Origin: a virus
Virus record (IMG/VR): IMGVR_UViG_3300036845_000196
Coordinates: 1 to 64,000 of that record
Reading direction: 5' to 3' (one strand)
Length of the DNA stretch: 64,000 bases
This document shows, piece after piece, positions 1-64,000 of this stretch. The translations under genes were made by a program, and so were the position numbers. The notes beneath the pieces were generated by a model that saw only the letters and a list, made by a program, of their open reading frames with translations, had not been told where the DNA came from and did no database searches. The stretch's first letter is position 1, and the number at the start of each line of letters is the position of its first letter.

Positions 1-114
1 ATCAGGTTCCGCAAGCGCGCCAAGGTTTATTTGCGCGGCGACGGCTGGCAGCGTCAGCAGCAAACATTCCGGGCGCCTAATACCGAGATCGCGGCATCAC
101 AAAGTGGAGGTTAA
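1..114 (+). CDS. 3' end of a hypothetical protein (cut by window edge)
   Basis: Frame 1 is open from the first base to a TAA at 112-114, giving the last 37 residues of a basic protein (begins IRFRKRAKVYLRGDGW). The next gene follows after 5 bases, and its Shine-Dalgarno GGAGG lies in the last codons of this one, so the two are probably cotranscribed. No family is recognisable from the fragment. Confidence 0.5.
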   Translation: MRFRKRAKVYLRGDGWQRQQQTFRAPNTEIAASQSGG

Positions 115-119
115 GAAAC

Positions 120-281
120 ATGCGATGGCGGCGAGACCTCAGCTACGATCTGATTTGGGAGCCGCGATGGAGCGGGTGGCGCCTGCCAGACCCGCTCTGG
201 TTCTGGAAAGAGACGAAACAGCCGGCCGCGCTTTTCGCGCTGGAAATGCGGCGCGGCATCAATGTGAAGTTTTACGCCTAA
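120..281 (+). CDS. small Trp/Arg-rich hypothetical protein (53 aa)
   Basis: The ATG at 120 sits 6 bases after GGAGG. The product begins MRWRRDLSYDLIWEPRW and is rich in Trp and Arg. A longer reading in another frame (104-301) has no ribosome site and is taken as a shadow. No domain recognised; the ribosome site and tight spacing support a real gene. Confidence 0.55.
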   Translation: MRWRRDLSYDLIWEPRWSGWRLPDPLWFWKETKQPAALFALEMRRGINVKFYA

Positions 282-311
282 CGTGTCGTGACTGCGGCTA
301 AGTAGGGCCAC

Positions 312-340
312 TTGACACATAGGGCCAACTGTGCTATGCT
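312..340 (+). promoter_or_regulatory. sigma70-type promoter
   Basis: TTGACA (312-317) and TATGCT (335-340) are separated by 17 bp, in a gap between two plus-strand genes and 45 bp upstream of the next start (386). The -35 is perfect and the -10 matches 4 of 6. It should drive the small-gene cluster 386-2715. Confidence 0.7.
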
Positions 341-385
341 CTTTAAATCGGAAGGGCAATCCTGCCCGCTGATAGGAGAGAGAAG

Positions 386-577
386 ATGACCAAGAAAGCA
401 AATCTGCACGTTGATGATCTGGTCCGCGTCATACAGGACGACGGCGCGCTCGGCCCGACGCTCTACATGATCGAATGGATGGGAGAGCGAGGTTACTGTG
501 TCATCCGGGAGGCGGGCAACCCCCTCGCTGGCGGCAAGGAGTTTGATACGTCCCTACTCCAACAGGTCCCTCGGTGA
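386..577 (+). CDS. hypothetical protein (63 aa), first gene of the 386-2715 cluster
   Basis: ATG preceded by AGGAGAGAGAAG. The product begins MTKKANLHVDDLVRVIQDDG and resembles a small SH3-like or KOW-like fold in composition, but no family is recognised. Its stop overlaps the GTG start of the HTH gene by 4 bases, so translation is probably coupled. It lies directly behind the promoter at 312-340. Confidence 0.65.
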   Translation: MTKKANLHVDDLVRVIQDDGALGPTLYMIEWMGERGYCVIREAGNPLAGGKEFDTSLLQQVPR

Positions 578-777
578 CCGGCAAACAATTCAGCGCGGCT
601 CTCAACCGCCTCGGGCTAAGTCAGCTCGGGGCGGCGAGGCTGTTCAAGGCCAACGGCCGCACGGCGCGGCGTTGGGCCTTGGGGGAGAGATCGGTCCCGG
701 AGCCTGTCGCGATACTTTTGCGCTTGATGCTCGCCGGCAAGATCACGGCCGTCGACATCGAGCGCGGTCATCAGTAG
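574..777 (+). CDS. small helix-turn-helix DNA-binding protein (67 aa)
   Basis: Starts at a GTG that overlaps the previous stop (GTGA). Residues 10-40 carry a Cro/XRE-like helix-turn-helix pattern (LGLSQLGAARLF then NGRTARRWALGE), and the C-terminal part resembles the PVAILLRLM segment often seen in phage and host HTH proteins of this size. Probably a small transcription regulator or antitoxin-like protein; no toxin partner is evident next door. Confidence 0.7.
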   Translation: MTGKQFSAALNRLGLSQLGAARLFKANGRTARRWALGERSVPEPVAILLRLMLAGKITAVDIERGHQ

Positions 778-788
778 TTGGCGACGCC

Positions 789-968
789 ATGTGGGAACTA
801 TTTGCACTCGACAACGGCGAGCGGCACGTTATCCCGCAGGACGATTTATGTTTGCACGATGCCACGCCAGACTGCCTCTGCTGTCCATTCGACGATGACG
901 GCGTATGGATTCATAATTCTGCCGATGGCCGCGAACAGTACGAGCGTAAGCAGTTGCGACGACACTGA
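789..968 (+). CDS. hypothetical Asp/Cys-rich protein (59 aa)
   Basis: ATG at 789, product begins MWELFALDNGERHVIPQDD. It contains an HDATPDCLCC segment with three cysteines that could bind metal, and ends in a basic tail (KQLRRH). It lies 11 bp after the HTH gene and 21 bp before the next start, in the same orientation. No family recognised. Confidence 0.55.
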   Translation: MWELFALDNGERHVIPQDDLCLHDATPDCLCCPFDDDGVWIHNSADGREQYERKQLRRH

Positions 969-989
969 CATCACATTAGGAACGCCGAT

Positions 990-1367
990 ATGAGCGACCA
1001 CGAGGAGCTGGCAGAGAACTTCCCGCGTATCTGGCTCGGCCCGCGATGCCAGACGGAGGAACGGTCTTGGTGCGAGGACCCGCAGCCGTGCGACGATTGC
1101 GGGGAGCAGGCGGTTGAATATCGTCGGGCTGACCTCGTTGACGCTGAGATCGAGCGCCTGCAAGACGACGCCAAGATGATCGCCCGCGCCGATTTCAGCA
1201 CGCAGGAGCGCATCGCTGAGCAGGATGCGGAGATCGCCAAGCTGCGGGCGGTGCTCAGTGCTATCGTTCATACTTATGAGCATGAACAGGATTTGCCAGA
1301 CGGCATCACGGTTGGCTTCGCCATGTACGAAAAGGCGCTCGGCGCGAATGAGCAGGCGCCGACATGA
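990..1367 (+). CDS. hypothetical protein with Cys cluster and coiled coil (125 aa)
   Basis: Begins MSDHEELAENFPRIWLGP. Residues 20-45 hold four Cys (C-x7-C-x3-C-x2-C) that may form a small zinc site, followed by a long charged helix (ERLQDDAKMIARADFSTQ and on) that looks like a coiled coil. The stop overlaps the next ATG by 4 bases, so the pair is translationally coupled. This layout is common in small early-region phage proteins of unknown role. Confidence 0.6.
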   Translation: MSDHEELAENFPRIWLGPRCQTEERSWCEDPQPCDDCGEQAVEYRRADLVDAEIERLQDDAKMIARADFSTQERIAEQDAEIAKLRAVLSAIVHTYEHEQDLPDGITVGFAMYEKALGANEQAPT

Positions 1368-1573
1368 GTGAGCTAGTTGAATATCGAACGGAACACGGGG
1401 TCTACTATGTGACGCCGGAAGATGCGGCGTTGCTGAGTAACGACTTGGCCTTCGGAACCTGTGTCATCAAGACGGAATTGATCGGCGACCGAGTCATAGG
1501 AACCCGGGTAGACCCAGCGAACATTTTTGCTGATGTTCTTGATGAGCAGATAGCGCGCGATGAAGATCATTGA
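1364..1573 (+). CDS. hypothetical acidic protein (69 aa)
   Basis: Overlaps its upstream neighbour by ATGA and its downstream neighbour by 14 bases. The product begins MSELVEYRTEHGVYYVTPED and is acidic throughout. No motif or family recognised; assigned by operon position and coding continuity. Confidence 0.55.
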   Translation: MSELVEYRTEHGVYYVTPEDAALLSNDLAFGTCVIKTELIGDRVIGTRVDPANIFADVLDEQIARDEDH

Positions 1574-1952
1574 CCCGGGTCACGAATACTTGTTGGAGGG
1601 CGTTGGGAAAAACGCCCAAGATCAGCGCGTGGTTTTCGTCAAAAACCAAGGCGCCAAATATCCAGGCAATACCGGGTATCATTCCGGCGTAATAACGCAA
1701 GAACTTCTGCGGGTATGCATCGACAGAACCAAATACCTAAACAATCAAGGTTCCTGTCTGGAAACAGAAATGGCTTTGGCGGCGTTGCGTCAGGCCCTTG
1801 CATGGTATGAGGTACGAGCCGCAAGGTGCCGAGGAACGCATATAGAGGCCGAACACGCCGCTGATATAGACCGGATGCCGACCTGCCCGATATGCGGGCA
1901 CTGTCAAGATCATCGGCAAGAACATGAGCGTCTGCCAGGAACGGTCAGATGA
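1560..1952 (+). CDS. conserved phage hypothetical protein with C-terminal Cys/His cluster (130 aa)
   Basis: Begins MKIIDPGHEYLLEGVGKN. The pattern PGHEYLL, FVKNQG, YPGN and then QELLRVCIDRTKYLN matches a small protein family I recall from many tailed phages of proteobacteria, whose function is unknown. The C-terminus CPICGHCQDHRQEH is a probable zinc-binding site. It overlaps the previous gene by 14 bases, which argues for coordinated expression. Confidence 0.7.
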   Translation: MKIIDPGHEYLLEGVGKNAQDQRVVFVKNQGAKYPGNTGYHSGVITQELLRVCIDRTKYLNNQGSCLETEMALAALRQALAWYEVRAARCRGTHIEAEHAADIDRMPTCPICGHCQDHRQEHERLPGTVR

Positions 1953-1989
1953 CAAACAAACACCCAAATAAGCGATTAGGGTGGAGCAC

Positions 1990-2250
1990 ATGAAGCAGAA
2001 AACCATAGATCGGATCGCGGCTAGTCCCGGCGGCCTCAAAGAGCAATTGGAGGGTCGCAATGCCGAAATTGTCCGGTTGCGAGCGGCTCTTGAATTGGTG
2101 CGAGATTATATTCACGATCAGCCCATCGCGAATGCAATTGTCCCGATCATTGGCAAGAAACTTACTGGAAAAGAGCCGAGTTTGATTCAGACGATAGACA
2201 CCGCGCTTCGCGCAAATGGGCAATTAAGAAAATCGGAGACGGAGGGCTAA
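1990..2250 (+). CDS. hypothetical coiled-coil protein (86 aa)
   Basis: The ATG at 1990 follows GGTGGAG closely; a GTG at 1981 in the same frame is an alternative start. The middle (EQLEGRNAEIVRLRAALELV) is a heptad-like helix of the sort seen in many short phage early proteins. The last bases contain the GGAGGG ribosome site of the next gene, which starts directly after the TAA. Confidence 0.55.
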   Translation: MKQKTIDRIAASPGGLKEQLEGRNAEIVRLRAALELVRDYIHDQPIANAIVPIIGKKLTGKEPSLIQTIDTALRANGQLRKSETEG

Positions 2251-2367
2251 ATGATAGAGGGATTTGCGCTGGGGGTTGGAGTAGGCTTCCTGCTCGGCTT
2301 CAAAATAGCCAGCCATATGGGCAAGAAGCATCTTGCGCGGATGCGAGCGATTTGGATGCAGTCTTAG
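2251..2367 (+). CDS. small single-pass membrane protein (38 aa)
   Basis: ATG directly abuts the previous TAA, with GGAGGG 5 bases upstream. Residues 5-20 (FALGVGVGFLLGFKIA) form one hydrophobic segment with small-residue packing, followed by a basic tail. Probably an inner-membrane microprotein; function unknown. Confidence 0.5.
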   Translation: MIEGFALGVGVGFLLGFKIASHMGKKHLARMRAIWMQS

Positions 2368-2490
2368 ATGAGGACCGCGTGCATGGGCGAGCCGCCCGAT
2401 CTTAAAGCTCTCTACCTGCACGGAGAGAGTGATCCCTGGGTGACCTTGGATTGGCCGGGCGGCTCACCCATGTTCGCAAACAAGAGATGA
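2368..2490 (+). CDS. hypothetical microprotein (40 aa)
   Basis: ATG directly follows the stop of the membrane microprotein. The product begins MRTACMGEPPDLKALYLHGE. There is no clear ribosome site, so expression would rely on coupling; an in-frame ATG at 2383 is another possible start. Low confidence. Confidence 0.35.
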   Translation: MRTACMGEPPDLKALYLHGESDPWVTLDWPGGSPMFANKR

Positions 2491-2496
2491 CCGCTA

Positions 2497-2715
2497 ATGA
2501 AAATTGACGACAACCCACCTGGACTGATTGGCCGCCGAATGCTCCGTGTCGGCGACGGCAAGGTGGTCGTGCAGGAAGAATGGAACATCGACACGCCGGG
2601 ATGTCCCATGATCCGCTCGCCGTGGCACCCACCGCCGCCGAACAGTGGCCCTCTCTGGATTCGCCAAGTCACGATGACAGAGGAAGAATACCGAGACGCT
2701 TTCCCTAATGCCTAA
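2497..2715 (+). CDS. hypothetical protein (72 aa), last gene of the left plus-strand cluster
   Basis: Begins MKIDDNPPGLIGRRMLRVG and contains a Pro-rich HPPPPNSGPLW segment. It ends 6 bp before the end of the convergent minus-strand gene, so this is where the two transcription units meet. No family recognised. Confidence 0.55.
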   Translation: MKIDDNPPGLIGRRMLRVGDGKVVVQEEWNIDTPGCPMIRSPWHPPPPNSGPLWIRQVTMTEEEYRDAFPNA

Positions 2716-2721
2716 CTTGCG

Positions 2722-3156
2722 CTACGGCACGATCTCGAACGCGATGGGCGGCTGCGTGAACACTGCAGTCTTTATCGGATTGATCTGGTAAAGCCCTTGG
2801 AAAATATAGCTGTGTTTTCCGGTCTCCAAATCAGCGGGGAGCTTGATCGGCCTGTCGTGCTTGGTGCACCCCGTCGCCGGGAAAATATAATTTTCACTCA
2901 TGAATCTCAGATAGCCATCCTGCGGTCCCTTAATCATCCGCACGCCGGTTCCTGGCACGCCTGGCCGCACCTGACAAATATCGACGTGGAGCGTCACGAC
3001 ATCGCCGGCATGGATCGGACCGTCGTGCAGGATTGAGACGCTATTGATCTTGACCGGATCGGGGTTGTCGAGAAACCACCAGTAAAAGGCCATGCCGGCC
3101 ATGATCGCCCAACAGACGGTGGAAATCTTCATCAGGCACGAAATGATGCGCCTCAT
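2722..3156 (-). CDS. membrane-anchored hypothetical protein (144 aa)
   Basis: The ATG at 3156 overlaps the previous stop (ATGA), which I prefer to a longer reading from 3234. The N-terminus has a hydrophobic segment (about residues 10-28, CWAIMAGMAFYWWFL) that is a signal anchor, followed by a soluble part of about 110 residues with beta-type sequence (SVSILHDGPIHAGDVVTLHV). It is the last gene of the long leftward unit and sits beside the lysis genes, so a periplasmic lysis or superinfection role is possible but unproven. Confidence 0.6.
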   Translation of the reverse strand: MRRIISCLMKISTVCWAIMAGMAFYWWFLDNPDPVKINSVSILHDGPIHAGDVVTLHVDICQVRPGVPGTGVRMIKGPQDGYLRFMSENYIFPATGCTKHDRPIKLPADLETGKHSYIFQGLYQINPIKTAVFTQPPIAFEIVP

Positions 3157-3398
3157 CGTGGAGTGATTTTTACCCATCCCGTTACGACACCCCATACGGC
3201 TGAGCCTCCAACTATAACGGCACCGATGATCCACAGAATCTTGCCGAGCAACGTGCTGGCTTTGTAGAAATCAACGGCTGGCTTGGCGTCCTCTTGAAAG
3301 GCTTTCCGGCTCTGAATTTCGGATGCCAACGCCCTTTCGAGATTCCCAATACGTTCGTCGGCACTTAGCCGATCATCCCAAGACCCGTGGCCCGACAT
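3153..3398 (-). CDS. small C-terminally anchored membrane protein (81 aa)
   Basis: Charged N-terminal helix (DERIGNLERALASEIQSRK), then one transmembrane segment near residues 50-72 (LGKILWIIGAVIVGGSAVWG). This topology fits phage holin-accessory or superinfection-exclusion proteins, and it lies in the lysis end of the genome, but no specific family is recognised. It overlaps the next gene by ATGA. Confidence 0.6.
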   Translation of the reverse strand: MSGHGSWDDRLSADERIGNLERALASEIQSRKAFQEDAKPAVDFYKASTLLGKILWIIGAVIVGGSAVWGVVTGWVKITPR

Positions 3399-3410
3399 CC
3401 TTATATCCCA

Positions 3411-3439
3411 ATTGTAGGCAGTAGAATAGGGGTAAGCAA
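3411..3439 (-). promoter_or_regulatory. possible leftward promoter
   Basis: On the minus strand TTGCTT is followed after 17 bp by TACAAT, just upstream of the gene starting at 3398. The gap 3399-3517 contains no gene. The -10 is good and the -35 poor (3 of 6). Confidence 0.35.
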
Positions 3440-3517
3440 TACGAAAGGACTATGCCACAATCTTCGGTCTGCTCCTATCGGTACTAAGGTCCCGGTACTT
3501 TTGGATAATATGTCTTT

Positions 3518-3862
3518 TTACGCAGGGCCACGTTGAACAACCTTGAGTCGCCCCGGATCAACATCCGGCATCTGCTGTGACCCGCGCTGGGGCTCGACCG
3601 CGTGCATGGCCTCGCCGCTCATGGCGTTGATCTGGCGCATTTTGGATTTGAGCAGATGAAGCTCGCGCTGTGCGGCGTCTAGCCGGCGGACGATTTTCTC
3701 GCGCGAGGTCCGCAGCGATTCGTTCTCGGATGACACCGCCTCGAATCCGGCGCGGTAGGAATCGCACTGGCCTTTGAGCAGCGTATTTTCATCGTGCAGA
3801 TCGGCCATCATGGTTTGGAGCGCGCCTGCGAGTTGCACGGCGTCGTCGCGGTCATCGGACAT
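3518..3862 (-). CDS. coiled-coil hypothetical protein (114 aa)
   Basis: I take the ATG of MSDDRDDAVQLAGALQ at 3862 instead of the upstream start at 3922, which would run into the preceding gene. The middle is a long predicted coiled coil (DENTLLKGQ, SENESLRTSREKIVRRLD, LHLLKSKMRQ). The tail is Pro/Gln-rich. No enzymatic motif; it lies between a small Cys protein and the terminal membrane genes. Confidence 0.6.
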   Translation of the reverse strand: MSDDRDDAVQLAGALQTMMADLHDENTLLKGQCDSYRAGFEAVSSENESLRTSREKIVRRLDAAQRELHLLKSKMRQINAMSGEAMHAVEPQRGSQQMPDVDPGRLKVVQRGPA

Positions 3863-3864
3863 GG

Positions 3865-4197
3865 CTAGGATGCCTCTCGCATTGTTGCTGCGGCGGTAAC
3901 CGCCTCGTGTTTTTTGGCCCACGCTTTAAGCATGTATTCATCGTAAACGCAGGCATCGCATGTGATGGGAGCCGTAAGCCATGAACGGCATACACTGCAA
4001 TCGCCTTGATGCGGTTCGGCGCCCGAACGCTTTACATAATTGTGGCACCAATCGAGGCCCATTGCTGGCTGCTCTGCGACCATTAATTCGGCGGCGATTA
4101 ATTCGACTTCGGCAATCGTTCTGCTCCAATCTCCGGTCTTGCCCCGTATCCAACGCAAATCGAGGCCAGCAACACCAACCGAGTTTCTAACACTCAT
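3865..4197 (-). CDS. hypothetical protein with Cys cluster (110 aa)
   Basis: ATG at 4197 has a strong GGAGG 6 bases upstream, which decides the start over a much longer open frame extending to 4707. Product begins MSVRNSVGVAGLDLRW. Cysteines in WCHNYV, GDCSVCRSW and ITCDACVYDEY suggest a zinc-ribbon-like fold. It follows the terminator of the outer-membrane gene by a few bases. Confidence 0.65.
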   Translation of the reverse strand: MSVRNSVGVAGLDLRWIRGKTGDWSRTIAEVELIAAELMVAEQPAMGLDWCHNYVKRSGAEPHQGDCSVCRSWLTAPITCDACVYDEYMLKAWAKKHEAVTAAATMREAS

Positions 4198-4205
4198 GGC
4201 ATCCT

Positions 4206-4234
4206 CCAAAAAACCAGCGGGCATTTGCGCCCGC
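4206..4234 (-). terminator. rho-independent terminator
   Basis: On the minus strand GCGGGC-GCAAAT-GCCCGC forms a 6-bp GC stem with a 6-base loop followed by TGGTTTTTT. It sits 16 bp after the stop of the outer-membrane protein gene and should end that transcript, at least partly, before the Cys-cluster gene. Confidence 0.7.
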
Positions 4235-4249
4235 CTTATCCCCCGACGC

Positions 4250-4957
4250 TTAGTATTTGAACGATACGCCCGTCTTATAGCGCGTACCGAGCTTGGGGCA
4301 CATATTGGCGCCGAGGCAGAGCGAATTGCTTTGGAGCTCCACGCCGGCATAGGTGTCCGCCACGATGACGGTCTTGTTCGTCGAAACGAGATTGAACAGA
4401 ATGCCGGTGCCGACTTCCGGGGAGACCAGCCATTGGTGGGCGGTGGCGAGTCCGAACTGGCTGGAAATGTCGTCCACGTCCACGGCGCCGTACACGTAGT
4501 TTGCCGGGGTGCCGACGACACTGTACTGCGGCGGCAGCACAGGCAGGCTCGGGGCGGTCCCGGTATTGAGGCCCGGCCAGAGCGACGCCATGAACGGGAT
4601 GAGCGAGGTTTGGATGCCCACTCGACCCTCGCCATGGAACGGGCCGGACAGGCTGAAACCGTTATTGCCGGCGTTGAGGTTCTGGAAGTCGAAGATGGCT
4701 TCCGCAAACCATGGGGTCGATGCCGCGACGCAAGCGTAGCCGACTAGAACGCCAATGTCACCGCCGATGACGGTCGTGCCCGCAGGGGCGTTGGGGACGA
4801 CGCCCGCGCCGCCTTCCGCGTTGATGCCGTAGTAGACGCCGCATTTGGTGGGGTAACCAGCGGCCAGCGGCGGGGCTTTGGTGGCCATATCAGCCGCGTG
4901 CGCAGCCGACATTGCGGACAGGACCGCGGCGAGAATTCCAAGCGCGAGCTTTTTCAT
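4250..4957 (-). CDS. outer-membrane beta-barrel-like protein with signal peptide (235 aa)
   Basis: The ATG at 4957 has GGAG 6 bases upstream and begins a classical Sec signal peptide (MKKLALGILAAVLSAM then AHA-AD). The mature protein starts ADMATKAPPLAAG, close to the ADLAVKAPP-type start of rhizobial Omp25/Omp31-like porins, and ends in the aromatic C-terminus SFKY expected of an outer-membrane barrel. Four Cys are present (CGVYYG, YACVAAS, LCLGANMCP), which is odd for a small barrel. It is followed by a terminator. A phage-carried host-like barrel could alter the lysogen surface or receptor; that is inference. Confidence 0.7.
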   Translation of the reverse strand: MKKLALGILAAVLSAMSAAHAADMATKAPPLAAGYPTKCGVYYGINAEGGAGVVPNAPAGTTVIGGDIGVLVGYACVAASTPWFAEAIFDFQNLNAGNNGFSLSGPFHGEGRVGIQTSLIPFMASLWPGLNTGTAPSLPVLPPQYSVVGTPANYVYGAVDVDDISSQFGLATAHQWLVSPEVGTGILFNLVSTNKTVIVADTYAGVELQSNSLCLGANMCPKLGTRYKTGVSFKY

Positions 4958-5034
4958 GTCAGTCTCCATAGCCGTAAATGGCATGGGGATAGTACGCACA
5001 ACTAGGTGTGGTAAGTCCGCAACACCGAATGGAA

Positions 5035-5226
5035 TTATTGGCCGATGCCGCCGCCAGATTGGCCGCCGGCGCCCGGCGGCGGCTGGTGTGCCTGCACCGT
5101 CGCGATAATGGCCGAGATATGCGGCCACAGCTTCAAAGCTGGGCCAATACCGCCCACCGCGCCGATCAACGCTTCCAGGTCGGAACTGTTCTTGACGGCA
5201 ATAGCCGCGATCAGGGACGGGTCCAT
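5035..5226 (-). CDS. small hypothetical protein of the lysis region (63 aa)
   Basis: Begins MDPSLIAAIAVKNSSDLEAL and has a Gly/Ala-rich amphipathic helix plus a Pro/Gly/Gln-rich tail (QPPPGAGGQSGGGIGQ). A ribosome-like AGGAG lies about 10 bases upstream of the ATG. It sits directly behind the holin-like gene. No family recognised. Confidence 0.5.
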   Translation of the reverse strand: MDPSLIAAIAVKNSSDLEALIGAVGGIGPALKLWPHISAIIATVQAHQPPPGAGGQSGGGIGQ

Positions 5227-5238
5227 TATGGTTTGCTC

Positions 5239-5544
5239 CTACGCCGGGGCGGCGGGTGTCGGGGACGGCTGGCTGTGACCGTTGCCGCCAGGAGACGGAT
5301 TAGCGGTCAACGCTGCGATCGTCTGGTCCTTGGTAGCCGACGTGCGGGACGAACCGAAGTAGAACGTCACCACCATGCCGGCAAAGCCGCCGAGCGTACC
5401 AACAAGGGTATTGAGGACGGCTGTAGCTGCCGAGTCCGTTGACGGCGGATGAAGCATCCACACAAAGATGACGACGATAAAAGCCGCCACGACCACAAAG
5501 GCCAGAAGCTTTTGCGTGTCGTTCCAAGACGTGGTTTCTTGCAT
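5239..5544 (-). CDS. holin-like membrane protein (101 aa)
   Basis: Two transmembrane segments (about residues 13-31, LLAFVVVAAFIVVIFVWML, and 43-65, VLNTLVGTLGGFAGMVVTFY) separated by a short turn, followed by a Ser/Thr/Pro-rich hydrophilic tail. Size, topology and position immediately downstream of the endolysin suggest a class II-type holin or a phage membrane protein of the DUF-type found beside lysozymes. Identity as the actual holin is inferred from context. Confidence 0.6.
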   Translation of the reverse strand: MQETTSWNDTQKLLAFVVVAAFIVVIFVWMLHPPSTDSAATAVLNTLVGTLGGFAGMVVTFYFGSSRTSATKDQTIAALTANPSPGGNGHSQPSPTPAAPA

Positions 5545-5574
5545 GGTGCTAAATCCCCCAGTCCAGATTGAAGA

Positions 5575-6429
5575 TTATGCTGCCTTCAACTTGGCGTCAA
5601 TCGCAGCCCAAGTTGCCGGACCAGCAAGCCCGTCGACCGCCAATCCAGCCTGCGTTTGGAAGGCCATAACGGCTCGGCGCGTCATGCGTCCGAAGGAACC
5701 ATCGACAGTCAATTGCGGGTCGGCGCCAAGCTTATTAAGATCGGTTTGCAATGTCGTTGCATCATGCAGTCCAACAGGAACCGGCGCAGGGACGATAGAA
5801 GGCGCTTGCGGGACGTGAATGATCGGCGACCCAATAGCAAGGCTGGGATGGCGACGGACCAATTCCAGATACATCGCTACAGTGCCGGGCTGCGGATCGA
5901 GTTTGCTTGGGTCCCATACACCGTCGGCGACATATTTGCCACCGAGGCCATGACCACCGTAAGCCGCCGTGTCATAGGCATCGGTGCATGACCACAGATA
6001 GCCGCTCAATCGGCCATGTGCGCGTGGCCCGAATCCATTCCAATGTTCCCAATCGAAGCAGGCAAACGGAAGAGTCCATGTCACGCCAGCCGGCAATGCG
6101 TCTATGTGGTCATAGTGTAGATAGAACTTGTCTGCGGCGGCCTTAGATGCAAACGGTCCCTCACCGCGCGGAACATGCACCGAAGTTCGATTCCATGGAT
6201 CACCCTGCCCAATGCCGCATCGCGGATTGCAGTCACTCTCCCGACAATCGGTCGGTCCAATCCAGGCTGCCGGAACGCCGTTATCTGCCGCCGTCTGCTC
6301 ATAGCTCGCCAGCACGCGCTCAATCTCATCAACGCCGCGCGATACGACTTGAGACCGCGTGACTCTCACGGAGCCAAGCAGTTTTTCGTATTCGGGCTGG
6401 AGAGCCGCAAATGGATATTGCATGGTCAT
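5575..6429 (-). CDS. endolysin: muramidase-like domain plus peptidoglycan-binding domain (284 aa)
   Basis: The N-terminal ~185 residues match the phage/rhizobial lysozyme-like family I know by its CRES, GQGDPWNRTSVHVP and GKYVADGVWD blocks; Glu in DCRES is the likely catalytic acid. Residues ~215-282 are a PG_binding_1 repeat (LQTDLNKLGADPQLTVDG, FGRMTRRAVMAFQTQAG). There is no signal peptide, so it would need the neighbouring holin-like protein. The start overlaps a 15-codon ORF (ATGA). That ORF carries the usual N-terminus of this family in another frame, see findings. Confidence 0.8.
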   Translation of the reverse strand: MTMQYPFAALQPEYEKLLGSVRVTRSQVVSRGVDEIERVLASYEQTAADNGVPAAWIGPTDCRESDCNPRCGIGQGDPWNRTSVHVPRGEGPFASKAAADKFYLHYDHIDALPAGVTWTLPFACFDWEHWNGFGPRAHGRLSGYLWSCTDAYDTAAYGGHGLGGKYVADGVWDPSKLDPQPGTVAMYLELVRRHPSLAIGSPIIHVPQAPSIVPAPVPVGLHDATTLQTDLNKLGADPQLTVDGSFGRMTRRAVMAFQTQAGLAVDGLAGPATWAAIDAKLKAA

Positions 6430-6473
6430 TTCCAGCGGTTGGCGTTGGCGGTTTTGAGGGCGGCGATGTTCAT
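6426..6473 (-). CDS. 15-codon ORF carrying the usual endolysin N-terminus
   Basis: ATG at 6473 with AAGAGGT 7 bases upstream encodes MNIAALKTANANRWK and stops at a TGA that overlaps the endolysin ATG. From memory, related endolysins begin with MNIxALKxANAxRW, so this looks like the displaced start of the endolysin. It could act as a coupled leader, or mark a natural or programmed -1/+1 shift, or a sequencing error. Confidence 0.4.
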   Translation of the reverse strand: MNIAALKTANANRWK

Positions 6474-6694
6474 GCGTCGTACCTCTTTTCGCGGGGAGGG
6501 CCAGGCACCGCGGGCACCACCCCTTGCGAAATCACCATGGCGCCATGACGGGTGAGCGAACAGCCGCCGTCGAGCGCGAGATACGGCCCCAGCGCAAGGC
6601 GATGTTCGGTCGAAAGGCCCTGGTTGACGATGACGGCGATGCCTTCGATGCCCGGTTCGAAGCCGATCCACAGCGTCTTGACTTCATTCCACAT
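6470..6694 (-). CDS. hypothetical protein (74 aa)
   Basis: Begins MWNEVKTLWIGFEPGIEGIA and contains two short hydrophobic stretches without clear membrane character. The TGA overlaps the 15-codon ORF start by ATGA. No family recognised; operon position upstream of the endolysin supports expression with the lysis genes. Confidence 0.5.
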   Translation of the reverse strand: MWNEVKTLWIGFEPGIEGIAVIVNQGLSTEHRLALGPYLALDGGCSLTRHGAMVISQGVVPAVPGPPREKRYDA

Positions 6695-6747
6695 GGTCTA
6701 GACCTTTACTTCGTCGGCTGGACCGTGACTCGGCGGATATGATTCGG

Positions 6748-7005
6748 TCAAGAGTCGGAAGGAGGTTTTGGGCCGTCTTTCCGTAGCCTTTCCACCATCG
6801 CGATAAGAGCTTCACCGGAAAGAGGGGCGCCGTAGCGGCCGAAGCCGAAGAATTGGTCGGAGGGGATTTCGATGGAGCGGCGGCGGCCCTTGCGGTTGCC
6901 GGATTTGGACCAGTAGGCGACGACTTCGATCAGGGTCGGCCACGCCTCATCGGCTTCAATGCTTCGAGCTTTGGCGAGGTCGCCGGATGGTGCAGGGCGA
7001 GGCAT
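6748..7005 (-). CDS. hypothetical basic protein (85 aa)
   Basis: Begins MPRPAPSGDLAKARSIEADE and has a basic middle (KSGNRKGRRRSIEIP). No family recognised. It lies immediately beyond a family-A cassette (7031-7433), so it was probably once directly adjacent to the polyvalent protein gene at 7441. Confidence 0.5.
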   Translation of the reverse strand: MPRPAPSGDLAKARSIEADEAWPTLIEVVAYWSKSGNRKGRRRSIEIPSDQFFGFGRYGAPLSGEALIAMVERLRKDGPKPPSDS

Positions 7006-7030
7006 ATTCTTGGTTTCCTTTGGAGTCGTT

Positions 7031-7087
7031 TGGTTAGCTTGGCTACCTTGGCCCTCACGCGACCGCTAGGATTTTACGGCCATAGAG
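7031..7087 (+). repeat. family-A boundary repeat, left copy of cassette 1
   Basis: 57 bp beginning TGGTTAGCTTGGCTACCTTG and ending TTACGGCCATAGAG. It is the inverted partner of 7376-7433; the two outer blocks are conserved and the central ~17 bp differ. On the minus strand it encodes the last residues (SMAVKS) and stop of the enclosed gene. Confidence 0.85.
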
Positions 7088-7365
7088 ACTTGCAAGGGCC
7101 ACGAAAGCCAACGGTTTATCCGATACTGCAAAATCACGCGGCTGCGTTCTTTTCTTACTATGCTGTATTCAATACCGAGAAAATCCACGCGCCATTCAAA
7201 ACAATCCCTCAGTGGAAGCCAGCGGATTTCAAAACCGCGGCGGTAGTACGGCCAACCTTCGCGATCATCACGACTCCACCCAATGCGGAACGACCATGTG
7301 TTTGTCATGGTCCCAAAATCCATTCGATTAAATGCAACCCCGCACTTTTCGCCGCGCCAAAACAT
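7066..7365 (-). CDS. cassette gene: hypothetical Trp/Arg-rich protein (99 aa)
   Basis: ATG at 7365 lies behind GGTGGAGAAA, which is part of the segment joined to the right repeat. The product begins MFWRGEKCGVAFNRMD and ends SMAVKS, where the last six codons come from the left repeat. It is richer in Trp and Arg than its neighbours. The gene is the only content of a 403-bp element with inverted family-A ends. No family recognised. Confidence 0.55.
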   Translation of the reverse strand: MFWRGEKCGVAFNRMDFGTMTNTWSFRIGWSRDDREGWPYYRRGFEIRWLPLRDCFEWRVDFLGIEYSIVRKERSRVILQYRINRWLSWPLQVSMAVKS

Positions 7366-7375
7366 TTTCTCCACC

Positions 7376-7433
7376 CTCTATGGCCGTAAGAATCTCACAG
7401 AAAAATCGCGCGCCAAGGTAGCCAGTCTACCCA
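7376..7433 (-). repeat. family-A boundary repeat, right copy of cassette 1
   Basis: 58 bp; on the minus strand it starts TGGGTAGACTGGCTACCTTG and ends ACGGCCATAGAG. It is upstream of the cassette gene and ends 8 bp before the stop codon of the 826-residue gene. Confidence 0.85.
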
Positions 7434-7440
7434 AAAACTT

Positions 7441-9921
7441 CTACCCCTCCGCCTCCAAATCCCCATGCCCATGAGGAATAGGCTTCACATCGGCATCCTT
7501 CGGCTCGTTCGTAAACGGCCCTCTTTCCAACTTCGATTCCTGCCCTCGACACCACGCCGACCACCCATTCCAGTCAACCCCTATTTTCCTCGCGTGCGCC
7601 CGCTCATTCGGAGTGCCGGATCGGTTATGCGCTTTGAGATAAATTTTCTTACGCTCCGGCGTCGAAGGTTCGCGCTTGTGCAGACTTTTAAATTCTCTCA
7701 GCAAGTTTTCCAAATCCTCACGCTCCGGCACCTCGTGATGCAGCAGCACATCGTCCACGTCGACGGTCTTGCCCTTGATGTTCGCCGTCGCTGGAATGTT
7801 TTTGTTCTTATACATCGTCGCGCCGTCGATCGACATGCAGGACATCCACGGGCCGTCGTGGGTGGCGTCGATTTTGACTGTACTCACGCCCTTAGCCGGC
7901 TTGGTCGTATCGCCGTTTTCCAGCCAGTGCTTAAAACCATCGACCGGCATTTCCGTGACATGGCCCATGCGTTCACGGCCGCGACCGTCGGAGAACGCGG
8001 CGCGATAGGTTTTGTTGACCTGTGCCCGCGATGCAAAACCGAGAAACGCTTTGTGCTCGTCGAACTTTCTGGAGTCCGCGTTCACCTGATCGACGATGTA
8101 AACCGTGGGCGCTTTCAGATGCGGCCCGATGTAAACGTCAACGTGATCCTTGTCCTTGCCGACGGTGCCTTTGATGTAGCCGTAGTGAGCTGGCATCTTC
8201 ACCGACCACGCCTTGCCACCTTTATCCACGCCGCGCCGGTAATGACCCTTGGCGTTTTCAATGGTGATGTCGAGACCGTGAACGTGAATGTGGTCCTTGG
8301 CGTAATTGCCCGCTTTCTTCTGCGCCTCGGTCGGCTCGTGTTCGATGTTGGAGGCTTCGACGCGACCACCAGCAGCGCGCTCGGCAGCCCTCCGCTCCCA
8401 AAATTTACACACAGCCCACGGCGAGATTATTCCGCGCACAGCACTACATGAACTAGGCGCAACAAACATGCTGCAAGTCCCGCATCGACGCTGCCCCGTG
8501 CCCCCACGGTAGACCGCCTGCACCTTCGTCACCTTCCCCGAAACCGCGCCACCTGTCGCCATGCCTTGATCGGCAAACGGGTCGTGATCGACCGGAGTGG
8601 TGGAAAAGTGCGCGGCGTTGCCTGCAATCAGGCCGGCGATGCCGTATTTTTTTACGATGTTGATCGTATTGGGATCGAAGACCACGAAATTACTCGTCTG
8701 CGGTTGTTTCAATTGACCGCGAAGGCTGCCGATTTTATCCTGAATATCCTCGATATGCCTTTGGTCTACGTTGCCGTTCGGGTCGGCTCCGCCTTTGCGG
8801 AGATATTCGATGTCGGCTTGGTGGGATGCAATCTTGTTCTGAATATCGGAATCGCTTAAACGCCGCGACCCCTGATCCAGATATTTGATGCCGGGGATGC
8901 CTGCTTGGCGAAGGGCCTGTGACGAATAAGCCGGATCATGATTTCCTAATCTAAGAACGCGAGACTTATCGCCGCCGACCATCGCAAGGGATTCGTCGTA
9001 TGTGTTGCCGCCTTGCTTCCATAGCGACTGCGGATTATCGCGGATCGGATAGGTATATTTCGTCATGCCACCGACAATTGAACTGCCGCTAAGGTCATCG
9101 TCGGCCAATTTCATCTTTTCCCACGTTTCCGGGGAATAGTCCGATTTTTGGGTCTTGCCAGCGAGATAATCCGCGAGGGCGCCCTTGATCTCTGGCGTGA
9201 CGCCAAGCGCCTCCTGCACCTTCGGGTGCTGCTCACTCAGCGGCTTATCCCAGTCCAAAAAATGATCGGGATCGGCGGCTATGTTGACTTCGTACATGCG
9301 ACCGCGCTGCGGATCGTTCGCAATCAGATTCTTCGCTTCTTGTTCCGTTAAGCCATTCGTCTTTTCGTTTGTTTGATGTCTGCCGCCGCCGGCATATTCA
9401 ACCGTATAGGTGCCATCATCCTCCCTCACCATGTATGGTTCCGGGGATAGCGCTTTTTTATATTCCTCGCTTACCGCCGGATTCTCCGCAAAATACAATC
9501 CATGCCCGTACGCCTGGGCGCCCTCTCCGGTTCCTATCTTGGACAGGTCGAACTTGTCGAAGTCGTAGGGGGAACCGTGATAGGCGCGGATGCCTTGGGG
9601 GATAATATCTTCGGCCGCTTCCGCGATTGGTTTTAGCGCCCGCGCTTCCGGCGCCATCAACGCGGGCACCGCCCCCAGCGCGAACATCTGGGCTTCCTCT
9701 GGCGTCATATTTCCGCGTAGCGCACTCACGGCATCGTTGATTCCCAGTGCAGACCCGACACCGCCTGCGATTGTTGATGGCGCCTGCGCCATTTCGGCGG
9801 GGATGTTCTGTTGTGGGATTGTCTGGCCGGATTTTGGTGTTGGGGCGTCGGCGAACTGGGGAGTGTAGTTCACCGGCATCAGATCGTAATCGGGGGGAGT
9901 ATTAAGGTTTGGGTCATCCAC
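7441..9921 (-). CDS. polyvalent virion-associated protein: ART-like, HiPIP-like and pyrophosphatase-like domains (826 aa)
   Basis: Residues ~112-425 resemble the ADP-ribosyltransferase domain of phage polyvalent proteins (AYHGSPYDFDKFD, GLYFAENPAVSEEYKKA). Around 475-510 is a high-potential iron-sulfur-like Cys pattern (CGTCSMFVAP, CSAVRG, VCKFWE). Around 535-690 is the polyvalent-protein inorganic-pyrophosphatase-like domain (HIHVHGLDITIENAKG, MPAHYGYIKG, DHVDVYIGPH). The C-terminus (VDVDDVLLHHEVPE, IYLKAHN) resembles the polyvalent metal-dependent hydrolase segment. Such proteins are thought to enter the host with phage DNA. It follows two very long virion proteins, which fits an ejected protein. 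Confidence 0.75.
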   Translation of the reverse strand: MDDPNLNTPPDYDLMPVNYTPQFADAPTPKSGQTIPQQNIPAEMAQAPSTIAGGVGSALGINDAVSALRGNMTPEEAQMFALGAVPALMAPEARALKPIAEAAEDIIPQGIRAYHGSPYDFDKFDLSKIGTGEGAQAYGHGLYFAENPAVSEEYKKALSPEPYMVREDDGTYTVEYAGGGRHQTNEKTNGLTEQEAKNLIANDPQRGRMYEVNIAADPDHFLDWDKPLSEQHPKVQEALGVTPEIKGALADYLAGKTQKSDYSPETWEKMKLADDDLSGSSIVGGMTKYTYPIRDNPQSLWKQGGNTYDESLAMVGGDKSRVLRLGNHDPAYSSQALRQAGIPGIKYLDQGSRRLSDSDIQNKIASHQADIEYLRKGGADPNGNVDQRHIEDIQDKIGSLRGQLKQPQTSNFVVFDPNTINIVKKYGIAGLIAGNAAHFSTTPVDHDPFADQGMATGGAVSGKVTKVQAVYRGGTGQRRCGTCSMFVAPSSCSAVRGIISPWAVCKFWERRAAERAAGGRVEASNIEHEPTEAQKKAGNYAKDHIHVHGLDITIENAKGHYRRGVDKGGKAWSVKMPAHYGYIKGTVGKDKDHVDVYIGPHLKAPTVYIVDQVNADSRKFDEHKAFLGFASRAQVNKTYRAAFSDGRGRERMGHVTEMPVDGFKHWLENGDTTKPAKGVSTVKIDATHDGPWMSCMSIDGATMYKNKNIPATANIKGKTVDVDDVLLHHEVPEREDLENLLREFKSLHKREPSTPERKKIYLKAHNRSGTPNERAHARKIGVDWNGWSAWCRGQESKLERGPFTNEPKDADVKPIPHGHGDLEAEG

Positions 9922-9937
9922 GGCCGAATGTCCTTGA

Positions 9938-9954
9938 ACTCAGTGCGGTCACCC
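9938..9954 (-). repeat. family-B boundary element (B3 type)
   Basis: On the minus strand this is GGGTGACCGCACTGAGT, 16 bp upstream of the start of the polyvalent gene. It pairs in inverted orientation with the B2 element at 10052-10096. Confidence 0.7.
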
Positions 9955-9959
9955 AACCG

Positions 9960-10031
9960 TCAAATATTAAACGGTTCTCTTGTGGGGTGCTTTGACGTTA
10001 TGCCCTGCGTGAATCGGCGTGTGTCCTGCAT
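9960..10031 (-). CDS. possible 23-residue ORF between family-B elements
   Basis: ATG at 10031 preceded by GGGGTGGTT; reads MQDTRRFTQGITSKHP and stops at 9960. It lies inside the B3/B2 bounded interval and overlaps both arms of a 20-bp inverted repeat. Expression is uncertain, and it may only be filler of an otherwise empty cassette. Confidence 0.25.
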   Translation of the reverse strand: MQDTRRFTQGITSKHPTREPFNI

Positions 10032-10054
10032 AACCACCCCACAAGAGAACCGTT
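9970..10054. repeat. perfect 20-bp inverted repeat with 45-bp spacer
   Basis: AACGGTTCTCTTGTGGGGTG at 9970-9989 is repeated exactly in inverted orientation at 10035-10054. The arms are immediately inside family-B elements and carry no T-run, so this is not a simple terminator. Confidence 0.85.
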
Positions 10055-10096
10055 GACCGAGTCCGGTGCCGCTGCACCCAAAGCCTCTCGTGACCC
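10052..10096 (+). repeat. family-B boundary element (B2 type)
   Basis: GTTGACCGAGTCCGG followed ~15 bp later by CCTCTCGTGACCC. It lies just beyond the stop of the gene 10114-12585; on the minus strand it would be upstream of the 23-residue ORF. Confidence 0.8.
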
Positions 10097-10113
10097 AGAA
10101 TCTTACCCTAATT

Positions 10114-12585
10114 TCAACGCGGCACAACTAACAAGAATTTACCCGGCCGTGCCCTATCTTCGACATAATCTCGCCCGTCTTTTGCCGTTCTTGCCCCTAT
10201 GAGTGAACCTTGATGTTTCACCCCACCGCCCTTCGCGCGCTGTTGCTGCTGTATGCGACCGCCGTTTTGCTGTTGATCTTCTACCCTTGGAACATTCTGC
10301 TGCTGTGGCTGGGCGCCCGCGCTGCCTGGCAACTGGATTTGCGGCAGGCTGGAACCGCGCTGCGCCCCGAAATACCCGGAAGCCCGCGACGCGAGATTAC
10401 GCAAACCATCGGCCACCCGCTGATTCTTGGTCGCGATCTGGAGCCCCCGCATCAACTCCGACGGATCGTTGGACGCCAATAACCGCGCCACTTCGCCCGC
10501 CGTGCGGCGGTCCACATAGCCCAACGCCGTCTTGGCACCCGTCAGCACGCCGTGGCGAATCAGCCCTGACGCCCCACCCGCAAGGCCGGCGCCCGCAGCG
10601 GTCCCCGCCGCCTCCAACGTCTCGCGCGGATCACCGCCCGACAGGAATGCCCCGCCAGCCCCTCCGGCCAGGCCGGCCTCGATCATCTGCCGCGCCGTCG
10701 TCGAATTCCCCAAAGCCTTGCGCGCTGCGTCGAAGATACGCTCGCGATTGACGAACGCCTGCATGGTGTCGATGCCCTGCGGCCCGAACACCGCGCCGAT
10801 GATCTTGCGCTGCTGCGGCGAGTTGAATATCGAATTTGTGATGTCGCGGTTGTCGCCCGCGCTTTCGGCCTTGCGCGCCAGGGCATCGGCAAACGATTCC
10901 TGGAACATGCCCTGTTCGGCCGGCTTCATGTTGTTTACGATGAGTCGCAATTGTTCCGGGGCGATGGCCTTTCCGTTGGCGTCCTTCCCGCTAAGCGCCT
11001 TCACACCGGCATCAATGGCATTGTTGCCACCGAAATACCTTGCTGCGACCCCCCGCGCATCGGCAAATTGTGGAACCTGCTTGTCAAGCTCGGCTTTGAG
11101 CTGCCCAGCCAAACCACCAACTTGCGCCGCCGCCTGGTTGTCACCGGTGCGCTGCGCCCGCGAAGCCGCATCGCTCAGATTACGCTGGGCATAATCCCAT
11201 AACTGCAAATTTGGATATGCCGGAACGCCGGTCTCCGGCTTGTAGGCACTCGGCGGCGCCGGCGCCTGCGTTCCCGCACCAAAATCTTGTTCCCTCTGCA
11301 CTCGGTCCCAAAAACCTTCACCGGACGGCGTCTTTGGCGGATTCTTTGACCAGATGAAGCGCCCATCATCGGTGACCTGAACGGGAGAATTCATGCCGCC
11401 GAAGCCGTCCCGGACCTGCCAATTCTTCCAGTTTGTGATGGCGTCCTGGAGCGCGCTGGTCACCACTGGCGCCCCCGCCAACCGTTCCAATTCCGGCGAC
11501 CAGATCGGCCGATCGCCAGCCTGGTACGCCTTGCCGTAAGCCGCCCCACGTTCCGCATCGTACTCCGCTTCCAACTGCGCCTTGGTCTTAAGCGTGTTGG
11601 CGCCCCCCGGAATAAGGCTGCGCGCCGTCACCCCGGCGCGGTCGTTCTGCGCCTGAAACCTATCTTGGATAACGCTATTCAACTCCGCGCGGCCTTCCGG
11701 CGACGTATTAGCCGCCGACCGCATCAAGGCGCGGGTCGTCTCGCCGCCCAAATCCATGAGCGACACAGGCTCGCCTGCGGCCTTAGCCGTGGCCCACTGT
11801 TGGGGTGTCAAGCCCAAGGCTGTTCCGCCGCTCACTTGCGGATAGTCGCGGTAGAGCGCCCCTGCAACCCGCCGCGCGGCCTCTTGTGCGGGATCGGTCC
11901 AGCCGCGGATCGTCGCCGCGATCGGTTGGCCGATGTAGCCGTAAGCCGCCGAGCCAAGACGCCCCAGCGCGGTCCCGCCAACCTCGCCGGCCGCGCCACC
12001 GACTCCACCTTCAATTCCGCCCTCGACAGCCCCGGTCAAAGCGCCCGGCAAGCCACCTGTGCCGGCACCTTCCGACGCGCCGCTTGCCGCGCCATATCCC
12101 GCGCCAACTTTCATCGCCTGTCCGACGCGCCCTGCAAGTGTGGCCGCCGCTTCCTCTGGGCCAGCCAGCATCATCGACGCCCCAGCCCCACCCAATTCTC
12201 CGGCCCCGTAAGCGTAAGGGTGTTTCGCCTTCATCGCCGTCGTTTGCTTTTGCAGCGCCGCCATGGTGGCATCATACGCTTGGCTGGCGCTTCCCGGTGT
12301 TCCCGTAAAGTGTTCATAGGCCAAGCGCGCGGCGCCGACAGGCATTCGAATCAGCGGACTGACAAGCGGCGGCAACCCCGAGGCGGATGCCGCAGCACTC
12401 CCTTCGTCAGCCCATCCGGCAGTTGCGCCGTGGACAAGACCGGCCGCCCCCGATTCCAGTATATCCGGATCAGCAGTGGCCGCCGGGGGCGCAGTCGGCG
12501 GCTTCGGCGGAATCAAATCGTCATACGTCCCCCCACCCGCCGGGGGCGGCGAAGCAGCGGGCACCAGATCGTCAAACATTCCCAT
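10114..12585 (-). CDS. long internal virion / DNA-ejection type protein (823 aa)
   Basis: Begins MGMFDDLVPAASPPPAGGGT and repeats YDDLIP, a start seen in internal virion proteins of podoviruses. Residues ~150-230 are glycine/alanine-rich with membrane-active character (GAGYGAASGASEGAGTGG), and ~640-680 is another Ala/Gly-rich stretch. The C-terminus has the basic RAKGGGVKHQG motif shared with other virion proteins here. It sits between two other long virion genes, with only one base between it and the upstream gene. Role as an ejection protein is inferred from size, position and composition. Confidence 0.6.
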   Translation of the reverse strand: MGMFDDLVPAASPPPAGGGTYDDLIPPKPPTAPPAATADPDILESGAAGLVHGATAGWADEGSAAASASGLPPLVSPLIRMPVGAARLAYEHFTGTPGSASQAYDATMAALQKQTTAMKAKHPYAYGAGELGGAGASMMLAGPEEAAATLAGRVGQAMKVGAGYGAASGASEGAGTGGLPGALTGAVEGGIEGGVGGAAGEVGGTALGRLGSAAYGYIGQPIAATIRGWTDPAQEAARRVAGALYRDYPQVSGGTALGLTPQQWATAKAAGEPVSLMDLGGETTRALMRSAANTSPEGRAELNSVIQDRFQAQNDRAGVTARSLIPGGANTLKTKAQLEAEYDAERGAAYGKAYQAGDRPIWSPELERLAGAPVVTSALQDAITNWKNWQVRDGFGGMNSPVQVTDDGRFIWSKNPPKTPSGEGFWDRVQREQDFGAGTQAPAPPSAYKPETGVPAYPNLQLWDYAQRNLSDAASRAQRTGDNQAAAQVGGLAGQLKAELDKQVPQFADARGVAARYFGGNNAIDAGVKALSGKDANGKAIAPEQLRLIVNNMKPAEQGMFQESFADALARKAESAGDNRDITNSIFNSPQQRKIIGAVFGPQGIDTMQAFVNRERIFDAARKALGNSTTARQMIEAGLAGGAGGAFLSGGDPRETLEAAGTAAGAGLAGGASGLIRHGVLTGAKTALGYVDRRTAGEVARLLASNDPSELMRGLQIATKNQRVADGLRNLASRASGYFGAQRGSSLPQIQLPGSAGAQPQQQNVPRVEDQQQNGGRIQQQQRAKGGGVKHQGSLIGARTAKDGRDYVEDRARPGKFLLVVPR

Positions 12586-12586
12586 G

Positions 12587-15500
12587 TCACAGCCCGGACG
12601 GATCGACGCCGTTGGCGCGCAATCTCTGGATCACGGCATCGCGGGGCGCACCAGCCTGGATGGCAGCGCGAGCTTCGATCAAGGCCGAGTCTCCGGTGCT
12701 GCCGCCCAAACGAGTGATGGCTTCCTGCGCGTGCGGCGAAAGCAACGTCAACGGCGAGCGCGTCGTTCCCATGCCGCGATTATAGGTATCGCCGACCGCT
12801 TCGATGCGGGATTTGAGCAGATCGACCGCCGACTTGACCGCCGCGTGAAGCGCCTGCGGCGAATCCGCTGAATTCAATGTTTGCTCCCACCCGACGATGT
12901 CATGAACGTTACCGCCCGAACCGCGGAACGCCCGCGTCAATTCGTCGGTCACGGCCTGGCGCTTTGCCATGAAATCTTTTTGCGCCGCCTGGAACTGCGT
13001 ATCGCCCGTCGCCGACTTTCCGGCCTGCAGCATCGGATTGAGCCAACCGAATCGGGTGTTGCCCAGCGGTTCGATGGCCTTGTCGAGCGAATCCAAATGC
13101 CCGATCGCCGTATTGAACGAGGTAATGTTTTGCGCCGATTTTCCCGCCACAAAATCCGCCCGTGTCTTTGCTCGCGCATTGTAGTTCACGGCATCGAACG
13201 ACGGATCGTACTGCGAGACCAGCCGCAGCATATTTTGCCAATAGGGCTTGCTCAGTGCAAAGCCCGTCGGAAATGCCATGCGGCCTTCGTCGAGCGCCTT
13301 GATCTGCGCCGCCATGTTTGGCTCGAGCGCGCCAAGAACTTCGGGGCGAATACCGGGCGGCATATCGCCAGCCGTCGGCGACGATGTGCCGGGGAGTTGC
13401 TGCTGGCTTGTCGGCACGGATGGACCTGCCGGCGCTGGCGTCATTGGCGCCACGGGTGCGCCCGTTCCCATCGGCGTGACATGACCGCCAAGCTGCGTTG
13501 GATCAATACGGCGGAAGCCCCCAGGCACACTCGGATCGCGCACGGCGTAAATATCCGTGCCGGTGGACATATCGGTGCCGACCTTGACGGGCTGTTGTTC
13601 CTGGCGCTGTGCTTCGCGGTTTCTGAATTCGTTTTCGGCAATCTGTGCTGCCGTCATCTTGGTATAAGGATCGTTCTCTTTCTTGGTTTCCAGCGCAATC
13701 TGATCCTGATGCTGCTTCGCCTCTTGCTTCAATTTCGCAACCGCGAGATCGACGTTCTGTTCGTCTTTCTTCAAGCCGGTATAGCTTTGCAAGCCTTGCA
13801 AGCCGCCCTCGCCGACAGCCACCCCTGCATATGGCGAGCGCGACGCCATCATACCCAAGCCGGCGGCGATCAGTCCATACTTTGCTTCCGGCGAGATACT
13901 GTTAAAACCGAACGTGACGCCCTGCGGACGCTTAATATGATCTGCGGGAGAATCGTCGGTGGCAGCGGGTGGCGCCTGCTGTGGCGCTGGCGGCGGAGTC
14001 TGCAAGCCACCTGTCGGCTGCTCATTGTCGAATGCAAGCGTGGTGGTGCCCAGCCCCTGCTGTTGCGGCGGCGGCGAATCTGTGGGCACCAATCCCGTGT
14101 CGGTCAAATTGGCCAGCGCATATTTGGGGTCACGGCCCGCAGCAACCGGCGAGTAAATGCTGTTGTCGGGATCGGACGCATCGACCGGCGCACCACCCAA
14201 GCCAGGAAGCGTCTGGGGAAAATTCTGGGCGATGTAGCTGTTGGCCGACAGGTCGTCATCATCTGCGGTCGGCGCACCACCGGAATCATAACCCTTGCGC
14301 GGCACGAACGAGGCAAGCCCCAAGCCCGCGCGCACCGGCACGCCCCCGCGACGTAATTGGATGCGGTTTTGTTTCGGCAGTGCAAGCCCGCCATAGGCCC
14401 GCGCGATTCGGCCGCCGCGATTGGCAAGTGCCAACATCGGCAATAGATCGGCAATTGAACTCGCGCCAGCGCCTGCTGCCGCCACGTCGCCGGTCGCAGC
14501 GGCGTCGGCCGCCAATCCCGCGGTGTCCCCCGCGCCAGACGCTACAGCATCGGTCCCGTAATCCGCCGCCGTCAGTCCCGGCAGTGGGTTTGCGGCCGAA
14601 CCGCCAAAGGCGTCGCCGGTAAACGCATTGCCGCCGCCATAAGACGGGCTATCAGGCAGTGCTTTCCCAAGAAGGTTTTCACCGCCGCTAAAGGCTTTTC
14701 CCATCGAAGCGGGAGTCAAACCAGGAATACCGGCCACATTGGTGCCTGCAGCTTGCGTAGTCGGAGTCTTGGGCGCGGCCGGCGCCTTGATATTCAATGG
14801 CGTAATCGCGCCCGCAGTCGGCACCCAGCTTGGAAACCCGTCGCCACCGAACGGCGTTGACGGCGCACCGCCGCCCGCTAGTTTTTGAATGCGACCGCCG
14901 CGATTGGCAATCGCGCCCAGAGCCGCAATGCCCAACCCAGCGGCCTGCGTATATGGATTTGGCGGCGGCGGCGTTGTGGTTGACGTGCCACCCATGGCAC
15001 CCCCAAGACCCGTAAGCTCGCCAGTTTCCCAGCCGAGGGTTTGGAACGGATAGGCCAGCGCCTGCATGTACTGCTGATAAGCCGCCGTATCCTGCGCCTG
15101 CTGTGTTTGCTGTTCCAGCGTTCCGGCGCCGACTTGGGCGTTGGCGCCCGTCAAGCCCGCATTCTCCAACGATGTTCCGGTTGAGCCAAGACCATAAGCG
15201 ACTGCTTCCGGGTTTTGCTGAAATTGTTGCTGCGCATATTGGACGGCCTGATTGTAGCCAGTGTTTTCAAGGCCAGCAATGGTTGGCGCCTCTTGCGCCT
15301 GCTGTTGTCCGGCGAGTACCGCCTGTGCTACCGCAGTTCGGTCGCCGCCGAGCGCACCCTGCGATGCGGCGTTGCCAAGCACTTGCTGCTGTTGCTGTGC
15401 GTTCGTGTTTGCGAACTGATTTTCGGTCGCCTGCACGACCTGCTGCTGATAAGGGCTGTAATACTGTTGAACTTGTTCCGGCGTCAGCGGCTGACCCGCG

Positions 15501-15733
15501 CTGGTCAACATACCACCGGCCTGCTGCAGATACGGAATGGCGCCGTAGGCGTTGCTGTTGATGCCAGCGATGCCAGTCGCCTGCTGTTCATTGGTGGGCG
15601 CAACAAGTTGGCCACCGAACGCCTGATATGGAGTAGACCCTGCTGCCTGAATCTGCGGCAGCAAATTGTAATACGCCGACATCGCCGCCGGGTTGCCGGA
15701 TGTTTGGGTCGTGGTCGATGTGTTCTTTCCCAT
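12587..15733 (-). CDS. very long Gln/Ala/Gly-rich virion protein (1048 aa)
   Basis: N-terminal ~230 residues are Gln-rich helices (QVQQYYSPYQQQVVQAT, LGNAASQGALGG). Two copies of ANRGGRI occur near residues 280 and 440, followed by LRRGGVPVRAGLG. The last ~300 residues form an alpha-helical domain (FNTAIGHLDSLDKAIEPLG, KRQAVTDELTRAFRG). Length and place between the tail genes and the polyvalent protein fit a podovirus internal-core or tail-needle-associated protein. No exact family is recognised. Confidence 0.6.
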   Translation of the reverse strand: MGKNTSTTTQTSGNPAAMSAYYNLLPQIQAAGSTPYQAFGGQLVAPTNEQQATGIAGINSNAYGAIPYLQQAGGMLTSAGQPLTPEQVQQYYSPYQQQVVQATENQFANTNAQQQQQVLGNAASQGALGGDRTAVAQAVLAGQQQAQEAPTIAGLENTGYNQAVQYAQQQFQQNPEAVAYGLGSTGTSLENAGLTGANAQVGAGTLEQQTQQAQDTAAYQQYMQALAYPFQTLGWETGELTGLGGAMGGTSTTTPPPPNPYTQAAGLGIAALGAIANRGGRIQKLAGGGAPSTPFGGDGFPSWVPTAGAITPLNIKAPAAPKTPTTQAAGTNVAGIPGLTPASMGKAFSGGENLLGKALPDSPSYGGGNAFTGDAFGGSAANPLPGLTAADYGTDAVASGAGDTAGLAADAAATGDVAAAGAGASSIADLLPMLALANRGGRIARAYGGLALPKQNRIQLRRGGVPVRAGLGLASFVPRKGYDSGGAPTADDDDLSANSYIAQNFPQTLPGLGGAPVDASDPDNSIYSPVAAGRDPKYALANLTDTGLVPTDSPPPQQQGLGTTTLAFDNEQPTGGLQTPPPAPQQAPPAATDDSPADHIKRPQGVTFGFNSISPEAKYGLIAAGLGMMASRSPYAGVAVGEGGLQGLQSYTGLKKDEQNVDLAVAKLKQEAKQHQDQIALETKKENDPYTKMTAAQIAENEFRNREAQRQEQQPVKVGTDMSTGTDIYAVRDPSVPGGFRRIDPTQLGGHVTPMGTGAPVAPMTPAPAGPSVPTSQQQLPGTSSPTAGDMPPGIRPEVLGALEPNMAAQIKALDEGRMAFPTGFALSKPYWQNMLRLVSQYDPSFDAVNYNARAKTRADFVAGKSAQNITSFNTAIGHLDSLDKAIEPLGNTRFGWLNPMLQAGKSATGDTQFQAAQKDFMAKRQAVTDELTRAFRGSGGNVHDIVGWEQTLNSADSPQALHAAVKSAVDLLKSRIEAVGDTYNRGMGTTRSPLTLLSPHAQEAITRLGGSTGDSALIEARAAIQAGAPRDAVIQRLRANGVDPSGL

Positions 15734-15738
15734 CTAAA

Positions 15739-16446
15739 TTATCCATTCACCACGAGCGGCAGCATCGGCAGCGGCGTGGTGGTCATCATTGCACTGGTGA
15801 GTGCAGGCAGAAGCTGCGCCACATTATCGTTGTCCTTTGGCGTCTTTCGTTTGATGAATTTTTCAATCATCGCCCAGCCCCTGTCGGCATCGCCGTCGCC
15901 CAAGCGCACCAAGGTTTCCTGCGGCACGTAACGAGCGCCACGTGGCATCTTGTCTTTTTCAAACATTGCCGCCCATACAGCCGGGTTTGTCTGTTCATTG
16001 GACCACTTCGCGTTATAGACAAAGATCACGCCTGCCGGTGAGCCCAACTTGCGGCGATAGAGCCGTGTCTTTGCTTCAAGTTTTTCATTTGTGAGGATGC
16101 CGGTCACCAACGGCAGACCGAGCGCCTTGGCGCATTGTTGATTGAACGCAATGAGATCGTTGTGATGCGACGAATGACGGAACTGTGGCTTAACAAACAA
16201 CAACAGTTCTTCAAGGTGGTAGTGGTCATCGTACCAAATTGTTGTGATGAGAATCACCGTAGCGGCTTCGATGCCGTTCGGCCCGTCAATCACACCGATG
16301 ATGCCGCCGCGTTTCTCGAACGCGCGATGCAGCATTTCGGTCACCATTGCGTCGTTCATTGCGCCAAGGCCGTTCTCGGCGTGCAATTCGTGGCACAGCG
16401 CGAGCAACTGCGGTTCGTCGGCTTTGGTGGCGAGGCGAGGGGTCAT
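15739..16446 (-). CDS. GNAT-type acetyltransferase-like virion-region protein (235 aa)
   Basis: Begins MTPRLATKADEPQLLALCHE, a typical GNAT start, and continues with a beta strand IIGVIDG and the HLEELLLFVKPQFRHSSH segment that resembles the strand-4 and acetyl-CoA loop region of phage GNAT proteins. The last 40 residues are hydrophobic/Pro-rich. Similar GNATs are frequently placed next to internal virion proteins in podoviruses; substrate unknown. It overlaps the upstream gene by ATGA. Confidence 0.65.
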   Translation of the reverse strand: MTPRLATKADEPQLLALCHELHAENGLGAMNDAMVTEMLHRAFEKRGGIIGVIDGPNGIEAATVILITTIWYDDHYHLEELLLFVKPQFRHSSHHNDLIAFNQQCAKALGLPLVTGILTNEKLEAKTRLYRRKLGSPAGVIFVYNAKWSNEQTNPAVWAAMFEKDKMPRGARYVPQETLVRLGDGDADRGWAMIEKFIKRKTPKDNDNVAQLLPALTSAMMTTTPLPMLPLVVNG

Positions 16447-17531
16447 GATTTTACTGGCGGCTTTAACTTGGAAAGTGTTTTTTGATGTTCTTTACGCATC
16501 GACATGATCCAAGCGTCCAGCGCTTGATGGCCATGCTTGATGTTCCCATTTCCAATGGCACGGACGGAATCTGGCCCGATGATGTATTCGCCGCCCGCCA
16601 CAATCACAGGCACGCCTTCGCCACCGCCTTCGCCGCGCGATCCGCCCGCATCCATGAGACCCATCGGCTTTGGCGGACGCGGGAGCCCCATTCCGTGACC
16701 GATGCGCGGCATACTCGCGCCGCCCGGCGCGGAACCGAACATGCGACCAAGCACGCTCATGCCGGCCATCGTATTCCCTTCGCCCAAATGTCCAACCTCT
16801 TCTGATGGTACTACGTAGGAACCGCTGGGCACAGAAATTGAGTGACGGTCTGTTCGTCCCGGCACGGCGCTCATCACCGGACCTGTGTGGAGCATTTCGC
16901 GCGACTCGGCCCGCTGATACCAAGGCGGCGATGCCATCCCACCCGCCGCAAACGCCGCCGGATTCTGATTCTGCGGCACAGTTTGTCCGTTAACAGCCCC
17001 AAGCCCCGCCGTCGCTGCCGGCGCCCCACTGAAACTCGCGGGATTGGCCGGCGTAGTCGGCGCCTGCATCGCCGTCGCAGGCTGCAGCCCCGACACCACC
17101 GAAGCCGGCGCTTGAGCAGCTCCGATACCAGCCCCCGCCGTAGGCGCGGGCTGTGCGCTTGCTGGAGTCGTCGGGGCTTGAATCGCCGTCGCGGGCATCA
17201 GGCCAGACACCGCAGGTGGGGATGCGGCTGGAGCCAGAGCAGTTGCGGTCGGCGCCGGCGTAGCGTTCGTCGCGTTGCCGAGCGGATTGGACCCGTTGGC
17301 CGCCGCGCCAAAACCGCCGCCCTGCTGCAAGGCGTTGATGACCGCCTGCACAGGATCGGAAGTGGTTGCGGCACCGCCCATGTCGCGGTGTTTGGCGCGA
17401 CGCTGGGTGGCATACGCGACTGCGAGGGCCTGAGCGCGCGATTGAACGTGGGGGCTTTTGCCTACCTCATGCATCAATGTGCGGACGTTGCGCTTGAACG
17501 AAGAAGGAGTTTCGGAGTGTTCAATTGGCAT
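16443..17531 (-). CDS. Ala/Pro-rich virion-associated protein (362 aa)
   Basis: The N-terminus contains RAQALAVAYATQRRAKHRDM, a short motif recurrent in phage structural clusters. The middle (~residues 70-190) is an Ala/Pro/Thr-rich region with repeated blocks (SGLMPATAIQAPTTPA and SGLQPATAMQAPTTPA). The C-terminal half contains PVIVAGGEYIIGP, a compact beta-type segment common in such proteins. It overlaps both neighbours slightly, so the cluster 12-18 kb is probably one operon. Confidence 0.55.
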   Translation of the reverse strand: MPIEHSETPSSFKRNVRTLMHEVGKSPHVQSRAQALAVAYATQRRAKHRDMGGAATTSDPVQAVINALQQGGGFGAAANGSNPLGNATNATPAPTATALAPAASPPAVSGLMPATAIQAPTTPASAQPAPTAGAGIGAAQAPASVVSGLQPATAMQAPTTPANPASFSGAPAATAGLGAVNGQTVPQNQNPAAFAAGGMASPPWYQRAESREMLHTGPVMSAVPGRTDRHSISVPSGSYVVPSEEVGHLGEGNTMAGMSVLGRMFGSAPGGASMPRIGHGMGLPRPPKPMGLMDAGGSRGEGGGEGVPVIVAGGEYIIGPDSVRAIGNGNIKHGHQALDAWIMSMRKEHQKTLSKLKPPVKS

Positions 17532-18201
17532 TTTTTTCTAACTCCTCACGCGCATCATCCACAAGCTGCCAAGGAAGAAGCGTATCCCACCCGCCTTGGA
17601 GCAGTCTGGTTCCCGGATCAGCGCCCGTGCGCCCCTGCGCTCCCCTCTGATTTAGCCATTTCATGTTTTCTACAATAAACGATTCCACCGCCAAATCTTC
17701 TTGAGTTGCGCGCCCGTCAACTTTGGTAGCCGCCCACGCATGAACCAACAAAATCTGATCGCTCTTTACCCTAACAAACGGCTCTACGGCCACTAACAAT
17801 TCCACTACCCGCGACCCAGCAAAGCGCCATACCCAAGTTGGACTCCAATTTGTCTTTTCTTTCGGCCTATACAAAGACGCAATGTCGCCGCCGCCCACCG
17901 TCGCGCTTATCCATTGCAAGAGTTTTAGGTCCGTATTTACAATCAAAACTCGCGGGAAAATGCGTCGAGCGCCGCCAGCTTGACGGGCGAATTGAATACA
18001 GCCTTCTCCGTCAATTATTCCGGCAAGGTATGCAGCGTCCGTTTGCTTAAACTGAACGCGCCAGTCGCTACGGTGTCGGCAACTCTCATAGTCCGCCCCC
18101 AACAGCTTATAGAGCAAATCGCGCGGCGAAACGGAAGGTGATACGTCGCCACCGTTTTTCAAGAATTCGCGCAAAGTCGTTTCTCCAAACGGCCTAGACA
18201 T
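17521..18201 (-). CDS. LAGLIDADG homing-endonuclease-like protein embedded in a small phage ORF (226 aa)
   Basis: Residues ~50-70 carry the LAGLIDADG helix (AAYLAGIIDGEGCIQF), followed by the usual alpha/beta body and the MKWLNQRG ending of one-motif enzymes. The flanks, MSRPFGETTLREFLKNGG at the N-terminus and TRLLQGGWDTLLPWQLVDDA at the C-terminus, look like phage protein sequence, and the central coding part is more AT-rich. The C-terminus overlaps the next gene by 11 bp. Start taken at the ATG at 18201, 11 bases after GAGGA; an upstream ATG at 18228 is possible. Intein residues are not seen. Confidence 0.65.
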   Translation of the reverse strand: MSRPFGETTLREFLKNGGDVSPSVSPRDLLYKLLGADYESCRHRSDWRVQFKQTDAAYLAGIIDGEGCIQFARQAGGARRIFPRVLIVNTDLKLLQWISATVGGGDIASLYRPKEKTNWSPTWVWRFAGSRVVELLVAVEPFVRVKSDQILLVHAWAATKVDGRATQEDLAVESFIVENMKWLNQRGAQGRTGADPGTRLLQGGWDTLLPWQLVDDAREELEKNAN

Positions 18202-18287
18202 CACGGTGCATTTCCTCGTGGATGACATTTTATGGGCTTTCGGTTATGGGCATAAGTTTGTCTCATTCTCGCATCGTCGCGCGACAA

Positions 18288-18303
18288 CTCAGTGCGGTCA
18301 CCC
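18288..18303 (-). repeat. family-B boundary element (B3 type)
   Basis: On the minus strand GGGTGACCGCACTGAG; its TGA is the stop codon of the enclosed gene. Inverted partner of 18584-18620. The stretch 18202-18287 beyond it holds no gene. Confidence 0.75.
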
Positions 18304-18594
18304 ACGCGAAAGTGAAACGCTGGATATATCCTTCCACATTCGCAAGCCGGCTACGAGTTGGCTTCTAGGCACGACTTCAATTTCCTCTATCGCAAACTCG
18401 CCCAACAAATTATAGCCGGTCACCGTAAATCGACAGGGATGCGCGGCCGAAGTGAGGGCAATTCCATCGCGCGGAAACACCAACGATGCCTTGATTGGCA
18501 TCAGACTCGCCGCGCGCACGATTGCCGGCGCCACAACCAAACTAGCCGCAGCACCAAAAAAGAACCCGCGCCGACTGAGACTAGTTGACCGCAC
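18298..18594 (-). CDS. small exported protein with twin-arginine-like leader (98 aa)
   Basis: The GTG at 18594 has GGAG 8 bases upstream, both within the family-B element. The N-terminus LSRRGFFFGAAASLVVAPAI is a twin-arginine-type signal (S-R-R-x-F-F) with an AxA-like site near residue 30 (VRAAS). The remainder is a beta-rich domain of ~65 residues (HPCRFTVTGYNLLGEFAIEE). The gene fills a cassette bounded by B1 and B3 elements. A second protein with the same leader type is at 39103-39531. Confidence 0.6.
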   Translation of the reverse strand: MRSTSLSRRGFFFGAAASLVVAPAIVRAASLMPIKASLVFPRDGIALTSAAHPCRFTVTGYNLLGEFAIEEIEVVPRSQLVAGLRMWKDISSVSLSRG

Positions 18595-18620
18595 CGTTAT
18601 CACTCCGCCCTCGTGACCCA
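18584..18620 (+). repeat. family-B boundary element (B1 type)
   Basis: GTTGACCGCACCGTTATCAC followed by CCTCGTGACCCA. On the minus strand it supplies the ribosome site GGAG and the GTG start of the exported protein. Confidence 0.8.
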
Positions 18621-18636
18621 AAACCCCTACCTGATT

Positions 18637-19194
18637 CTACGGCCCAAACCACCCTTGGGCATTGCATATTACGGTAGAAATCCCCGTTGACAACGAGAAA
18701 GTGAGTGCTGACCCCACTGCCGTCCGTAGCGGTGTGGGAAACACCATAGGCTGAAAGCTCGTGGTGGCCAGAAAGAACCGCGAGGTCGCCAGATCATTGA
18801 GGGTCACCACGCAGGAAGCGGTCGCCTGGTTGCTGAACTGCAGGCTGTTGATGTAGTATCGCGCCGTCGAGATTGCGGCAAAAAGCTGCACTGCGGTCGT
18901 CGTCGCCGAGGTTGTGGACGCACTCACCATGATCGAGGTGGCGACCTGCACCGTCACCGGCAGGATCACCAAGGCCGTCGCGATCGAAACCGGCAGGACG
19001 CTCTGGTCCGACGCGATCACCACCGGCAGCGACGTGGCCGAAACCTTTTGGCCGAGCGTCAAGGCGGTTCCGCTGACTTGCGTCAGGTTCACCGGCACAA
19101 CCGGGAGCACCGTCGTTCCCAGTTCCTGGCTGATCTGGCCAAGATTGGTGACCACGTTTTTGAGCGTTGAGTTTACGTCGTCGAGCGACGCCAC
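18637..19194 (-). CDS. virion structural protein, Thr/Val/Ser-rich (185 aa)
   Basis: GTG start preceded by AAAGGACAC. Begins with NSTLKNVVTNLGQISQEL, then a low-complexity beta-type Val/Thr/Ser region and ends with a compact domain. Composition matches the other tail or fibre proteins of this block. The N-terminal helix is nearly repeated in the 50-residue protein directly upstream (NNTLKDVVTNLSTIVTNI), suggesting a partial duplication. Confidence 0.6.
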   Translation of the reverse strand: MASLDDVNSTLKNVVTNLGQISQELGTTVLPVVPVNLTQVSGTALTLGQKVSATSLPVVIASDQSVLPVSIATALVILPVTVQVATSIMVSASTTSATTTAVQLFAAISTARYYINSLQFSNQATASCVVTLNDLATSRFFLATTSFQPMVFPTPLRTAVGSALTFSLSTGISTVICNAQGWFGP

Positions 19195-19195
19195 G

Positions 19196-19348
19196 TCAGA
19201 GTGTCCTTTTTTTACTGATCGGGATGTTTGTCACGATAGTGGAAAGATTGGTCACCACGTCCTTGAGCGTGTTGTTGATGTTGGCGCAGTCTTGGTTTGG
19301 CGGCTGCGCCGTGGTCGCCGTGTTGTTTGGTGGAAGCGGCTGGGCCAT
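19196..19348 (-). CDS. small protein resembling the N-terminus of its neighbour (50 aa)
   Basis: ATG at 19348, begins MAQPLPPNNTATTAQPPNQD and continues with NNTLKDVVTNLSTIVTNI, a close copy of the first helix of the protein encoded immediately downstream. It stops one base before the neighbour's GTG. The start is only 2 bp from the left end of a family-A cassette, so its own upstream region may have been replaced. Confidence 0.5.
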   Translation of the reverse strand: MAQPLPPNNTATTAQPPNQDCANINNTLKDVVTNLSTIVTNIPISKKRTL

Positions 19349-19349
19349 C

Positions 19350-19407
19350 TGGTTAGCTTGGCTACCTTGTCTGTCACGTCACCGCTGGACTTTTACATGC
19401 CATGGAG
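19350..19407 (+). repeat. family-A boundary repeat, left copy of cassette 2
   Basis: 58 bp beginning TGGTTAGCTTGGCTACCTTG, ending TTTTACATGCCATGGAG; the right block is diverged from the ACGGCCATAGAG consensus. On the minus strand it codes the end of the cassette gene (QASMACKS). Confidence 0.75.
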
Positions 19408-19649
19408 GCCTGGTTCTTTTCCCGCTCGCGCCTCGCCCATTCGTGGGCATCCTCAATGCGGCCAGATTCTAATTCGTCCGCGAGGACACGCAACCCAGCC
19501 GGGGTGATGCACGCAAAGCCACCATCCTCTGTCTTCAGTAATCCCCGCTTGACCAAACTGAGCGCCACTTTATCTGGAACGATCAACGCACAACTTGGCG
19601 ACGCAAGAGCCCGCAGCAAACCCCGCTGTTTTGTCCCCAAATGAACCAT
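19374..19649 (-). CDS. cassette gene: winged-helix-like protein (91 aa)
   Basis: ATG at 19649 behind GAGGGTGATA. The segment LSLVKRGLLKTEDGGFACIT then PAGLRVLADEL has the layout of a winged helix (recognition helix, wing, final helix). It is the only gene of a 365-bp element with inverted family-A ends, and its last codons lie in the left repeat. Role unknown; a small DNA-binding regulator is plausible. Confidence 0.6.
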   Translation of the reverse strand: MVHLGTKQRGLLRALASPSCALIVPDKVALSLVKRGLLKTEDGGFACITPAGLRVLADELESGRIEDAHEWARREREKNQASMACKSPAVT

Positions 19650-19656
19650 TATCACC

Positions 19657-19714
19657 CTCTATGGCCGTAAGAATCTCACAGAACTTTCGAGCGCCAAGGT
19701 AGCCAGTCTACCCA
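19657..19714 (-). repeat. family-A boundary repeat, right copy of cassette 2
   Basis: 58 bp, on the minus strand TGGGTAGACTGGCTACCTTG to TTACGGCCATAGAG. Nearly identical to 7376-7433, including the central TTCTGTGAGATTC block. Confidence 0.85.
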
Positions 19715-19722
19715 AACAAACC

Positions 19723-21978
19723 TCAACGCCTCCCACTCGGCGCATACCGATACCTGATCCGCCCCAACCGCCAGAAACTCCCCGCATCCGACGATGCGAC
19801 TTGTATTGCCATCTGCCTTCCCCTAAATCTCACCGACAACCATTCCGGCGATGACTGTGTCACAGTATAGGGTCCATAGACCGTAGGCGAATCACCCGGA
19901 TAGTTCACCACAAGAAACGACAACTGGATATTGGCCGTCTGCGCCGCCCCGAAGAATCCCCACTTGAAGTCCGGCAATATCTGATCGATGAAGGCAAAAT
20001 CCTCGCCTTCCGACAGGAAGAAATATCCCGTCGTAAAGGACACCGCCATCGGCTGACCCGCAGCATCGTTCGAAGTTTCGTGCTGGTAGATCGTCCCGCC
20101 AGCCACCGCCCCGATCGGATTGCCTAGGATACTCTGATCTGTCCACGCCGATCTGGCCAAAAGTCCACAATCCCACGGCGCCCCCTGCTCCGTGATGTTG
20201 AACTTGACGTAGGAATCGTTCTCCCCCGACACGCTCGACGTTGACGGAAACTCCCAGCCCACCTCGTTGAACGGCGTGTTCGGGATCGACCGCACGTTCT
20301 GCTGGAACAACGGATTGATCCGTTGAAACACAAAATCCCACACCGGGCACGGGATCACCGCGACGCCATTGCTGGTCATGGAATAAAAATTACTCGGCCC
20401 CATCCAGTAGACGTTGCCTCTCAGTTCCATGACCGCGTGCGACGACACCGCTCCCGCCCCAGCTCCGATCTTGTTGAAGCCGAACACGAACGGCAGTCCA
20501 GAATAGTTCATCGCCCACGCATCTTCGTCGGTGATGATGAGATTCTGATTCGGCGTGGATAGTCCACAGATGATCTTGGAACCATTCGACAAACGATACG
20601 ACCCAGCCTCCGTCGTCGCCAGCACCTGAAAATTCGTGTAGTCACCGATGGTGGACCATCGCACCAGCAACGGGTCTTGGGTGATGCCGATGTTCTGCGC
20701 CACGGTGGAACCCCAGCACACCAATATCTGCTGCTGCGTCGAGACGAAGATGCCGCCATTGAAGAACGGCGCCGTGGCCACAAGACCAGCGGTTGAAAAC
20801 CCGGTGTTCGGCGTCCACGCATAGACACCTCCGCCCATCGGACAGGCCAAATAAGTCTGCCCCCAATTATCCGAGGTCCAATCGGTCGCCGTGATCGGCG
20901 TGCCGGTCATCTGCCCCGTCGCCGCGCCAGTACCGAATCCCCCAGACCCGAACGCACCGATGCCGAAACCGGAGCCACCACCCGCAGGTCCGATGTTGAG
21001 ATAATAAACAATCTCCGCTTTGCCGGCGTTCATCACCACGACGGTGCTTGACGAAGCCTGCGCATTGACCGTGATCGAAAAATTATTAATGTCGGTGACA
21101 GACACCACGCTATAGGTGCCGACGATAGCCACCCCACCGACCGTTGTTGAAATCGGAAAGTTCACTGTATTGCCGACGACCTGGCCATGCGCCGCCAGAA
21201 ACACGTTGACGGTGGCACTTCCAGACGTGGGCGTAAACACGGGAACGGAGCAGATAACGATATTGTCGCCGCTGCCAACACCGGCCCCCGCCGCGTTGTT
21301 GGTCATGACGATGGTACTACCGGTCGTTGACAACACCAGCGTACTCGCTGGAATCGACGCCGGCGTAGTCAGGTCGAACACCACCATATTGGCGATGACC
21401 CACGCGGGCGTCGCAACAAAGTGCAGCGTCGCATTGCCTGCCGCCGTTGTATTATTGGTGGCGAACGGATTGGTTTCCGTCGTCGTCGCGTTGGCTGCCG
21501 CCGTGATCTGATATTGCGTCGTACCTTGCACCAAGGTGACCGGATAAGCGCCGCTCAAAATCAAACCGCCGACCGAAACCGGCACGTTGAAATAAACCGA
21601 ATCATTGGTCGTCAGCGTCGCGGTTAGATTGGGATCGATGATGGTGACGATGGGTGAACTTGCCACCGTCGAAAAGTTCGGCGCGAAGTCCGATGTGAAA
21701 GTCTGCGGGGTGATATTCTGCAGCGACCCCGACGTGATGACGCCAAGCATGGTGGTCGTGCCGACGCCGAGGTGATTGATCTGATTCAAATCCTCCCAGG
21801 CGTGCAATTCGCGGGGAGTGCCGGCGACATTGGAATAGAAGATCGTCCAGCCGCCCAGTTTCTGCACCAAGCCGTCGCGATAGCGGATCAGTTGCGAGAC
21901 CGACACACCGGCTTTGAGCAGCGTTGGCGTCTGCTCTACGTCAACTCCGGGGATCAGCGTGACCGAACCGTAAGGCAT
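19723..21978 (-). CDS. P22 gp10-like packaged-DNA stabilisation / stopper protein (751 aa)
   Basis: Begins MPYGSVTLIPGVDVEQTPTL and continues ALLKAG-type then IRYRDGLVQKLGGW, the signature start of the gp10-like head-completion proteins of P22-type podoviruses. The rest is beta-rich with many Gly/Thr-rich strands, consistent with the beta-propeller body of that family, although it is longer (P22 gp10 is about 470 residues). The extra length may be an inserted Ig-like or beta domain in the region ~120-330 (VNVFLAAHGQVVGNTVNF). Located with the tail genes. Confidence 0.7.
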   Translation of the reverse strand: MPYGSVTLIPGVDVEQTPTLLKAGVSVSQLIRYRDGLVQKLGGWTIFYSNVAGTPRELHAWEDLNQINHLGVGTTTMLGVITSGSLQNITPQTFTSDFAPNFSTVASSPIVTIIDPNLTATLTTNDSVYFNVPVSVGGLILSGAYPVTLVQGTTQYQITAAANATTTETNPFATNNTTAAGNATLHFVATPAWVIANMVVFDLTTPASIPASTLVLSTTGSTIVMTNNAAGAGVGSGDNIVICSVPVFTPTSGSATVNVFLAAHGQVVGNTVNFPISTTVGGVAIVGTYSVVSVTDINNFSITVNAQASSSTVVVMNAGKAEIVYYLNIGPAGGGSGFGIGAFGSGGFGTGAATGQMTGTPITATDWTSDNWGQTYLACPMGGGVYAWTPNTGFSTAGLVATAPFFNGGIFVSTQQQILVCWGSTVAQNIGITQDPLLVRWSTIGDYTNFQVLATTEAGSYRLSNGSKIICGLSTPNQNLIITDEDAWAMNYSGLPFVFGFNKIGAGAGAVSSHAVMELRGNVYWMGPSNFYSMTSNGVAVIPCPVWDFVFQRINPLFQQNVRSIPNTPFNEVGWEFPSTSSVSGENDSYVKFNITEQGAPWDCGLLARSAWTDQSILGNPIGAVAGGTIYQHETSNDAAGQPMAVSFTTGYFFLSEGEDFAFIDQILPDFKWGFFGAAQTANIQLSFLVVNYPGDSPTVYGPYTVTQSSPEWLSVRFRGRQMAIQVASSDAGSFWRLGRIRYRYAPSGRR

Positions 21979-22033
21979 TTTTTATTTTCTCTTAGGTCTT
22001 GTCAAGTCCGTAATGCCACGATACGGTAGCACC

Positions 22034-22573
22034 ATGAAGTGGAAACCAGTCGTCATCCGGGGCATCCTGCTACCATTTGAGGTCAGCGACATCGGTCGCG
22101 TTCGCAGCATAGACCGTCCGGATGCAATTGGAAGACGCCGCAAAGGCAAGTTAATAAGCCCCCAAATCGTTGCTGGAGGGTACGTGCAAGTAACAATTAA
22201 ACATAATTTCATTACCTACCATCCCCTAGCGCATACACTAGTCGCTTTCGCTTTTCTTCCGCCGCCACCCTCCGAATACGGACGACACAAAATAGCGATT
22301 AATCACATTAACGGAGTAAAAACGGACAATCGACCTAACAATCTTGAGTGGGTAACTTATCGACAAAATAGTGAACACGCTTCACGCGCCGGCCTTATGT
22401 TGATCGGAGAAAATAACCCAAATTCACGCATGACGGAAATCGATGTCAGGAAGATGCGAAAGCTTCACGCCGACGGCGTCGCTATAAGAAAACTCGCGAG
22501 AGATTTCGGATACAGCCGATTTGCCATCAAACTCGCCTGCGACAGGATTACTTGGAAACACATCAAAGATTGA
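22034..22573 (+). CDS. HNH homing endonuclease, opposite strand (179 aa)
   Basis: The only plus-strand gene between 2.7 and 34.7 kb. Domain order: NUMOD4-like start (MKWKPVVIRG then VSDIGRVRS), HNH core (HKIAINHINGVKTDNRPNNLEW), and a C-terminal resolvase-like helix-turn-helix (VRKMRKLHADGVAIRKLARD). The ATG at 22034 gives the canonical NUMOD4 start; 22013 is an alternative. The coding sequence is more AT-rich than its neighbours. Its 3' end overlaps the 3' end of the tail-collar gene by 150 bp in antisense. Confidence 0.8.
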   Translation: MKWKPVVIRGILLPFEVSDIGRVRSIDRPDAIGRRRKGKLISPQIVAGGYVQVTIKHNFITYHPLAHTLVAFAFLPPPPSEYGRHKIAINHINGVKTDNRPNNLEWVTYRQNSEHASRAGLMLIGENNPNSRMTEIDVRKMRKLHADGVAIRKLARDFGYSRFAIKLACDRITWKHIKD

Positions 22574-23566
22574 TCTAGCTAGCACAGTTAAGAGAATGGC
22601 CGTTTTTATGAAAGTCATGCCGTGGACGAGGCCGGGCGGGATATTGCCGGACGTTCCAGTGCCGGAATTGTTGACCGACAGGTTCGTCGTAGCGTTGGCG
22701 GTCAAAGTGCCAAGTCCGCCGGTAGTGACATAGAAAAATTGCACGCCGCCGCCGCCAGCCGAAAGCGCCTGAGCCAAACCGTGCTGGTGACCCGGATCGG
22801 TGACCGTGTGGTTGTGTTGCTGTAGCTGCTGGCTACCTCCAGACGCGCCCCACGTCGTGCCGTTGATGCCGGCACCGGCCACGGTGATATTTCCAGCGGC
22901 ACCGTTGGCACCCTGATTATCCAGCGGAATGCGATAGCGTGCGCGCAGATCGGGTACGGCAAATGTGGTGACGCCATTGCCCCCGAAGGCGGAGCCGACC
23001 AGCGCAGCGAGCGCCGTGAAAGTTGAGGTCGAATAAAGCGAGCCATCACACACGAGCCACGGCTGCACAGTGCAACGCACAATCCACGCAGGGGTTGCCG
23101 ATACTGCCAAATCCATGAACGACCCGACTTCCGGCATATCGACAAAATCTATGTCGGTGCCATCAAAGTAAACGTGCGTTTTTCGTCCTGGTGGAGCAGA
23201 GATCGCGTTGCCGCCTGCGGGGTTTGGCTGCAACTGCACATTGAAAGCGGTGCCTACTACGCATTTATTCTCGATAATATAAAAACCAGGCAGCGTGAAT
23301 TGGACGGCAATGTTTCCCGTGAGCGTCCCAGTGAATCGGATGAGAGAATTCTGACTCTGATTTGGTCCCGCTGCGGCCGACACAACGCCGGTCGAAGGCG
23401 TCGTCAGTAGCACCGTGGAAGCCGCAGACAAGCCCAACGTCACCGCGCCACCAAAGCGTCCATCGAGCGCAATTGCGTTGCTATTTAAAGGCGAGTCCCA
23501 AGTTCCACTGTCCGAGCCGCGGGTCGGCGTGGATAACAGAATGTTGCCAGTAGTCGGGTCGGCCAC
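22424..23566 (-). CDS. tail collar-domain fibre protein, C-terminus altered (380 aa)
   Basis: Begins MADPTTGNILLSTPTRGSDS. Residues ~165-215 hold a phage tail-collar-like domain (PAWIVRCTVQPWLVCDGSLY, FAVPDLRARYRIPLD) and ~240-310 the His-rich distal part (QQHNHTVTDPGHQHG). Normal members end shortly after a GMTFIKTAI-type strand; here the frame continues ~65 codons antisense through the HNH gene. The true end was probably near 22600 before the insertion, so the annotated tail may be non-native. Confidence 0.7.
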   Translation of the reverse strand: MADPTTGNILLSTPTRGSDSGTWDSPLNSNAIALDGRFGGAVTLGLSAASTVLLTTPSTGVVSAAAGPNQSQNSLIRFTGTLTGNIAVQFTLPGFYIIENKCVVGTAFNVQLQPNPAGGNAISAPPGRKTHVYFDGTDIDFVDMPEVGSFMDLAVSATPAWIVRCTVQPWLVCDGSLYSTSTFTALAALVGSAFGGNGVTTFAVPDLRARYRIPLDNQGANGAAGNITVAGAGINGTTWGASGGSQQLQQHNHTVTDPGHQHGLAQALSAGGGGVQFFYVTTGGLGTLTANATTNLSVNNSGTGTSGNIPPGLVHGMTFIKTAILLTVLARSIFDVFPSNPVAGEFDGKSAVSEISREFSYSDAVGVKLSHLPDIDFRHA

Positions 23567-23579
23567 TGCACTTTTCCTT

Positions 23580-24305
23580 CTACGTTCGCGGCGGCGTCGC
23601 CAGCGGCGCCGGAGTTTTCGACGACCAGCCCTCCGAGGTGAATTTCTTCATCGCTTCCTCGGTCTGCGCCGATTTGAGCAGCGTCTGCGTATGCGCCATC
23701 CAACTCGGCCCCATCTGCGGGTTATCGACATAACCGGAGGCGCCAAAGTTTTGTTGATATGCCGACAAAAAACTCATCGAAGCCGCCAACGTCAAGTCTG
23801 GAAAATACACCGAAAGCAACGTGGTCACATTGGTGGACGACAGCGGCTTTGGTCGGTATGTGCCGACCACCTCAGCCTGATAGTTCTGATCCGGCCACGG
23901 CGCGATGATGTAGGTCGTCTGCGATGACGGCGCAAAATACTGCGGCACGCCTGAGCCAACCGAACTCGGAAACGTAAAATCCATGAACTCGCGCGAGCTT
24001 GGCGTTAGCGCATTGCGCGTGCCGAGATTCGGGTTGCTCTGCCCAGCCGGGGTAATCGCATAAATATTATTGACCACGATGAACGTTCCATTCGCAGACG
24101 GCAACGAAAACTGCCGCAAGCCGGCGACAAACGTGGTCGATGAATCCGACGTGATGGTGTTGAGCAATTGCAGTTCGCGATAAAGCATTTGCTCCATGTC
24201 GTCGATCGTATTTGGGAGCGCAGCCTGAAAGCCGGGATCGTTCGAGGGGATGCCCTGGAGCATGTTGGCGAGGCTAGAGACCAGTGTGGAATAGTTGAGG
24301 CTCAT
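23580..24305 (-). CDS. tail adaptor-like structural protein (241 aa)
   Basis: The ATG at 24305 (MSLNYSTLVSSLANMLQ) overlaps the previous stop by ATGA; an upstream MDGGG start is less likely. The layout NTIDDMEQMLYRELQLLNT, a beta-rich middle, and a C-terminal helical hairpin matches a phage adaptor-like family found with gp10-type proteins (comparable in position to P22 gp4). Function inferred from this resemblance and position. Confidence 0.6.
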   Translation of the reverse strand: MSLNYSTLVSSLANMLQGIPSNDPGFQAALPNTIDDMEQMLYRELQLLNTITSDSSTTFVAGLRQFSLPSANGTFIVVNNIYAITPAGQSNPNLGTRNALTPSSREFMDFTFPSSVGSGVPQYFAPSSQTTYIIAPWPDQNYQAEVVGTYRPKPLSSTNVTTLLSVYFPDLTLAASMSFLSAYQQNFGASGYVDNPQMGPSWMAHTQTLLKSAQTEEAMKKFTSEGWSSKTPAPLATPPRT

Positions 24306-26014
24306 CGGCCCACCACCGTCCAATGAGACCCGTTATACCAACCCAGCACGGTAGACCCCCCGCTGCCGGCGATGTTCGCACCAAATGCAGTGGTGTTGGA
24401 ATCGGTGACGCAGGCTATCATGCCCGCTTGAGGCGCACTCGGCAACGCCGTGAACACGCTATTGCCGACGGCTGGCGTGGCTGAATCCGACAAACCCATT
24501 TTTTGCGAAAACCCGGCCGACATATTCGGCGGCCACGTCACGCTCTTGTCGCCGACAATCTGAGCCGCCCTCGTCATGAAAAATTGCTGGCCCGAGATTC
24601 CGGTCGTATTACCAGTGAAGGACAGCGGCCCACTGACGTCGATGAGCGCACCGGAATCGCCAACCAACAAAGCATTTGTCATTCCAAACGTTCCGTTGAT
24701 GCGAAGCGCGATTTGCGGCTGGCAAACGGCCCGATCTGTAAGACTGATAAAAGCTGAGGCCGTACCGCTCAGGCTATTTCCAACTCCAACATTTATTGAA
24801 ACTTGATTTGACCCAGCTACGTCATTGCCGTTCGGACCATTCAGGCCAAAATCACAATTGTTGATATCGACGATGCAAAACTGACCGCCAGCATTGATAA
24901 AGGTACAGGCACTCGTTCCGCTATTCGAAAATCCAATTCCGTCAAATCCCACGGAATTATAATCCGTCAGCGACAGCGCCGTTTGATGGTCTGCTATCTG
25001 CCACGCACACGCAGTTGCGCTGGTCAGGTTGCCAAAGATCGTGACCTGGCTGCCACCTTGCGTCAGTGCGCCGCTCACACTAACATTCTCGGCGACCGGA
25101 ACGGAAGTCGTCTGCGGCAACTGAATACGAATCAAATTGCCGCCCTGTTGCAACGTCTGATTCTGAATGACGGAGAACGCGTGTTGTATTGTTTTGAAAG
25201 ACCCAGTGCCGCCCTGCGCACCGAGCCCGTCGTTGACCGACGAATCGGTCCCATTGACATTATCGACGTTAAAGGTGATGGACGAGCCAACTCTCAGCGA
25301 CCACGGTTGAATGCCTGGCGACACGATCCATTTGTTGTTGTCATTGATAAGCAACAAACTCTGCTGCGGCCACAGAATCGAAGTCGCAATCCCGTTGAGC
25401 AGCATCGTCTTGCCGCGTCCGGTATCCTCGTTATAAATCTGGCACCAGAAATTTGACTCATAACCGCTTGCGGTATTGGCCGTCAGTTGAAACAGCGTGT
25501 TTCCGCCCAGAGCGATCAACTTGCCGAAATCCGTGGTGGCGAGCGTGTAATTTGCCGTCTGCGCGTTGCGGCCGAACAGCAAACTTGCCGGAATCTGCCA
25601 CGATGGCGGCGATGTCGAGCCTTGGCTGGTGAGAACTTGATTTGCCGTGGTGGCGCCAACAACGCTCAGCGCGCTCGTTGCGTTGCCCAACACCACGCCA
25701 TCAAGCGCAAGTGCGGCAGTGCCGATGCCGCCGTTGACGACGCCAAGCACGCCAGTCACGTTGGCCGTCGTGCCGAGATTGAGTTGCTGAAAACTCGGCG
25801 CCGTCGCCGTACCGTTAGCAATGAGCGGCAACCCCGTCGCACCGTTCGGCAGGATGTACGACGCCAGCGCGGACGCCGTCATCTGATAGTTGATGCCGTT
25901 AGATGCGTTGCCGGGCGAGACTACCTCCAGCAGTTCAGAGCCGGACAACGAGCCCGTGAATTGCTGCAGCGAGGTCAGCCGACCGTCGGAGGGATATGTC
26001 GAGGGATTTGCCAT
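24302..26014 (-). CDS. tail fibre/spike-like beta-helical protein (570 aa)
   Basis: Begins MANPSTYPSDGRLTSLQQFT, a start shared in style with the neighbouring fibre genes. The N-terminal ~100 residues are an anchor-like region (SELLEVVSPGNASNGINYQ); the middle from about 230 to 460 has the ladder of short strands and turns seen in right-handed beta-helix spikes (SVSGALTQGGSQVTIFGNL). The end (TDSNTTAFGANIAGSGG then GWYNGSHWTVVGR) is a small beta domain that I recognise from many phage fibres. Likely receptor-binding. Confidence 0.65.
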   Translation of the reverse strand: MANPSTYPSDGRLTSLQQFTGSLSGSELLEVVSPGNASNGINYQMTASALASYILPNGATGLPLIANGTATAPSFQQLNLGTTANVTGVLGVVNGGIGTAALALDGVVLGNATSALSVVGATTANQVLTSQGSTSPPSWQIPASLLFGRNAQTANYTLATTDFGKLIALGGNTLFQLTANTASGYESNFWCQIYNEDTGRGKTMLLNGIATSILWPQQSLLLINDNNKWIVSPGIQPWSLRVGSSITFNVDNVNGTDSSVNDGLGAQGGTGSFKTIQHAFSVIQNQTLQQGGNLIRIQLPQTTSVPVAENVSVSGALTQGGSQVTIFGNLTSATACAWQIADHQTALSLTDYNSVGFDGIGFSNSGTSACTFINAGGQFCIVDINNCDFGLNGPNGNDVAGSNQVSINVGVGNSLSGTASAFISLTDRAVCQPQIALRINGTFGMTNALLVGDSGALIDVSGPLSFTGNTTGISGQQFFMTRAAQIVGDKSVTWPPNMSAGFSQKMGLSDSATPAVGNSVFTALPSAPQAGMIACVTDSNTTAFGANIAGSGGSTVLGWYNGSHWTVVGR

Positions 26015-26028
26015 CGGTTAGGTTTTCT

Positions 26029-26124
26029 GGGTCACGAGGGCGGAGTGGCTACGGTGCGGTCACCATATCTCTGAAGACCGTTGACCGAGTCCGGTCTCTC
26101 CAACAAACAAACTCTCGTGAAACC
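26029..26124. repeat. paired family-B elements with nothing between them
   Basis: An inverted B1 element (26029-26063, gggtcacgagg through gtgcggtcacc) is followed after ~16 bp by a forward B2 element (26080-26124, GTTGACCGAGTCCGG through CTCTCGTGA). No ORF fits in the interval. Elsewhere the same pair encloses a gene, so this looks like an unfilled or emptied cassette. Confidence 0.75.
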
Positions 26125-26138
26125 AATCTTTCCTTTCC

Positions 26139-26579
26139 TTAAGAAGTTGCCGCCTGCATATAGATCGTCGAAGTCTCCAACGCTCGCGCCCGCGACGGTT
26201 GTTGCGTGTTCGGCACCGGATAGGCCGCACTCATTGTCGTGCCTTCCAGATATTTCGGCAGCGCATCGCCCACGCCGCTCGGATCGGTCGTATTGGCTTC
26301 ATACATCCGCACCCACACTTCATCGATCGGGTAAGGCTCGATGCGCGCATTCGGGATAGACACCGGATCGGGCGGCAGGATGATGGAGCCGAGCTGGCGG
26401 TTTGGTACGTCGAGTTGATCGGCGAAGCATAGGATTCTTTTGTTAATTAACTGCGTTCCGGCCCAATCGTATTGCCACTGCAAATCCACCTGATTCCCGA
26501 TGAAGCCAGATTTATCATCTGTCGCCCATGCGCGCGGATGATTGGTGTCTGTTTGAGTTCGGCGAGGATGAGGGCGCAT
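26139..26579 (-). CDS. virion structural protein, adaptor-like (146 aa)
   Basis: ATG at 26579 with AGGAAGG upstream. Product has a Trp/Asp-rich core (VDLQWQYDWAG, DEVWVRMYEANTTD) and Pro-rich turn segments. The composition and neighbours (adaptor and fibre genes) suggest a head-tail connector or tail tubular component. No specific family recognised. Confidence 0.5.
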   Translation of the reverse strand: MRPHPRRTQTDTNHPRAWATDDKSGFIGNQVDLQWQYDWAGTQLINKRILCFADQLDVPNRQLGSIILPPDPVSIPNARIEPYPIDEVWVRMYEANTTDPSGVGDALPKYLEGTTMSAAYPVPNTQQPSRARALETSTIYMQAATS

Positions 26580-26598
26580 TTTACCTTCCTACAACCTT

Positions 26599-27312
26599 TC
26601 AGCGAAAATAAGAATTCAAATTTGGCGCGAGAAGGAGCGGCACGTTTTCCGTATCCTGCGCCGCCGCGATTCGCCACGCTTCCTCCGCGTCATCTTTACA
26701 CAATTTTCGGAACGTCAGCCCGTCCATTCCGGGCGGCGGTGGATAAAGCCGCGAGAACCGCGACGTGAGCCCGGACACCATGGCATCGAGCCAACGGTAG
26801 GGCAGGTTCGGCGTCTCACCCCCAGCAAGCCCGGCGTCCTGAATCTGCGTGCACGAGAAATAATCGAACGTGTATGGCCCATTGCTGTCCGGCACTGGGT
26901 AGAACGTCACGGTCGGCGCTATGAGCCTATCCATCCAATATACTGTGACGCTGCCTTGAGTTTGTTGATTTGCGTAACTTAAATACTCAGTTCGGGAGAT
27001 CGGCGTAATATATCGACGCGACTCTTGGGATGTCCCAAAATTTAGAACCACGGAAGCATCAAGAATCAAAACAGTTTGCAAGGGTAAATTAATTGTTGCC
27101 ACACCAGGCGTCAGAACGACCTGATTCCTAACAACGGACCATAAATTTACTTGCCGATTGGACCACTCAACAAACAACAAATTAATTTCGCGCCTCGCGG
27201 TAAGCATATGTTCTTGGCGAATTTCGGGGGCACGAATATAAACTCTCTCAAATGCCGCAAGGACACATTCTCCATTACTCGGACTGAATATAAAGGTGCC
27301 AGAACTAGCCAT
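26599..27312 (-). CDS. virion connector-type protein, reconstituted after homing-endonuclease insertion (237 aa)
   Basis: ATG at 27312 overlaps the stop of the GIY-YIG ORF (ATGGCTAG). Residues 1-35 (MASSGTFIFSPSNGECVLAA, then FERVYIRAPEIRQEH) are nearly identical (30 of 35) to the first 35 residues of the upstream ORF but use different, AT-richer codons; this region extends to about 26930 before returning to the usual GC-rich style. The body (LLFVEWSNRQVNLWSVV, YRWLDAMVSGLTSRFSRLYP) resembles podovirus head-tail adaptor proteins such as P22 gp4-like. Confidence 0.65.
   Translation of the reverse strand: MASSGTFIFSPSNGECVLAAFERVYIRAPEIRQEHMLTARREINLLFVEWSNRQVNLWSVVRNQVVLTPGVATINLPLQTVLILDASVVLNFGTSQESRRYITPISRTEYLSYANQQTQGSVTVYWMDRLIAPTVTFYPVPDSNGPYTFDYFSCTQIQDAGLAGGETPNLPYRWLDAMVSGLTSRFSRLYPPPPGMDGLTFRKLCKDDAEEAWRIAAAQDTENVPLLLAPNLNSYFR
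27206..27312 (-). repeat. recoded second copy of a 35-codon 5' gene segment
   Basis: Codes the same peptide as 28104-28210 with five conservative substitutions, but many third codon positions differ (for example CGGATGTAG against CGAATATAA on the plus strand). It restores the start of the interrupted virion gene. Confidence 0.85.
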
Positions 27313-28210
27313 CGCACCACTCAAACGATAAACCGGCCGCTGCGCCACCCGCCACAGGACGCTTATCGCGCAGCGCGCGCTGGAGAGTATCGTGTTTCAT
27401 TCCATAAAACCGCACGGCGGCTTTCATGCTTTCATAAACCACACCATCAGTTAGACACCGGATCGCCTTCATTCGTTTTTTATTGGCGCCCCTCATATTG
27501 GTCAGCCATATCTCTAACGTTTCTGGCGTCGGCGCCTTGGGAGTGGGCCAGAATGGCCGACTAGCGGCGATCTTCGCAACGGTCTCGGGACTGCGCTTTT
27601 TACCAAGCCAATAGCGCGACGGGTTTAATGCGCGCGACGCCGTTCGCTTGGCAATGGATTCCGCTGAGAGCGTTGCGCCCAATCTTCCGCTAGGTTTCCC
27701 CTTGCGTGACTCACTCATTCTCTTTCGCGATTCTTCGGAGTGTTTCCAACCTTGCGGGCCAGACAGGCCACCAGCGGCGATATTGTACTGCGGCTTATGC
27801 TGTTCGATGAGTTCCCTCTCACGGCGTAAAGCGGTTTTGGTATCAACACACGCTTCTAAAATCGAAAATTCAAAATGTTCGGCGCCGTACTTCCGCAACG
27901 CTCTGTTAAATGCCCCTTCATAACCAGCCCTCGCGGAGGCCCGATGCCCGCGCGACCGGACGCGCAAACCCCTTGCGGTCATGCCAATATATCGCTTGCC
28001 GTTTATCTTGTTAACGGCTTGATACACAATGATTAATGGACCATCTTCCATATCGGAAATATAGCACAAATCGGGAACTTCCGCAAGTCTTCCGCAGCGC
28101 CTGATGTGTTCCTGGCGCAGTTCCGGCGCGCGGATGTAGACGCGCTCGAAGGCGGCGAGGACGCATTCGCCGTTCGAGGGGCCGAAAACGTAAGTGCCAG
28201 AACTCGTCAC
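27305..28210 (-). CDS. GIY-YIG homing endonuclease fused to a duplicated virion-gene start (301 aa)
   Basis: Residues 1-35 are the virion protein start (MTSSGTYVFGPSNGECVLAA). After a ~20-residue junction the GIY-YIG domain follows (LIIVYQAVNK, RYIGMTARGLRVR), with the catalytic-type Arg and a Glu further on (RRERELIEQHKPQYN). Then NUMOD3-like repeats (SESRKGKPSGRLG, LGKKRSPETVAKIAASR) and a C-terminal DNA-binding element (YESMKAAVRFYGMKHDTLQ). An internal ATG at 28051 could start the nuclease alone. The enzyme interrupts the original gene, whose function is restored downstream. Confidence 0.8.
   Translation of the reverse strand: MTSSGTYVFGPSNGECVLAAFERVYIRAPELRQEHIRRCGRLAEVPDLCYISDMEDGPLIIVYQAVNKINGKRYIGMTARGLRVRSRGHRASARAGYEGAFNRALRKYGAEHFEFSILEACVDTKTALRRERELIEQHKPQYNIAAGGLSGPQGWKHSEESRKRMSESRKGKPSGRLGATLSAESIAKRTASRALNPSRYWLGKKRSPETVAKIAASRPFWPTPKAPTPETLEIWLTNMRGANKKRMKAIRCLTDGVVYESMKAAVRFYGMKHDTLQRALRDKRPVAGGAAAGLSFEWCDG
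28104..28210 (-). repeat. original copy of the 35-codon 5' gene segment
   Basis: GC-rich coding in the style of neighbouring virion genes; this is likely the ancestral 5' end of the connector gene, now separated from its 3' part by the endonuclease. Confidence 0.85.
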
Positions 28211-29119
28211 TTAAAATCCCCAATAAGCGTGTTGATTGCTATTAAGCGCCGTGCGCTGGGTGCCGGTGAAGGCGACGTTGTCCCAGGCGCCACCTTCTGT
28301 CATTTCGGCTGTAACAGTCCCCTGCGTAAGGCCCACCAAAGGAGCGGCAGTAGTTGTAGAACCTGTTGCTGTGTTAGTAGCCTCCGTTCCATCTACATTT
28401 AAGACAGAACTTGTACCAGTGATAACTCCGTTACCGGCGTGCCAGGAGCCATCTGCAACACTGGTTCTCGCAACAAATCCAGACGTTCCTCCAACTATTC
28501 TCCATACGTTGGCGGCGGCGTTCGCGATAATTCTATTTCCCGCCGCGGCTCCGCCGGCATTTTCACCGGCAAACACAAAAGCCGCCGTGCCGGTTGTACG
28601 ATTGGCAACTGTACTGAGAGAAACCACACCAGTTGCTGGTGTGAAGTTCCCAGAGGCAGACATTGTAGCAGATGAATTTGAAAAATTAAGACACGGCAAC
28701 GCGCCGAGCGCATTTAACACCACCGCAGGCTGGTTAGCCGCCGTCGGCTGCACGACGTGATTACCGTTGCCGGTTTGGTCATACAGCTTAGAACACGTTC
28801 CCGTTGTCGCCGCCAAAAACGTTGTCAACGTCGCAACGTCGAGATTGCCGTTGGCAAGAACATTGATCGTGATGGTCGTGCTATCCGAAGCCCGAAGCAC
28901 GTCCATCGCCGGATTGTTGCCCGGCGCCGCATAGGCTGCGCTATAGCCGCGCAATCCCCACCACATCGAAGCGCTGGCGACAAGATCGCCAGGTCCGACA
29001 TAACTGGCTGGAGGCGCGGACGTTCCCGGCAACACGGTATTATCGCCCGTTGGCGCACCGTTGACGATTCCTGCCGTACTCGCCGTCAGGACCGAGTTAT
29101 TTCCCGTCGGATCGGCCAT
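28211..29119 (-). CDS. fibre protein with arabinofuranosidase/concanavalin-like domain (302 aa)
   Basis: Begins MADPTGNNSVLTASTAGIVN, the same MADPTG start used by the next gene. From about residue 60 the pattern WGLRGYSAAYAAPGNNPAMD, ADGNLD-type, FLAATTGTCSKLYDQTGNGN, and a lectin-like strand set (CLNFSNSSATMSASGNF, GSWHAGNGVITGTSSVLNVD) matches phage and bacterial proteins of the ArabFuran-catalytic/concanavalin-A-like fold. This suggests a glycan-binding or depolymerase fibre. The catalytic residues cannot be judged here. Confidence 0.65.
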   Translation of the reverse strand: MADPTGNNSVLTASTAGIVNGAPTGDNTVLPGTSAPPASYVGPGDLVASASMWWGLRGYSAAYAAPGNNPAMDVLRASDSTTITINVLANGNLDVATLTTFLAATTGTCSKLYDQTGNGNHVVQPTAANQPAVVLNALGALPCLNFSNSSATMSASGNFTPATGVVSLSTVANRTTGTAAFVFAGENAGGAAAGNRIIANAAANVWRIVGGTSGFVARTSVADGSWHAGNGVITGTSSVLNVDGTEATNTATGSTTTAAPLVGLTQGTVTAEMTEGGAWDNVAFTGTQRTALNSNQHAYWGF

Positions 29120-29123
29120 AAGT

Positions 29124-29753
29124 TCACCGCCGCCGTCGCGCCTGCATCACGCCGTAGACGGCGGTCGTTGAAGTCGCAAACGTCCCCAGCGCATTCAAAA
29201 ACGTGGTGCCAGCCGCAGCAAGACTGATACGCGTCGGCCCTACATTCACGCCGGTATCGACGCCACCTGTGAGCCCCGCACCCAAGCCAAGTTGGAATTC
29301 GGCGCCAGAGGTCAGGCCCGGTAACGCCGTATTCGAGACTGTGCTGATGCCGACCGCGAGACCTGTCAGCACCGTGAGAGATTGGACGTGAACGAAGCCG
29401 GAGCCCCACACATCCCAGTCGCCGGCGCTCAGCACCATTGATGCGACGCTGGTTGCCACACCATTTGACATAAGAATCGCCGACGCAGCCGATAGCGCCA
29501 CGCTGGTATATTCCCCAACGTTGCCCGCAGACGCAGCACTTGACGTGGCCACACCGGGAATTTGGCCAAGGATTGCAGTGCCCGCTGGGCCGATCGCCAC
29601 ACCGTTCGAACTGATGACCAGGATATTCGTCGTACCGCCTCCGCTCGACAGGTCGCCGCCAAATGCGGGCATGACCGTAGAGGACAACGTTCCCGTCGTG
29701 AGATTCGACGCGTTATTCGGAACCTGACTATTGATACCCGTCGGGTCCGCCAT
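29124..29753 (-). CDS. fibre-associated structural protein (209 aa)
   Basis: Begins MADPTGINSQVPNNASNLTT. A beta-rich protein with a YTSVALSAASAILMSNGVAT-type motif typical of phage tail proteins that trimerise. It sits 4 bp from the next fibre gene and shares its N-terminal signature, so both may attach to the same tail position. Function not resolved. Confidence 0.55.
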   Translation of the reverse strand: MADPTGINSQVPNNASNLTTGTLSSTVMPAFGGDLSSGGGTTNILVISSNGVAIGPAGTAILGQIPGVATSSAASAGNVGEYTSVALSAASAILMSNGVATSVASMVLSAGDWDVWGSGFVHVQSLTVLTGLAVGISTVSNTALPGLTSGAEFQLGLGAGLTGGVDTGVNVGPTRISLAAAGTTFLNALGTFATSTTAVYGVMQARRRR

Positions 29754-30413
29754 TTACGGACTCCCGATGCCGGTCTGGATTCCAGTGGCGCGCACGGAAC
29801 CCGTACCCGCGCTGATCAAAAGCCGCCACGCCGTGATGGGGTCATTCGAGGCGCCATCGATGGTCGCTGTTGCATTGACGATGGACGGCTGATTGAACGG
29901 TTGCGGAAACGCCTGCCCCACCGCCAGATTATTTGGATCGTCGTAGGTGTATTGGATCGAAAACGTTGCCGCCCCGGTCGCGAGCTGACAGGCAAACGAA
30001 ATATTCGACGGCATCGCGTGCCAGTTCATGATGTTCCAGATGCTCGACCCCACGCCGTTGACGCCAACCGAAACCGTCGCCGCGGTCGAAGCATTCGTTT
30101 GCGCCACCGATGAGTTTGACGGCTGCACCGAAACGACGGTGAGATAATCCATATTCGACTGCACAGCGCCGGCCGTCGCGTTGCCACCGGCAAGATACTC
30201 CGAAGCCGGGAAGCCCGCTTGGTTGGTGCCGACAATGTGAAAATAAATCGCCGAATCATTACCCGACGACGTGATCAGCAAGCGCCGCTGCCACACGCCG
30301 GGCACATTCGCGGTCGCAAGCGCCAGCGCACTCGTGGTCGCCGCCCCGGCATTAACGACGCTCGACGCATTGCCGGCTACCAGATTGTAGTTGTTGACGA
30401 CAATCGGCAGCAT
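29754..30413 (-). CDS. virion structural protein (219 aa)
   Basis: Starts MLPIVVNNYNLVAGNASSVV directly after the stop of its upstream neighbour. It is beta-rich, with NASTAATVSVGVNGVGSSIW and a distinct distal block (FSIQYTYDDPNNLAVGQAFP). Composition resembles head decoration or tail tube proteins, but the family is not recognised. Confidence 0.55.
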   Translation of the reverse strand: MLPIVVNNYNLVAGNASSVVNAGAATTSALALATANVPGVWQRRLLITSSGNDSAIYFHIVGTNQAGFPASEYLAGGNATAGAVQSNMDYLTVVSVQPSNSSVAQTNASTAATVSVGVNGVGSSIWNIMNWHAMPSNISFACQLATGAATFSIQYTYDDPNNLAVGQAFPQPFNQPSIVNATATIDGASNDPITAWRLLISAGTGSVRATGIQTGIGSP

Positions 30414-30665
30414 CTAGTGCATCCTGTCCGAACGATGCCTCACCGCGCCACCGTCCATTCTGTGCTGCTCGTCGTGTTGTTTGATGCCGGGAAATTTCTT
30501 GTGGACTTTTGCGCGAATCTTCGCCTTCAACTCCGGATGAAACTGCGACGCGCGAGCCAACGCGTTCCTGGCGTGAGAGGCATCCTGAATCGGGAATGAC
30601 CGATCCGGCCCCGCAAAATCCTTGGTGGGAATTTTATTACGCCGCGCCGCAATCAACCGCGCCAT
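30414..30665 (-). CDS. DUF6582-like small virion-region protein (83 aa)
   Basis: ATG at 30665, 18 bp downstream of a family-B B2 element. The core IPTKDFAGPDRSFPIQDASH, ARNALARASQ and IRAKVHKKFP matches a small domain found in many phage and prophage proteins (I recall it as DUF6582). It ends with DGGAVRHRSDRMH, the GG-x-V basic motif shared across virion proteins here. Confidence 0.65.
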   Translation of the reverse strand: MARLIAARRNKIPTKDFAGPDRSFPIQDASHARNALARASQFHPELKAKIRAKVHKKFPGIKQHDEQHRMDGGAVRHRSDRMH

Positions 30666-30683
30666 CTTGAACCCCAGCGGGAT

Positions 30684-30728
30684 GTTGACCGAGTCCGGCG
30701 CCTATCCCGCAAAGGCCCTCTCGTGAGG
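30684..30728 (+). repeat. family-B boundary element (B2 type)
   Basis: GTTGACCGAGTCCGG then CCCTCTCGTGAGG. On the minus strand it lies directly upstream of the DUF6582-like gene. No inverted partner is seen at the other end of that gene. Confidence 0.75.
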
Positions 30729-30739
30729 CAAACGGTGCC

Positions 30740-31159
30740 TCAGTCCGACATGCCGCCCTCTTGCGTCTTCGGCGAGGACTCCGCAGACGCCGTGCGATGC
30801 GCGCTCGACAGCGGCGACGTATCCGCTCCCACACCACCACCACGCTTGCGCCCGGGACGACTGTGGCTCATCGAATGACCGTGGCGATTCTTCATCTCGT
30901 GGCCATCGTCATGAGCGCCCGCCACATGCCCCCCGCGTTTGAAGCCAGCCCGATCGGAGCGATGCTTCACCCCACCGCCGGTCATCAGACCGAGAACTTT
31001 GCCGCCGGCCGCGCGCTTCTTATGCACCTTGCCGCCGCGCTTTTTCTCGTCGCCCTTGGCATATTCTTCCTTGCCTTCGGCTTCCTTGATCACATCGGGA
31101 TTGCCCGACGCCACCATGTTCAAACGACCGCCGCCGGCCTTGTGTCTTGCTCTGCTCAT
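30740..31159 (-). CDS. basic Gly/Lys/His-rich virion-associated protein (139 aa)
   Basis: Contains five or more copies of a short motif: RGGKV, AGGKV, GGGVKHRSDR, RGGHV and RGGGV, with runs of Lys/His/Arg between them. The protein is likely largely disordered and DNA- or capsid-associated. The GGGVKHRSDR motif recurs in the neighbouring 83-residue protein and the 240-residue protein at 41768. No domain recognised. Confidence 0.55.
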   Translation of the reverse strand: MSRARHKAGGGRLNMVASGNPDVIKEAEGKEEYAKGDEKKRGGKVHKKRAAGGKVLGLMTGGGVKHRSDRAGFKRGGHVAGAHDDGHEMKNRHGHSMSHSRPGRKRGGGVGADTSPLSSAHRTASAESSPKTQEGGMSD

Positions 31160-31179
31160 GGCGCTACTTGGCCTCCAAG

Positions 31180-32472
31180 TTAGGTAGTCGAGTTGGTCAC
31201 ACCGAACATCGGAATGAGATTGTTCGGATTGGTATTGATGATGGCATTAAGCGACGGTGTCTGCTCAATGTAAAGCCGTAGCACATTATTGGTCGTCGCC
31301 TGGCTGGAGATCGGCGTGCCGTTGCCGGCAAAGCCTGAAAGCTGCAGCGTGCCGCGCACATCGCCCGTCGTATTGGTCGCCGGCGTGGTCACCGCCGCAA
31401 TGTAACCGACGCTACTGGAAAGCGCGGTATTGCCGGCCCACGCCTGGAGCTGCTGCACTTCATCCGACCGCTGCGGAAACGAGAAGGTATCGCCGATGCC
31501 AAGCGTGAAACTCGCCGCCTGCGTGGTCTGCGGCACGGCATTGAGGATATATTTGAAGCCCTTCTTGCCGCCCTCGACCGTCGTGCCCGACGCCGTGAGC
31601 AATTCCGTCATCAACTGGCCCCACACGTCATAGCCAGTCACCAGAATGGTCGCCGTGCCCCCCGTTGACGCGCTCGCTGCCACAACGACATTGCGCGCAA
31701 GCTGCTCGCGCGGGTTATGAATCCGCAGCAACCCAGCCTGCAGCGTCTTGCTGACCGCCGTCGCCGAGGCATTCGCCGGACCAAACTGCGTCGCCGGCGG
31801 CAGCAGCACCGAACCCCACAGATTGGCGCCCCCAATCGGAACACCCAAGGCCGTCGCCGGAAGCAACGGCCCCACCGTCAACGTCGTCCCGTTAGCCGAA
31901 ACAGACTGGACCTGCGTGATGAGACTCGCGGTGCCCGCCACGTTTGCCACGTTGCCGACCACAATCCACTGCCCTGCGGTATAGATCGTGTTGTCCGGCA
32001 CGTTCACGGTCGATGAATTCGCCGTGGTGGTGCCGGTGCCAAACCCAAAGTCGAGCGCGATGACCGTCGTGACGACTGTCGTCCCTTGCGGAATCAGCGG
32101 CACACCGACCGCGATCGAAGCCGCGCCGGCCGAGAAGTTCGACGCCGCGATCGTCGCCAGCGCCATCGGCGTTAGTGCAGTCACAACCTGCGCCGCCGCC
32201 AGTGCCGTGGTGGACGCCGCCTGCGGAACGGCATCGATGGTGACCATGTTCGGCGCCATCAGAAACGCCGGCGCGCGACCGGGCAGTAGTCCGTCCTTGG
32301 CGAACGGATAGGCGCGCGGATCGAGAAAGCCGACGCCCTGATAGAAATAGCTCGGCCCATCGAACGGCTGCACACTGGCGGTGCCGAATGTCGTGGTGCC
32401 GACACCGCCGCCGGAATCGGCTTCGGTCGCTCCCATCGCGCCGATCGGGCCTCGGAAATTGGTGTCAGCCAT
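31180..32472 (-). CDS. virion structural protein next to the capsid gene (430 aa)
   Basis: Starts MADTNFRGPIGAMGATEADS. An extended N-terminal arm is followed by a long beta-rich Thr/Ala/Val region and a defined distal domain (GGTATILVTGYDVWGQLMTE, GFAGNGTPISSQAT). Proteins of this kind are encoded next to the major capsid protein in related podoviruses and may be a decoration or tail tubular protein. Located 41 bp from the capsid gene. Confidence 0.55.
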   Translation of the reverse strand: MADTNFRGPIGAMGATEADSGGGVGTTTFGTASVQPFDGPSYFYQGVGFLDPRAYPFAKDGLLPGRAPAFLMAPNMVTIDAVPQAASTTALAAAQVVTALTPMALATIAASNFSAGAASIAVGVPLIPQGTTVVTTVIALDFGFGTGTTTANSSTVNVPDNTIYTAGQWIVVGNVANVAGTASLITQVQSVSANGTTLTVGPLLPATALGVPIGGANLWGSVLLPPATQFGPANASATAVSKTLQAGLLRIHNPREQLARNVVVAASASTGGTATILVTGYDVWGQLMTELLTASGTTVEGGKKGFKYILNAVPQTTQAASFTLGIGDTFSFPQRSDEVQQLQAWAGNTALSSSVGYIAAVTTPATNTTGDVRGTLQLSGFAGNGTPISSQATTNNVLRLYIEQTPSLNAIINTNPNNLIPMFGVTNSTT

Positions 32473-32513
32473 CGCCTATGCTCCGTACCTGTTTGTTTGC
32501 TCCGTGAGCATAG

Positions 32514-33428
32514 TCACGATGTGGGGAATTCGCCCCAAGCTGCGCGTGGATCGTTGTAACCGAACGAATATCTTTCATAGGCTTTCACGAGAAGGTTGTC
32601 CGTGACATTATCGACCCACAAATCCGACTCATACGGAATCCGAAGCATATGAATCAGACCATCGATGTTCGTCGTGAGGAACCACGCGAAGTTCGACGTG
32701 AGGAAGTCGAGCACGATGTGCCCTTCCGGCAAACCGCCCGACAAAGTCAGAATCGCGTTCACGTCGTTGTCAGCCGTGCCCGGTCGCAATTCGGTCTTGG
32801 TCAGGCGAATCGCAATCCCTTCCAAGTTCGGCGGAACAACGAGTCGGCGCGCGCGAGAAAGAATGCGCAGACCGCGTTCGTTGACGAACTGCGTGCGGAC
32901 GTTGGTCATGTCGGCGAGCAGCGTCGATTCGTTCAAAGACTTCGGCGTGTTCGAGGTGTTGGCCCACGTGCCTCCATCGTAAGGATGTGCGATTGAGAAC
33001 AGCGGCTGCCCGTCGCCGATCTGTGACGGATTGTAGGTCGCGCCCAAGTTGAGGATATTGGCGCCCTGGATTTCCTTGAACTGCGCGAAGGCTTCCTGCA
33101 GTTTCAGGTTGGTCGGGTTGAACTGCGCCTTGTAGAGCATATCGTCGATCGCCTTGCGGGTGATCGAGTAGCCGAGCGCGACTTCAATATGCACGAAGGC
33201 CCAAGTGAAGCGTTCGCCGGCGGCGTTGTCGAACTGGGTGGCGGCGCCTTCGTCTTTCAGATACGGCAGCGCGACGAACGCCATTTGGGTCGAGCGTTCC
33301 ACCGCCATGTTCGATTTGTGGGTGGTGAACACCTTGTCCCACTGCCGCGGGATCATGTCGTATGAGCCGCGAACGTCGAACAGGCCGGGCAGCAGTTCGG
33401 AGCGGACTTGAGCTAACGAAACGGGCAT
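32514..33428 (-). CDS. major capsid protein (304 aa)
   Basis: The sequence LLPGLFDVRGSYDMIPRQWD, then KSNMAVERSTQMAFVALPYL with EGAATQFDNA, and FVHIEVALGYSITRKAIDDM match the Mu gpT-like major head protein pattern I know from podoviruses and Mu-like phages. Length is typical (about 300). It sits downstream of portal, GroES-like protein and scaffold candidate, separated from them by two glycosyltransferase genes. Identity rests on sequence pattern plus position. Confidence 0.75.
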   Translation of the reverse strand: MPVSLAQVRSELLPGLFDVRGSYDMIPRQWDKVFTTHKSNMAVERSTQMAFVALPYLKDEGAATQFDNAAGERFTWAFVHIEVALGYSITRKAIDDMLYKAQFNPTNLKLQEAFAQFKEIQGANILNLGATYNPSQIGDGQPLFSIAHPYDGGTWANTSNTPKSLNESTLLADMTNVRTQFVNERGLRILSRARRLVVPPNLEGIAIRLTKTELRPGTADNDVNAILTLSGGLPEGHIVLDFLTSNFAWFLTTNIDGLIHMLRIPYESDLWVDNVTDNLLVKAYERYSFGYNDPRAAWGEFPTS

Positions 33429-33460
33429 TGGTTAATCCTCTGATCCTGTCCGGTTGCTAC

Positions 33461-34069
33461 TTAGCCCGCGAACGAGCGGTTCATTTGGAAGTTGAAGCTG
33501 CAAATGACCCAGTTGAACGGGGTCGTGGGGTCGGAGCCGTTGCCGACGCCTGGATAAAGGCCGATGACCCGGAACGGCAGGACCGACGTGGTGGTGCCGG
33601 TCGATGTCGCCGTCGATTGATCGAGTGTGGCGATGGAGAAGCCGGCGCCGGTGGTTGCGGCGGAGCCGCTGGCGAACGAGATAAGGTTGCCGATGTTCGC
33701 CGAGGTGATGGCCGTGTTGAGGGCTGCGACCAGGAACTGCGCGTTGGGCGCGTCGATTACGTAGGCCGTGCCGTTGGCACCCTGTGCAGCGCCAGGCCAG
33801 AAGTTTGACCACACCGGAGCGCCACCGCCTGACGGGATGAGCTGGCAGCCCTGAAAGATACCCACCATGGGCAGCGTTCCGGTTGCGAGGGTCGCCGTGT
33901 ATTGGGTGATGAACGGCGACGTGGTGTTGACGTAGCCGACCGGATCGCCGAAGCCGATGGCGGTGGTGTTGGACGATGAAATCGCGTAGGTGCGAAGCTG
34001 GTAGTCGGGAGCGCCACCGCCAAGATAACCGATGTGCTTGAACCCGAATTGGGCTTGGGTATTTGCCAC
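33461..34069 (-). CDS. capsid-associated (decoration-like) protein (202 aa)
   Basis: Begins MANTQAQFGFKHIGYLGGGA and is beta-rich (FGDPVGYVNTTSPFITQYTA). It is directly upstream of the major capsid gene in the transcript. The position and size fit a head decoration or minor capsid protein; no exact family is recognised. The gap 34070-34175 on the far side contains no gene. Confidence 0.6.
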   Translation of the reverse strand: MANTQAQFGFKHIGYLGGGAPDYQLRTYAISSSNTTAIGFGDPVGYVNTTSPFITQYTATLATGTLPMVGIFQGCQLIPSGGGAPVWSNFWPGAAQGANGTAYVIDAPNAQFLVAALNTAITSANIGNLISFASGSAATTGAGFSIATLDQSTATSTGTTTSVLPFRVIGLYPGVGNGSDPTTPFNWVICSFNFQMNRSFAG

Positions 34070-34175
34070 AGGCAGACTCCGAGCGGGGTTTTCTTTTGAA
34101 ACCCGGCCCGGCAGGCGCTGCCAAGGCTAGTGGGGAGGGTGGGACCGTCCGGCGCGGACAAGTCTTTAGGGTTTG

Positions 34176-34367
34176 TTAGGTTGATTCGATTCCGGGGGTG
34201 TTGTCAACGGGTTTTGGTGTGGTGGGTGTGGAAAGGTTTTTTGGGTCCGCACCTGGCTTGAAAGCATCCGGTAGAACAATGGTGAAATCGTAGCCGCGCT
34301 TCCATACTCCGGGACCGCTTTCGATGCGGATTCCGTTGGGTAGAGTTTGGACGTATTTTTGAGTCAT
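34176..34367 (-). CDS. hypothetical protein (63 aa)
   Basis: Begins MTQKYVQTLPNGIRIESGPG and has a Pro/Thr-rich tail (NLSTPTTPKPVDNTP). It lies immediately downstream of the single family-A repeat at 34377-34433, whose ribosome-like AAAAACCTTC end is next to its ATG. No family recognised. Confidence 0.5.
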   Translation of the reverse strand: MTQKYVQTLPNGIRIESGPGVWKRGYDFTIVLPDAFKPGADPKNLSTPTTPKPVDNTPGIEST

Positions 34368-34376
34368 GAAGGTTTT

Positions 34377-34433
34377 TGGGTAGACTGGCTACCTTGGCGC
34401 CCACGCCGCCGAGAGGGTTTTACGGCCATAGAG
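34377..34433 (+). repeat. family-A boundary repeat, solo copy
   Basis: 57 bp from TGGGTAGACTGGCTACCTTG to TTTTACGGCCATAGAG, between two minus-strand genes. No inverted partner is found nearby, so it may be a cassette remnant or a single-ended copy. Confidence 0.8.
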
Positions 34434-34434
34434 G

Positions 34435-34683
34435 CTACACCATTGCTCCTGGCATCCCGTAGGTTGCCGCTATGCGCGCATCCCAGAATTCTTTTTGCGA
34501 AGCGCAGTATTCCATGATTTCAGTTCGACGCCAGCCGTACATTTCCTGCAGGATTGGATACACATCCTCGGCGTTGCGCAAAATCTCCCATAGCAGCCAA
34601 TCCGTGATGATTTGTTGTTGCGCGACCGGAAACAGGAATGGCCGAAACGCTTTGGGGAAGATGCCGCGGAGTTCTTCGGCCAT
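34435..34683 (-). CDS. hypothetical helical protein (82 aa)
   Basis: I use the ATG at 34683 with AAAGG 5 bases upstream; the open frame extends to 34914 but that part is antisense to a membrane gene. Product begins MAEELRGIFPKAFRPFLFPV and is helical and aromatic-rich (ILQEMYGWRRTEIMEYC). Ends against the solo family-A repeat. Confidence 0.5.
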   Translation of the reverse strand: MAEELRGIFPKAFRPFLFPVAQQQIITDWLLWEILRNAEDVYPILQEMYGWRRTEIMEYCASQKEFWDARIAATYGMPGAMV

Positions 34684-34716
34684 GGAACCTTTTACTCCGC
34701 CGCGCGTTCCCCACCC

Positions 34717-34929
34717 ATGATAAGCACACTCATCACCCTCATCATCTATCTGCTGATCGTCGGCGTCATCTGGTATGCCGTCACGACCATCATGGCCGTC
34801 CTTCCGCTGCCGGAGCCGATTAAGACCGTCATCAACGTCCTGCTGATCGTGGTGCTGTGCCTGATCGTGATTTTTGCTTTGCTCGACTTGCTCCCCGCTT
34901 GGATCGGGCCGCATTGGCGATTATCTTAG
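34717..34929 (+). CDS. two-segment small membrane protein on the plus strand (70 aa)
   Basis: Begins MISTLITLIIYLLIVGVIWY, followed by a turn with PLPEPIKTVINVLL and a second hydrophobic stretch (IVVLCLIVIFALLDLL). I recognise this MIST-LLTLIIYLL-type family from alphaproteobacteria and their phages. It is one of only two plus-strand genes in the minus-strand block. Its 3' end overlaps the 3' end of the convergent glycosyltransferase/methyltransferase gene by 98 bp. No strong ribosome site is visible. Confidence 0.6.
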   Translation: MISTLITLIIYLLIVGVIWYAVTTIMAVLPLPEPIKTVINVLLIVVLCLIVIFALLDLLPAWIGPHWRLS

Positions 34930-36364
34930 CGGCGCCGTTGGTGCGCTTTCTTTCCGCACGGCGTTTTCCCACAGCGATGATCGTCTTATCTATGGACGCC
35001 GGCCGCCACGGCACCTCAATCAAATCCGGACCAACAATCGTTTCTTGAGTCACGAGCGTAACGACTCGATTGGACACCATCCACGACCCGTCGCCGAACG
35101 TCTGTTCCGGCTTCCCGAACGCTTCGGTCACCGCACGTTTGATGCCGGAAAAATATTCGATGTCGTTGTAGTCGTGCCCCGCGATGACGCCGCCGTCCTT
35201 CACGAGCTTTCGCGCAATCGCAATGTCCTTCGCCACGGCGTCATAGGAGTGATCGCCGTCGATGTAGACCATATCGAATTGGGCCGACGGCAGATGCTGC
35301 AGCGCGTCGGGGCTCGCGCCTTGGATAGCGGCAACGTTCGGGTACTTCGACATTCGCAGCTTGAATTCTTCCAACGCCCGCGCATCCGGCCAAGTATCCA
35401 CCGTGTAAACTTGCTTGCAGATAAGCGCGAAGGCTTCAGTCGAAACGCCCTTGTGGGCGCCAATTTCCAAGACGGTTTCGGGTTTGACGGCGTTGATCAG
35501 GTCGATCAAGCCGCCGACCTTGTTGCTGGCATCGTTCGGGCCGTTTTCGTGGCGGAATTCTTGGGCCAAGTCGGCCAGCCGCTGCCTGGGATCGACCTGC
35601 GGCTTCACCGCGTTCTGTTGTGCCGTGAGTAATGCCTGCGCCATGGCTTCCTGGCGCTGCGATTCGCCGGCCGTGCGCTCGGTGACTTCCAGATAGCTTT
35701 GGCCGTAGTCGTAAGGTCCGACGTGGCTGATCTTGTAGTTGATCGCCGCCCACACCGTGCCGCCGCATTGCCGATGGCGGATGCAGAACGACAGGTCTTC
35801 CGACACCATGCCGCGATCGGGGATGTCCATTTTCTCGAAGACGCGAAGCAGCCGATTGGTGCCGCCCGATTGCAGAATCTTGGCGTAGGGCTGCATCGCG
35901 ATTCGCGTGTCGTTGAGTTCGGGATATTTCTGCACGATGGCGTGCATGGCGTCGCGGCGAATGAGCGTGCAGCCCATGCCGACACCCTCGACCTCCATGA
36001 AATTACCGCGGCGCGCGGTTGAGGTTCCACCCGTTCCAGAACCTGCCCACGAGACTGGAAGATTGCGCTGCGGATAGATTGCTCCAACCACGCCTTCGTC
36101 GAAATGGAGCATGTCGAGCACCATGTCGGGCGGGAATCCCATGTCGGAATCGATGAACAACAGATACTGAAACTCCGGCATCGAGTCGTACCAGATCGTC
36201 GCGATCATCGAGCGCAGTTCGGCGATGTCGGGAAACGATAGCGTTGAGATCGACGACTGGATGCCCTTCGCCGTGAAGGATTGCTGCAAGGCGTGTGTGG
36301 TCATGAAGGTCGCGGCGGTAACCTGCTGGCCGAAGGCGGGCACGAACATGAAGATTTTTTTCAT
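34832..36364 (-). CDS. fused glycosyltransferase-methyltransferase (510 aa)
   Basis: Residues ~1-240 form a GT-A-type glycosyltransferase (MKKIFMFVPAFGQQVTAATF, and the metal-binding DSD in FIDSDMGFPPDMVLDML). Residues ~285-440 are a class I SAM-dependent methyltransferase of the Methyltransf_24 type (ETVLEIGAHKGVSTEAF for the SAM loop, DMVYIDGDHSYDAVAKDI for the acidic motif). The C-terminus is a basic Lys/Arg-rich tail. Lying in the head module, it may modify virion proteins or DNA-linked sugars; the target is unknown. Confidence 0.7.
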   Translation of the reverse strand: MKKIFMFVPAFGQQVTAATFMTTHALQQSFTAKGIQSSISTLSFPDIAELRSMIATIWYDSMPEFQYLLFIDSDMGFPPDMVLDMLHFDEGVVGAIYPQRNLPVSWAGSGTGGTSTARRGNFMEVEGVGMGCTLIRRDAMHAIVQKYPELNDTRIAMQPYAKILQSGGTNRLLRVFEKMDIPDRGMVSEDLSFCIRHRQCGGTVWAAINYKISHVGPYDYGQSYLEVTERTAGESQRQEAMAQALLTAQQNAVKPQVDPRQRLADLAQEFRHENGPNDASNKVGGLIDLINAVKPETVLEIGAHKGVSTEAFALICKQVYTVDTWPDARALEEFKLRMSKYPNVAAIQGASPDALQHLPSAQFDMVYIDGDHSYDAVAKDIAIARKLVKDGGVIAGHDYNDIEYFSGIKRAVTEAFGKPEQTFGDGSWMVSNRVVTLVTQETIVGPDLIEVPWRPASIDKTIIAVGKRRAERKRTNGAAKIIANAARSKRGASRAKQKSRSGTAPRSAGR

Positions 36365-36371
36365 TGGTCAA

Positions 36372-36596
36372 CTATCCAGACTGTGCGTCAGCGGGAGGCG
36401 GCGGAATCGGCGTCCAATGCGTGACGCCGCACCATTCTGACCAAGTATCCCCGTCATAGTGAACCCAGTATTTTTCGCAACCGCAGTATTTGATAACCGC
36501 GTATTCCTCACCCTCGCCGTCAGAACCAAGTGCCCCATAACTGAGGATTCTTGTTCCGTCCTTGGGCGCAGTCTCTATCGGTTGTCAGTCGCTCAT
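36372..36596 (-). pseudogene. DUF551-like gene with in-frame TGA at codon 4
   Basis: The frame from the ATG at 36596 reads MSD-stop-QPIETAPKDGTRILSY and ends THWTPIPPPP. The DUF551 family starts MSxWQPIETAPKDGT, so a TGG (Trp) codon has become TGA. No alternative start lies within the next ~20 codons, so the gene is probably dead, unless there is readthrough or a base error. The ATG overlaps the upstream stop (ATGA). An intact relative is at 48159-48407. Confidence 0.75.
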
Positions 36597-37513
36597 CCCA
36601 CCCTCGGCAACGCCACGATATTATCCGGCGGCAATAGCGCCGTGCGGTACGCATTGGCTTCCTGCGCCGGCATGGTCGCCAGCAGTTCGTCGATCATGGC
36701 AGCCGCAGCCTGTCGGCATTTGGTGTAGCCTTCGTCGGGCGCGTGGGTGACGCCGTAGCCTTCGAGTTGGCGGGCTTGGCCGCGCACGTTATCGTTGATC
36801 CAGCGCGACCGGAATTCGTGCAGCGGAGCATTGCCGATCAGGATCAGCTTGCGCCACTCCGGCTCGTCCATCGCCAGCATGATCTTCGCCGCCTGTTCGC
36901 GCCGCATTCGGTAGGCCGCGTCGAACCACGTTCCCCACCATGCGAGTTCGCGGAGGTTTTGTGTTTGCGGCTTTCCACCCGGCGGATACTCCAGCGCAAA
37001 GTCGCACAGCGCCATGCGGTCGATGCGGCGCGCGATTTCGTCCACCCAATGGTCCCAGAACCAGTAGCGGAAATACGGCGGCGAATAGTAGCCGAGCAGT
37101 TTATAAAGCGGCTTGGTCATCACGTACATATCGGAGAACGAGGCGTTGCGCATCGGATTGACGACTACGCCTATGCCGTCTGGGAACAATTTTGCGGTCT
37201 CGATGATCTTGGTGTCGAAGCCGGGCGTGACGATGGGCGTGTAGTCGGAGAGATTGCCGATGAGGTCCGGCTCGAATTCCAGTGCGCGATTGTACTTGGC
37301 GCTGGTGGCATCTTCTCTCGGCTTGATCGAGAGTTTGACGTTGGTGTGCTTGCCGAAATGGTGGTGGATGAATTCGACAGTCGGCATGTCGTCGATGTCG
37401 GCCGACACCATGATCAGCGTGTCGGGATTGGCGATGTTGGGCAGCGTGCGGTCCAGGGTGGATTTGACAAGCTGCGGACGGCCGCGCGTGACGAGATTGA
37501 TGATGAGGCGCAT
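36593..37513 (-). CDS. glycosyltransferase-like protein (306 aa)
   Basis: Begins MRLIINLVTRGRPQLVKSTL, the first strand and loop of GT-A glycosyltransferases, with a DIDD motif (MVSADIDDMPTVEF) in the position of the DxD metal site. The body contains WFWDHWVDEIARRID and other conserved aromatic segments. It is the second such enzyme in the head module; its stop overlaps the defective DUF551 gene. Function inferred from fold-like pattern. Confidence 0.6.
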   Translation of the reverse strand: MRLIINLVTRGRPQLVKSTLDRTLPNIANPDTLIMVSADIDDMPTVEFIHHHFGKHTNVKLSIKPREDATSAKYNRALEFEPDLIGNLSDYTPIVTPGFDTKIIETAKLFPDGIGVVVNPMRNASFSDMYVMTKPLYKLLGYYSPPYFRYWFWDHWVDEIARRIDRMALCDFALEYPPGGKPQTQNLRELAWWGTWFDAAYRMRREQAAKIMLAMDEPEWRKLILIGNAPLHEFRSRWINDNVRGQARQLEGYGVTHAPDEGYTKCRQAAAAMIDELLATMPAQEANAYRTALLPPDNIVALPRVG

Positions 37514-37540
37514 GGGACTCTTTGGGGTTTGTTAGGTTCG

Positions 37541-37574
37541 GGTCACGAGGGCGGAGCGATTATGGTGCGGTCAA
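37541..37574 (-). repeat. family-B boundary element (B1 type)
   Basis: On the minus strand TTTGACCGCACCATAATCGC then CCTCGTGACC. Its TGA is the stop of the 88-residue gene. Pairs in inverted orientation with 37767-37812. Confidence 0.75.
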
Positions 37575-37826
37575 ACGTTCTTTCTTCGCTTTCTCCCGAT
37601 AGGCTTTGAAGAACTTAGCAGCACGTTCGTCTATTTCAACGGGACTACGCGCTCTGTCGATAAGACGCATGAGCGTTCGTTTTATCTTCGCCCTGTCTGA
37701 AAGCAAATCGTATGGGATCGGAATAAACGTCAACCCAATCTGTATCCACCGCTCCGAAAGCGGAATGTTGACCGAGTCCGGCCCATCAACTCGCGCATGA
37801 CTCTCGTGACCAAAATGCCTAGCCAT
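37560..37826 (-). CDS. basic small protein whose ends are encoded by boundary elements (88 aa)
   Basis: ATG at 37826 with GGAGG 4 bases upstream; it overlaps the neighbour stop as ATGGCTAG. The first 20 residues (GHESHARVDGPDSVN) are translated from the B2 element, and the stop lies in the B1 element. Between them is a basic helical domain (DRAKIKRTLMRLIDRARSPV). Boundary elements have thus been absorbed into the coding sequence. A longer ORF to 37883 is unlikely. Confidence 0.5.
   Translation of the reverse strand: MARHFGHESHARVDGPDSVNIPLSERWIQIGLTFIPIPYDLLSDRAKIKRTLMRLIDRARSPVEIDERAAKFFKAYREKAKKERLTAP
37767..37812 (+). repeat. family-B boundary element (B2 type)
   Basis: GTTGACCGAGTCCGG then GACTCTCGTGACC, read through as the N-terminal codons of the minus-strand gene 37560-37826. 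Confidence 0.8.
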
Positions 37827-38055
37827 GAATCCTCCGCGTGGTGTGCTGCACTTTCGGCGGCTCAGTCGCCGGCGGCGCTTCAAGAACTTTTTGCGCTATC
37901 ACCCGCATTCGTTTCATGTGGCTGCAGTTCCACACCTTTGGATCACGGGCCGCTTCGCACAAGTGTTCGCACGTTCCCTTTGGTTTTGACTCTGGGCAAT
38001 CCACCGCACACAGAGCCAGCGCGACACCATTGATCTTCGTTTGATCGACCGGCAT
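37819..38055 (-). CDS. Cys-rich, probably metal-binding small protein (78 aa)
   Basis: The segment LALCAVDCPESKPKGTCEHL then CEAARDPKVWNCSHMKRM carries six Cys and a His, suggesting a zinc or Fe-S site. Start at the ATG 38055 is not supported by a clear ribosome site; a GTG at 38076 is possible. A competing frame over 37943-38341 is rejected. The stretch 38077-38186 upstream contains no convincing gene. Confidence 0.5.
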   Translation of the reverse strand: MPVDQTKINGVALALCAVDCPESKPKGTCEHLCEAARDPKVWNCSHMKRMRVIAQKVLEAPPATEPPKVQHTTRRIHG

Positions 38056-38186
38056 TGAGAAAATCCGAAAGTTCACAAAGGCCGGCCATTAATGCGTTTG
38101 ACGGGGGCGTAGCATAGCGACCGCTTTTCTTGCATTTAGCCAGCCACGCAGCTTCGAGACCAGTTGCAAATAGCGCCATAGCCGAT

Positions 38187-38453
38187 TTAGTTCGTCGCAA
38201 ATCTCGAATGAACCGAACCGTTTTCAATAGACGGTTCCGTTCTCCAGTACAGCGTATCAGTTTTTCCATCCGCAAGTTTGATGGTTTCCATAAGCCACCA
38301 AGCGGCCAGTGGGTCTTCCGATGTATTTTGATGCGAACCACCGCTCACAGCAATGTACGGCTCACCGTTTGGTGCAAAAGCGGTGTCTCCGCCACGAACC
38401 ACGTTTTGAAAACGCAGCTCGAATTGCTTTTGATTTGTCTTCAAATTTGCCAC
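38187..38453 (-). CDS. hypothetical protein (88 aa)
   Basis: GTG start at 38453 with GGAG 7 bases upstream. Begins VANLKTNQKQFELRFQNVVR and is beta-rich with NTSEDPLAAWWLMETIKLAD. No family recognised. It lies between the 206-residue virion-region protein and the Cys-rich protein. Confidence 0.5.
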   Translation of the reverse strand: MANLKTNQKQFELRFQNVVRGGDTAFAPNGEPYIAVSGGSHQNTSEDPLAAWWLMETIKLADGKTDTLYWRTEPSIENGSVHSRFATN

Positions 38454-38485
38454 TTCCAGTCTCCGTTGTTGTGTTTGCTCAGTCG

Positions 38486-39106
38486 CTATTCGCCCGGCTC
38501 CGCAAGTTGGTGCGACGGACGAGACACATCCAATCCCGGATCGATCTGCATCCGCACCGCCGTCCCACGCCGATCACCCGTTCCACGAACCGGAATGCCT
38601 TGACCCTCGACGCCGCGAAGATTCGCCGCGCCGCCCATCAGCGCCTGGTCGCGGTCGCGCATTTGCTGTACGGCGTTGCGGTAGTCTTCGTCGCGCGCTT
38701 CCTCGCACATTTCTTTCGGCCGCTCCATGAGCATCTGGTCGCGAACGATGATCGGCCCCGCTTCGCCTTTCGGCATGAAATAGCCGTCGTGGCGATTCGC
38801 AGGGACCGGACGCCAACCGTTCTGATGAAACTCGATGTTCATCGTGCGGGTGATTTCCTTGTTGCCGAGCGAGGCAACCGCGCACCACTGGTATTCCCAG
38901 TTCGGCGGGCAGAAGTTCTTCGGCACGTCGAAAGGATCGATGCCCGACTTGCGCGTGCGGGTCAGCACCTCGTTGTCGCGGCCCTGGTATTGGCCGTGGC
39001 CTTCGACGCGGGCTGATTCGCGGCTGTTGGGACGCGCGCTCGGTCCACGGCCGCGACGGCGCGGGGTAGCGCCGATGTCGCCTAGCATTTCGTTGTCGTC
39101 GTTCAT
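38486..39106 (-). CDS. conserved phage hypothetical protein of the head module (206 aa)
   Basis: The middle contains PNWEYQWCAVASLGNKEITR and GWRPVPANRHDGYFMPKGEA, a pattern I know from a conserved protein in head modules of rhizobial and related podoviruses. The N-terminus is Arg/Gly-rich (RRRGRGPSARPNSRESARVE) and probably disordered. Its stop overlaps no neighbour; it is 4 bp from the exported collar-like protein. Function unknown. Confidence 0.6.
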   Translation of the reverse strand: MNDDNEMLGDIGATPRRRGRGPSARPNSRESARVEGHGQYQGRDNEVLTRTRKSGIDPFDVPKNFCPPNWEYQWCAVASLGNKEITRTMNIEFHQNGWRPVPANRHDGYFMPKGEAGPIIVRDQMLMERPKEMCEEARDEDYRNAVQQMRDRDQALMGGAANLRGVEGQGIPVRGTGDRRGTAVRMQIDPGLDVSRPSHQLAEPGE

Positions 39107-39531
39107 GATGTAGCCTCGTTTGCGATATGGATTCCAGAGACCTGCACGTTATCGGGAATTACCATAGAAAAAGTGGTGTAGCGGTCCACGGTCGGCAACT
39201 GCGCTGTGAGGGTATGAGTCATCTCGTCGTGCATGATCGACAGATAGTCGTCGTCCGGGTTGGTTGGCGGCCTGCCACGAACTGCTTGATATAATTCCGG
39301 CCAATCAAAACCATTCACCAAACGTCCGTCGCACGGGATCAGCACGGACGGCGCTGATCCATTTGCCATGATGATTTCACCGGCCCCGAGACCAGCGCCT
39401 CGGATATACATTCGCGGCGTGAGTTTTGCGGCACTGACTCGCATGATGCTATCCGGCCGCACGACCGCAGGCGCCGCAACTAACAGCGCGCCAAGTCCGG
39501 TCAGAAATGATCGACGCGACGGCACCAACAC
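39103..39531 (-). CDS. exported collar-like protein with twin-arginine-like leader (142 aa)
   Basis: GTG at 39531 with GGAG 8 bases upstream, one base after the scaffold stop. The N-terminus VPSRRSFLTGLGALLVAAPA is a twin-arginine-type signal (S-R-R-x-F-L) with an AxA-like region after it. The remainder (LGAGEIIMANGSAPSVLIPC, DGRLVNGFDWPELY) resembles a short phage tail-collar domain. Such a leader in front of a phage structural-type domain is unusual and parallels 18298-18594. Confidence 0.6.
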   Translation of the reverse strand: MLVPSRRSFLTGLGALLVAAPAVVRPDSIMRVSAAKLTPRMYIRGAGLGAGEIIMANGSAPSVLIPCDGRLVNGFDWPELYQAVRGRPPTNPDDDYLSIMHDEMTHTLTAQLPTVDRYTTFSMVIPDNVQVSGIHIANEATS

Positions 39532-39532
39532 G

Positions 39533-40531
39533 TCAGTTCTCCAGAAACGTCTTGTCGTACTGCCCACCGTCCTGCAGCGCAGCCTTGCGACGGGCCATCT
39601 CCTCAATTCCAATAGGGTCGCCCTTCTTGAAACGATTCTTACCCGTTGGATCATTGTAGTTGAAAATTAACGTCCCGTCCGTGGCGGATCGCGCTTCTGC
39701 GGCCGTCAGATTCACCACGCGTCCACCGCCATTCATGCCGCCGCCTCCATTCTGCACCGGCGCAACCGGCGCCGTCGAACTGCGCCGCTGTTGCTGCTGC
39801 CGCGGCTGTTCTTTCGTCATGCCGAGAAACTTTTCGACGTGCTGAAAATAATCCGTGGTGCCGCGCGTCAAGCCTTCCGCCACCGCGTCGGCATCCGCCG
39901 CGTTGATCTTCATTCCCCGCCGGGATGTGGGATCGGTCGCGAGAATGCGCGCCTCGTCAGGATGGCTGCGCAGCCACGCTTGCGTGCCGGTATCGCGTCC
40001 GCCGATGAAGGCTTCGACCGGATCGGCAGCGGTCCTTTGCTGTTCCTGCTGGCGTCGAATCGGCGCCTGCGTCTTGGCGATTTCCAGATCGGCCTTGGCG
40101 ACTTCGAGTTGCGCCGACCGCGCTTCGGCCCGCGCGAGCTTGCGCTGTTCCTGTGCCGCGCGTTTCCAGTCGCCGGCTTCCTGCGCCGCCGTGTAGGCCG
40201 CTTCCGCCGCGTCCGCTTCGGTCTTGGCCGCTGCAATGCCTTGCTCGACGGTATCGAGCCGCGATTCGGTCACCTCGGTGCGGGTTTGGTCGCGTTCCTG
40301 TTCGGCGCGTTGGCGGCCTGCCGCTTCCTCGTTGACACGCAGCAGAGCGGCAGCCTTCTCGCCGCGCTCGCGTTCGGTCTCGGCCTGCAGCGTCTTGTAT
40401 TGCGAGCGCAGGTCTTCGAGGGCCTCGTTCTTGACCGGCGGCGCCCCGCCGTTGGTCTCGACCTTCTGCGTCACGCCTTCCGGCGCGGGCGCTTCTTTCT
40501 CGATTTCGACGGTGATTGCTTCGTCTGCCAT
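39533..40531 (-). CDS. capsid scaffolding protein candidate (332 aa)
   Basis: Residues ~40-165 are a long Glu/Arg/Gln-rich coiled coil (RSQYKTLQAETERERGEKAA, AAQEQRKLARAEARSAQLEV). The C-terminal third is more structured, with a Gly-rich hinge (GGGGMNGGGRV). The order portal, GroES-like, this protein, then capsid matches the usual scaffold position, and coiled-coil acidic proteins of ~300 residues are typical scaffolds. No protease is seen nearby. Confidence 0.65.
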   Translation of the reverse strand: MADEAITVEIEKEAPAPEGVTQKVETNGGAPPVKNEALEDLRSQYKTLQAETERERGEKAAALLRVNEEAAGRQRAEQERDQTRTEVTESRLDTVEQGIAAAKTEADAAEAAYTAAQEAGDWKRAAQEQRKLARAEARSAQLEVAKADLEIAKTQAPIRRQQEQQRTAADPVEAFIGGRDTGTQAWLRSHPDEARILATDPTSRRGMKINAADADAVAEGLTRGTTDYFQHVEKFLGMTKEQPRQQQQRRSSTAPVAPVQNGGGGMNGGGRVVNLTAAEARSATDGTLIFNYNDPTGKNRFKKGDPIGIEEMARRKAALQDGGQYDKTFLEN

Positions 40532-40545
40532 GGGTTTGTTCTCGT

Positions 40546-40995
40546 TCAGTAGATCGCTTCGGGATTCTGCACGCGCCCGCGAATCAGCCGCTGCTCGATG
40601 ATCCGCACCGAGTTTCCATCGAGTCCGGTTTTCTTGTCCACAAAGAAAAACTCATCGGCATCGGACGCGCGATACATGATCCAATCACCCGTCTTGATCG
40701 GCGTCGGAAATGGCCCTGGATATTTCTCGGTGTTGACGCAGTGGCCGCACTTGAGGACCAAGCCCACCTTGCCCTGGAAGCGATCCTCGGCGCGTGTCCT
40801 GTCGCCCCCGATGATGATGCCGCCCTTGGTGCGGTCGCCGGCAACGAACGTTGCCACCAGCACTTCGTCGTAGGACGGCTCGAACTGGTCGATGATCTTT
40901 TGCCCAATGGAATCGATCAGCGTCCGGCGCGGATCGCCGCCGAGGCCGATCTTCGCGGCGATGTCGGCGAGCTTGCGGGTGGCGACGATGCCCAT
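40546..40995 (-). CDS. GroES-like co-chaperonin-type protein (149 aa)
   Basis: Residues ~35-85 match the co-chaperonin fold pattern: FEPSYDEVLVATFVAGDRTK, GGIIIGGDRTRAE with FQGKVGLVLKCG, the GroES mobile-loop and strand order. The rest is a ~60-residue extension ending RIIEQRLIRGRV. It is adjacent to the scaffold candidate, like T4 gp31-type capsid folding factors. No GroEL partner is visible in the window, so the host chaperonin would be used; this is inference. Confidence 0.6.
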   Translation of the reverse strand: MGIVATRKLADIAAKIGLGGDPRRTLIDSIGQKIIDQFEPSYDEVLVATFVAGDRTKGGIIIGGDRTRAEDRFQGKVGLVLKCGHCVNTEKYPGPFPTPIKTGDWIMYRASDADEFFFVDKKTGLDGNSVRIIEQRLIRGRVQNPEAIY

Positions 40996-40997
40996 GC

Positions 40998-41168
40998 TTA
41001 TCTCTTTTCTTCCGGTGCCTTAAGTGCGGCAACTTCGCTTTCCAACGCTGCGACTCGCTCTTGCAGACGATCCGTCGTTCTTTTCGCTATCCACTCTGAG
41101 CGGGTATAAATCTTGCCGCCATAATCTATGCCGCGAATATTGTCAGGCAAATCGTCCTCGTCATCCAT
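40998..41168 (-). CDS. small charged coiled-coil protein (56 aa)
   Basis: ATG at 41168 with AGGAAC upstream. Begins MDDEDDLPDNIRGIDYGGKI and ends in a short coiled coil (RLQERVAALESEVAALKAPE). It ends 2 bp before the GroES-like gene. No family recognised. Confidence 0.5.
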   Translation of the reverse strand: MDDEDDLPDNIRGIDYGGKIYTRSEWIAKRTTDRLQERVAALESEVAALKAPEEKR

Positions 41169-41170
41169 GC

Positions 41171-41410
41171 TTATTTGTTCCTTTCGGTCAATTCGCGATC
41201 GATGTCGAGGCACATCTGAATAATTTCGTCGAGCATTAGCACCTTGCCGCGACGCTCATCGTCAGACGTAGTGATGGGGGGGCCGAGAAATTCCTCCAGG
41301 GCCTGCTCACGCCGTTTTTCCAAACGCTTGCGCAACGTGTCGGCCATCGCTGGATGGTCGAGCGGGAAGATTCGCACTGCGGATGGGGTGGGGGCGCCGC
41401 CGGATGCCAT
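41171..41410 (-). CDS. small hypothetical protein (79 aa)
   Basis: Begins MASGGAPTPSAVRIFPLDHP and contains a long helix (LRKRLEKRREQALEEFLGPP). Its stop is 2 bp upstream of the next ATG, so the two are coupled. The start lies 15 bp from a family-B element. Confidence 0.5.
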   Translation of the reverse strand: MASGGAPTPSAVRIFPLDHPAMADTLRKRLEKRREQALEEFLGPPITTSDDERRGKVLMLDEIIQMCLDIDRELTERNK

Positions 41411-41424
41411 GGTGATTCAGGTTT

Positions 41425-41460
41425 GGTTCACGAGAGGTTTGTGGTTACGGTGCGGTCAAC
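41425..41460 (-). repeat. family-B boundary element (B1 type)
   Basis: On the minus strand GTTGACCGCACCGTAACCAC then CTCTCGTGAACC. It encodes the C-terminal codons (VDRTVTTNLS) and stop of the upstream gene. Opposite-facing partner is at 42511-42558. Confidence 0.8.
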
Positions 41461-41709
41461 ATTGGCAATTACATTTACCTTTTCTTGAAGCCCATCAAGA
41501 TGGTCACTCATGAGCAGGATCATTCCTGCCTTTGCTGCGGTGATATGCGTGTTGTCATCGATAGACTGCCGAAGAATGGCGAAGCCGTACTTTCCGTTTC
41601 GACTAATTACCAACGCATCGTGGTTCCATTGGATGTCAATTCGACAGTCGCCCGGCAACTCAATAGCCGCAGCCAAATCCTCGGCAACTTGCAGCATATT
41701 TCTCGGCAT
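41428..41709 (-). CDS. hypothetical protein ending inside a boundary element (93 aa)
   Basis: Begins MPRNMLQVAEDLAAAIELPG. A compact alpha/beta protein (CRIDIQWNHDALVISRNGKY) whose last ten codons are family-B sequence. No family recognised. It shares a cassette-like interval with the following 240-residue gene. Confidence 0.5.
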   Translation of the reverse strand: MPRNMLQVAEDLAAAIELPGDCRIDIQWNHDALVISRNGKYGFAILRQSIDDNTHITAAKAGMILLMSDHLDGLQEKVNVIANVDRTVTTNLS

Positions 41710-41767
41710 GCGATTGACCGTGATGACGCGCAGCCAACGCTGGCCGCGAATGAACCAAACCTAAAAA

Positions 41768-42490
41768 CTACGCCGCCTTATAATCGCGCCGCGCACGTTT
41801 CTCTTTGACCAGGCGCGCCTCGCCACCACCGGAACCGCCCGGCAGTTTGGTGGCTTTGTCCACACCTTGCGGCGATTCGATCTTGCCGCCGCGCGCATAC
41901 GTGACCGGCTTGCCGCGGAACATATCGCCGAGGTCTGACTTGCCCGGAGTATGGGTCGGCTGCGTTCCGTTCTTCACGCCCTCTTTCCACGCGGGGCCGT
42001 CCTTGACACTACCGCCGCGCGCCCGCATCGGCATTCCCGGCGGCATCATCGGCGGACGCGGAGGCATCCCCGGAGCGCCACCTGGCGGCGGCATACCACC
42101 GGGAGGCATTCCAGGCGGACCTGCAGCACCCATCGGCGGAGCACCCATCGGGGGCATCGGCGGATGGGGCGGCGGCATGGGCATTCCACCGGGCGGCATC
42201 ATCGGACCTGCGCCCGGACCATTGGGGTGCGAGGCGTTGATGATATTGACCGTGGTGCCCTTGTGCTTAACCTTGCCGCCGCGCGCCCGCTTGTCGGCCC
42301 GATGTTTGACCTTGCCGCCGTGCATCCGCAGCGAGTTCGGCTTGACCAGTTTCTTGACCAACTTCACATCGGCTTTTTCGTCGGGGTGATTCGCGGGGAC
42401 AGCGCCACCGTGGGCGTAGCCTTTGGTAAGGCGCTTGGCGCGACTGTGTTCGACGATGGATTGGCGATGGGCGGCGTGGGGGTGCGGCAT
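41768..42490 (-). CDS. Pro/Gly/Met-rich basic virion-associated protein (240 aa)
   Basis: The centre (residues ~90-155) is a collagen-like Pro/Gly/Met repeat (PPGGMPPPGGAPGMPPRPPM). Flanks carry the repeated GG-x-V/I motif: HGGKVKHRADKRARGGKVKH, RARGGSVKDG and YARGGKIESP. The protein is probably disordered and DNA- or capsid-associated. The ATG is preceded by GGGAGAAAATTAA and lies just after a B2 element. Confidence 0.55.
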   Translation of the reverse strand: MPHPHAAHRQSIVEHSRAKRLTKGYAHGGAVPANHPDEKADVKLVKKLVKPNSLRMHGGKVKHRADKRARGGKVKHKGTTVNIINASHPNGPGAGPMMPPGGMPMPPPHPPMPPMGAPPMGAAGPPGMPPGGMPPPGGAPGMPPRPPMMPPGMPMRARGGSVKDGPAWKEGVKNGTQPTHTPGKSDLGDMFRGKPVTYARGGKIESPQGVDKATKLPGGSGGGEARLVKEKRARRDYKAA

Positions 42491-42748
42491 TTAATTTTCT
42501 CCCGATGAAACGTCGACCGAGTCCGGCGTGTCAGACGGCACAGACTCTCGTGACCCAAACACCTTTACAGCCTTGATATAATACCACGGCTGGGCCGGTT
42601 CAGGCCACACCGGAACAACAAAAACCTCAGCGCAAGTATCGATCAAAGCCCTTGCGGCCATCGCTTCTTTTTCCGTCAGGAAAGCCTGCACAGGGCCCGA
42701 ATGGCCCTCAACGCCGTTATTCACTGCGATTACCCAGATAGATTTCAC
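42491..42748 (-). CDS. small hypothetical protein downstream of the portal gene (85 aa)
   Basis: GTG at 42748 overlaps the portal stop (GTGA). Begins VKSIWVIAVNNGVEGHSGPV, with PVQAFLTEKEAMAARALIDT in a helix. The C-terminus VFGSRESVPSDTPDSVDV is translated from a B2 element. No family recognised. Confidence 0.5.
   Translation of the reverse strand: MKSIWVIAVNNGVEGHSGPVQAFLTEKEAMAARALIDTCAEVFVVPVWPEPAQPWYYIKAVKVFGSRESVPSDTPDSVDVSSGEN
42511..42558 (+). repeat. family-B boundary element (B2 type)
   Basis: CGTCGACCGAGTCCGG then GACTCTCGTGACCCA. On the minus strand it is immediately upstream of the Pro/Gly-rich gene and encodes the end of the 85-residue protein. Confidence 0.8.
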
Positions 42749-44928
42749 GGTGAACTATTTCCCGAATCTGTTGGCGTCGGCGGGTTTAAAACTTGATGCA
42801 CATCCAACGCATGTTGCGCAAGGTCCAAATTTTGGTCATGCACCGATTGTGACGTTTGCAGCCCCAATTGTTTGTTGTCGTGGGCGGCGTCGGCCTGGTG
42901 GATGACCAGTTCCTTGGCCAAGTCGGTTTTGGCGATTTCCGCCTCGGTGGCGACCTTCTGCTGGTCGATCTGCAGCTTACCGGCGCCCAACTGCGCATCC
43001 GTCTGCGCCTTGGTCTGCGCGGTATTTGCCTGGGTCACCTTGGCTGCGGCGGCGATAGCCTGCGGATCGGGCGGCGGCGGTCCTTGCGGCTGTGCCGGCA
43101 TGATCAGATTCGTCGGATCGACGCGGATGATGCCGAGAATGCGCTGCAGCGCCTCGCGCGGATCGAGCACCTGCGCAAACGACGGAATCTGGAACAACTG
43201 CGACAATCCCAACGCCTTTGCCACCCGATGGATATGCGACGGCGTATTCGGATCGGCGCGCGGGATCAGATTGTAGTCGTTCAACGCCTGCTGGAACCGC
43301 TCGACGGTGCCGTAGACCTTCGCGAGCTTATTGCCCGACATGAAATCTTCCGGCGACTCGCGTAACAGATCGATGATCATGCCAATTTCTTCGGCCTGCG
43401 CCTTGTACTGCCCGCGATGGGCGGCGGCGATGACTTTTGTCGCCTGCTCGATTTGCGCGAGCATGGTGCCGACTGGGACGTTCTGCAGCCCCTCGGATGT
43501 CGGTAGGTCGCCTGTCCCGCCAACGTCTTTCGCCTGCGCGGTAATTTGTTGAATCAGCGACAACATCCCCGGCGTGATGTCGCGGTAGGGATTCGGCGCG
43601 ATGATATTGCCGATGGGCTGGCCGTTCGTTTCAATGGGCGACCAAGTTCCCGGTCCCAATCGAATGTCGGACGTATTCTGCCGGCCGCCCAGCTTCGCAA
43701 TCAACCCCGCCGGAAAATTCGCAAACATCGCGCAGTCGAGCGCCAGCCGCCACGCCGCCGTCATCGCCTGCGAACAGTTGCCCAGGATATTGAGCAAGCC
43801 CGTACCATAGAAACCCGGTCCCGGAATGTACGGAAACTTCACATACATGCGCTTGCGCTTGCAATCGTCGTCGTCCTCTTTCCAATCACGGCGCAGCGCC
43901 AAAATCTCGCGCGATTCCTTGTCCATCGTTACGAGATACGGCAGCGGAATATTGCGCTCGGCGTATTTCTTCGGGTTTGAGCGCAGATCAAGTTCACACT
44001 GGGTTTCCCAGATGGTGTAGGGCTGATTCTCCGGACGTTCACGACGCGCGGGATTGGTGCCCTGGATGCCCGCCACCTTGGCCTCGACAGGACCGGGCGC
44101 CTGCTCGGTCGGCTGCGGCGGCAAGTGATCGCGATAGGCGCCTGCCAAAATCATGCGCTGCATGACCGAAGGCCGCATCTTGATCTGGTGCGTGATTCGC
44201 GCGCAGGATTTTAAATCTTTCGTCGTATCCGAGACGATAAAATCCTCGACGGCAATACTCTGCGATGTTGGCCTGCGCAGCAGCGGACAGCGATAGATTT
44301 TCTTGATGCCGGAGCCGCCGAAATACACACTCCAAAGCAGCATGTGTGACGTGTCGGGGTAGTATTCCGTCATCACGTCGGTAAAGAAATAATTCACATC
44401 GCGCTCGAACGCTTCGGCCACCTGGTCTTCGGCGGTCGTCGCGGAGTTTTCCTCGTCGATCTTGACCGGCCCCTCGGACGGCAGCAGTTCGGCTTCCGCG
44501 TTGGCCCAACCTTTCAAGCACGCTTCGAGCAATAGCGGATTGGTGACCTGCGATTGGCCCTCGATCGCAGCAGATGTATCGCCTGCAGCAGCGCGTGGTT
44601 CTTTCAGTTCAAGGCCGAGGAAATCCATGGCGCGGGCGCGGATGGCCAATGTCTGCTTGCGCGAATCGTCGTCGGCTTGGATTTGCTCGTAAAGGTCTTC
44701 GGCGATCTTGCTGAGTTCTCCAGCCGCCAGATCATCCACAAGATTGCAGTCGAAGGCTTCAGGCTCGCCCTTGGCCTGCGGCCGATGCGCGTCGAGTTGC
44801 ACCACCACGCCGCCGCCTTCCTGCGGGGTTGCGATCGTGCCGCTGACCGGATCGACCGTGACGTTGCCGGTATCGTCTTCGACGACGACCTGGATGCCTT
44901 GGGTGGGTTGGACTTGGGGGTCAGCCAT
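42745..44928 (-). CDS. portal protein, P22-type (727 aa)
   Basis: Length and pattern match the P22-like portal family of rhizobial podoviruses: an acidic start, EGQSQVTNPLLLEACLKGWA and SHMLLWSVYFGGSGIKKIYR in the clip/wing region, KFPYIPGPGFYGTGLLNILG and PAGLIAKLGGRQNTSDIRLG, then a long Gln/Ala/Asp-rich helical barrel tail (QIDQQKVATEAEIAKTDLAK). It follows the terminase genes, as expected. No transmembrane or enzymatic motif. Confidence 0.85.
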   Translation of the reverse strand: MADPQVQPTQGIQVVVEDDTGNVTVDPVSGTIATPQEGGGVVVQLDAHRPQAKGEPEAFDCNLVDDLAAGELSKIAEDLYEQIQADDDSRKQTLAIRARAMDFLGLELKEPRAAAGDTSAAIEGQSQVTNPLLLEACLKGWANAEAELLPSEGPVKIDEENSATTAEDQVAEAFERDVNYFFTDVMTEYYPDTSHMLLWSVYFGGSGIKKIYRCPLLRRPTSQSIAVEDFIVSDTTKDLKSCARITHQIKMRPSVMQRMILAGAYRDHLPPQPTEQAPGPVEAKVAGIQGTNPARRERPENQPYTIWETQCELDLRSNPKKYAERNIPLPYLVTMDKESREILALRRDWKEDDDDCKRKRMYVKFPYIPGPGFYGTGLLNILGNCSQAMTAAWRLALDCAMFANFPAGLIAKLGGRQNTSDIRLGPGTWSPIETNGQPIGNIIAPNPYRDITPGMLSLIQQITAQAKDVGGTGDLPTSEGLQNVPVGTMLAQIEQATKVIAAAHRGQYKAQAEEIGMIIDLLRESPEDFMSGNKLAKVYGTVERFQQALNDYNLIPRADPNTPSHIHRVAKALGLSQLFQIPSFAQVLDPREALQRILGIIRVDPTNLIMPAQPQGPPPPDPQAIAAAAKVTQANTAQTKAQTDAQLGAGKLQIDQQKVATEAEIAKTDLAKELVIHQADAAHDNKQLGLQTSQSVHDQNLDLAQHALDVHQVLNPPTPTDSGNSSP

Positions 44929-45178
44929 TTAGGTTTTTTGGATCACGAGAGGCTGGGGTTAGGGTGTGGTCAACCACGGGAGGCGGCCTCACGCGGTCCT
45001 TGATGTCGCGGAATGATTCGCCTTGGGATACAGCGCCAGCCGCCGACAGCAGGCGCTCGATCGCCATTGCCGCCTCGCGCATGATGCTGGCACAGATTGA
45101 AGCATTATGCGACGCCGGATTATTTTCCACGTCGTTGGCGCGCACGCGCAGTCGTTCGATGAGATCAACGTCGGTCAT
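44921..45178 (-). CDS. hypothetical protein (85 aa)
   Basis: ATG at 45178 behind GAGGAAACCC. Begins MTDVDLIERLRVRANDVENN and is helical; the C-terminus (VDHTLTPASRDPKNLNG) comes from a B1 element and overlaps the portal start as ATGGCTGA. The next upstream protein begins with a similar MTDVDVDELR, suggesting duplication. Confidence 0.55.
   Translation of the reverse strand: MTDVDLIERLRVRANDVENNPASHNASICASIMREAAMAIERLLSAAGAVSQGESFRDIKDRVRPPPVVDHTLTPASRDPKNLNG
44941..44974 (-). repeat. family-B boundary element (B1 type)
   Basis: On the minus strand GTTGACCACACCCTAACCCC then CTCTCGTGATCC; the most diverged B1 copy. It is read through as the tail of gene 44921-45178. Confidence 0.7.
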
Positions 45179-45380
45179 GGGTTTCCTCACTGCGATGCCG
45201 CATGATCGTTTCCATCGCTTTGTCACACGCCAAGATGGCGCCTGCGCGAATAGCACGCAGGCGCTCGATTTCATTGGCGGCCATTGTCAGCAATTCCGCA
45301 AGACAATCGTCGCGATATTCGCCGGGCTGGCGTTTTAACTCCGCCATCATCCGCAATTCGTCCACGTCAACGTCGGTCAT
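45165..45380 (-). CDS. hypothetical helical protein (71 aa)
   Basis: ATG at 45380 with GGAG 8 bases upstream. Begins MTDVDVDELRMMAELKRQPG and has a long helix (LLTMAANEIERLRAIRAGAI). Overlaps both neighbours (ATGA upstream, 14 bases downstream). Shares its start with 44921-45178. Confidence 0.55.
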   Translation of the reverse strand: MTDVDVDELRMMAELKRQPGEYRDDCLAELLTMAANEIERLRAIRAGAILACDKAMETIMRHRSEETHDRR

Positions 45381-45472
45381 GGGCGAGTCTCCAAATAGTG
45401 GTAAAACGCGCCAGCCGCCACGACAGCGACGACTCCGATAAACGCCAACAACAGATAAGCAGCATTGATCAT
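45377..45472 (-). CDS. 31-residue single-pass membrane microprotein
   Basis: ATG at 45472 with GAGG 8 bases upstream; MINAAYLLLAFIGVVAVVAA is one transmembrane helix followed by a short polar end. It overlaps both neighbours by ATGA, which strongly supports it as a translated ORF in this operon. Function unknown. Confidence 0.6.
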   Translation of the reverse strand: MINAAYLLLAFIGVVAVVAAGAFYHYLETRP

Positions 45473-45756
45473 AGCCGCGGCCTCACTTTCATCACCGGCA
45501 TTGTCGAATCACCCTCATCGGTCACCCGCTCCAGAATGCGTTTCTTCAACGCATCGCAGCCGAGATTGAGCGATCCTGCGTCCGTCCCGCCGATGGTCGT
45601 GGCAAAGCCGGTCTTCATGCAGACCACGATGCCGACGGTGTAGATGTTGCCCTTCTTGGCTTCCTCCAGGCATTCCTCCAGCTTGCCGAGACAGTCGAGT
45701 TGGTCGTCGTTGAGCGGGGTGGGGGAGAGAAGGATGAAGGGGGTTTTTGGGGTCAT
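45469..45756 (-). CDS. hypothetical protein (95 aa)
   Basis: I start at the ATG 45756 (MTPKTPFILLSPTPLNDDQL); the frame extends upstream to a TTG at 45795 inside a B3 element. The core is alpha/beta (GNIYTVGIVVCMKTGFATTI). Its TGA overlaps the ATG of the membrane microprotein. No family recognised. Confidence 0.55.
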   Translation of the reverse strand: MTPKTPFILLSPTPLNDDQLDCLGKLEECLEEAKKGNIYTVGIVVCMKTGFATTIGGTDAGSLNLGCDALKKRILERVTDEGDSTMPVMKVRPRL

Positions 45757-45777
45757 TCGCGGTCTTTCGTGTTGCGG

Positions 45778-46012
45778 CTCAGTGCGGTCACACAAACTCA
45801 GATCGAAGCACGGACGATATTTCCCGAGGGTGTTAAGGCTTCCGTGACGCAGCCCACCGCCGGTATCGTCCGCTTCGCTTCATGTTGGCCCGCTCCCTTG
45901 GTGCCCGAGTAACGGATGCGCGGCTGCCATCCAAGAACGTCCCGCGCCTCATGCCTGGTAGCTGGTGGGCCTGGTGGATTCAGTTTTCTCCGCGCATGGG
46001 TGACCGCACTGC
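45778..46012. other. non-coding interval flanked by inverted B3-type elements
   Basis: Begins with the inverted B3 element (ctcagtgcggtcac, 45778-45791) and ends with a forward one (gggtgaccgcactg, 45998-46012). The ~200 bp between have no convincing ORF on either strand, although one minus-strand frame without a start (ending GNIVRASI) is open across it. It may be a decayed cassette gene or a small RNA. It separates the terminase genes from the 44.9-45.8 kb cluster. Confidence 0.5.
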
Positions 46013-46051
46013 GATTCGGGATTCCACTCCCCGCGAATGATACAAACCCAC

Positions 46052-47911
46052 TTATACGTTGTATAGGGCTTTCGGACGCGGCCTGTGCGTAATCCGCTCC
46101 CGCTCCGCCACCTTGATTTCTTCATCGGTCGGCGCCAGCCCCACCATCCGCAAGTGCCGCAGCGCCAATGTGGCCGAATCCGTCAGGTCCATGTATTTGC
46201 CGCGAGGGAAGGATTCCATTTCTTCCATGCAGATTTCGGCCCAATCCTTGATCGGCGACCAAACCTTCCCCTGCGAGAACATCGGTTGCACCGACAGTGC
46301 GCGTGCGTACTTATCGCCCTTCACGGGCGACAACTGCACTCCCCAAGGCTCATCGGCGTACAACCGCTGAATCTCCTGTGCCACCGCGATGCCGGTTTTC
46401 TCCGACTCGATGATCAGAAGATCAACGAGATGATAGCGGCACGAGAATGCGATCCACTCGACCAAGCCCCACTCGCCGCCGCAGCGATTGCGCCACATCA
46501 AATCGCGTTGCCGCCTTTTGTTGATCGTGTCCCCCATCTGCGGAATTTCCATCGCCTGGCGCGGCATCAGCACACCATGCAGTTTCAATCGCTTGCGCCA
46601 CGCATCGATCAACATGATCGCATTGTTGTCGGGATTGTCGGGGTGACGGAACGTGCCCCAGATCGTAAAGCCGGACGGACAGTTTTCTTCTTTCTCGGTC
46701 GCGGCTGCGTCCAAAGACGCCAGCACGTAGTCGAACTGCGGCCAATGGCCGTCTTCGGGCGACCAGATGCGCCATTGATCGCGACGGAATAGGCCGCCGC
46801 CGCGGGGGGAAGGGCGCTGCTGGTATTGGCCGGCCCAACCGTACTCGCCGAGTTCACGCTGCAGCCGCGCCATCTGGTCGTTGGGGAATCGTTCAGGCCA
46901 CGCCGGCACGCCTTGATTGGGCAAGTCGCCGTTCTTTTCGTAGACCACGAAGCCCTCGTCATCGAGTTCGAGGCGCGGATCGATCCATCCGATTTCGTTC
47001 AGGTACGGTTCATCGGTTTCCTCGTTGACAATGCGTTCGGGTTCAAACTCCCACGGGATCATGCAGTGGCAATAATCAAATTCAGGACCAAGCGCGACGC
47101 CGCTCACGTCGGACTCTTGGACTCGCTGCATGATGATCACGAGCGCGCCGGTTTCCAGATTGTTAAAGCGTGACGAGATTGACTCACGAAACCACCGCAC
47201 GGTCTCATCGCGCACCCGTTCCGATTCCGCTTCTTGCACAGAATGGGGATCATCGATGATGATGCGGTCGCCGCGCTCGCCAGTCGCGACGCCGCCAACA
47301 GACGACGCGAGCTTCCAGCCGGTGCGCGTGTTCATCACCTTGATCGTGGTTTTGTTGCGTAGTTGGACTTTACCTTCGGCATCAACCTCGCTGACTTGTT
47401 CGGTCCCTTCGATGCGCTTTGTGCGCAGCGGACCATATGATCGCTGATAATCTTCGGATGTAATCAGCGTGCGAAATCTATCGTTATCGCGTTCTGTAAG
47501 CGACGCCGAATATGAAAACGCCACGTAACGGTAGTGGGTTTTCTTCATCGGCCCCCACTCCCACGCGGGCCAGAAACAATCAACGATAATGCTTTTGGCA
47601 AACCCTGGCGGGACATTAATTAAAAGCCGCGTAATCTCACCGAACGTCACCGCTTCGAGATGCTCGCACATCGCCCACAACGGCCACCCATCAACGAACG
47701 GCGTCTCCGGCTCCAGCACATGCCAAAAATACCGCACGAACGCGATCAGCCCACCCTCGCGCCGACAGCCCACGACGTAATGCTCGAACCGTTCGCCGTC
47801 GCGCTCGTACCAGCCTCGTTGAGACTGCAAATCCTTGGCGACACGACGCAGATATTCTTCCGACAGCGCGCGGAATTTTTTGAGTTTTGTCTGGTCGAGC
47901 GGGGCGTTCAT
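46052..47911 (-). CDS. terL: terminase large subunit (619 aa)
   Basis: The ATG at 47911 overlaps the previous stop (ATGA). Walker A-type INVPPGFAKSIIVDCFW and Walker B DRIIIDDPHS identify the packaging ATPase, with coupling motif VIIMQRVQESD; the C-terminal nuclease has the YVLASLDAAATEKEE acidic motif and a late acidic cluster (KYMDLTDSATLAL). Length is typical. It translocates DNA into the prohead and cuts concatemers at the portal. Neighbours are the small subunit upstream and portal downstream. Confidence 0.9.
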   Translation of the reverse strand: MNAPLDQTKLKKFRALSEEYLRRVAKDLQSQRGWYERDGERFEHYVVGCRREGGLIAFVRYFWHVLEPETPFVDGWPLWAMCEHLEAVTFGEITRLLINVPPGFAKSIIVDCFWPAWEWGPMKKTHYRYVAFSYSASLTERDNDRFRTLITSEDYQRSYGPLRTKRIEGTEQVSEVDAEGKVQLRNKTTIKVMNTRTGWKLASSVGGVATGERGDRIIIDDPHSVQEAESERVRDETVRWFRESISSRFNNLETGALVIIMQRVQESDVSGVALGPEFDYCHCMIPWEFEPERIVNEETDEPYLNEIGWIDPRLELDDEGFVVYEKNGDLPNQGVPAWPERFPNDQMARLQRELGEYGWAGQYQQRPSPRGGGLFRRDQWRIWSPEDGHWPQFDYVLASLDAAATEKEENCPSGFTIWGTFRHPDNPDNNAIMLIDAWRKRLKLHGVLMPRQAMEIPQMGDTINKRRQRDLMWRNRCGGEWGLVEWIAFSCRYHLVDLLIIESEKTGIAVAQEIQRLYADEPWGVQLSPVKGDKYARALSVQPMFSQGKVWSPIKDWAEICMEEMESFPRGKYMDLTDSATLALRHLRMVGLAPTDEEIKVAERERITHRPRPKALYNV

Positions 47912-48108
47912 TCGGATGTATGCTTGATCGCCTTCATCAGTTCGTCGATGACCCACCGAGGCACTGGGACCATCTCCATAAGTGTGTTGTGGTCGCTCGA
48001 CGCCGTGCCAGGGCGAGCACCGGCCAAGATGCGCTTTATCTCGTTTGTCGCCGCAAGAAGCGTTGGCTTTGCTCTTTGCCTAAATGTTTGGTCGAATGGG
48101 GTGTTCAT
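47908..48108 (-). CDS. small protein upstream of the large terminase (66 aa)
   Basis: Begins MNTPFDQTFRQRAKPTLLAA; the start MNTPFDQT resembles the MNAPLDQT start of the large terminase immediately downstream, perhaps a partial duplication. It overlaps the terminase ATG by 4 bases. Upstream it is bounded by a family-A cassette. No family recognised. Confidence 0.5.
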   Translation of the reverse strand: MNTPFDQTFRQRAKPTLLAATNEIKRILAGARPGTASSDHNTLMEMVPVPRWVIDELMKAIKHTSE

Positions 48109-48123
48109 TCTTTGTTGTTTATT

Positions 48124-48180
48124 TGGTTAGCTTGGCTACCTTGGCCCTCACATTGCCGCTAGGATTTTACGGCCATAGAG
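48124..48180 (+). repeat. family-A boundary repeat, left copy of cassette 3
   Basis: 57 bp, TGGTTAGCTTGGCTACCTTG to TTACGGCCATAGAG. It lies between the two terminase genes' neighbourhood and codes the C-terminus ASMAVKS of the enclosed DUF551-like gene. Confidence 0.85.
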
Positions 48181-48407
48181 GCTGGAAGCGGCGGCAAAGG
48201 CATCCAATGTGTCGGCGAATAATAGTGTTCATACGAACCACCTTCGCCAATGAACACACCATCAAACACAATTTCAAATTGTCCTGAACTGTTAGCCCAA
48301 CCATCGTAGCGAATAAATCTAATGCCGTAGTTCGGATCAAAACCCAAAAGCCGCTCTTTCTGCGTTTGATCCTTTGGTGCCGTGTCAATTGGTTGCCACT
48401 GATTCAT
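48159..48407 (-). CDS. cassette gene: DUF551-like protein (82 aa)
   Basis: ATG at 48407 behind GGTGGAGAAA. The product has MNQWQPIDTAPKDQTQKERL at its start and THWMPLPPLPAS near its end, the two hallmarks of DUF551-type proteins found in many phages. Its last residues (SMAVKS) come from the left repeat. It is the only gene in an inverted-repeat element inserted between TerS and the small pre-terminase gene. A defective relative is at 36372-36596. Confidence 0.7.
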   Translation of the reverse strand: MNQWQPIDTAPKDQTQKERLLGFDPNYGIRFIRYDGWANSSGQFEIVFDGVFIGEGGSYEHYYSPTHWMPLPPLPASMAVKS

Positions 48408-48417
48408 TTTCTCCACC

Positions 48418-48475
48418 CTCTATGGCCGTAAGAATCTCACAGAATGATCGCGCGCCAAGTTAGCCAAGCTAACCA
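48418..48475 (-). repeat. family-A boundary repeat, right copy of cassette 3
   Basis: 58 bp, on the minus strand TGGTTAGCTTGGCTAACTTG to TTACGGCCATAGAG, nearly a perfect inverted match of the left copy's outer block. It ends 7 bp before the TerS stop codon. Confidence 0.85.
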
Positions 48476-48481
48476 AATCTT

Positions 48482-49174
48482 CTAAGACTGCGAATCCCCA
48501 AACCGATACGACAAATCGATCTCGATCCCCAACTCCCGCGCCTGGTTGGCAAGCTGCGAGATAATCTCCTTGTCGCTCAACCGCTCGAATCCCGCTTCAC
48601 CATCCCGCGTCGGCGCCCCGATTCCCAATAGCGCCCGCAATTCCTTCGACGCCGCCAGCGCCGAATACGTCCGCATGGTCAGCCGGCCCTTTTCATCGAA
48701 CGTGATCGCCTCGATGCACTTGCGGATGTCGTCGGGAATATCGCTCAACAGTCGCGGTCGCTGGACCTTCTTTTTCAAAGGCTGCCCGTCTTCACCCAAA
48801 ATCGGCTTGCCGTTCTTGTCGGCCTTTTCCACCTCGATGGTCTCGTACATCAACCCCGGATCGGCATCGTGAATGAGCCACAGCCGTTCCTCGATGCGCT
48901 TGCGCTTTTCCGCGAGCATTTCATCGTCGAGTTGCCGCAGGTAGCGGATGCGCTTTTGCACCTCAGGAAGCGATTCCCATTTGGTGCCGGAACCATTCTC
49001 AGGGCGACCGCCGGCGCGACGCACGGCTTCGCGCTGCGAACAGCCCAAGGCGCGCTCGAAGGCGTACTTTTCGTGCAAATCGCTCCGCAGCGGCGTCGCC
49101 GGATCGTGAGGCAACGCTATGAGCGACCTACACTTTTCCGCTGTGGCCGATTCCGAATGATTCCCGTTCGCCAT
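48482..49174 (-). CDS. terS: terminase small subunit (230 aa)
   Basis: Immediately precedes the large terminase region in the transcript. Residues ~30-60 (KYAFERALGCSQREAVRRAG) look like the N-terminal HTH DNA-binding part of small terminases, followed by a coiled coil (LRQLDDEMLAEKRKRIEERL). The body has an insert with KADKNGKPILGEDGQPLKKK and a helical end (KEIISQLANQARELGIEID). Recognises the packaging site and stimulates TerL; assignment from position and domain layout. Confidence 0.75.
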   Translation of the reverse strand: MANGNHSESATAEKCRSLIALPHDPATPLRSDLHEKYAFERALGCSQREAVRRAGGRPENGSGTKWESLPEVQKRIRYLRQLDDEMLAEKRKRIEERLWLIHDADPGLMYETIEVEKADKNGKPILGEDGQPLKKKVQRPRLLSDIPDDIRKCIEAITFDEKGRLTMRTYSALAASKELRALLGIGAPTRDGEAGFERLSDKEIISQLANQARELGIEIDLSYRFGDSQS

Positions 49175-49189
49175 AGTTTATCCACAACC

Positions 49190-49229
49190 GCAAAAGCCGC
49201 CGCTTCCTGTTCAAAGGAAACGACGGCTT
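49190..49229 (-). terminator. possible rho-independent terminator upstream of TerS
   Basis: Arms 49194-49207 and 49216-49229 pair over 14 bp (two G-U pairs) with an 8-base loop; on the minus strand the stem is followed by TTTTG. It would end the early leftward transcript (54.3 to 49.3 kb) before the packaging genes. The rest of 49175-49284 contains no gene. Confidence 0.5.
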
Positions 49230-49284
49230 CGCACAGGAGGGACAACAACAGGAGCTACGCAAGCCCATTAAACAGATTCGCCGG

Positions 49285-49470
49285 TCAGTCGTCAAGTTCG
49301 CCCATCAGGCGCTCGCTAAGGCGCTTGTCGGCTTCGGTGGGCTGGACGTTGTAATGCCCGCGCGGAGCCGACTGGCGGCGGATTACAGCCCGCTGCAGCA
49401 CCTTCCAACGCCGATCGTCGTCCGCGTTGCGCTCGGCTTCGGTGTAGGGCTGGGCGGAGGCGAATTTCAT
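49285..49470 (-). CDS. small hypothetical protein (61 aa)
   Basis: ATG at 49470 overlaps the previous stop (ATGA). Product begins MKFASAQPYTEAERNADDDR and is charged and helical with GHYNVQPTEADKRLSERLMG. Last gene before the presumed terminator. No family recognised. Confidence 0.55.
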   Translation of the reverse strand: MKFASAQPYTEAERNADDDRRWKVLQRAVIRRQSAPRGHYNVQPTEADKRLSERLMGELDD

Positions 49471-50153
49471 GCTCGCTTGATCAGTTGGGGGCCGAACGGT
49501 AGTGGCAGTCCCTTTTTATCGACTGTCGCGGTCGCCATCACCCGCTGATCTAGCACTCGCACTGCCATAGCGCCGCGCAAGTTCTCATCTTGAACCGCCT
49601 TGAGCATATCGGCAAGCCGCTCCGGGTCGTCAAGTACACCATCCCACCTGGCGATTTGCTTCTGCGCCTGCATGGCCCTCATTCCAGTCGCACTGGCCAA
49701 CCAGCGGGCACCTTGATCGCCAAGCCAAAACGCAGCCGCTTGTCTCGGAGTCAGAGTAATAGAAGATTCTTTTACACTTACGTTATTACCACGGCTAAGG
49801 TCTTGATTCGAGGCGTGCGATTTCAATGACTTATCGCCGCGCAAATCCCGGAGTCGCGCTGTCCGAGTCATTCGCTGGTGCGCAAATTCAAGTTGTGCCG
49901 TGATGTGGGGGTGGAAGATATGGTCGCCGTCAAATCGGAGCTTTTCCGTAAGAACCAAGCGCACGCGCCTCCACTGACGCGCGTTCATTTTGGCGACTTT
50001 CGCCAGTTTAGAGGGGTCTTTGGTCAACCTGCCGCCGTGACGCCACAGCGCCCACTTGATTCGGGTGTAAGCGCCCAGAGCCTCGGGGGTCATTTCGTCG
50101 GCGTCGAGCAGAGCCTGATCCACATCCTCGGAACGAAAGCGGGGCTTTTTCAT
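49467..50153 (-). CDS. DUF1376-type (YdaU-like) replication-associated protein (228 aa)
   Basis: ATG at 50153 overlaps the previous stop by ATGA. The first ~100 residues (RFRSEDVDQALLDADEMTPE, LGAYTRIKWALWRHGGRL) match the DUF1376/YdaU N-terminal domain found in early phage genes and replication-initiator neighbourhoods. The remainder has a helical region (ATGMRAMQAQKQIARWDGVL). The upstream gene has a similar first domain but an HNH in place of the second, see 50150-50719. Confidence 0.65.
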   Translation of the reverse strand: MKKPRFRSEDVDQALLDADEMTPEALGAYTRIKWALWRHGGRLTKDPSKLAKVAKMNARQWRRVRLVLTEKLRFDGDHIFHPHITAQLEFAHQRMTRTARLRDLRGDKSLKSHASNQDLSRGNNVSVKESSITLTPRQAAAFWLGDQGARWLASATGMRAMQAQKQIARWDGVLDDPERLADMLKAVQDENLRGAMAVRVLDQRVMATATVDKKGLPLPFGPQLIKRA

Positions 50154-50719
50154 GATACAAAACCCAGAGCGCTCATATACTCGCTGACCCACCCCGGCCT
50201 ACTCGCGTTCCTATAATCAGAGTCGGTCGTCATCTTTGATTTATTGCAGCGATCACAAAGCGGTTGCAAATTGGCGACACAATCACACCCGCCCCGCGCC
50301 AACGGCACCACATGGTCTTTGGTCGTCTCGCGGGTCCCACAACGCGCACACCCATCAAACAAAGACACCATGACATTCCATTCGAAAGGCGTGTGTGTAC
50401 CCAATTCTTGGCCCTTCAATAAACGCTCATAGCGCCGCGCGCCGGGTGTCCCGTCGTCTTTGACTGTTACGTTGCCCAGCGACGAGCATGTTGCGCGGCC
50501 GTCGATTACCTCAAAGAAACGCTTGAGCGAATCGTAAATGCTGGGGAAGTGGTCGCCAGCACGCGAGTGACGCGCAAACTCATTGGCCGGAAGCCAACCG
50601 CCGTTCAGTGTCATAGCCCATTTGAGGCGGCAAAACGCACCCAGTTCCTCGTTGGTGAGGTCATCGCTATCGGCCATTGCTGATTCGACGTGTTCCGAGC
50701 GGTAGTGCAGTTTAGTCAT
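50150..50719 (-). CDS. HNH endonuclease fused to a DUF1376-like domain (189 aa)
   Basis: Residues 1-80 (MTKLHYRSEHVESAMADSDD, LGAFCRLKWAMTLNGGWLPA) are homologous to the start of the next gene. Residues ~120-170 carry a complete HNH nuclease: CARCGTRETTKDHVVPLARG, then NLQPLCDRCNKSKMTTD, with the His of DHV, paired CxxC and the Asn. It looks as if an HNH gene replaced or was inserted into one copy of a duplicated DUF1376 gene. Function: DNA cleavage, perhaps homing or recombination. Confidence 0.75.
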   Translation of the reverse strand: MTKLHYRSEHVESAMADSDDLTNEELGAFCRLKWAMTLNGGWLPANEFARHSRAGDHFPSIYDSLKRFFEVIDGRATCSSLGNVTVKDDGTPGARRYERLLKGQELGTHTPFEWNVMVSLFDGCARCGTRETTKDHVVPLARGGCDCVANLQPLCDRCNKSKMTTDSDYRNASRPGWVSEYMSALGFVS

Positions 50720-51090
50720 TACCTTCCCCCACCAACACCGACTGTTCTGACCTTCTGCCCGTCGTCGAACTGCCCCAGTTCATCCGCACACATTTGCGCC
50801 GCCGATCCGCAGCCTGACCACATCACTTCGGATGGAAACGCAGTTGGCCAGATAACGCTGGTATCCACAATGGCGCCGAGGGTGAATCTTTCTGTCCCAG
50901 CTTTCCGCGCGTCCAGCATGGCATGAGCGAACGCCAGATTCATTTCCCGGCAGTGATCATAGGTGAAATATCCGGGGATGGTGTTGTTGTTTGGTGGCTT
51001 TTGTGGCGGCGGATTGCAGACGATACAGATGCCGTTGGTGATCCAGCTCAACGTGTTCTCTTTGGCGCAGCGTGCACAGGTTAATTGCAT
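50719..51090 (-). CDS. Cys-rich hypothetical protein (123 aa)
   Basis: ATG at 51090 follows GGAGAGGGGAGTCAC; a longer frame to 51168 is not supported. The first 30 residues hold CARCAKENTLSWITNGICIV plus a final C, a probable zinc ribbon. The rest (HAMLDARKAGTERFTLGAIV) is an alpha/beta segment. Its TAA shares one base with the next ATG (TAATG). Confidence 0.6.
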   Translation of the reverse strand: MQLTCARCAKENTLSWITNGICIVCNPPPQKPPNNNTIPGYFTYDHCREMNLAFAHAMLDARKAGTERFTLGAIVDTSVIWPTAFPSEVMWSGCGSAAQMCADELGQFDDGQKVRTVGVGGGR

Positions 51091-51102
51091 GTGACTCCCC
51101 TC

Positions 51103-51202
51103 TCCCTTATAGTAAGATTTTAGATTTATTTCATTCGCGGTCCAGTGTTTGTTCGTCGGTGCGGTCACAGCGGCTCAAGCGCAATGACTGCGCGCCTCCC
51201 AC
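51103..51202 (-). other. intergenic gap with a family-B fragment and a promoter-like patch
   Basis: Contains a partial family-B motif on the minus strand (TGACCGCACCG, near 51158-51169) and, closer to the next gene, an AT-rich stretch TGGACC-16 bp-TAAAAT. The promoter reading is weak. No ORF. Confidence 0.25.
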
Positions 51203-52144
51203 TCAGCCTGATTCGTTGCCCCAAGCACTCCATCCGTCCCGCGCGGGGCCGCGGCGGTTGAGTTCTATTTTTGGGAGAGTTGGAAAATACTCGTCGATCA
51301 TTTCCAGAAAACATTCAGGCTTTGCCGAGTGTATGCTTTTCGGAGCAAGCACCAACGACTCCCATTGCGTACCAGGAGCCGGACAAGGCGGCGCACCGCG
51401 CGTGCCTATCAACAAGAGTTCATGCTTACCGCGCTGCCAGCGGCCTAAACTGATTCGATCTTTGCCCCAGCAATAGTTCGACTTGTATTCAAAGCCCCAT
51501 GCTCGCATCACGTCGATACCGATGGCTAGGTGTTGATTCGTTACCCAAAGCCAGAGCACGCAATCCTTTGCCGCGATCGAGGCCACATCTCGCCCTGCAA
51601 TAATTTCTGCCGTACTGGTCGGGTAGTGATTCGCCGCGTGCCTATCCATGCCGGTCTCGGTGCCCCACACTTCGTCGTTCCATTCAGGGTCGGCGACAAT
51701 TACTCCGAATTTCTTTTCGGGGAGAGCGCGTTGCTTTTCGCCGAGGTCTTGTTCTCGCTGTTCACGGCGGAGAAGCTTGCGGCGTTGCGCCAGTTCGCGC
51801 GCTTCCATATCGGGATTGATTGTGCCGTCTTTGATTCGCTCCGCGAATTCGTCATCGTCCAGCTTTGTCAATTCAACAAGGCTTGAAACATGCGGCGGCA
51901 AAAACGACAAATTGGACGTATTTGAAAGTTTAGGGTCTCGGGCGATGTCCATAAGCCTCTGCGCCGTTCTTAGGCCGAACGGCAAAAGATCATCAGCCAT
52001 TCGCATCCATTCGCCGTGCGCCAGATTATTCTTGGCATCGATGCAAAGCCGACCAGTCTCGATAACCGCCTCAGCCGAACGCGACCATGAAGCGCGAATC
52101 AGTCGCGCCCATTTTTCCGTTTCGGGCTGGGCGACGGCGTTCAC
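51203..52144 (-). CDS. MT-A70 family adenine-N6 methyltransferase (313 aa)
   Basis: The N-terminal half is helical (DUF3102-like). The catalytic half contains the MT-A70 motif region FGVIVADPEWNDEVWGTETG with DPEW in place of the usual DPPW, the substrate segment GMDRHAANHYPTSTAEI, CVLWLWVTNQHLAIG, and the terminal motif KIELNRRGPARDGWSAWGNE. It probably methylates adenine in phage DNA; the altered motif is discussed in findings. Start MNAVAQPETE at 52144 overlaps the previous gene by 4 bases. Confidence 0.75.
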   Translation of the reverse strand: MNAVAQPETEKWARLIRASWSRSAEAVIETGRLCIDAKNNLAHGEWMRMADDLLPFGLRTAQRLMDIARDPKLSNTSNLSFLPPHVSSLVELTKLDDDEFAERIKDGTINPDMEARELAQRRKLLRREQREQDLGEKQRALPEKKFGVIVADPEWNDEVWGTETGMDRHAANHYPTSTAEIIAGRDVASIAAKDCVLWLWVTNQHLAIGIDVMRAWGFEYKSNYCWGKDRISLGRWQRGKHELLLIGTRGAPPCPAPGTQWESLVLAPKSIHSAKPECFLEMIDEYFPTLPKIELNRRGPARDGWSAWGNESG

Positions 52145-52521
52145 GCGGCCTTCCTCCGCTTCACCATGCTCAAACTCGCGGGCTCTAAATCAAAAATCGG
52201 CTTCCCCGCTTTCTCGAAAACCTCGATTTCAATGGCGACTCCCTTGCTCGTTTCCCATGAGGGGAGGTGCGCCACGATGAGCGAATCGCAAACGTCCATC
52301 ATCGCTTGGTCGAACGGCATCCATATCGCGTGATCATGGGGATCGATGTCGCCATGGATGGCCACCGGGTGGGTATGGGCTATCGGGCTGTAAACCTTGA
52401 TGCCGGCGCGTAGAAGCTGGGCGGTCAGCTTGGAGGCAGCGATGAATGCCGCCTCGATCCCGTCAGGAAATTTCGAATACGGCGTCGCGAGATATGCCAG
52501 CCCCACTTTGAATCCCCCCAT
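52141..52521 (-). CDS. DUF1937-type nucleoside-deoxyribosyltransferase-like protein (126 aa)
   Basis: Begins MGGFKVGLAYLATPYSKFPD, with the LATPYS and VYSPIAHTHP motifs and the late DSLIVAHLPSWETSKGVAIE of the DUF1937/DUF4406 family, which shares the nucleoside 2-deoxyribosyltransferase fold. Acts on nucleotides or cell-wall intermediates; the exact substrate is not known. ATGA overlap with the methyltransferase gene downstream. Confidence 0.75.
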   Translation of the reverse strand: MGGFKVGLAYLATPYSKFPDGIEAAFIAASKLTAQLLRAGIKVYSPIAHTHPVAIHGDIDPHDHAIWMPFDQAMMDVCDSLIVAHLPSWETSKGVAIEIEVFEKAGKPIFDLEPASLSMVKRRKAA

Positions 52522-52533
52522 TTTGCTTTCCCC

Positions 52534-52794
52534 TCACAAACCCGTGAATGACCCTTCCCGAATCACAGCCGGTGCATGACCCAACACCTTGATTTCCTTA
52601 CATTCCAACGGCCGCAGCGTCTCAATTGCCAGCGAAAGACTGGCCGCCCGCTCCAAGATTCGCTGCATCTGTGCCTCGCGCGCCCGGACGTGTCGTTTGT
52701 CGCCCTCATGGCGTATAGCCGCGCATTGGCAGGTTTCCAGCTTGCGCATGGCGAGGCGTAATTGGTGGGTGAGGTCGGTGATGATCTTGTCCAT
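52534..52794 (-). CDS. hypothetical coiled-coil protein (86 aa)
   Basis: Begins MDKIITDLTHQLRLAMRKLE and is helical and basic (KRHVRAREAQMQRILERAAS). A Cys pair (TCQC) and the CKE near the end are present. No family recognised. Located between two small early leftward genes; ribosome site weak. Confidence 0.5.
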   Translation of the reverse strand: MDKIITDLTHQLRLAMRKLETCQCAAIRHEGDKRHVRAREAQMQRILERAASLSLAIETLRPLECKEIKVLGHAPAVIREGSFTGL

Positions 52795-52815
52795 GAAACG
52801 TCAGGTTTTTTGGGG

Positions 52816-53049
52816 TCATTTGAGGGTCTTCGCACCCGAATCACCGGGAAGGTCATCCGATCGCTGCGGGCCGCGCGGGAAGCTAAAGGATGTCAGCGCC
52901 TCGACGGTCGGATCGGTGTCCGGGCCGTGCCAGCCGCCGGCGTCGAAGCCGTGGTAGAAGCCTGACATGGGGACGGAAGCAAATATGGCCCGCGCGATGT
53001 AGCGGGCGACGACGAGGGCGCAGACGATGCCGATGAGCGAGTAAGTCAT
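52816..53049 (-). CDS. small membrane protein (77 aa)
   Basis: ATG at 53049 overlaps the upstream stop by ATGA. The N-terminus MTYSLIGIVCALVVARYIAR is one transmembrane helix; the rest is soluble and Gly/Pro-rich. A longer frame to 53136 starts inside the neighbour and is rejected. Unknown role in the early leftward operon. Confidence 0.5.
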   Translation of the reverse strand: MTYSLIGIVCALVVARYIARAIFASVPMSGFYHGFDAGGWHGPDTDPTVEALTSFSFPRGPQRSDDLPGDSGAKTLK

Positions 53050-53318
53050 TGTCGCGGTTCCCCCAGCAACGCGCGGTCGCGCTGGTTCGGCCGCACGGTG
53101 GGATGGGGAAAATATTTGGTTTTGGCGCCATTCCATATTCCAGGCTTGCCTTCCTCGGGGTGTAGAACAGCGTTACGCCGCGCCGCGCGATAAGTGCTGC
53201 GAGCGCGAGGCGGCTTCGTCCGGCGCTTTAGGGATGGCTGCGGTTCTCGGATACCGGCGCGCTTGCGCATCACTCGCGCGATAGCCTCATCGTCGAGGTG
53301 TCTTTCAAGTCGTCCCAT
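53046..53318 (-). CDS. basic hypothetical protein (90 aa)
   Basis: Strong GGAGG 6 bases before the ATG at 53318 decides the start; an upstream start at 53357 (MFHVKH) reads the parS-like palindrome. Product begins MGRLERHLDDEAIARVMRKR and is Arg/Lys-rich (RRTKPPRARSTYRAARRNAV). Probably nucleic-acid binding. Overlaps the next gene by ATGA. Confidence 0.55.
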   Translation of the reverse strand: MGRLERHLDDEAIARVMRKRAGIREPQPSLKRRTKPPRARSTYRAARRNAVLHPEEGKPGIWNGAKTKYFPHPTVRPNQRDRALLGEPRQ

Positions 53319-53805
53319 GGGTTGCCTCCATTTTGGGTGATGTTTCACGTGAAACATGGGCCCCCGCGCGCATTTGAGTGGCAGGCGTGTTCAAAAGTTT
53401 GAAATAACCAAAAGGACTTAGGCCGACAAACTGACATCCGCGCAGCACCACGCCGATAAGCGCAACGTCGCCGCGCTCCAGATGCCTGATTGTACCAGGA
53501 AACACCCCAAGCGCCTTCGCAGCCTGCTTCTCATTATGGCCCATAAGGTAGCGCCGCAGTCTAAAGGCCAGCGAAAACACGCCAAAATCGAAATCCGACG
53601 GTTCCGGGATAGGGTGAAGCAGCTCCGGGGTCGGGTCAAACCGGATGGCCGCGCAGATGCGCAGGAAGGCCACAGCACCGACCGGACGCGCCGCTATGGC
53701 GTTGGCCATCTGGCGGGGCGTGACGCCGGCTACGCAGGCCCAGTGTGCTACGTCGCCGATGGGATCGAGGGCGTGGGCTAAGCTGTCGCGGGGGGAGAGG
53801 GTCAT
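53305..53805 (-). CDS. helix-turn-helix regulator (166 aa)
   Basis: Residues ~88-125 form an XRE/Cro-type helix-turn-helix: MGHNEKQAAKALGVFPGTIR then HLERGDVALIGVVLR. The N-terminal ~80 residues have a Trp/Ala-rich helical region (VTPRQMANAIAARPVGAVAF), itself reminiscent of a second HTH. The parS-like site lies inside its last 15 codons (VSRETS). It sits next to the Cro-like gene, so it is a candidate repressor or lysogeny regulator. Start at 53805, overlapping its upstream neighbour by ATGA. Confidence 0.65.
   Translation of the reverse strand: MTLSPRDSLAHALDPIGDVAHWACVAGVTPRQMANAIAARPVGAVAFLRICAAIRFDPTPELLHPIPEPSDFDFGVFSLAFRLRRYLMGHNEKQAAKALGVFPGTIRHLERGDVALIGVVLRGCQFVGLSPFGYFKLLNTPATQMRAGAHVSRETSPKMEATHGTT
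53341..53356. promoter_or_regulatory. perfect parS-like centromere site
   Basis: TGTTTCACGTGAAACA is a perfect 16-bp palindrome and matches the conserved chromosomal parS consensus (TGTTNCACGTGAAACA) bound by ParB in most bacteria. It lies at the end of the HTH regulator gene. No ParA or ParB gene is in the window. Confidence 0.85.
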
Positions 53806-54131
53806 TCGGCAACCTCCGTTTCCGTGAGGCGTCCCGCGATATAATCAACGTAATGGCGACCAAACCACTCGCCGGCGAGAACCCAGTGTTTATAGCCGGG
53901 GCCGAGGCGACGTATATCAAGGCCATAAAAATCTCGCAGCGCAGCAATCCGGCCGCCGTCATCGCGAGACCCAGTCAACCTAGATGCCGCAAGGTCAACC
54001 GGAGAACCTTTTCGAGCGTAGAAAAAATCATACATTGAACGCAACTTGGTGCCCTGCCGCGGAATAGGGTGGCGGGCAGCGTTTCGACCCATTCTGTCTG
54101 CCTTGGCTTCGGCTGCGCTTTCGGTTTTCAT
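53802..54131 (-). CDS. hypothetical basic protein (109 aa)
   Basis: ATG at 54131 with GGAGG 7 bases upstream; the frame to 54236 is not used. Begins MKTESAAEAKADRMGRNAAR. The second half (LRDFYGLDIRRLGPGYKHWV) is a compact alpha/beta piece. No family recognised. ATGA overlaps join it to the Cro-like gene and the HTH regulator. Confidence 0.5.
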   Translation of the reverse strand: MKTESAAEAKADRMGRNAARHPIPRQGTKLRSMYDFFYARKGSPVDLAASRLTGSRDDGGRIAALRDFYGLDIRRLGPGYKHWVLAGEWFGRHYVDYIAGRLTETEVAE

Positions 54132-54340
54132 TCCGCCGCCTCCCGCGCCGGATATACGTCCGGCCGCAAAAGGTGTCGCGAAACCCCCGTAATGCGCTCG
54201 ACTTGGAGCACCCGCAGCGGGGGCACGCGGTCCCACTGCATGATCGCCTCGCCGCTGATCTTGAGCCTGCGCCCAAGCGCGGTAAAGCCGCCAGCGGCCT
54301 CGACGGCGCGTTTTAGAGCTTCTTTTGGGGTTTCTGCCAT
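54128..54340 (-). CDS. Cro/YdaS-like transcriptional regulator (70 aa)
   Basis: ATG at 54340 with AGGA 8 bases upstream. Sequence EALKRAVEAAGGFTALGRRL, KISGEAIMQWDRVPPLRVLQ, VERITGVSRHLLRPDVYPAR is the classic YdaS/Cro small regulator: helix 2, the IxxWxxVP recognition helix and the EIxTGxxRxxLRPDxYP end. It is first gene of the leftward early operon and lies next to the operator region 54341-54491, so it probably represses one or both divergent promoters. Confidence 0.8.
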   Translation of the reverse strand: MAETPKEALKRAVEAAGGFTALGRRLKISGEAIMQWDRVPPLRVLQVERITGVSRHLLRPDVYPAREAAE

Positions 54341-54491
54341 ATTACATCCTAAGCACAAGTTAGGACAGGCTACAAGTTCCTAAGCTATACTTAAACCGCA
54401 ACCCTGCCATGCACTCCTAAAGCTAAGTTTTCCTTTGCTTTCCGGCTAAGGTTCGCTTAGTGTCTGATTATCGAATTCAGGGAGACAGCAG
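54341..54491. promoter_or_regulatory. divergent operator/promoter region with TCCTAA(A)GC repeats
   Basis: Between the Cro-like gene (left) and the first rightward gene. TCCTAAGC occurs at 54347-54354 and 54379-54386, TCCTAAAGC at 54416-54424, and reverse-type GCTTAG/TTAGGA copies at 54361-54366 and near 54457. Repeated sites in a divergent region next to a Cro-like gene fit an immunity operator array. No gene lies within. Confidence 0.6.
54363..54392 (+). promoter_or_regulatory. rightward early promoter candidate
   Basis: AGGACA (54363-54368), an 18-bp spacer and TATACT (54387-54392). The spacer contains one TCCTAAGC operator copy, so a bound repressor would block it. Confidence 0.5.
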
Positions 54492-54650
54492 ATGACCAAG
54501 CAAGACAAAATTAATTCACTCTTGGCGTGGGCGCTTTGTGGGTGCCAGATTTCCGAGAGGAACCGTACTCTTTTGTACGCGCAGTTCTCAGCCATGGCGG
54601 AGGACGAAATCGACCGCAGACTTGCGATGCAGGCGCGCCGTCGCGCTTGA
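54492..54650 (+). CDS. small hypothetical protein, first rightward gene (52 aa)
   Basis: ATG at 54492 with GGAGACAGCAG upstream. Begins MTKQDKINSLLAWALCGCQI and is helical with a Cys pair. The TGA is the first bases of a B1 element (54646). It is the first gene behind the early promoter, so it may be a regulator, but no motif supports this. Confidence 0.6.
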   Translation: MTKQDKINSLLAWALCGCQISERNRTLLYAQFSAMAEDEIDRRLAMQARRRA

Positions 54651-54681
54651 CCGCACCGTAACCACCAACCCCTCGTGAACC
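54646..54681 (+). repeat. family-B boundary element (B1 type)
   Basis: CTTGACCGCACCGTAACCAC then CCTCGTGAACC. It carries the stop of the previous gene and ends ~25 bp before the next ATG. Confidence 0.8.
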
Positions 54682-54706
54682 AAAACCTTCCCTTAGGAGC
54701 CTCACA

Positions 54707-55123
54707 ATGTCCACCACCTTCACCCCCCTGCGCGGCGAGTACGATGTGTTCGAGGCGCCGACGCAAGTTGTGCCATCCAATCCGATCGCCGTGGCGCAAG
54801 CCGATATGATCGCGGAGCTGGCGCGAATTGTTGCTCCGGTTATCTCGGTGTCGCCGTCGCCGGGGCAGTTCGAGGATGTGGCCGACTATGTCGAGCGCAT
54901 GGTGCGGGTGATGGATCGGTGGTTGCTGGCGGTGGGTGAGGAAGCGCAGTCGAATTCGACAACGCAGATCGACATGGGAGATTTTAAGGATAAGTTTTTC
55001 GAGGCGGTTGATGGTTTTGCAACGCACGAACTGGATCGCATCGCGCAGGATTTGGCCGACGAACATCCCGATGGGCAACGCTACTGTCCGACGCGGCGTG
55101 GGTGGTACGCGGTGGGAAGGTAG
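54707..55123 (+). CDS. hypothetical acidic protein (138 aa)
   Basis: ATG after TTAGGAGCCTCACA. Begins MSTTFTPLRGEYDVFEAPTQ and has helical segments (FEDVADYVERMVRVMDRWLL). No family recognised. It ends immediately before a family-A cassette, so its downstream neighbour was probably inserted. Confidence 0.55.
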   Translation: MSTTFTPLRGEYDVFEAPTQVVPSNPIAVAQADMIAELARIVAPVISVSPSPGQFEDVADYVERMVRVMDRWLLAVGEEAQSNSTTQIDMGDFKDKFFEAVDGFATHELDRIAQDLADEHPDGQRYCPTRRGWYAVGR

Positions 55124-55132
55124 GAAGGGTTT

Positions 55133-55189
55133 TGGGTAGACTGGCTACCTTGTCCCCCACACCACCGCTAGAATTTTACGGCCATAGAG
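55133..55189 (+). repeat. family-A boundary repeat, left copy of cassette 4
   Basis: 57 bp, TGGGTAGACTGGCTACCTTG to TTACGGCCATAGAG, upstream of a plus-strand cassette gene. Same orientation relative to the gene as in the minus-strand cassettes. Confidence 0.85.
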
Positions 55190-55207
55190 ACTGAAGCAAA
55201 CAACACC

Positions 55208-55459
55208 ATGACAATCCGCCGCGAAGGAAAACGTCCGCCGGTTATTTCATGTGACGGCTGCGGCGTCGTGGCAGACAAAACAAAGTTGGAGGGCTACGCC
55301 GTATTCAACTATGCCGCCCGATGGGACGAAGCCAAAGCGGCCGGATGGACCGCGGCGAGAAAACCGGAAGGCAAGGACTGGAATCATATCTGCCCGGACT
55401 GCTCATCACGAGCCCCTATGGCCGTAAAGCCCAAGCAGGACAATCGAGAGCCAAGGTAG
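55208..55459 (+). CDS. cassette gene: small Cys-cluster protein (83 aa)
   Basis: The coding region begins MTIRREGKRPPVISCDGCGV, with CDGC and a second pair (HICPDCSSR) forming a zinc-ribbon-like site. It resembles a small family I know from rhizobial phages (CDGCG...). Residues 70-83 (APMAVKPKQDNREPR) are encoded by the right repeat. It is the only gene within an inverted-repeat element of 337 bp. Confidence 0.6.
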   Translation: MTIRREGKRPPVISCDGCGVVADKTKLEGYAVFNYAARWDEAKAAGWTAARKPEGKDWNHICPDCSSRAPMAVKPKQDNREPR

Positions 55460-55469
55460 CCAAGCTACC
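55414..55469 (-). repeat. family-A boundary repeat, right copy of cassette 4
   Basis: About 56 bp; on the minus strand GGTAGCTTGGCTACCTTGG to TACGGCCATAG. Outer blocks conserved, centre diverged (GCCCAAGCAGGACAATCG). Ends ~15 bp before the next gene start. Confidence 0.75.
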
Positions 55470-55485
55470 GAATAAGGAGCGTAAC

Positions 55486-56364
55486 ATGCCAGCTACCCGA
55501 CACGGTTCAATCGGCTCGATGGTCGATGAGATTGTGGACCGCACCAACCATTCTCTGTTGGCGCAAGAACACGCCCGCCGCGTGGCCGACAAGTACATCC
55601 CGGCCGTGAACCGCGACGTGACGCGCAACGACAACGCGCCGCCAAGCGGCTTCGCCATCGCACAGGCCCAGGACACCACCACCGAGGTTTCAGCGTTCCT
55701 GAAAGAGACGCCCGCCGTGACCAGCCCCGCCGAGTGCAAGCAAGGCGACGCCTGGATTGAGCGCGTGCGAATTAACCTGCAATCAATGGAAGATGAGCGG
55801 AAGCCTCGTGTTGAGCCGCTGAACGCCCAACTCGCTGCGATCAACGAGCCCTACCGCCTGGTGCGCCAGCCGTTGGAGAAAATCTTCAACGAACTAAAGC
55901 GCCGCGTGACCGTGTTCAAGAACAAGATCGAGGCCGAGCGCGAAGCCGAAGCCGCGCGGGTGCGGCACGCCGCCGAGGAAGCCGCCCGCATCGCCGCCGA
56001 AGCTGCTGCTGCCGCCGATGATGCCGTGGCCTGCGCGGACGTTGGCGAGTGCACCGACGCGGGCGCCGCGATCTTCGAGGCCCACCAGGCCGAGCGCGAA
56101 GCCGGCAAGCTCGACCGCATGGCGTCGCGCGCCGAGAATTCCGTGTCCTATCGCAACGCCTCAATCGCTGGCGGCAAGGCGATGTCGATGCGTACCGTGA
56201 CGGTCATCAATATCGCCGATCCCGTCGCCGCCGTAAAGGCACTGTGCAGCAGCGGCGTGCCGGAGAAACTTGCGACCGCCATTCGCCAGTTGTCGGTCGC
56301 CTTTGAGGAAGCCTATGGCGTGCTGCCGGACGGCGTGACCAAAACCACAGAACGGAGAATGTAG
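55486..56364 (+). CDS. conserved phage early protein with Ala/Glu-rich coiled coil (292 aa)
   Basis: ATG at 55486 behind AAGGAGCGTAAC; the open frame extends far upstream through the cassette. Residues ~75-240 form a long coiled coil (SMEDERKPRVEPLNAQLAAI, RHAAEEAARIAAEAAAAADD) and the C-terminus is alpha/beta (GGKAMSMRTVTVINIADPVA). I recognise this pattern from an early protein common in rhizobial phages, often beside recombination genes; its biochemical role is unknown. Confidence 0.65.
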   Translation: MPATRHGSIGSMVDEIVDRTNHSLLAQEHARRVADKYIPAVNRDVTRNDNAPPSGFAIAQAQDTTTEVSAFLKETPAVTSPAECKQGDAWIERVRINLQSMEDERKPRVEPLNAQLAAINEPYRLVRQPLEKIFNELKRRVTVFKNKIEAEREAEAARVRHAAEEAARIAAEAAAAADDAVACADVGECTDAGAAIFEAHQAEREAGKLDRMASRAENSVSYRNASIAGGKAMSMRTVTVINIADPVAAVKALCSSGVPEKLATAIRQLSVAFEEAYGVLPDGVTKTTERRM

Positions 56365-56368
56365 GGTA

Positions 56369-56411
56369 TCACGAGAGAACGTTCGTGGGACTGGCACCGG
56401 ACTCGGTCAAC
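56369..56411 (-). repeat. family-B boundary element (B2 type)
   Basis: On the minus strand GTTGACCGAGTCCGG then TTCTCTCGTGA; on the plus strand TCACGAG through CGGACTCGGTCAAC, upstream of a 49-residue gene. Confidence 0.8.
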
Positions 56412-56429
56412 GGGATACAGGGGTTTAAG

Positions 56430-56579
56430 ATGACGCACGAAGGCGAAAGACTGGACCGCAAAATCAAACGGCTCGAACGCGATCTTGAGAAACCGATCAC
56501 ACCGGAATGGCGCCGCGCCACCCAAGAGGCCATCAACCACCTCAAGGCACAAAAGCATTCTTGGGAGCGGCCACACTGA
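56430..56579 (+). CDS. cassette-B gene: small charged helical protein (49 aa)
   Basis: ATG at 56430 with AGGGGTTTAAG upstream. MTHEGERLDRKIKRLERDLE is a charged coiled coil; the rest is helical. It is bounded by an inverted B2 element and a forward B3 element, as in the minus-strand block. An earlier start (MGLAPDSVNG) would read the element itself. Confidence 0.5.
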   Translation: MTHEGERLDRKIKRLERDLEKPITPEWRRATQEAINHLKAQKHSWERPH

Positions 56580-56583
56580 GATT

Positions 56584-56601
56584 GGGTGACCGCACTGAGA
56601 T
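56584..56601 (+). repeat. family-B boundary element (B3 type)
   Basis: GGGTGACCGCACTGAGATC, right boundary of the preceding small gene; same sequence as at 9938-9954 and 18288-18303. Confidence 0.8.
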
Positions 56602-56653
56602 CGTGCACCACCAGATAGAGAATGAGACCAACTAAACTAAACAGGAGCAAGCC

Positions 56654-57121
56654 ATGAACGCCGAACACGCCACAGTGACCGTGCAATACGTCAACCAGCC
56701 CAAGGGCGCCGCAGTGTCTGGGTCGATCAAGGACGCCAACGGCGATTACTATGGCGTGCACAAAAGCGCGCTCAATCGGTTCCAGGAAGGCGGCAAGTAC
56801 GAATTCGAATTCCGCACATCGGACTCCGGTTTCCGCAATGTCGATGTCAAGACAATCCAGCCGGTCATGAACGGCGGGACGCCACGCGGCCAGTACGAGG
56901 TGCACGAGCAGCGCCAGCCGGTTGCTGCAGCACCGCAGCCGCAAGCGGTTCGGCCGACACAGTACCGCCAGCCCGTGACGCCGGCAGAAGCCAAAAGCAT
57001 GTTTCGCACGTCCTGCGTGAACGCGGCCATCCAAAGCCGCCAGGTGGTGTTGACGCGCGACGGCATCGCGGCGTTGATCGTCGAGATTGACGCGGCATAT
57101 GATATGGCGGCGGGCGAATGA
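56654..57121 (+). CDS. OB-fold-like early protein, possible ssDNA-binding type (155 aa)
   Basis: Begins MNAEHATVTVQYVNQPKGAA and has an N-terminal beta region (SGSIKDANGDYYGVHKSALN) compatible with an OB-fold, a Pro/Gln-rich linker and a helical end (SMFRTSCVNAAIQSRQVVLT). The layout is similar to small phage SSB-like or hypothetical early proteins, but no exact family is assigned. Overlaps the next gene by ATGA. Confidence 0.5.
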   Translation: MNAEHATVTVQYVNQPKGAAVSGSIKDANGDYYGVHKSALNRFQEGGKYEFEFRTSDSGFRNVDVKTIQPVMNGGTPRGQYEVHEQRQPVAAAPQPQAVRPTQYRQPVTPAEAKSMFRTSCVNAAIQSRQVVLTRDGIAALIVEIDAAYDMAAGE

Positions 57122-57321
57122 CCGAGCGCCAAAAACAGGAAGCCCTCGACAGCATCGCCACCCGCATCGCGCGGGCCGAATACCGCGGGCTGCGTGCCAC
57201 GGCGCAATCATGGCGCGAGCTTTACACGACCGTTGCATTGCGGCCGGCGGGGGAGATAGTTATGGGGACGCAGTTGTTTGGTGGGACGGTGGAAAAGGTT
57301 AGTGTCACGAGGGTTTGTTAG
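57118..57321 (+). CDS. hypothetical basic protein (67 aa)
   Basis: ATGA overlap with the previous gene. Begins MTERQKQEALDSIATRIARA, a helical basic N-terminus, followed by a short beta part. The stop lies inside the following B2 element region (SVTRVC is translated from the start of it). Confidence 0.5.
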   Translation: MTERQKQEALDSIATRIARAEYRGLRATAQSWRELYTTVALRPAGEIVMGTQLFGGTVEKVSVTRVC

Positions 57322-57345
57322 TTTGAGCGGCCGGACTCGGTCAAC
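57304..57345 (-). repeat. family-B boundary element (B2 type)
   Basis: On the plus strand GTCACGAGGG through GGCCGGACTCGGTCAAC; upstream of the gene at 57364. No clear B3 partner at the gene's other end. Confidence 0.8.
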
Positions 57346-57363
57346 GATACACAGGGGTTCAAG

Positions 57364-57636
57364 ATGGGCGATCACAGGCCGAAAATCACTGCCGACTTTG
57401 AAATGCACGGCCATAAAGCGCACTACGACTATGGCTGGTGCAATTGGAGTGACAATGGCGACGGGATAGATCAACGCATTGTTGATTGGTTCCGCGAACA
57501 AGTCGAGATTGCCATGAACAAATACCACGAACGAGTCCACGAGTCCCAACGTGAACAACGCCAGCGCGACGATGAACAACGGGATCGCGCGGAATTTGCG
57601 CGCCTCAAAGCAAAATTTGATACAGAGCGCAAGTGA
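57364..57636 (+). CDS. hypothetical charged helical protein (90 aa)
   Basis: ATG preceded by AGGGGTTCAAG. The first 45 residues are His/Trp/Asp-rich (HGHKAHYDYGWCNWSDNGDG), which could bind metal; the rest is a highly charged helix (QREQRQRDDEQRDRAEFARL). Its context mirrors the 49-residue cassette-B gene. Downstream, 57637-57669 contains a degenerate CCTCATGACCC that resembles the end of a family-B element. Confidence 0.5.
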   Translation: MGDHRPKITADFEMHGHKAHYDYGWCNWSDNGDGIDQRIVDWFREQVEIAMNKYHERVHESQREQRQRDDEQRDRAEFARLKAKFDTERK

Positions 57637-57669
57637 CCTTCCCAGCGCAACGGACGCGAAGGACGCCTC

Positions 57670-57804
57670 ATGACCCAAAACCCCTTCATCTTCCCGGAAC
57701 GCTCCATGCTCAACCTCCTGTTCGGCATCGTCGTCCCCGTTTCAACCCTAGTCGGCTGCATCGCCGCCGTGGCATATTATCTGATCATGGGACACACCCT
57801 ATGA
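57670..57804 (+). CDS. small membrane protein (44 aa)
   Basis: Begins MTQNPFIFPERSMLNLLFGI and has one transmembrane segment (FGIVVPVSTLVGCIAAVAYY). Its stop shares bases with the ATG of the HNH-like nuclease (CTATGA). Ribosome site is weak; coupling supports it. Confidence 0.45.
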   Translation: MTQNPFIFPERSMLNLLFGIVVPVSTLVGCIAAVAYYLIMGHTL

Positions 57805-58241
57805 AACACCACCCGCAGCGAATCTCCCCCATCGCCCAGCCGAACGAATTGGCCAAGCGCCTTCCCGGCACCACGGCGCGCATCCGCCTGCGGGATACCG
57901 GCGACCGGGACGAAACCTACCTGGCGCTGATCCGGCAATGCCCCTGCCTCAAGTGCGGCCTTGATCCATGTTGCGAAGCGGCCCACGTGAGATTCAATTC
58001 AGGCGCCTTCAACAAGCACAACGGCATGGGCAAGAAGCCGGCGGACAGATTCGCGGTACCTCTCTGCCCCCAGGATCATCGCGAGTCCAACGACAGCCAG
58101 CACAAAGTCGGCGAGCAAGCGTTCTGGCATTACATCGGTATAAACCCGCTGTTGACCGCAACGAGACTCTATGCAGCGCGCGGCGATTTGGTTAAGATGC
58201 GGGCCATCGTGATTCAGACCATCGCGGAGCGGCAGACATGA
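57801..58241 (+). CDS. HNH-like / DUF968-type recombination nuclease (146 aa)
   Basis: The core CPCLKCGLDPCCEAAHVRFN, then KKPADRFAVPLCPQDHRESN with QHKVGEQAFWHYIGINP, matches the HNH-like YbcO/DUF968 family of phage recombination nucleases: two Cys pairs, the AAHVR His and a second His. Probably a structure-specific or nicking nuclease for phage recombination or replication; substrate inferred from family. ATGA overlap with the next small membrane gene. Confidence 0.7.
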   Translation: MKHHPQRISPIAQPNELAKRLPGTTARIRLRDTGDRDETYLALIRQCPCLKCGLDPCCEAAHVRFNSGAFNKHNGMGKKPADRFAVPLCPQDHRESNDSQHKVGEQAFWHYIGINPLLTATRLYAARGDLVKMRAIVIQTIAERQT

Positions 58242-58360
58242 TCGGACGCGCCGTCTTGTTGCTGATCCTGGTGAGCGTCGCGATCGCGCTGGCAAGCCTC
58301 AACGGCATCGGACACTATCGCGCGCTGCAATATCAGGATGTGCATCGGGATCGCCATTGA
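58238..58360 (+). CDS. small membrane protein (40 aa)
   Basis: Begins MIGRAVLLLILVSVAIALAS with one transmembrane helix, then a polar His-rich end. ATG overlaps the previous stop (ATGA). Unknown function; one of three tiny membrane proteins in this early segment. Confidence 0.5.
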   Translation: MIGRAVLLLILVSVAIALASLNGIGHYRALQYQDVHRDRH

Positions 58361-58397
58361 AGCCGAAACGCAAATGATTGATTAGGGAGAATGAAAA

Positions 58398-58562
58398 ATG
58401 CCTTTCGCCGGTGCATTCCTTTTCGTGATTTTGGTCGCGGCTTGGGTGCTTTTCTGGGCTGACCGCTCCATTACCGTCGAGAATGAGTTGCAGTCCAAGG
58501 CTTGTATGTTTTTGGCGTTCCTGCCGGGTTTTTGTTTGTTGGCAGCAATGCTTTCGCACTAA
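58398..58562 (+). CDS. two-helix small membrane protein (54 aa)
   Basis: ATG at 58398 behind TAGGGAGAATGAAAA. Two hydrophobic stretches, FAGAFLFVILVAAWVLFWAD and CMFLAFLPGFCLLAAML, with a short turn. Same leader (TTAGGGAGAATG) precedes the gene at 62640. Function unknown. Confidence 0.5.
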   Translation: MPFAGAFLFVILVAAWVLFWADRSITVENELQSKACMFLAFLPGFCLLAAMLSH

Positions 58563-58578
58563 CCAAGGCTGACTGCTA

Positions 58579-58833
58579 ATGAAATTTGCCCCGGTCCACA
58601 CGCTCGACGACCTGGATAGCCTCGACGATACCGAGATGCAGGAGGGCTATCTATCGGCCGAGCGTGGCGACCCGGAACCCGGTGAGAACCGAGGTCGCGC
58701 TTACTGGCACGGCTGGCGCTGCAGGATGATGGACTACCACGAACTTCCGATTGACCGTGGCCACATGAAACTCGTGGACGAGTGGGTGAAGCGTGAAGGC
58801 GAGCGCCGCGCGTTATCCCAAACGAGAACTTAA
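58579..58833 (+). CDS. Rmf/CrpP-like small protein (84 aa)
   Basis: The segment EGYLSAERGDPEPGENRGRA then YWHGWRCRMMDY follows the EGYxxGxxGxPxxxNRxRSYWHGW pattern of ribosome-modulation-factor/CrpP-like phage proteins. The role of phage members is unknown (ribosome or stress-related in RMF itself). It is in a run of small early genes behind the HNH-like nuclease. Confidence 0.6.
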   Translation: MKFAPVHTLDDLDSLDDTEMQEGYLSAERGDPEPGENRGRAYWHGWRCRMMDYHELPIDRGHMKLVDEWVKREGERRALSQTRT

Positions 58834-58835
58834 CG

Positions 58836-59135
58836 ATGACGGAAACGCTACGAGACCCGGTTGAGCATCAGGAGTTCGTGGACGGCAAACGCCGAAAGCG
58901 AATGGATGAGATCGACCGTCAGCCGCCGGCTATCCGCGCCTGCGTTCATGAATACGGCTGGTCCGTCGTGCGCGCCTGTCTCGATCTTGGGATCAGGGAG
59001 CCGCGCCACATCCGGCATCTGGTGGAAACGGTGTTGAACGAATTTAGCCCGACGCGAGGAAGCTTTGCCTCCCAAGGCATCCGTACACAGCTTCTTGCGC
59101 CGCCCGCGGTTACTGGGGAAGAACGCAAGCCATGA
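58836..59135 (+). CDS. hypothetical helical protein (99 aa)
   Basis: Begins MTETLRDPVEHQEFVDGKRR. Region CVHEYGWSVVRACLDLGIRE, then PRHIRHLVETVLNEF, is a compact helical domain reminiscent of small DNA-binding or anti-repressor proteins. Stop overlaps the next ATG by 4 bases. No family recognised. Confidence 0.55.
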   Translation: MTETLRDPVEHQEFVDGKRRKRMDEIDRQPPAIRACVHEYGWSVVRACLDLGIREPRHIRHLVETVLNEFSPTRGSFASQGIRTQLLAPPAVTGEERKP

Positions 59136-59365
59136 AGTGGGATCGATCATACGGCGGAGGACATGCTTACGAAAGCGAAGATGGTGGAATTAAATTCCAA
59201 ATCTGGAAGTCAAACGATGCAGGCTTCGGCCTGACTGCCCGCCGTATATCGGATGGAAAGAATCTTACGAGCTCGCCGTCGATTGCTTGGTGCCGCACCA
59301 AAAAGCGGTGCGTCGCGTATGCTGAGAAAATTCTTAGAATACAGTTGGCGCTAACTAGGACGTAG
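59132..59365 (+). CDS. hypothetical beta-rich protein (77 aa)
   Basis: Begins MKWDRSYGGGHAYESEDGGI and alternates strands with KFQIWKSNDAGFGLTARRIS. One Cys-containing late segment (AWCRTKKRCVAYAEK). ATGA overlap with the previous gene. No family recognised. Confidence 0.5.
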   Translation: MKWDRSYGGGHAYESEDGGIKFQIWKSNDAGFGLTARRISDGKNLTSSPSIAWCRTKKRCVAYAEKILRIQLALTRT

Positions 59366-59404
59366 GGCAAAACCCCAGCTGTAACAATTCGTGATAATAG
59401 CCTA

Positions 59405-59433
59405 TTGACATATCCGCGAATATGCGAAATTGT
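59405..59433 (+). promoter_or_regulatory. possible plus-strand promoter
   Basis: A perfect TTGACA at 59405-59410 with a 17-bp spacer, but the -10 (AATTGT) matches only 3 of 6. It lies in the short gap before the gene at 59439. Confidence 0.3.
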
Positions 59434-59438
59434 AGGAC

Positions 59439-59960
59439 ATGCCAAGGCGACCAGGAAACCACGGACGGTTTATCCCTCGGGATCGCAAGTTGCTTCGGCG
59501 GTTGTATTGGAAGGAGCAAAGGACGCTGACGGAACTCGCAGCGATGTTCGATGTAACCCACAAATCAGTCCATCGTGTTTTTGAGCAACTGGGAATCACC
59601 ACGCGCTCAAAATCCAAAAAAATAAATCGGGGCTGCATCGAATGTGGCAAAAGAGTTTTCCTAGTCTGGCACGCCAAACATCGTGTTTGGTATGGTAGAC
59701 GATGTAAGTCTCACTGGAACAAACATCGAGCGGCCTTGGCTAAAGCGGAGTTCAACAGGCCGGGCGCACGAGAGAAAAAACAGGCCCACATGCGGCGTTG
59801 GTATCTCTCAGGTCCCATAAACCCCAAAGGAGAAAGACAGTGGCTCAGAAAAAGTCGTCACACGCTGCGAACCCTCAAGCGCGAGTTACAAAAGCCAAGC
59901 CTCGATCGGCTGGCCTTGCAGAACACGGCGTCCAAACTGGATCGCAGTTTGCGCGCTTGA
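59439..59960 (+). CDS. HTH-plus-zinc-type DNA-binding protein (173 aa)
   Basis: ATG follows GTAGGAC. The N-terminal ~55 residues hold a helix-turn-helix pattern (LYWKEQRTLTELAAMFDVTH, KSVHRVFEQLGITT). Then GCIECGKRVFLVWHAKHRVW with RRCKSHW offers a Cys/His metal site. Resembles transposase/HNH-associated DNA-binding proteins without the catalytic HNH. The C-terminal 40 codons overlap the next gene in another frame. Confidence 0.55.
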   Translation: MPRRPGNHGRFIPRDRKLLRRLYWKEQRTLTELAAMFDVTHKSVHRVFEQLGITTRSKSKKINRGCIECGKRVFLVWHAKHRVWYGRRCKSHWNKHRAALAKAEFNRPGAREKKQAHMRRWYLSGPINPKGERQWLRKSRHTLRTLKRELQKPSLDRLALQNTASKLDRSLRA

Positions 59961-60133
59961 TGTCTGCGCTGATGAGCGACATCATCGCTGGGCGAGTTAC
60001 GCCAGCGGTTGGCAACGCTGCGTGCAACGCTGGCGGCAAACTACTCAAGGTCGTCGAAATGCAGTACAAGTACGGCACGCAGAGTGGCAACCAAGGCGAC
60101 CGTATCCTCACGCTGGCGCCAGCCGAAGGTTAA
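59840..60133 (+). CDS. hypothetical protein (97 aa), GTG start
   Basis: The GTG at 59840 has a strong AAGGAG 8 bases upstream. Begins VAQKKSSHAANPQARVTKAK, a basic N-terminus, then SGSQFARLMSALMSDIIAGR and VGNAACNAGGKLLKVVEMQY, typical of small DNA-binding proteins with ~65-residue helical cores. It overlaps 59439-59960 by 121 bp, so one of the two C-termini or starts may be shorter than annotated. Confidence 0.6.
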   Translation: MAQKKSSHAANPQARVTKAKPRSAGLAEHGVQTGSQFARLMSALMSDIIAGRVTPAVGNAACNAGGKLLKVVEMQYKYGTQSGNQGDRILTLAPAEG

Positions 60134-60137
60134 GCCA

Positions 60138-60332
60138 ATGACGCCGGACGATGTCCGAACCATGCTGCGGCGCGCCTGTCGAGAGGCAGGCGCCGCCGTG
60201 TCCTGGGCTAAGGCCCACAAACTATCGCCGGCCTATGTCAGTGACGTTCTAAATGGTCGCCGCGATCCTGGGCCGGCAATATGCGACGCGCTCGGCATTG
60301 AGGCCGAGATGACGTATCGGAAATCAAAATGA
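60138..60332 (+). CDS. small XRE-type HTH regulator (64 aa)
   Basis: ATG at 60138. Contains MLRRACREAGAAVSWAKAHK, then LSPAYVSDVLNGRRDPGPAI, a clear XRE helix-turn-helix. It overlaps the integrase start by ATGA, an arrangement typical of excisionase or directionality-type or repressor-type neighbours of integrases. Role inferred from position. Confidence 0.7.
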   Translation: MTPDDVRTMLRRACREAGAAVSWAKAHKLSPAYVSDVLNGRRDPGPAICDALGIEAEMTYRKSK

Positions 60333-61336
60333 CCCTCTCCGACCTCATAGCCGCCTACCGGAGCGACCCGGATTCGTCCTACCGCAAGCTTCGCTTCCGG
60401 TCGCGCCAGCACATGGATGGTCTCTGCGGCAGGATTGACGCCGACTACGGCACTGTCGAGATCGCCGACATTCGAGGGCGCCAGCTTCGCCGCTGGCACG
60501 AAGATTGGATTGTGGCCGTCAAGGCGAAGCGCCCGACCGACCCGCACGCGGGCATCACCATGGCGCACGGCCTTATGGGAATGCTGCGGACGCTCGTAGG
60601 CTTCGGCTTCACAATCCTCGAAAACGAGGACTGCGGCAAAGTCTCGATGCTACTGCATGGCCTCAAGTTTGAAATGGCCAAGCCGCGCACTGTCGTTCTG
60701 AGCGTTGGCCAAGTGATCGCCGTTCGCCGCATGGCACACGCAATGGGGCGTCACTCTGTCGCCTTGGCGCAGGCCCTCCAATTTGAGGGAACTCTACGGC
60801 AAAAGGACATTATCGGCGAGTTTGTTCCAGTCACTGAGCCGGGCCGCAACTATCTGGTCACCAAAGACGGATGGAAATGGCTTCGTGGCATCCGCTGGGA
60901 AGAAATCGACACCGAGCTTGTGCTTCGCCATGTCACGTCGAAGCGCCAGAAGGAAATCGAGATAGACCTGAAACTCGCGCCGATGGTCCTTGAGGAATTG
61001 CAGGACAAGTTCGGCTTGATGTCGGAACTGCCGCGACGCGGCCCCGTCATCATTTCCGAGCACAGCGGGCTTCCCTACACCGCGCCATCTTTCCGCTATC
61101 TCTGGCGCACGATCGCTCGCGCCGCTGGTATCCCCGATGACGTGCGCAATATGGACACGCGCGCCGGCGCGATCACCGAGGCGACGGATGCTGGCGCGCC
61201 GCTTGAGCTTGTGCGCCATGCGGCAACGCACAGCGATGTCTCCACGACGGGGCGCTATTCGCGTGGTGCGCCGGCCAAGACTGCGGAAGTCATGAGAATG
61301 CGCGTTGCGGCGCGGCAGCAGCAAGAGGTGGCGTGA
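60329..61336 (+). CDS. int: tyrosine recombinase / phage integrase (335 aa)
   Basis: N-terminal core-binding domain (residues ~1-125) and C-terminal catalytic domain. Visible catalytic residues: Arg in LQFEGTLRQKD, Lys/Arg segment in SKRQKEIEIDL, Arg in MDTRAGAITEA, His in RHAATHSDVSTT and Tyr in GRYSRG. The HxxR box reads M-D-T-R, lacking its usual His, as I recall from other rhizobial phage integrases. It would catalyse integration and excision; attachment site not seen. Partners: the small XRE gene just upstream. Confidence 0.8.
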   Translation: MTLSDLIAAYRSDPDSSYRKLRFRSRQHMDGLCGRIDADYGTVEIADIRGRQLRRWHEDWIVAVKAKRPTDPHAGITMAHGLMGMLRTLVGFGFTILENEDCGKVSMLLHGLKFEMAKPRTVVLSVGQVIAVRRMAHAMGRHSVALAQALQFEGTLRQKDIIGEFVPVTEPGRNYLVTKDGWKWLRGIRWEEIDTELVLRHVTSKRQKEIEIDLKLAPMVLEELQDKFGLMSELPRRGPVIISEHSGLPYTAPSFRYLWRTIARAAGIPDDVRNMDTRAGAITEATDAGAPLELVRHAATHSDVSTTGRYSRGAPAKTAEVMRMRVAARQQQEVA

Positions 61337-61509
61337 TGGAGCAATTGAATGAATTTTTGGAATCAGATCGGCAGTGGCCGCGTCATCTGCGTATCGAACA
61401 TGCTCGATACGAGCTGCGCCGGGCAAGTGCGGCTGCTACTCAGGCGCAATGCGTAGAACAGCAAACTTTTTGGCACGCCGTGCTAAAAGCAAACGGCTTT
61501 TACGACTAG
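61336..61509 (+). CDS. small hypothetical protein (57 aa)
   Basis: ATG at 61336 shares the last base of the integrase stop. Begins MEQLNEFLESDRQWPRHLRI; helical throughout and ends with HAVLKANGFYD. No family recognised. A possible excisionase-sized protein, but no HTH evidence. Confidence 0.5.
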   Translation: MEQLNEFLESDRQWPRHLRIEHARYELRRASAAATQAQCVEQQTFWHAVLKANGFYD

Positions 61510-61538
61510 CGTAATTCGGTCATTAGCGCGGACGGAAA

Positions 61539-61694
61539 ATGGAAAAGATCATTACCAGCTTCATCTACCCGCCGATCCCAATCCGGCAGTTCGACTGGTG
61601 CGCGCACTACGACAATTACGAGCCTGGATGCCCAATGGGCCACGGGGCGACCGAGCAAGAGGCCATCGAGGATTTAAAGAGCCAAGATGAGTAG
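61539..61694 (+). CDS. small hypothetical protein (51 aa)
   Basis: ATG at 61539 with ACGGAAA upstream. Begins MEKIITSFIYPPIPIRQFDW and ends HGATEQEAIEDLKSQDE, a C-terminal pattern I have seen in several tiny early phage proteins (HGxTxEEAIxDL). The stop overlaps the next gene start by 8 bases. Confidence 0.5.
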   Translation: MEKIITSFIYPPIPIRQFDWCAHYDNYEPGCPMGHGATEQEAIEDLKSQDE

Positions 61695-62421
61695 CCGGCG
61701 CACCATAGTTTGGTTTTCCTGTGGGGCGGCGTCCGCCGTAGCAGCCAAGCTATGCCCAGAGGCGCAGCCGGTCTATTGCGAGACTGGCGCAGAGCATCCT
61801 GACAATGCCCGCTTTCTAGCCGACTGCGAGCGATGGTTGGGGCGTGCCGTAGAGCGCATCGCATCGGACAAATACGCCGACACTTGGGCGGTGTGGGAAA
61901 AGACCCGCTATCTCGCCGGCATTGACGGCGCCCGCTGCACCATAGAGCTAAAGGTCAAGCCCCGGCTGGCCTTCCAGCGCCCCGACGATATTCATGTGTT
62001 CGGCTACACGGCTGACGGTCCCGATTGCGACCGCGCCGACCGTCTCCGCGCTGCATACCCCGAATTGACCATCAAGACGCCGCTGGTTGAGCGCGGCGTG
62101 ACTAAGGCCGCCTGTATCGACATGGTGCGCCGGGCTGGCATAGAGCCGCCGCCGCTCTACGCAATGGGCTTCCAGAACAATAACTGCCTACCCTGCGTCA
62201 AGGCGACCAGCCCCGCCTATTGGGCGCTGGTGCGCAAATGTTTCCCCGACAAGTTCGAGCGCATGGCCAAGCTGTCACGCTCACTCGATGTGAGGCTATG
62301 TCGCCTCGGCGGCGAGCGGTCCTTTATTGACGAGATACCGGCCGACTATCCGACCACAAATCCGATCCAGCCCTCATGCGATTTTCTCTGCCACATAGCC
62401 GAGACGGAGTTTGCAACATGA
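61687..62421 (+). CDS. PP-loop ATP-pyrophosphatase, PAPS-reductase-like (244 aa)
   Basis: The N-terminus TIVWFSCGAASAVAAKLCPE is an SxGxxSxV-type PP-loop of the PAPS reductase/DndC-like superfamily, followed by VYCETGAEHPDNARFLADCE. Cys residues (ARCTIELK, NCLPCVKAT, LCHIAE) may hold a metal. Such genes occur in many phages, sometimes in DNA modification settings; the substrate is unknown. ATGA overlap with the following Cys-rich gene. Confidence 0.7.
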   Translation: MSSRRTIVWFSCGAASAVAAKLCPEAQPVYCETGAEHPDNARFLADCERWLGRAVERIASDKYADTWAVWEKTRYLAGIDGARCTIELKVKPRLAFQRPDDIHVFGYTADGPDCDRADRLRAAYPELTIKTPLVERGVTKAACIDMVRRAGIEPPPLYAMGFQNNNCLPCVKATSPAYWALVRKCFPDKFERMAKLSRSLDVRLCRLGGERSFIDEIPADYPTTNPIQPSCDFLCHIAETEFAT

Positions 62422-62627
62422 ACGCCTGTCGAGAGTGCCGATTCTTCGATGACGAGTGGGGATTTCAGTGTCGGCATCCGCAGATAATTGTTCCCGACGC
62501 TATCCACGGCGCCGTGATGCAGGGCTGTCGCGAGGCGCGCAAAACGGAGCCATGTGGGCCAGATGGAAAGTTGTGGGAGCGTCGGCAATCCGTACTTTCT
62601 CGTCTAGCAGCCCTAGTTGTGCATTAG
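62418..62627 (+). CDS. Cys-rich small protein (69 aa)
   Basis: ATG at 62418 overlaps the previous stop. MNACRECRFFDDEWGFQCRH contains C-x2-C and C-x8-C, and QGCREARKTEPCGPDGK adds two more. A zinc-binding or Fe-S fold is likely. It is coupled to the PP-loop gene, which suggests they act together. No family name assigned. Confidence 0.55.
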   Translation: MNACRECRFFDDEWGFQCRHPQIIVPDAIHGAVMQGCREARKTEPCGPDGKLWERRQSVLSRLAALVVH

Positions 62628-62639
62628 GGAGAATGGAAA

Positions 62640-62885
62640 ATGACGACGGCCACGGAACTGTACAAGCGAGACCGAGACGCTATCGATCAACGCATTTTTG
62701 AGCAAATGATGGAAGCGTTCTGGAAGCGATGGGCGCCGGACGACAAATACGAGGCGGCCACCTTCCATGCCGAGCTTTCATCGCTCATTCGGCGCGTCTA
62801 CATCGACGCCCAGGAGCCTCTTTCGAAGCAGATCATGGCGATAATGTCGGCGATGCCGATACCATTCAACCTAACCGCTCCTTAA
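62640..62885 (+). CDS. hypothetical helical protein (81 aa)
   Basis: ATG at 62640 behind TTAGGGAGAATGGAAA, the same leader as at 58398. Begins MTTATELYKRDRDAIDQRIF; amphipathic helices throughout (HAELSSLIRRVYIDAQEPLS). No family recognised. Confidence 0.55.
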   Translation: MTTATELYKRDRDAIDQRIFEQMMEAFWKRWAPDDKYEAATFHAELSSLIRRVYIDAQEPLSKQIMAIMSAMPIPFNLTAP

Positions 62886-62898
62886 TGCCGAGAGAAAA

Positions 62899-63642
62899 AT
62901 GGGCGAAAACAGCAAAATCGAATGGTGCGATCATACTTTCAACCCGTGGATCGGATGCACGAAGGTCGGACCTCCATGTGACAATTGCTACGCCGAGGCG
63001 ATGATGGATCATCGCTACGGCAACGTGCGCTGGGGCGCGGGCGAGGATCGCAAGCGCACGTCTGCGGCCAATTGGGCATTGCCCCATAGGTGGAACCGCA
63101 AGGCCATCGCTGACGGCGCCAGGCCCTTTGTGTTTTGCGCGTCTCTCGCTGACGTGTTTGACAACGAGGTTGACCCACTCTGGCGCCGCGACCTTTTCGA
63201 TATGATCAAAGCCACGCCGGCCCTTGTGTGGCTACTGCTGACAAAGCGGATCGGCAATGTGCCGAAAATGACCGATCCCCTGGCCGGCAATCTTCCGCTG
63301 CCAAGGAACGCGGCGGTCGGCGCCACAATGGGGGATCAAGAAGAATACGACCGCGACCGGATGAAACTGCGCTATGTCGCCGATCTGTGCGGCCCGCTGT
63401 TCACATTCGCCAGCCTTGAACCGCTGCTTGGTCCAATCATTCTAGACTGCAATGCACCGAACTGGATCATCGTTGGCGGCGAGAGTGGGCGTAACGCTCG
63501 CAACATGAAGCCGGAATGGGCGCGCGACTTGCGCGACGCCAGCGGCAGATTCGGGCGAGCGTTCTTTATGAAGCAGATGACCGGAAAGGCGCCGATACCG
63601 TCCGATTTGTTAGTGCGGCAATTTCCGAACCATGCGCTCTAA
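62899..63642 (+). CDS. phage Gp37/Gp68-type (DUF5131) protein (247 aa)
   Basis: The opening KIEWCDHTFNPWIGCTKVGP, then PCDNCYAEAMMDHRYGN is the diagnostic three-Cys start of the Gp37/Gp68 family, radical-SAM-like proteins found in many phages. Further family blocks are FCASLADVFDNEVDPLWRRD, LLLTKRIGN and WIIVGGESGRNARNMKPEWA. The role in phage biology is not settled (RNA or DNA modification has been proposed for relatives). No ATP or methyltransferase motif. Confidence 0.8.
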   Translation: MGENSKIEWCDHTFNPWIGCTKVGPPCDNCYAEAMMDHRYGNVRWGAGEDRKRTSAANWALPHRWNRKAIADGARPFVFCASLADVFDNEVDPLWRRDLFDMIKATPALVWLLLTKRIGNVPKMTDPLAGNLPLPRNAAVGATMGDQEEYDRDRMKLRYVADLCGPLFTFASLEPLLGPIILDCNAPNWIIVGGESGRNARNMKPEWARDLRDASGRFGRAFFMKQMTGKAPIPSDLLVRQFPNHAL

Positions 63643-63665
63643 CGCGCCCTGACCGTGGATAAAAA

Positions 63666-64000
63666 ATGAATGTCCTCGACCTCTTTAGCGGCATCGGCGG
63701 CTTCTCCCTCGGGCTCGAAAGAGCCGGGATGCGAACCATTGCGTTCTGCGAATCCGATCCATACTGCCAAGCCGTCCTCAAAAAGCACTGGCCAAGGGTT
63801 CGGTGCTATCCCGATGTGCTTAGTTTGCCGCCCCACGGAGCCGATGTCGTCGTCGGCGGACCTCCCTGCCAAGCGACAAGCGTTGCTGCCGCTGTTTCAG
63901 GAAAACGTACAGGCGCCACTCTCTGGCCCGCTATGCGGCTCGTCGTTGAGCAAGCCTGTCCCAACTGGGTCGTCGTCGAACAGCCGGCCGGCAACGCGGA
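63666..64000 (+). CDS. C5-cytosine DNA methyltransferase, 5' part (cut by window edge)
   Basis: ATG at 63666. Begins NVLDLFSGIGGFSLGLERAG (SAM motif I FxGxGG), and continues VVVGGPPCQATSVAAAVSGK with the catalytic PCQ Cys of motif IV, and then WVVVEQPAG at the motif VI position (EQP instead of the usual ENV). The frame is open to the last base, 111 codons in. It would methylate cytosine in phage DNA; the target recognition domain is outside the window. Confidence 0.85.
   Translation, partial: MNVLDLFSGIGGFSLGLERAGMRTIAFCESDPYCQAVLKKHWPRVRCYPDVLSLPPHGADVVVGGPPCQATSVAAAVSGKRTGATLWPAMRLVVEQACPNWVVVEQPAGNA

Follow-up and report, generated by a model that had tools for sequence, protein, structure and literature searches.

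Introduction

Promoter-early stem-loop cassettes (PeSLs) of T4-like phages are repeated intergenic sequences that are said to mediate the shuffling of genes between related phages, and they are reportedly composite promoter-terminator motifs (Arbiol 2010; Comeau 2014; PMC4503421). In cluster O mycobacteriophages, YungJamal gene 60 and Corndog gene 14 are cases of one extra gene at a gene junction flanked by short repeats (17-24 bp), with a single repeat copy in relatives, and acquisition by recombination has been proposed (PMC4351075). The mycobacteriophage mobile elements MPME1 and MPME2 are small elements of about 440 bp with inverted ends and a 123-residue ORF, which are found at some sites and absent in relatives (PMC4351075). 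The SAS/ESAS repeats of cluster K mycobacteriophages are tied to the translation starts of non-structural genes, some with inverted repeats, and tend to stay with the same gene families (PMC3203893). Integron gene cassettes, including phage CALINs, are single-gene cassettes with interchangeable cargo that are found in some phages (PMC9892861). How phages gain and lose single small genes, such as morons and anti-host genes, is mostly inferred from scattered mosaics.

Here we analysed a window of 64,000 nucleotides, positions 1 to 64,000 of the 65,847-bp IMG/VR virus record IMGVR_UViG_3300036845_000196. An SU10-type portal match and a weak terminase match mark this record as a tailed phage. The results showed that a group of soil phages carries small accessory genes one at a time between facing copies of a repeat of about 60 bp (family A), and that related phages hold a different gene, only the bare repeats, or nothing at the same spot, so that this looks like a plug-in system for swapping single genes. 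Below, G and L numbers denote individual phage records, G000 being that of the window, and X, Y, Z, W and S1 denote the gene junctions that were compared between records.

Repeat copies in the window and in other phages

A sequence-only reading of the window had noted four facing pairs and one solo copy of a two-block repeat, each pair enclosing one unrelated small gene of 99, 91, 82 or 83 codons, with the last residues encoded by the downstream copy. This observation was confirmed, as all nine copies were recovered, the enclosed ORFs have these lengths, and all four end inside the downstream copy (Table 1). As a refinement, the two copies of a pair are not equivalent. The outer blocks are alike, but the spacer and inner edge differ between the end that supplies the ribosome-binding site (RBS; start-end) and the end that carries the stop codons (stop-end).

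To determine how widespread the repeat is, a two-block weight matrix was built from 52 seed ends. It found 53 ends in ten phage records and none in the reversed sequences at any threshold tried. A wider scan of 2.46 Mb added the pairs in G012, L105 and L112, again with no hit in the reversed control. G003 and G008 are fragments of G009, and L110, which is identical to G004 over the 700 bp tested on each side of its solo end, was not counted. This leaves 27 facing pairs and five solo ends in 13 phage records, with no pair in another arrangement. Most carriers share only a few percent of alignable DNA with each other, while G001, G002 and G004 share about half, at 83% identity. There was no megablast match of window positions 1-24000 and no match of the repeat in INPHARED, and no exact two-block match was found in GTDB species genomes.

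Table 1. Positions of the family A cassettes and of other features in the window (G000) and in related records.
Record	Position	Strand	Feature	Remarks
G000	7029-7089	+	Cassette 1 stop-end	Block 1 outside, block 2 inside; encodes SMAVKS* of the cargo on the - strand
G000	7066-7365	-	Cassette 1 cargo gene	99 aa, no family match
G000	7374-7435	-	Cassette 1 start-end	Followed inward by RBS GGGTGGAGAAAATG
G000	19348-19409	+	Cassette 2 stop-end	Degraded block 2 (ACATGCCATGGAGG); cargo ends SMACKSPAVT*
G000	19374-19649	-	Cassette 2 cargo gene	91 aa, no family match
G000	19655-19716	-	Cassette 2 start-end	
G000	48122-48182	+	Cassette 3 stop-end	Encodes SMAVKS*
G000	48159-48407	-	Cassette 3 cargo gene	82 aa, weak DUF551 match
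G000	48416-48477	-	Cassette 3 start-end	
G000	55131-55191	+	Cassette 4 start-end	
G000	55208-55459	+	Cassette 4 cargo gene	83 aa; about 40% identical relatives outside cassettes in G010 and G006
G000	55412-55473	-	Cassette 4 stop-end	Cargo reads through to MAVKPKQDNREPR* and stops in block 1
G000	34375-34435	+	Solo stop-type end	Just after the - strand gene 34435-34914
G000	55486-56364	+	RecE-like exonuclease	Candidate recombination enzyme
G000	56654-57121	+	Possible ssDNA-binding protein	Low confidence
G000	50150-50719	-	HNH / endonuclease VII-like protein	Related genes in several A-carrying phages
G000	60329-61336		Tyrosine recombinase	Phage_integrase family; suggests a temperate phage
G000	4250-5128		292-aa protein family	AAD-M signal-peptide-like start, outer-membrane-protein-like
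G000	62899-63642		DUF5131 gene outside any cassette	Related (57-58%) to cassette cargo of G002 and G010
G000	9939-10100, 18288-18630, 26013-26131, 37537-37800, 41422-41460, 42501-42565, 54647-54690, 56369-56436, 56586, 57294-57367		Further two-block intergenic repeat families	
L064	5040-5680		Different sequence between inverted family C motifs	At the cassette 1 junction
G001	52002-53048		IS1595/ISXO2-like DDE transposase gene	
G002	49824-50867		IS1595/ISXO2-like DDE transposase gene	
G006	20068-21114		IS1595/ISXO2-like DDE transposase gene	
G006	58174-59286		IS1595/ISXO2-like DDE transposase gene	
G009	56279-57220		IS1595/ISXO2-like DDE transposase gene	
G022	29489-30538		IS1595/ISXO2-like DDE transposase gene	By homology

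Structure of the cassettes

An end of about 61 bp reads, from outside to inside, [GTTTGTTTGG]TTAG(AC or CT)TGGCTACCTTGGC, a variable centre of about 20 bp, and TTACGGCCATAGAGG. In start-ends the last block runs into GGGTGGAGAAAATG or similar, an RBS and start codon, whereas in stop-ends the cargo ORF enters from inside. Each cassette holds essentially one gene, and the elements are 254-1169 bp long. In 23 of 24 cassettes the cargo ORF fills the space from start-end to stop-end, starting 56-91 nt from the outer edge and stopping between 24 nt before and 47 nt past the inner edge of the stop-end. The stop-end often adds ...SMAVK(S/P) to the protein, and 13 of the 14 ORFs that run into it use the frame giving ...SMAVK (P = 6e-6 for chance frames).

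In most cassettes the start-end begins 2-8 nt after the upstream stop codon, while at W the upstream gene reads into the element and ends at the TAG of GGCTACCTAG. Several gene calls next to cassettes were on the wrong strand. By tblastn of the flanking proteins, the flanks appear co-directional with the cargo, against 787 of 868 background neighbours, so orientation adds little.

Comparison of the junctions between phages

The same junctions were found filled, empty, or holding other repeat families, and at four junctions different phages carry unrelated genes. Locus X holds a cassette in eight phages, with cargo that includes two distant DUF5131 lineages, a MazG-like pyrophosphohydrolase, a 5-hmdU-kinase-like protein and an orphan. 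In G000, the two flanking homologues of X lie close together with no A end between them. Locus Y holds cassettes in four phages and no A element in G002 and G012, where a family C-like sequence lies instead. Locus Z holds cassettes in five phages, none in G012 and G006, and an empty cassette in L105, where start-end, ATG and stop-end are joined directly and encode only MQASMAVQTPR. Locus W holds cassettes in three phages, a solo stop-end in G009, and none in G001 and G012. At S1 there is a solo start-end in G001 and G004 and none in G002. At the four window junctions, relatives hold other repeat families or nothing, and G009 has a solo start-end at the cassette 2 junction. Some junctions lacking A may be losses rather than an ancestral state.

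The mobile-cassette reading was to fail if relatives showed no empty sites and the same gene was fixed at every locus, and the comparison did not refute it. Junctions with and without the element, the inverted ends, the constant architecture and the solo ends at further loci would also fit non-autonomous mobile elements whose ends are recognised in trans by a transposase or recombinase from a phage or the host. However, at X and Z the start-end sits at nearly the same distance from the upstream stop codon in each phage, which suggests one insertion followed by cargo exchange rather than repeated insertion.

Sequence identity across flanks, ends and cargo

G007 and G009 at X have near-identical flanks and ends but unrelated cargo, and G009 and G010 at Z match across the stop-side flank and end and then diverge. 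Over all same-locus pairs, start-ends are more alike than different-locus ends in most segments up to the inner edge (for example, 0.89 against 0.76 in one), and similarity falls to near background 11-25 nt into the cargo. This places exchange at or inside the ends, although breakpoints inside a repeat shared by both partners cannot be placed exactly, the locus signal on the stop side is weak, and no swap was seen between near-identical whole phages.

The G002 cargo at X is 90% identical over 245 residues to a G012 gene outside any cassette. The match runs from the RBS/start region to a few codons before the stop, after which the G002 gene continues into the stop-end. G000, G014 and G023 also carry DUF5131 genes where no A cassette was found.

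Candidate recombination enzymes

Following the comparison of the junctions, the gene content of A-carrying phages was compared with that of A-lacking relatives. Several families occurred only in carriers: a RecE-like exonuclease, an HTH protein, an HNH/endonuclease VII-like protein, a DUF1937 protein and proteins of unknown function. The exonuclease, encoded next to cassette 4 in the window, has homologues in 8 of the A-carrying records (G000 included), and none was found in the A-lacking relatives. Three carriers (G001, G005 and G011, the last two being shorter records) lack a full copy. The correlation is suggestive only, because carriers may share hosts and ancestry. A neighbouring family, the possible ssDNA-binding protein, is predicted at low confidence from the model of a homologue to be a small beta-barrel with helices, and a fold search gave only generic weak matches, none below E = 0.001. 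The 292-aa protein, found in nearly all carriers and next to locus Z, was first suspected to be a recombinase, but it looks like an exported outer-membrane-type protein and hints at a Bradyrhizobium-type host.

With regard to transposition in trans, a tyrosine recombinase occurs in a minority of carriers and IS1595-like DDE proteins in others, neither in all. The DDE genes, several of which are embedded in phage operons, showed no recognisable terminal inverted repeats or shared ends. Serine recombinase and Y1 transposase models gave no match, and no scanned cargo is an identified transposase, with the repeat itself searched in IMG/VR, INPHARED and GTDB species genomes only.

ALTERNATIVES

Target duplications were absent, as the mean longest match in the 20-nt flanks was 2.3 nt against 2.2 nt in mismatched controls. 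The feature of terminal inverted repeats is present in the 27 facing pairs, although start- and stop-ends differ in the spacer. The two ends of one element do not match each other better than ends of different elements (P = 0.86), and no pair in the weak consensus fold covaries, which argues against a paired-end or structured-RNA function, including long-range pairing of the ends in RNA or DNA and attC-like folding. There was no Rfam match in the window. Same-genome similarity of the ends equals background, which gives no sign of concerted evolution within a genome.

The repeats could alternatively be expression signals (promoter, terminator, translation or RNA-processing sites) that mark accessory genes and only incidentally promote recombination. 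Start-ends contain the RBS, and third-codon-position variation in stop-ends hints at coding constraint (Fisher P = 0.024). However, 54 of 59 ends are in cassette pairs that bracket a single gene rather than spread over transcription units, and consensus scans of two window cassettes, which cover sigma-70-type sites and not a phage-specific promoter, found no promoter or intrinsic terminator. A pure transcription signal is unlikely.

Other two-block repeat families

Further two-block families (B, B2, C and E) lie at gene starts or ends in the same phages and occupy the same junctions. Their motifs in the window include TTGACCGCACCG..CTCGTGACCCAAA at gene starts, GTTGACCGAGTCCGG..CTCGTGA mostly at gene ends, and GTGACCGCACTGAG..GAATGA. 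They often face inward round genes or gene groups and are nearly absent from the A-lacking relatives. At the cassette 1 junction, L064 carries a different sequence between inverted family C motifs, so another repeat family may also bracket accessory genes. An expression role may fit these families better than A, and A may therefore have grown out of a class of intergenic expression modules.

Discussion

We interpret these elements, with moderate confidence, as exchangeable single-gene cassettes that sit at gene junctions inside phage operons and whose ends act as recombination linkers and as a start/stop module. The architecture, the polymorphic occupancy of the junctions, the diversity of cargo, the empty cassette and the non-cassette relative of one cargo were demonstrated by the analysis, whereas homologous recombination as the route and the identity of the enzyme are our inference. 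In this view, the ends act as shared homology arms, so that when two phages meet in one cell a recombination system, probably the phage RecE-like exonuclease, which most carriers encode, and its partners, replaces one cargo by another. Homologous exchange does not explain first insertion, the solo ends, or why the ends face each other, and capture of ordinary genes by illegitimate joining near the RBS and the last codons is one possibility for how a cassette first enters an empty junction.

The sequence-only reading, which had offered three interpretations, was supported in part. Homologous-recombination linkers that swap accessory genes are now well supported, non-autonomous mobile elements moved in trans appear less likely but are not excluded, with no target duplication or shared recombinase found, and transcription-unit boundaries fit A poorly. 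A more far-reaching reading, doubtful but not excluded, is a dedicated gene-capture system of phages. Here the paired inverted ends would form an empty acceptor cassette (RBS-ATG / in-frame stop tail) into which single genes are inserted, and from which they are exchanged, by an enzyme that recognises the ends, a phage analogue of integrons built on inverted ends.

Since filled, empty and no-cassette versions of the same junctions can be compared, with a defined start and stop module and a natural empty cassette, the gain and loss of single genes becomes testable by coinfection. The ends also provide a tag for finding accessory genes, as whatever sits between two such ends is a candidate swappable cargo, including DUF5131, a 5-hmdU-kinase-like and a MazG-like protein and many orphans.

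Comparison with described systems

The cassettes work like known phage shuffling repeats, yet each of the nearest systems shares only part of the pattern and fails a defining feature tested here. Integron-like cassettes with attC-type ends acted on by a tyrosine recombinase are a very unlikely reading. The single-gene cassettes with interchangeable cargo, GTTAGAC in the outer block of part of the ends and the tyrosine recombinase of some carriers are compatible with it. However, many ends read GTTAGCT, the GTTRRRY-type box is present only in part of the ends, the ends are inverted pairs with no attC-type fold, and there is no array and no common integrase, the tyrosine recombinase having been found in a minority of carriers without the use of an IntI-specific model (PMC9892861).

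The SAS/ESAS repeats have a 13-bp motif at the start codon, and the ESAS inverted repeats are local (17 bp, spacer mostly 4-13 bp) and upstream of a gene only, whereas the ends described here are about 61 bp, have a different sequence and lie on both sides of one gene (PMC3203893). The MPMEs have a conserved ORF and length, whereas here the cargo differs from copy to copy, the cargo ORFs being mostly unrelated (PMC4351075). In contrast to the PeSLs, the ends come as inverted pairs round one gene, supply the RBS and stop codon, and show no conserved stem-loop and, in the two cassettes scanned, no terminator-like site. The comparative pattern fits the exchange of genes between related phages that is ascribed to PeSLs, as inferred from sequence alone. 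YungJamal gene 60 and Corndog gene 14 are one-off cases with short repeats, and not a family with many different cargo genes over several loci and phages (PMC4351075).

Follow-up and report, generated by a model that had tools for sequence, protein, structure and literature searches.

What does a pair of facing repeats do between two genes when nothing lies between its arms? The window, that is the whole 64,000-nt stretch of DNA analysed here, is taken from the IMG/VR record of an uncultured virus, 65.8 kb in length, of which it covers the first 64 kb; the majority of its genes are transcribed leftward. At 26015-26138, an intergenic space of 124 bp consists almost wholly of two facing repeat copies (hereafter, arms), which are listed in Table 1 together with their neighbouring genes. 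The original prediction had placed a pair at 26029-26124 and considered it an empty cassette, the counterpart of filled ones elsewhere in the window. The pair itself was real, since profile searches recovered both arms in facing orientation with no gene between them.

Arms were about 40-60 nt long and contained a conserved inner and a conserved outer box; those of family B were two-box elements of about 40-48 nt. Using profiles built from relatives, and so trained on the same clade, 18 arms of family B (7 B2, 6 B1 and 5 B3) and nine of family A were found in the window, and the same profiles found none in 50 shuffled windows. These subtypes correspond to the three sequence versions of family B that had been distinguished before, and the presence of many copies was confirmed, their number being 18 and not about 15. 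Profile arms also bounded the pairs proposed at 18288-18620, 37541-37812, 56369-56601 and 9938-10096. Inside the last of these, which had been said to enclose almost nothing, there were a 23-codon ORF (by eye) and a 20-bp perfect inverted repeat. The pair proposed around two genes at 41425-42558 turned out not to be a pair: relatives retain gene 41768-42490 whether or not they have arms there, and the two arms flanking it therefore belong to separate junctions. Genes were called with a simple caller and grouped into families as single-linkage clusters; junction names (31|30 etc.) follow the later of two cluster numberings, and cargo clusters 42, 88 and 178+179 the earlier one. A degenerate inner A box, perhaps a remnant, was also seen at 4964-4977 in junction 47|4, where G009, G023 and G026 have family-A cassettes and G019 a B cassette.

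Table 1. Coordinates of arms, arm pairs and neighbouring genes in the window.
Feature	Position	Strand	Description
Left arm of the gene-less pair (in direction of transcription)	26079-26122	+	Subtype B2, TTGACCGAGTCCGG...CTCGTGA; profile 39.9 bits
Right arm of the gene-less pair (in direction of transcription)	26027-26064	-	Subtype B1, TGACCGCACCG...CTCGTGACCC; profile 35.0 bits
Centre between these arms	26065-26078	none	14 bp, no gene
Whole insertion	26015-26138	-	124 bp, between stop TAA 26139-26141 and start ATG 26012-26014
Upstream gene	26139-26579	-	146 aa, no PHROG match
Downstream gene	24302-26014	-	570 aa, no PHROG match
B3/B2 pair	9907-10097	none	Nested hairpin and 23-codon ORF inside
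B3/B1 pair	18256-18622	none	ORF 18298-18603 (Tat-like signal by eye)
B1/B2 pair	37537-37813	none	ORF 37560-37826, in-frame fusion to both arms
B2/B3 pair	56366-56628	none	ORF 56385-56579 (internal ATG at 56430)
B3/B3 pair	45751-46046	none	No clear cargo gene
Lone left B2 arm	42512-42558	+	Junction 11|31
Lone right B1 arm	41423-41460	-	Junction 31|30; shared by five phages, where 0, 1 or 2 genes adjoin it
Lone left B2 arm	30684-30731	+
Left B2 arm	57302-57346	-	Upstream of ORF 57364-57636
Lone right B1 arm	54647-54683	+
Weak right B1 arm	44937-44974	-	21.5 bits
Family-A pair	7030-7434	none	One ORF
Family-A pair	19350-19715	none	ORF 19374-19649
Lone right A arm	34376-34434	-	Adjoining ORF 34435-34914
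Family-A pair	48123-48476	none	ORF 48159-48407 (DUF551)
Family-A pair	55132-55472	none	ORF 55208-55459

The arms were found in other uncultured soil phages. An exact pattern for the B2 arm matched 27 stretches of viral contigs and a family-A pattern matched 17. In 25 non-redundant records (875 kb) the profiles detected 107 B2, 43 B1, 24 B3 and 55 A arms, with none in reversed sequence; the addition of five records and of a family C raised the total to 284 arms, all in IMG/VR phage records. Family A was also present in G023-G026, which have no match to the terminase of the window. G031 had no arms by these profiles, and G032, a relative by its virion protein, had no A or B arms by them; G032 (locus set L217-L220) carried its own family C, CAGGTGACCGATGA...CTCATGAACCAAA, with the spacing and layout of family B. 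No arms were detected in 50,697 GenBank phages, nor family A in plasmids, and the stretch of the window from 20 to 44 kb had no match among cultured phages and plasmids. A bacterial origin was considered on account of nine pattern hits in bacterial genomes, and these were taken as chance because they scored 12-17 bits with the B profile, against 34-40 bits for the B2 arms of the window.

Neighbouring A arms faced each other in 25 of 25 cases, each pair enclosing 134-1048 bp that held an ORF; neighbouring B arms did so in 45 of 74, and many other B arms were lone. Cargo was transcribed in the same direction as co-oriented flanking genes by 63 to 6. The median distance was 7.5 nt from a stop codon to the left arm after it, and 23 nt from a right arm to the start codon that follows; 70% of left arms had a stop, and 65% of right arms a start, within 40 nt, compared with 11% for random places. 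Inspection indicated that arms are often translated, left B arms giving N-termini such as MGHES...PDSVN and right A arms the C-termini SMAVKS/P, and that right B arms contain stops in several frames. Unrelated cargo proteins (that of 37560-37826 and those of many relatives) had common N-termini GHES..PDSVN and C-termini SMAVKS/P or TESGG..SRD, which is explained by in-frame translation of the arms.

Gene-less pairs recurred in G000, G002, G003, G006, G010, G014, G016, G022 and G028, usually with 7-19 bp between the arms and just upstream of a start. At the junction of the 26,029 pair, G002, G008, G011 and G012 have TAATG, with overlapping genes and no arms. Eighty loci of upstream-gene relatives were fetched, and in 22 of the 25 examined besides L129, several of them near-identical, the gene gap at this junction ranged from -4 to +3 bp. 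The only examined locus with an arm there was L129, from the distant relative G028, which has a gene-less pair of 115 bp differing in sequence from that of the window. No gene was seen between arms at this junction in any relative examined. The expectation that related phages would carry genes inserted at about position 26065 was therefore not borne out, and neither was the empty cassette. With TAATG there in four fetched relatives and a gene inside in none, the comparison points to the insertion of a gene-less pair: on sequence comparison, the 26,029 pair is a gain of about 124 bp or a patchy feature, and is an inserted gene-less pair rather than a demonstrated emptied or waiting cassette.

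Other junctions gave a different result, and there the general idea of cassette exchange was supported by relatives, specifically at 31|30, 12|13 and 21|32. Some phages carried a whole arm pair at a junction where others had none, and at many junctions the genes of arm-free relatives abut. The right arm of 31|30 was conserved in five phages, with no cargo in G002 and G021, one gene in G000, an unrelated gene in G014 and two genes in G028; in G031 the genes at this junction overlap by 4 bp. At 12|13, an orthologous right arm (94%) was without cargo in G021 and with cargo in G014, and six relatives had 1-4 bp. At 21|32, an orthologous left arm was followed by nothing in G021 and by unrelated ORFs in G002 and G014. 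Downstream of gene 19723-21978, the window has its family-A cassette at a junction where G002, G003, G022 and G028 have gene-less B pairs and G012 a hybrid of left A arm and right B arm. The same cargo family could be found at several junctions, as for clusters 42 and 88 and the two-gene set 178+179, and cargo families occurred with A arms, B arms or no arms; ORF 57364-57636 belongs to cluster 88, of which G014 has a member next to a B arm at a different locus. Cargo cluster 15, at first counted at two loci, was dropped as these loci are probably allelic. Homologous small genes were also observed at different junctions in the window (34435-34914, A right arm) and in G021 (18520-18810, B3 arm).

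Arms tended to remain with their junction, and the cargo (one small accessory gene, several or none) varied between related phages. We put at about even the chance that arms are docking ends resident at their loci, between which cargo is exchanged by recombination; that the 26,029 pair would be a gene-less member of such a phage-specific system seems to us equally balanced. During phage co-infection, recombination at or inside the arms would substitute one cargo for another, the arms acting as short portable homology and their inverted layout keeping the cargo in the reading direction. Arms might supply ribosome-site and stop signals and so allow an inserted gene to leave its neighbours undisturbed.

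In accordance with this, homology running through flank and arm between genomes ended at the inner end of the arm 185 times (82 arms), about 20-fold more commonly than at random places (mean 8.6, maximum 24). The outer end was such an end point 55 times (random 8.3, maximum 21). Relatedness of the genomes makes these counts non-independent, and a conserved arm lengthens an alignment in its own right. No excess of breakpoints at arms was seen for cargo-side homology. Arm-bearing junctions, as these counts show, differ mainly in the content between arms. Arms were more alike within the same junction than between different junctions (identities of 0.871 vs 0.806 for A left, 0.832 vs 0.795 for A right, 0.793 vs 0.715 for B left and 0.777 vs 0.692 for B right; permutation p of 0.01 or less in all four tests, compared within subtype). 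The two arms of one pair were no more alike than arms taken from different pairs (permutation p about 0.8), in an alignment that scored a few pairs badly, that at 26,029 among them; a gap-penalised repeat for family A gave the same result. Against docking ends we counted the many lone arms, the 49 of 90 expanded junctions (about half) that had no arm at all, the lack of a recombinase common to all arm-bearing records and the cargo of G014 at 31|30, which lies outside the stub of a left arm. Moreover, recombination between arms does not suffice to explain how a pair arises where arms were lacking, the case at 26,029.

Another explanation takes the units for non-autonomous transposons, similar to MITEs or mobile insertion cassettes, with arms as terminal inverted repeats and a transposase acting in trans to place units, with or without cargo, between genes. 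Agreeing with it are the facing repeats at the ends of units whose passengers are unrelated, the cleanly empty sites, dispersal over 65 junctions and a few nearly identical pairs, such as that of G019 at 28908-29297 (96%). We regard it as unlikely, as no adjacent target-site duplication was found at any of 74 pairs (25 A and 49 B), the two arms of a unit show no special likeness, arms track the junction and not the cargo, and no Y1 (REPIN-type) transposase was detected in 17 records.

Pairing of the facing arms in polycistronic mRNA, with effects on processing, stability or translation coupling, was a further alternative. By eye, gene-less pairs have small palindromic centres, and the 9905-10100 pair, with its perfect inverted repeat, folds far better than shuffles (z -4.8). 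The 26,029 pair, on the contrary, folded no better than shuffles (z -1.4, 19 of 200). There was no Rfam match; no covariation or excess complementarity was found between the arms of a pair, and many pairs are parted by up to 1 kb of cargo. RNA hairpins are consequently a very improbable explanation. Breakpoints, same-junction likeness, the dissimilarity of arms within pairs and the absence of target duplications favour locus-resident ends with exchanged cargo over both transposition of intact units and RNA pairing of the two arms, as does the occurrence of cargo families at different junctions.

The strongest rival holds that a phage DNA-binding protein recognises the arms at gene junctions, and that variable genes build up there only for the reason that such places tolerate insertions. 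We consider this rather doubtful as the sole explanation; a role as binding sites could coexist with exchange. A precedent are the extended start-associated sequences (ESAS) of Cluster K mycobacteriophages, 17-bp repeats located upstream of a 13-bp SAS, tied to particular gene families and proposed as binding sites of a phage protein (PMC3203893). Like the arms, they are many-copy imperfect inverted repeats a few bp apart beside gene starts, with a lineage-specific consensus and no support for mRNA hairpins (PMC3203893). The tight placement of arms beside stop and start codons, the recurrence of gene-less pairs at one junction in G002, G003, G022 and G028 and the absence of covariation within pairs are in line with binding sites, and the dialects that differ by lineage (family C of G032, CTCATGAACCAAA) parallel the ESAS consensus of each subcluster (PMC3203893). 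Binding sites alone fit poorly, however, with the many relatives that lack arms at the corresponding junction and with G031, which has none at all by these profiles, with homology that stops at the inner edge of arms, with unrelated cargo between orthologous arms and with the finding of no sigma-70 promoter-like or terminator-like site at the 26,029 pair. The arms also differ from ESAS in their length of 40-60 nt, in that most pairs enclose genes and the cargo changes between arms, in following junctions and not particular gene families, and in lacking a linked 13-bp SAS-like repeat: every 12-mer that occurs five times or more in G000 is part of an A or B arm.

Docking ends also resemble the boundary or linker sequences proposed for the exchange of lambdoid modules (Clark 2001; Susskind and Botstein 1978; discussed in PMC3029335), short conserved sequences at module borders that potentially allow swaps by homologous recombination. 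They share with these the ending of homology between phages at the inner ends of arms, and differ in that the same repeat family recurs in facing orientation around single small genes, at dozens of junctions. The 17-bp palindromes of Cluster O mycobacteriophages likewise form many intergenic repeats, and some are tied to indels of gene segments; unlike arms, they are single short palindromes, about a third within genes, and do not form cassette-flanking pairs (PMC4351075). MPME, like the arm units, are very small and end in inverted repeats within phage genomes; they have one conserved sequence and add 6 bp at the target (PMC3029335), and mobile insertion cassettes have ends that carry passengers. 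From MPME, MITEs and mobile insertion cassettes the units described here differ by cargo unrelated between units, unmatched ends within a unit and no target duplication. Integron gene cassettes, with their palindromic attC sites, are single-gene and gene-agnostic; by contrast, no tyrosine recombinase was conserved across arm-bearing records, cassette arrays were not found, and sites lie on both sides of the cargo.

No recombinase common to all arm-bearing records was found among these virus records, which may be fragments. RecT was present in none of 14 records and tyrosine integrase (PF00589) in four of 14, two of them above the cut-off; ERF occurred only in the arm-free G031 and Sak4-like AAA_24 only in G020 and G023. 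Candidate trans-factors were a 61-aa protein, a 138-aa protein and a coiled-coil protein (exonuclease according to PHROGs), which most arm-bearing records encode and G031 and G032 lack; the contrast with these two is weak, since G032 has its own dialect. An HTH protein is encoded at window 53305-53805. AlphaFold predicted a long helical bundle with no PDB sequence match. More tentatively, there might be a dedicated gene-swapping system, a possibility to which we give limited credence, in which lineage-specific dialects of facing ends would be read by a phage-encoded factor and any small accessory gene could be plugged in, removed or moved among dozens of junctions with the neighbouring genes unharmed. 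The conserved coiled-coil gene (window 55486-56364) seems to be replaced by a Sak4-like ATPase in G020 (44102-44620) and G023 (43457-43987), and G031 has an ERF annealase at 43132-43515.

The origin of single-gene mosaicism in phages is an old question, and conserved border sequences have been proposed for it, yet most borders show no recognisable sequence of this kind (PMC3029335). In the present clade, accessory genes at dozens of junctions are delimited by a single repeat system, and as a given junction can be seen filled, empty or without arms, border-guided exchange is open to direct testing. Arms also provide a means of listing accessory genes in uncultured phages. Cargo proteins include DUF5131, DUF551, DHHA1, HTH and 5-hmdU DNA kinase. 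The kinase (PF18723, 1.6e-45) is encoded in a family-A cassette of G012 (24237-25236), and the corresponding cassette in G015, G019 and G023 codes for a DUF5131 protein. Finally, window 7441-9921 codes for a protein of 826 aa whose central domain, about residues 521-689, matches PHROGs named DarB-like antirestriction, endolysin and minor head protein.
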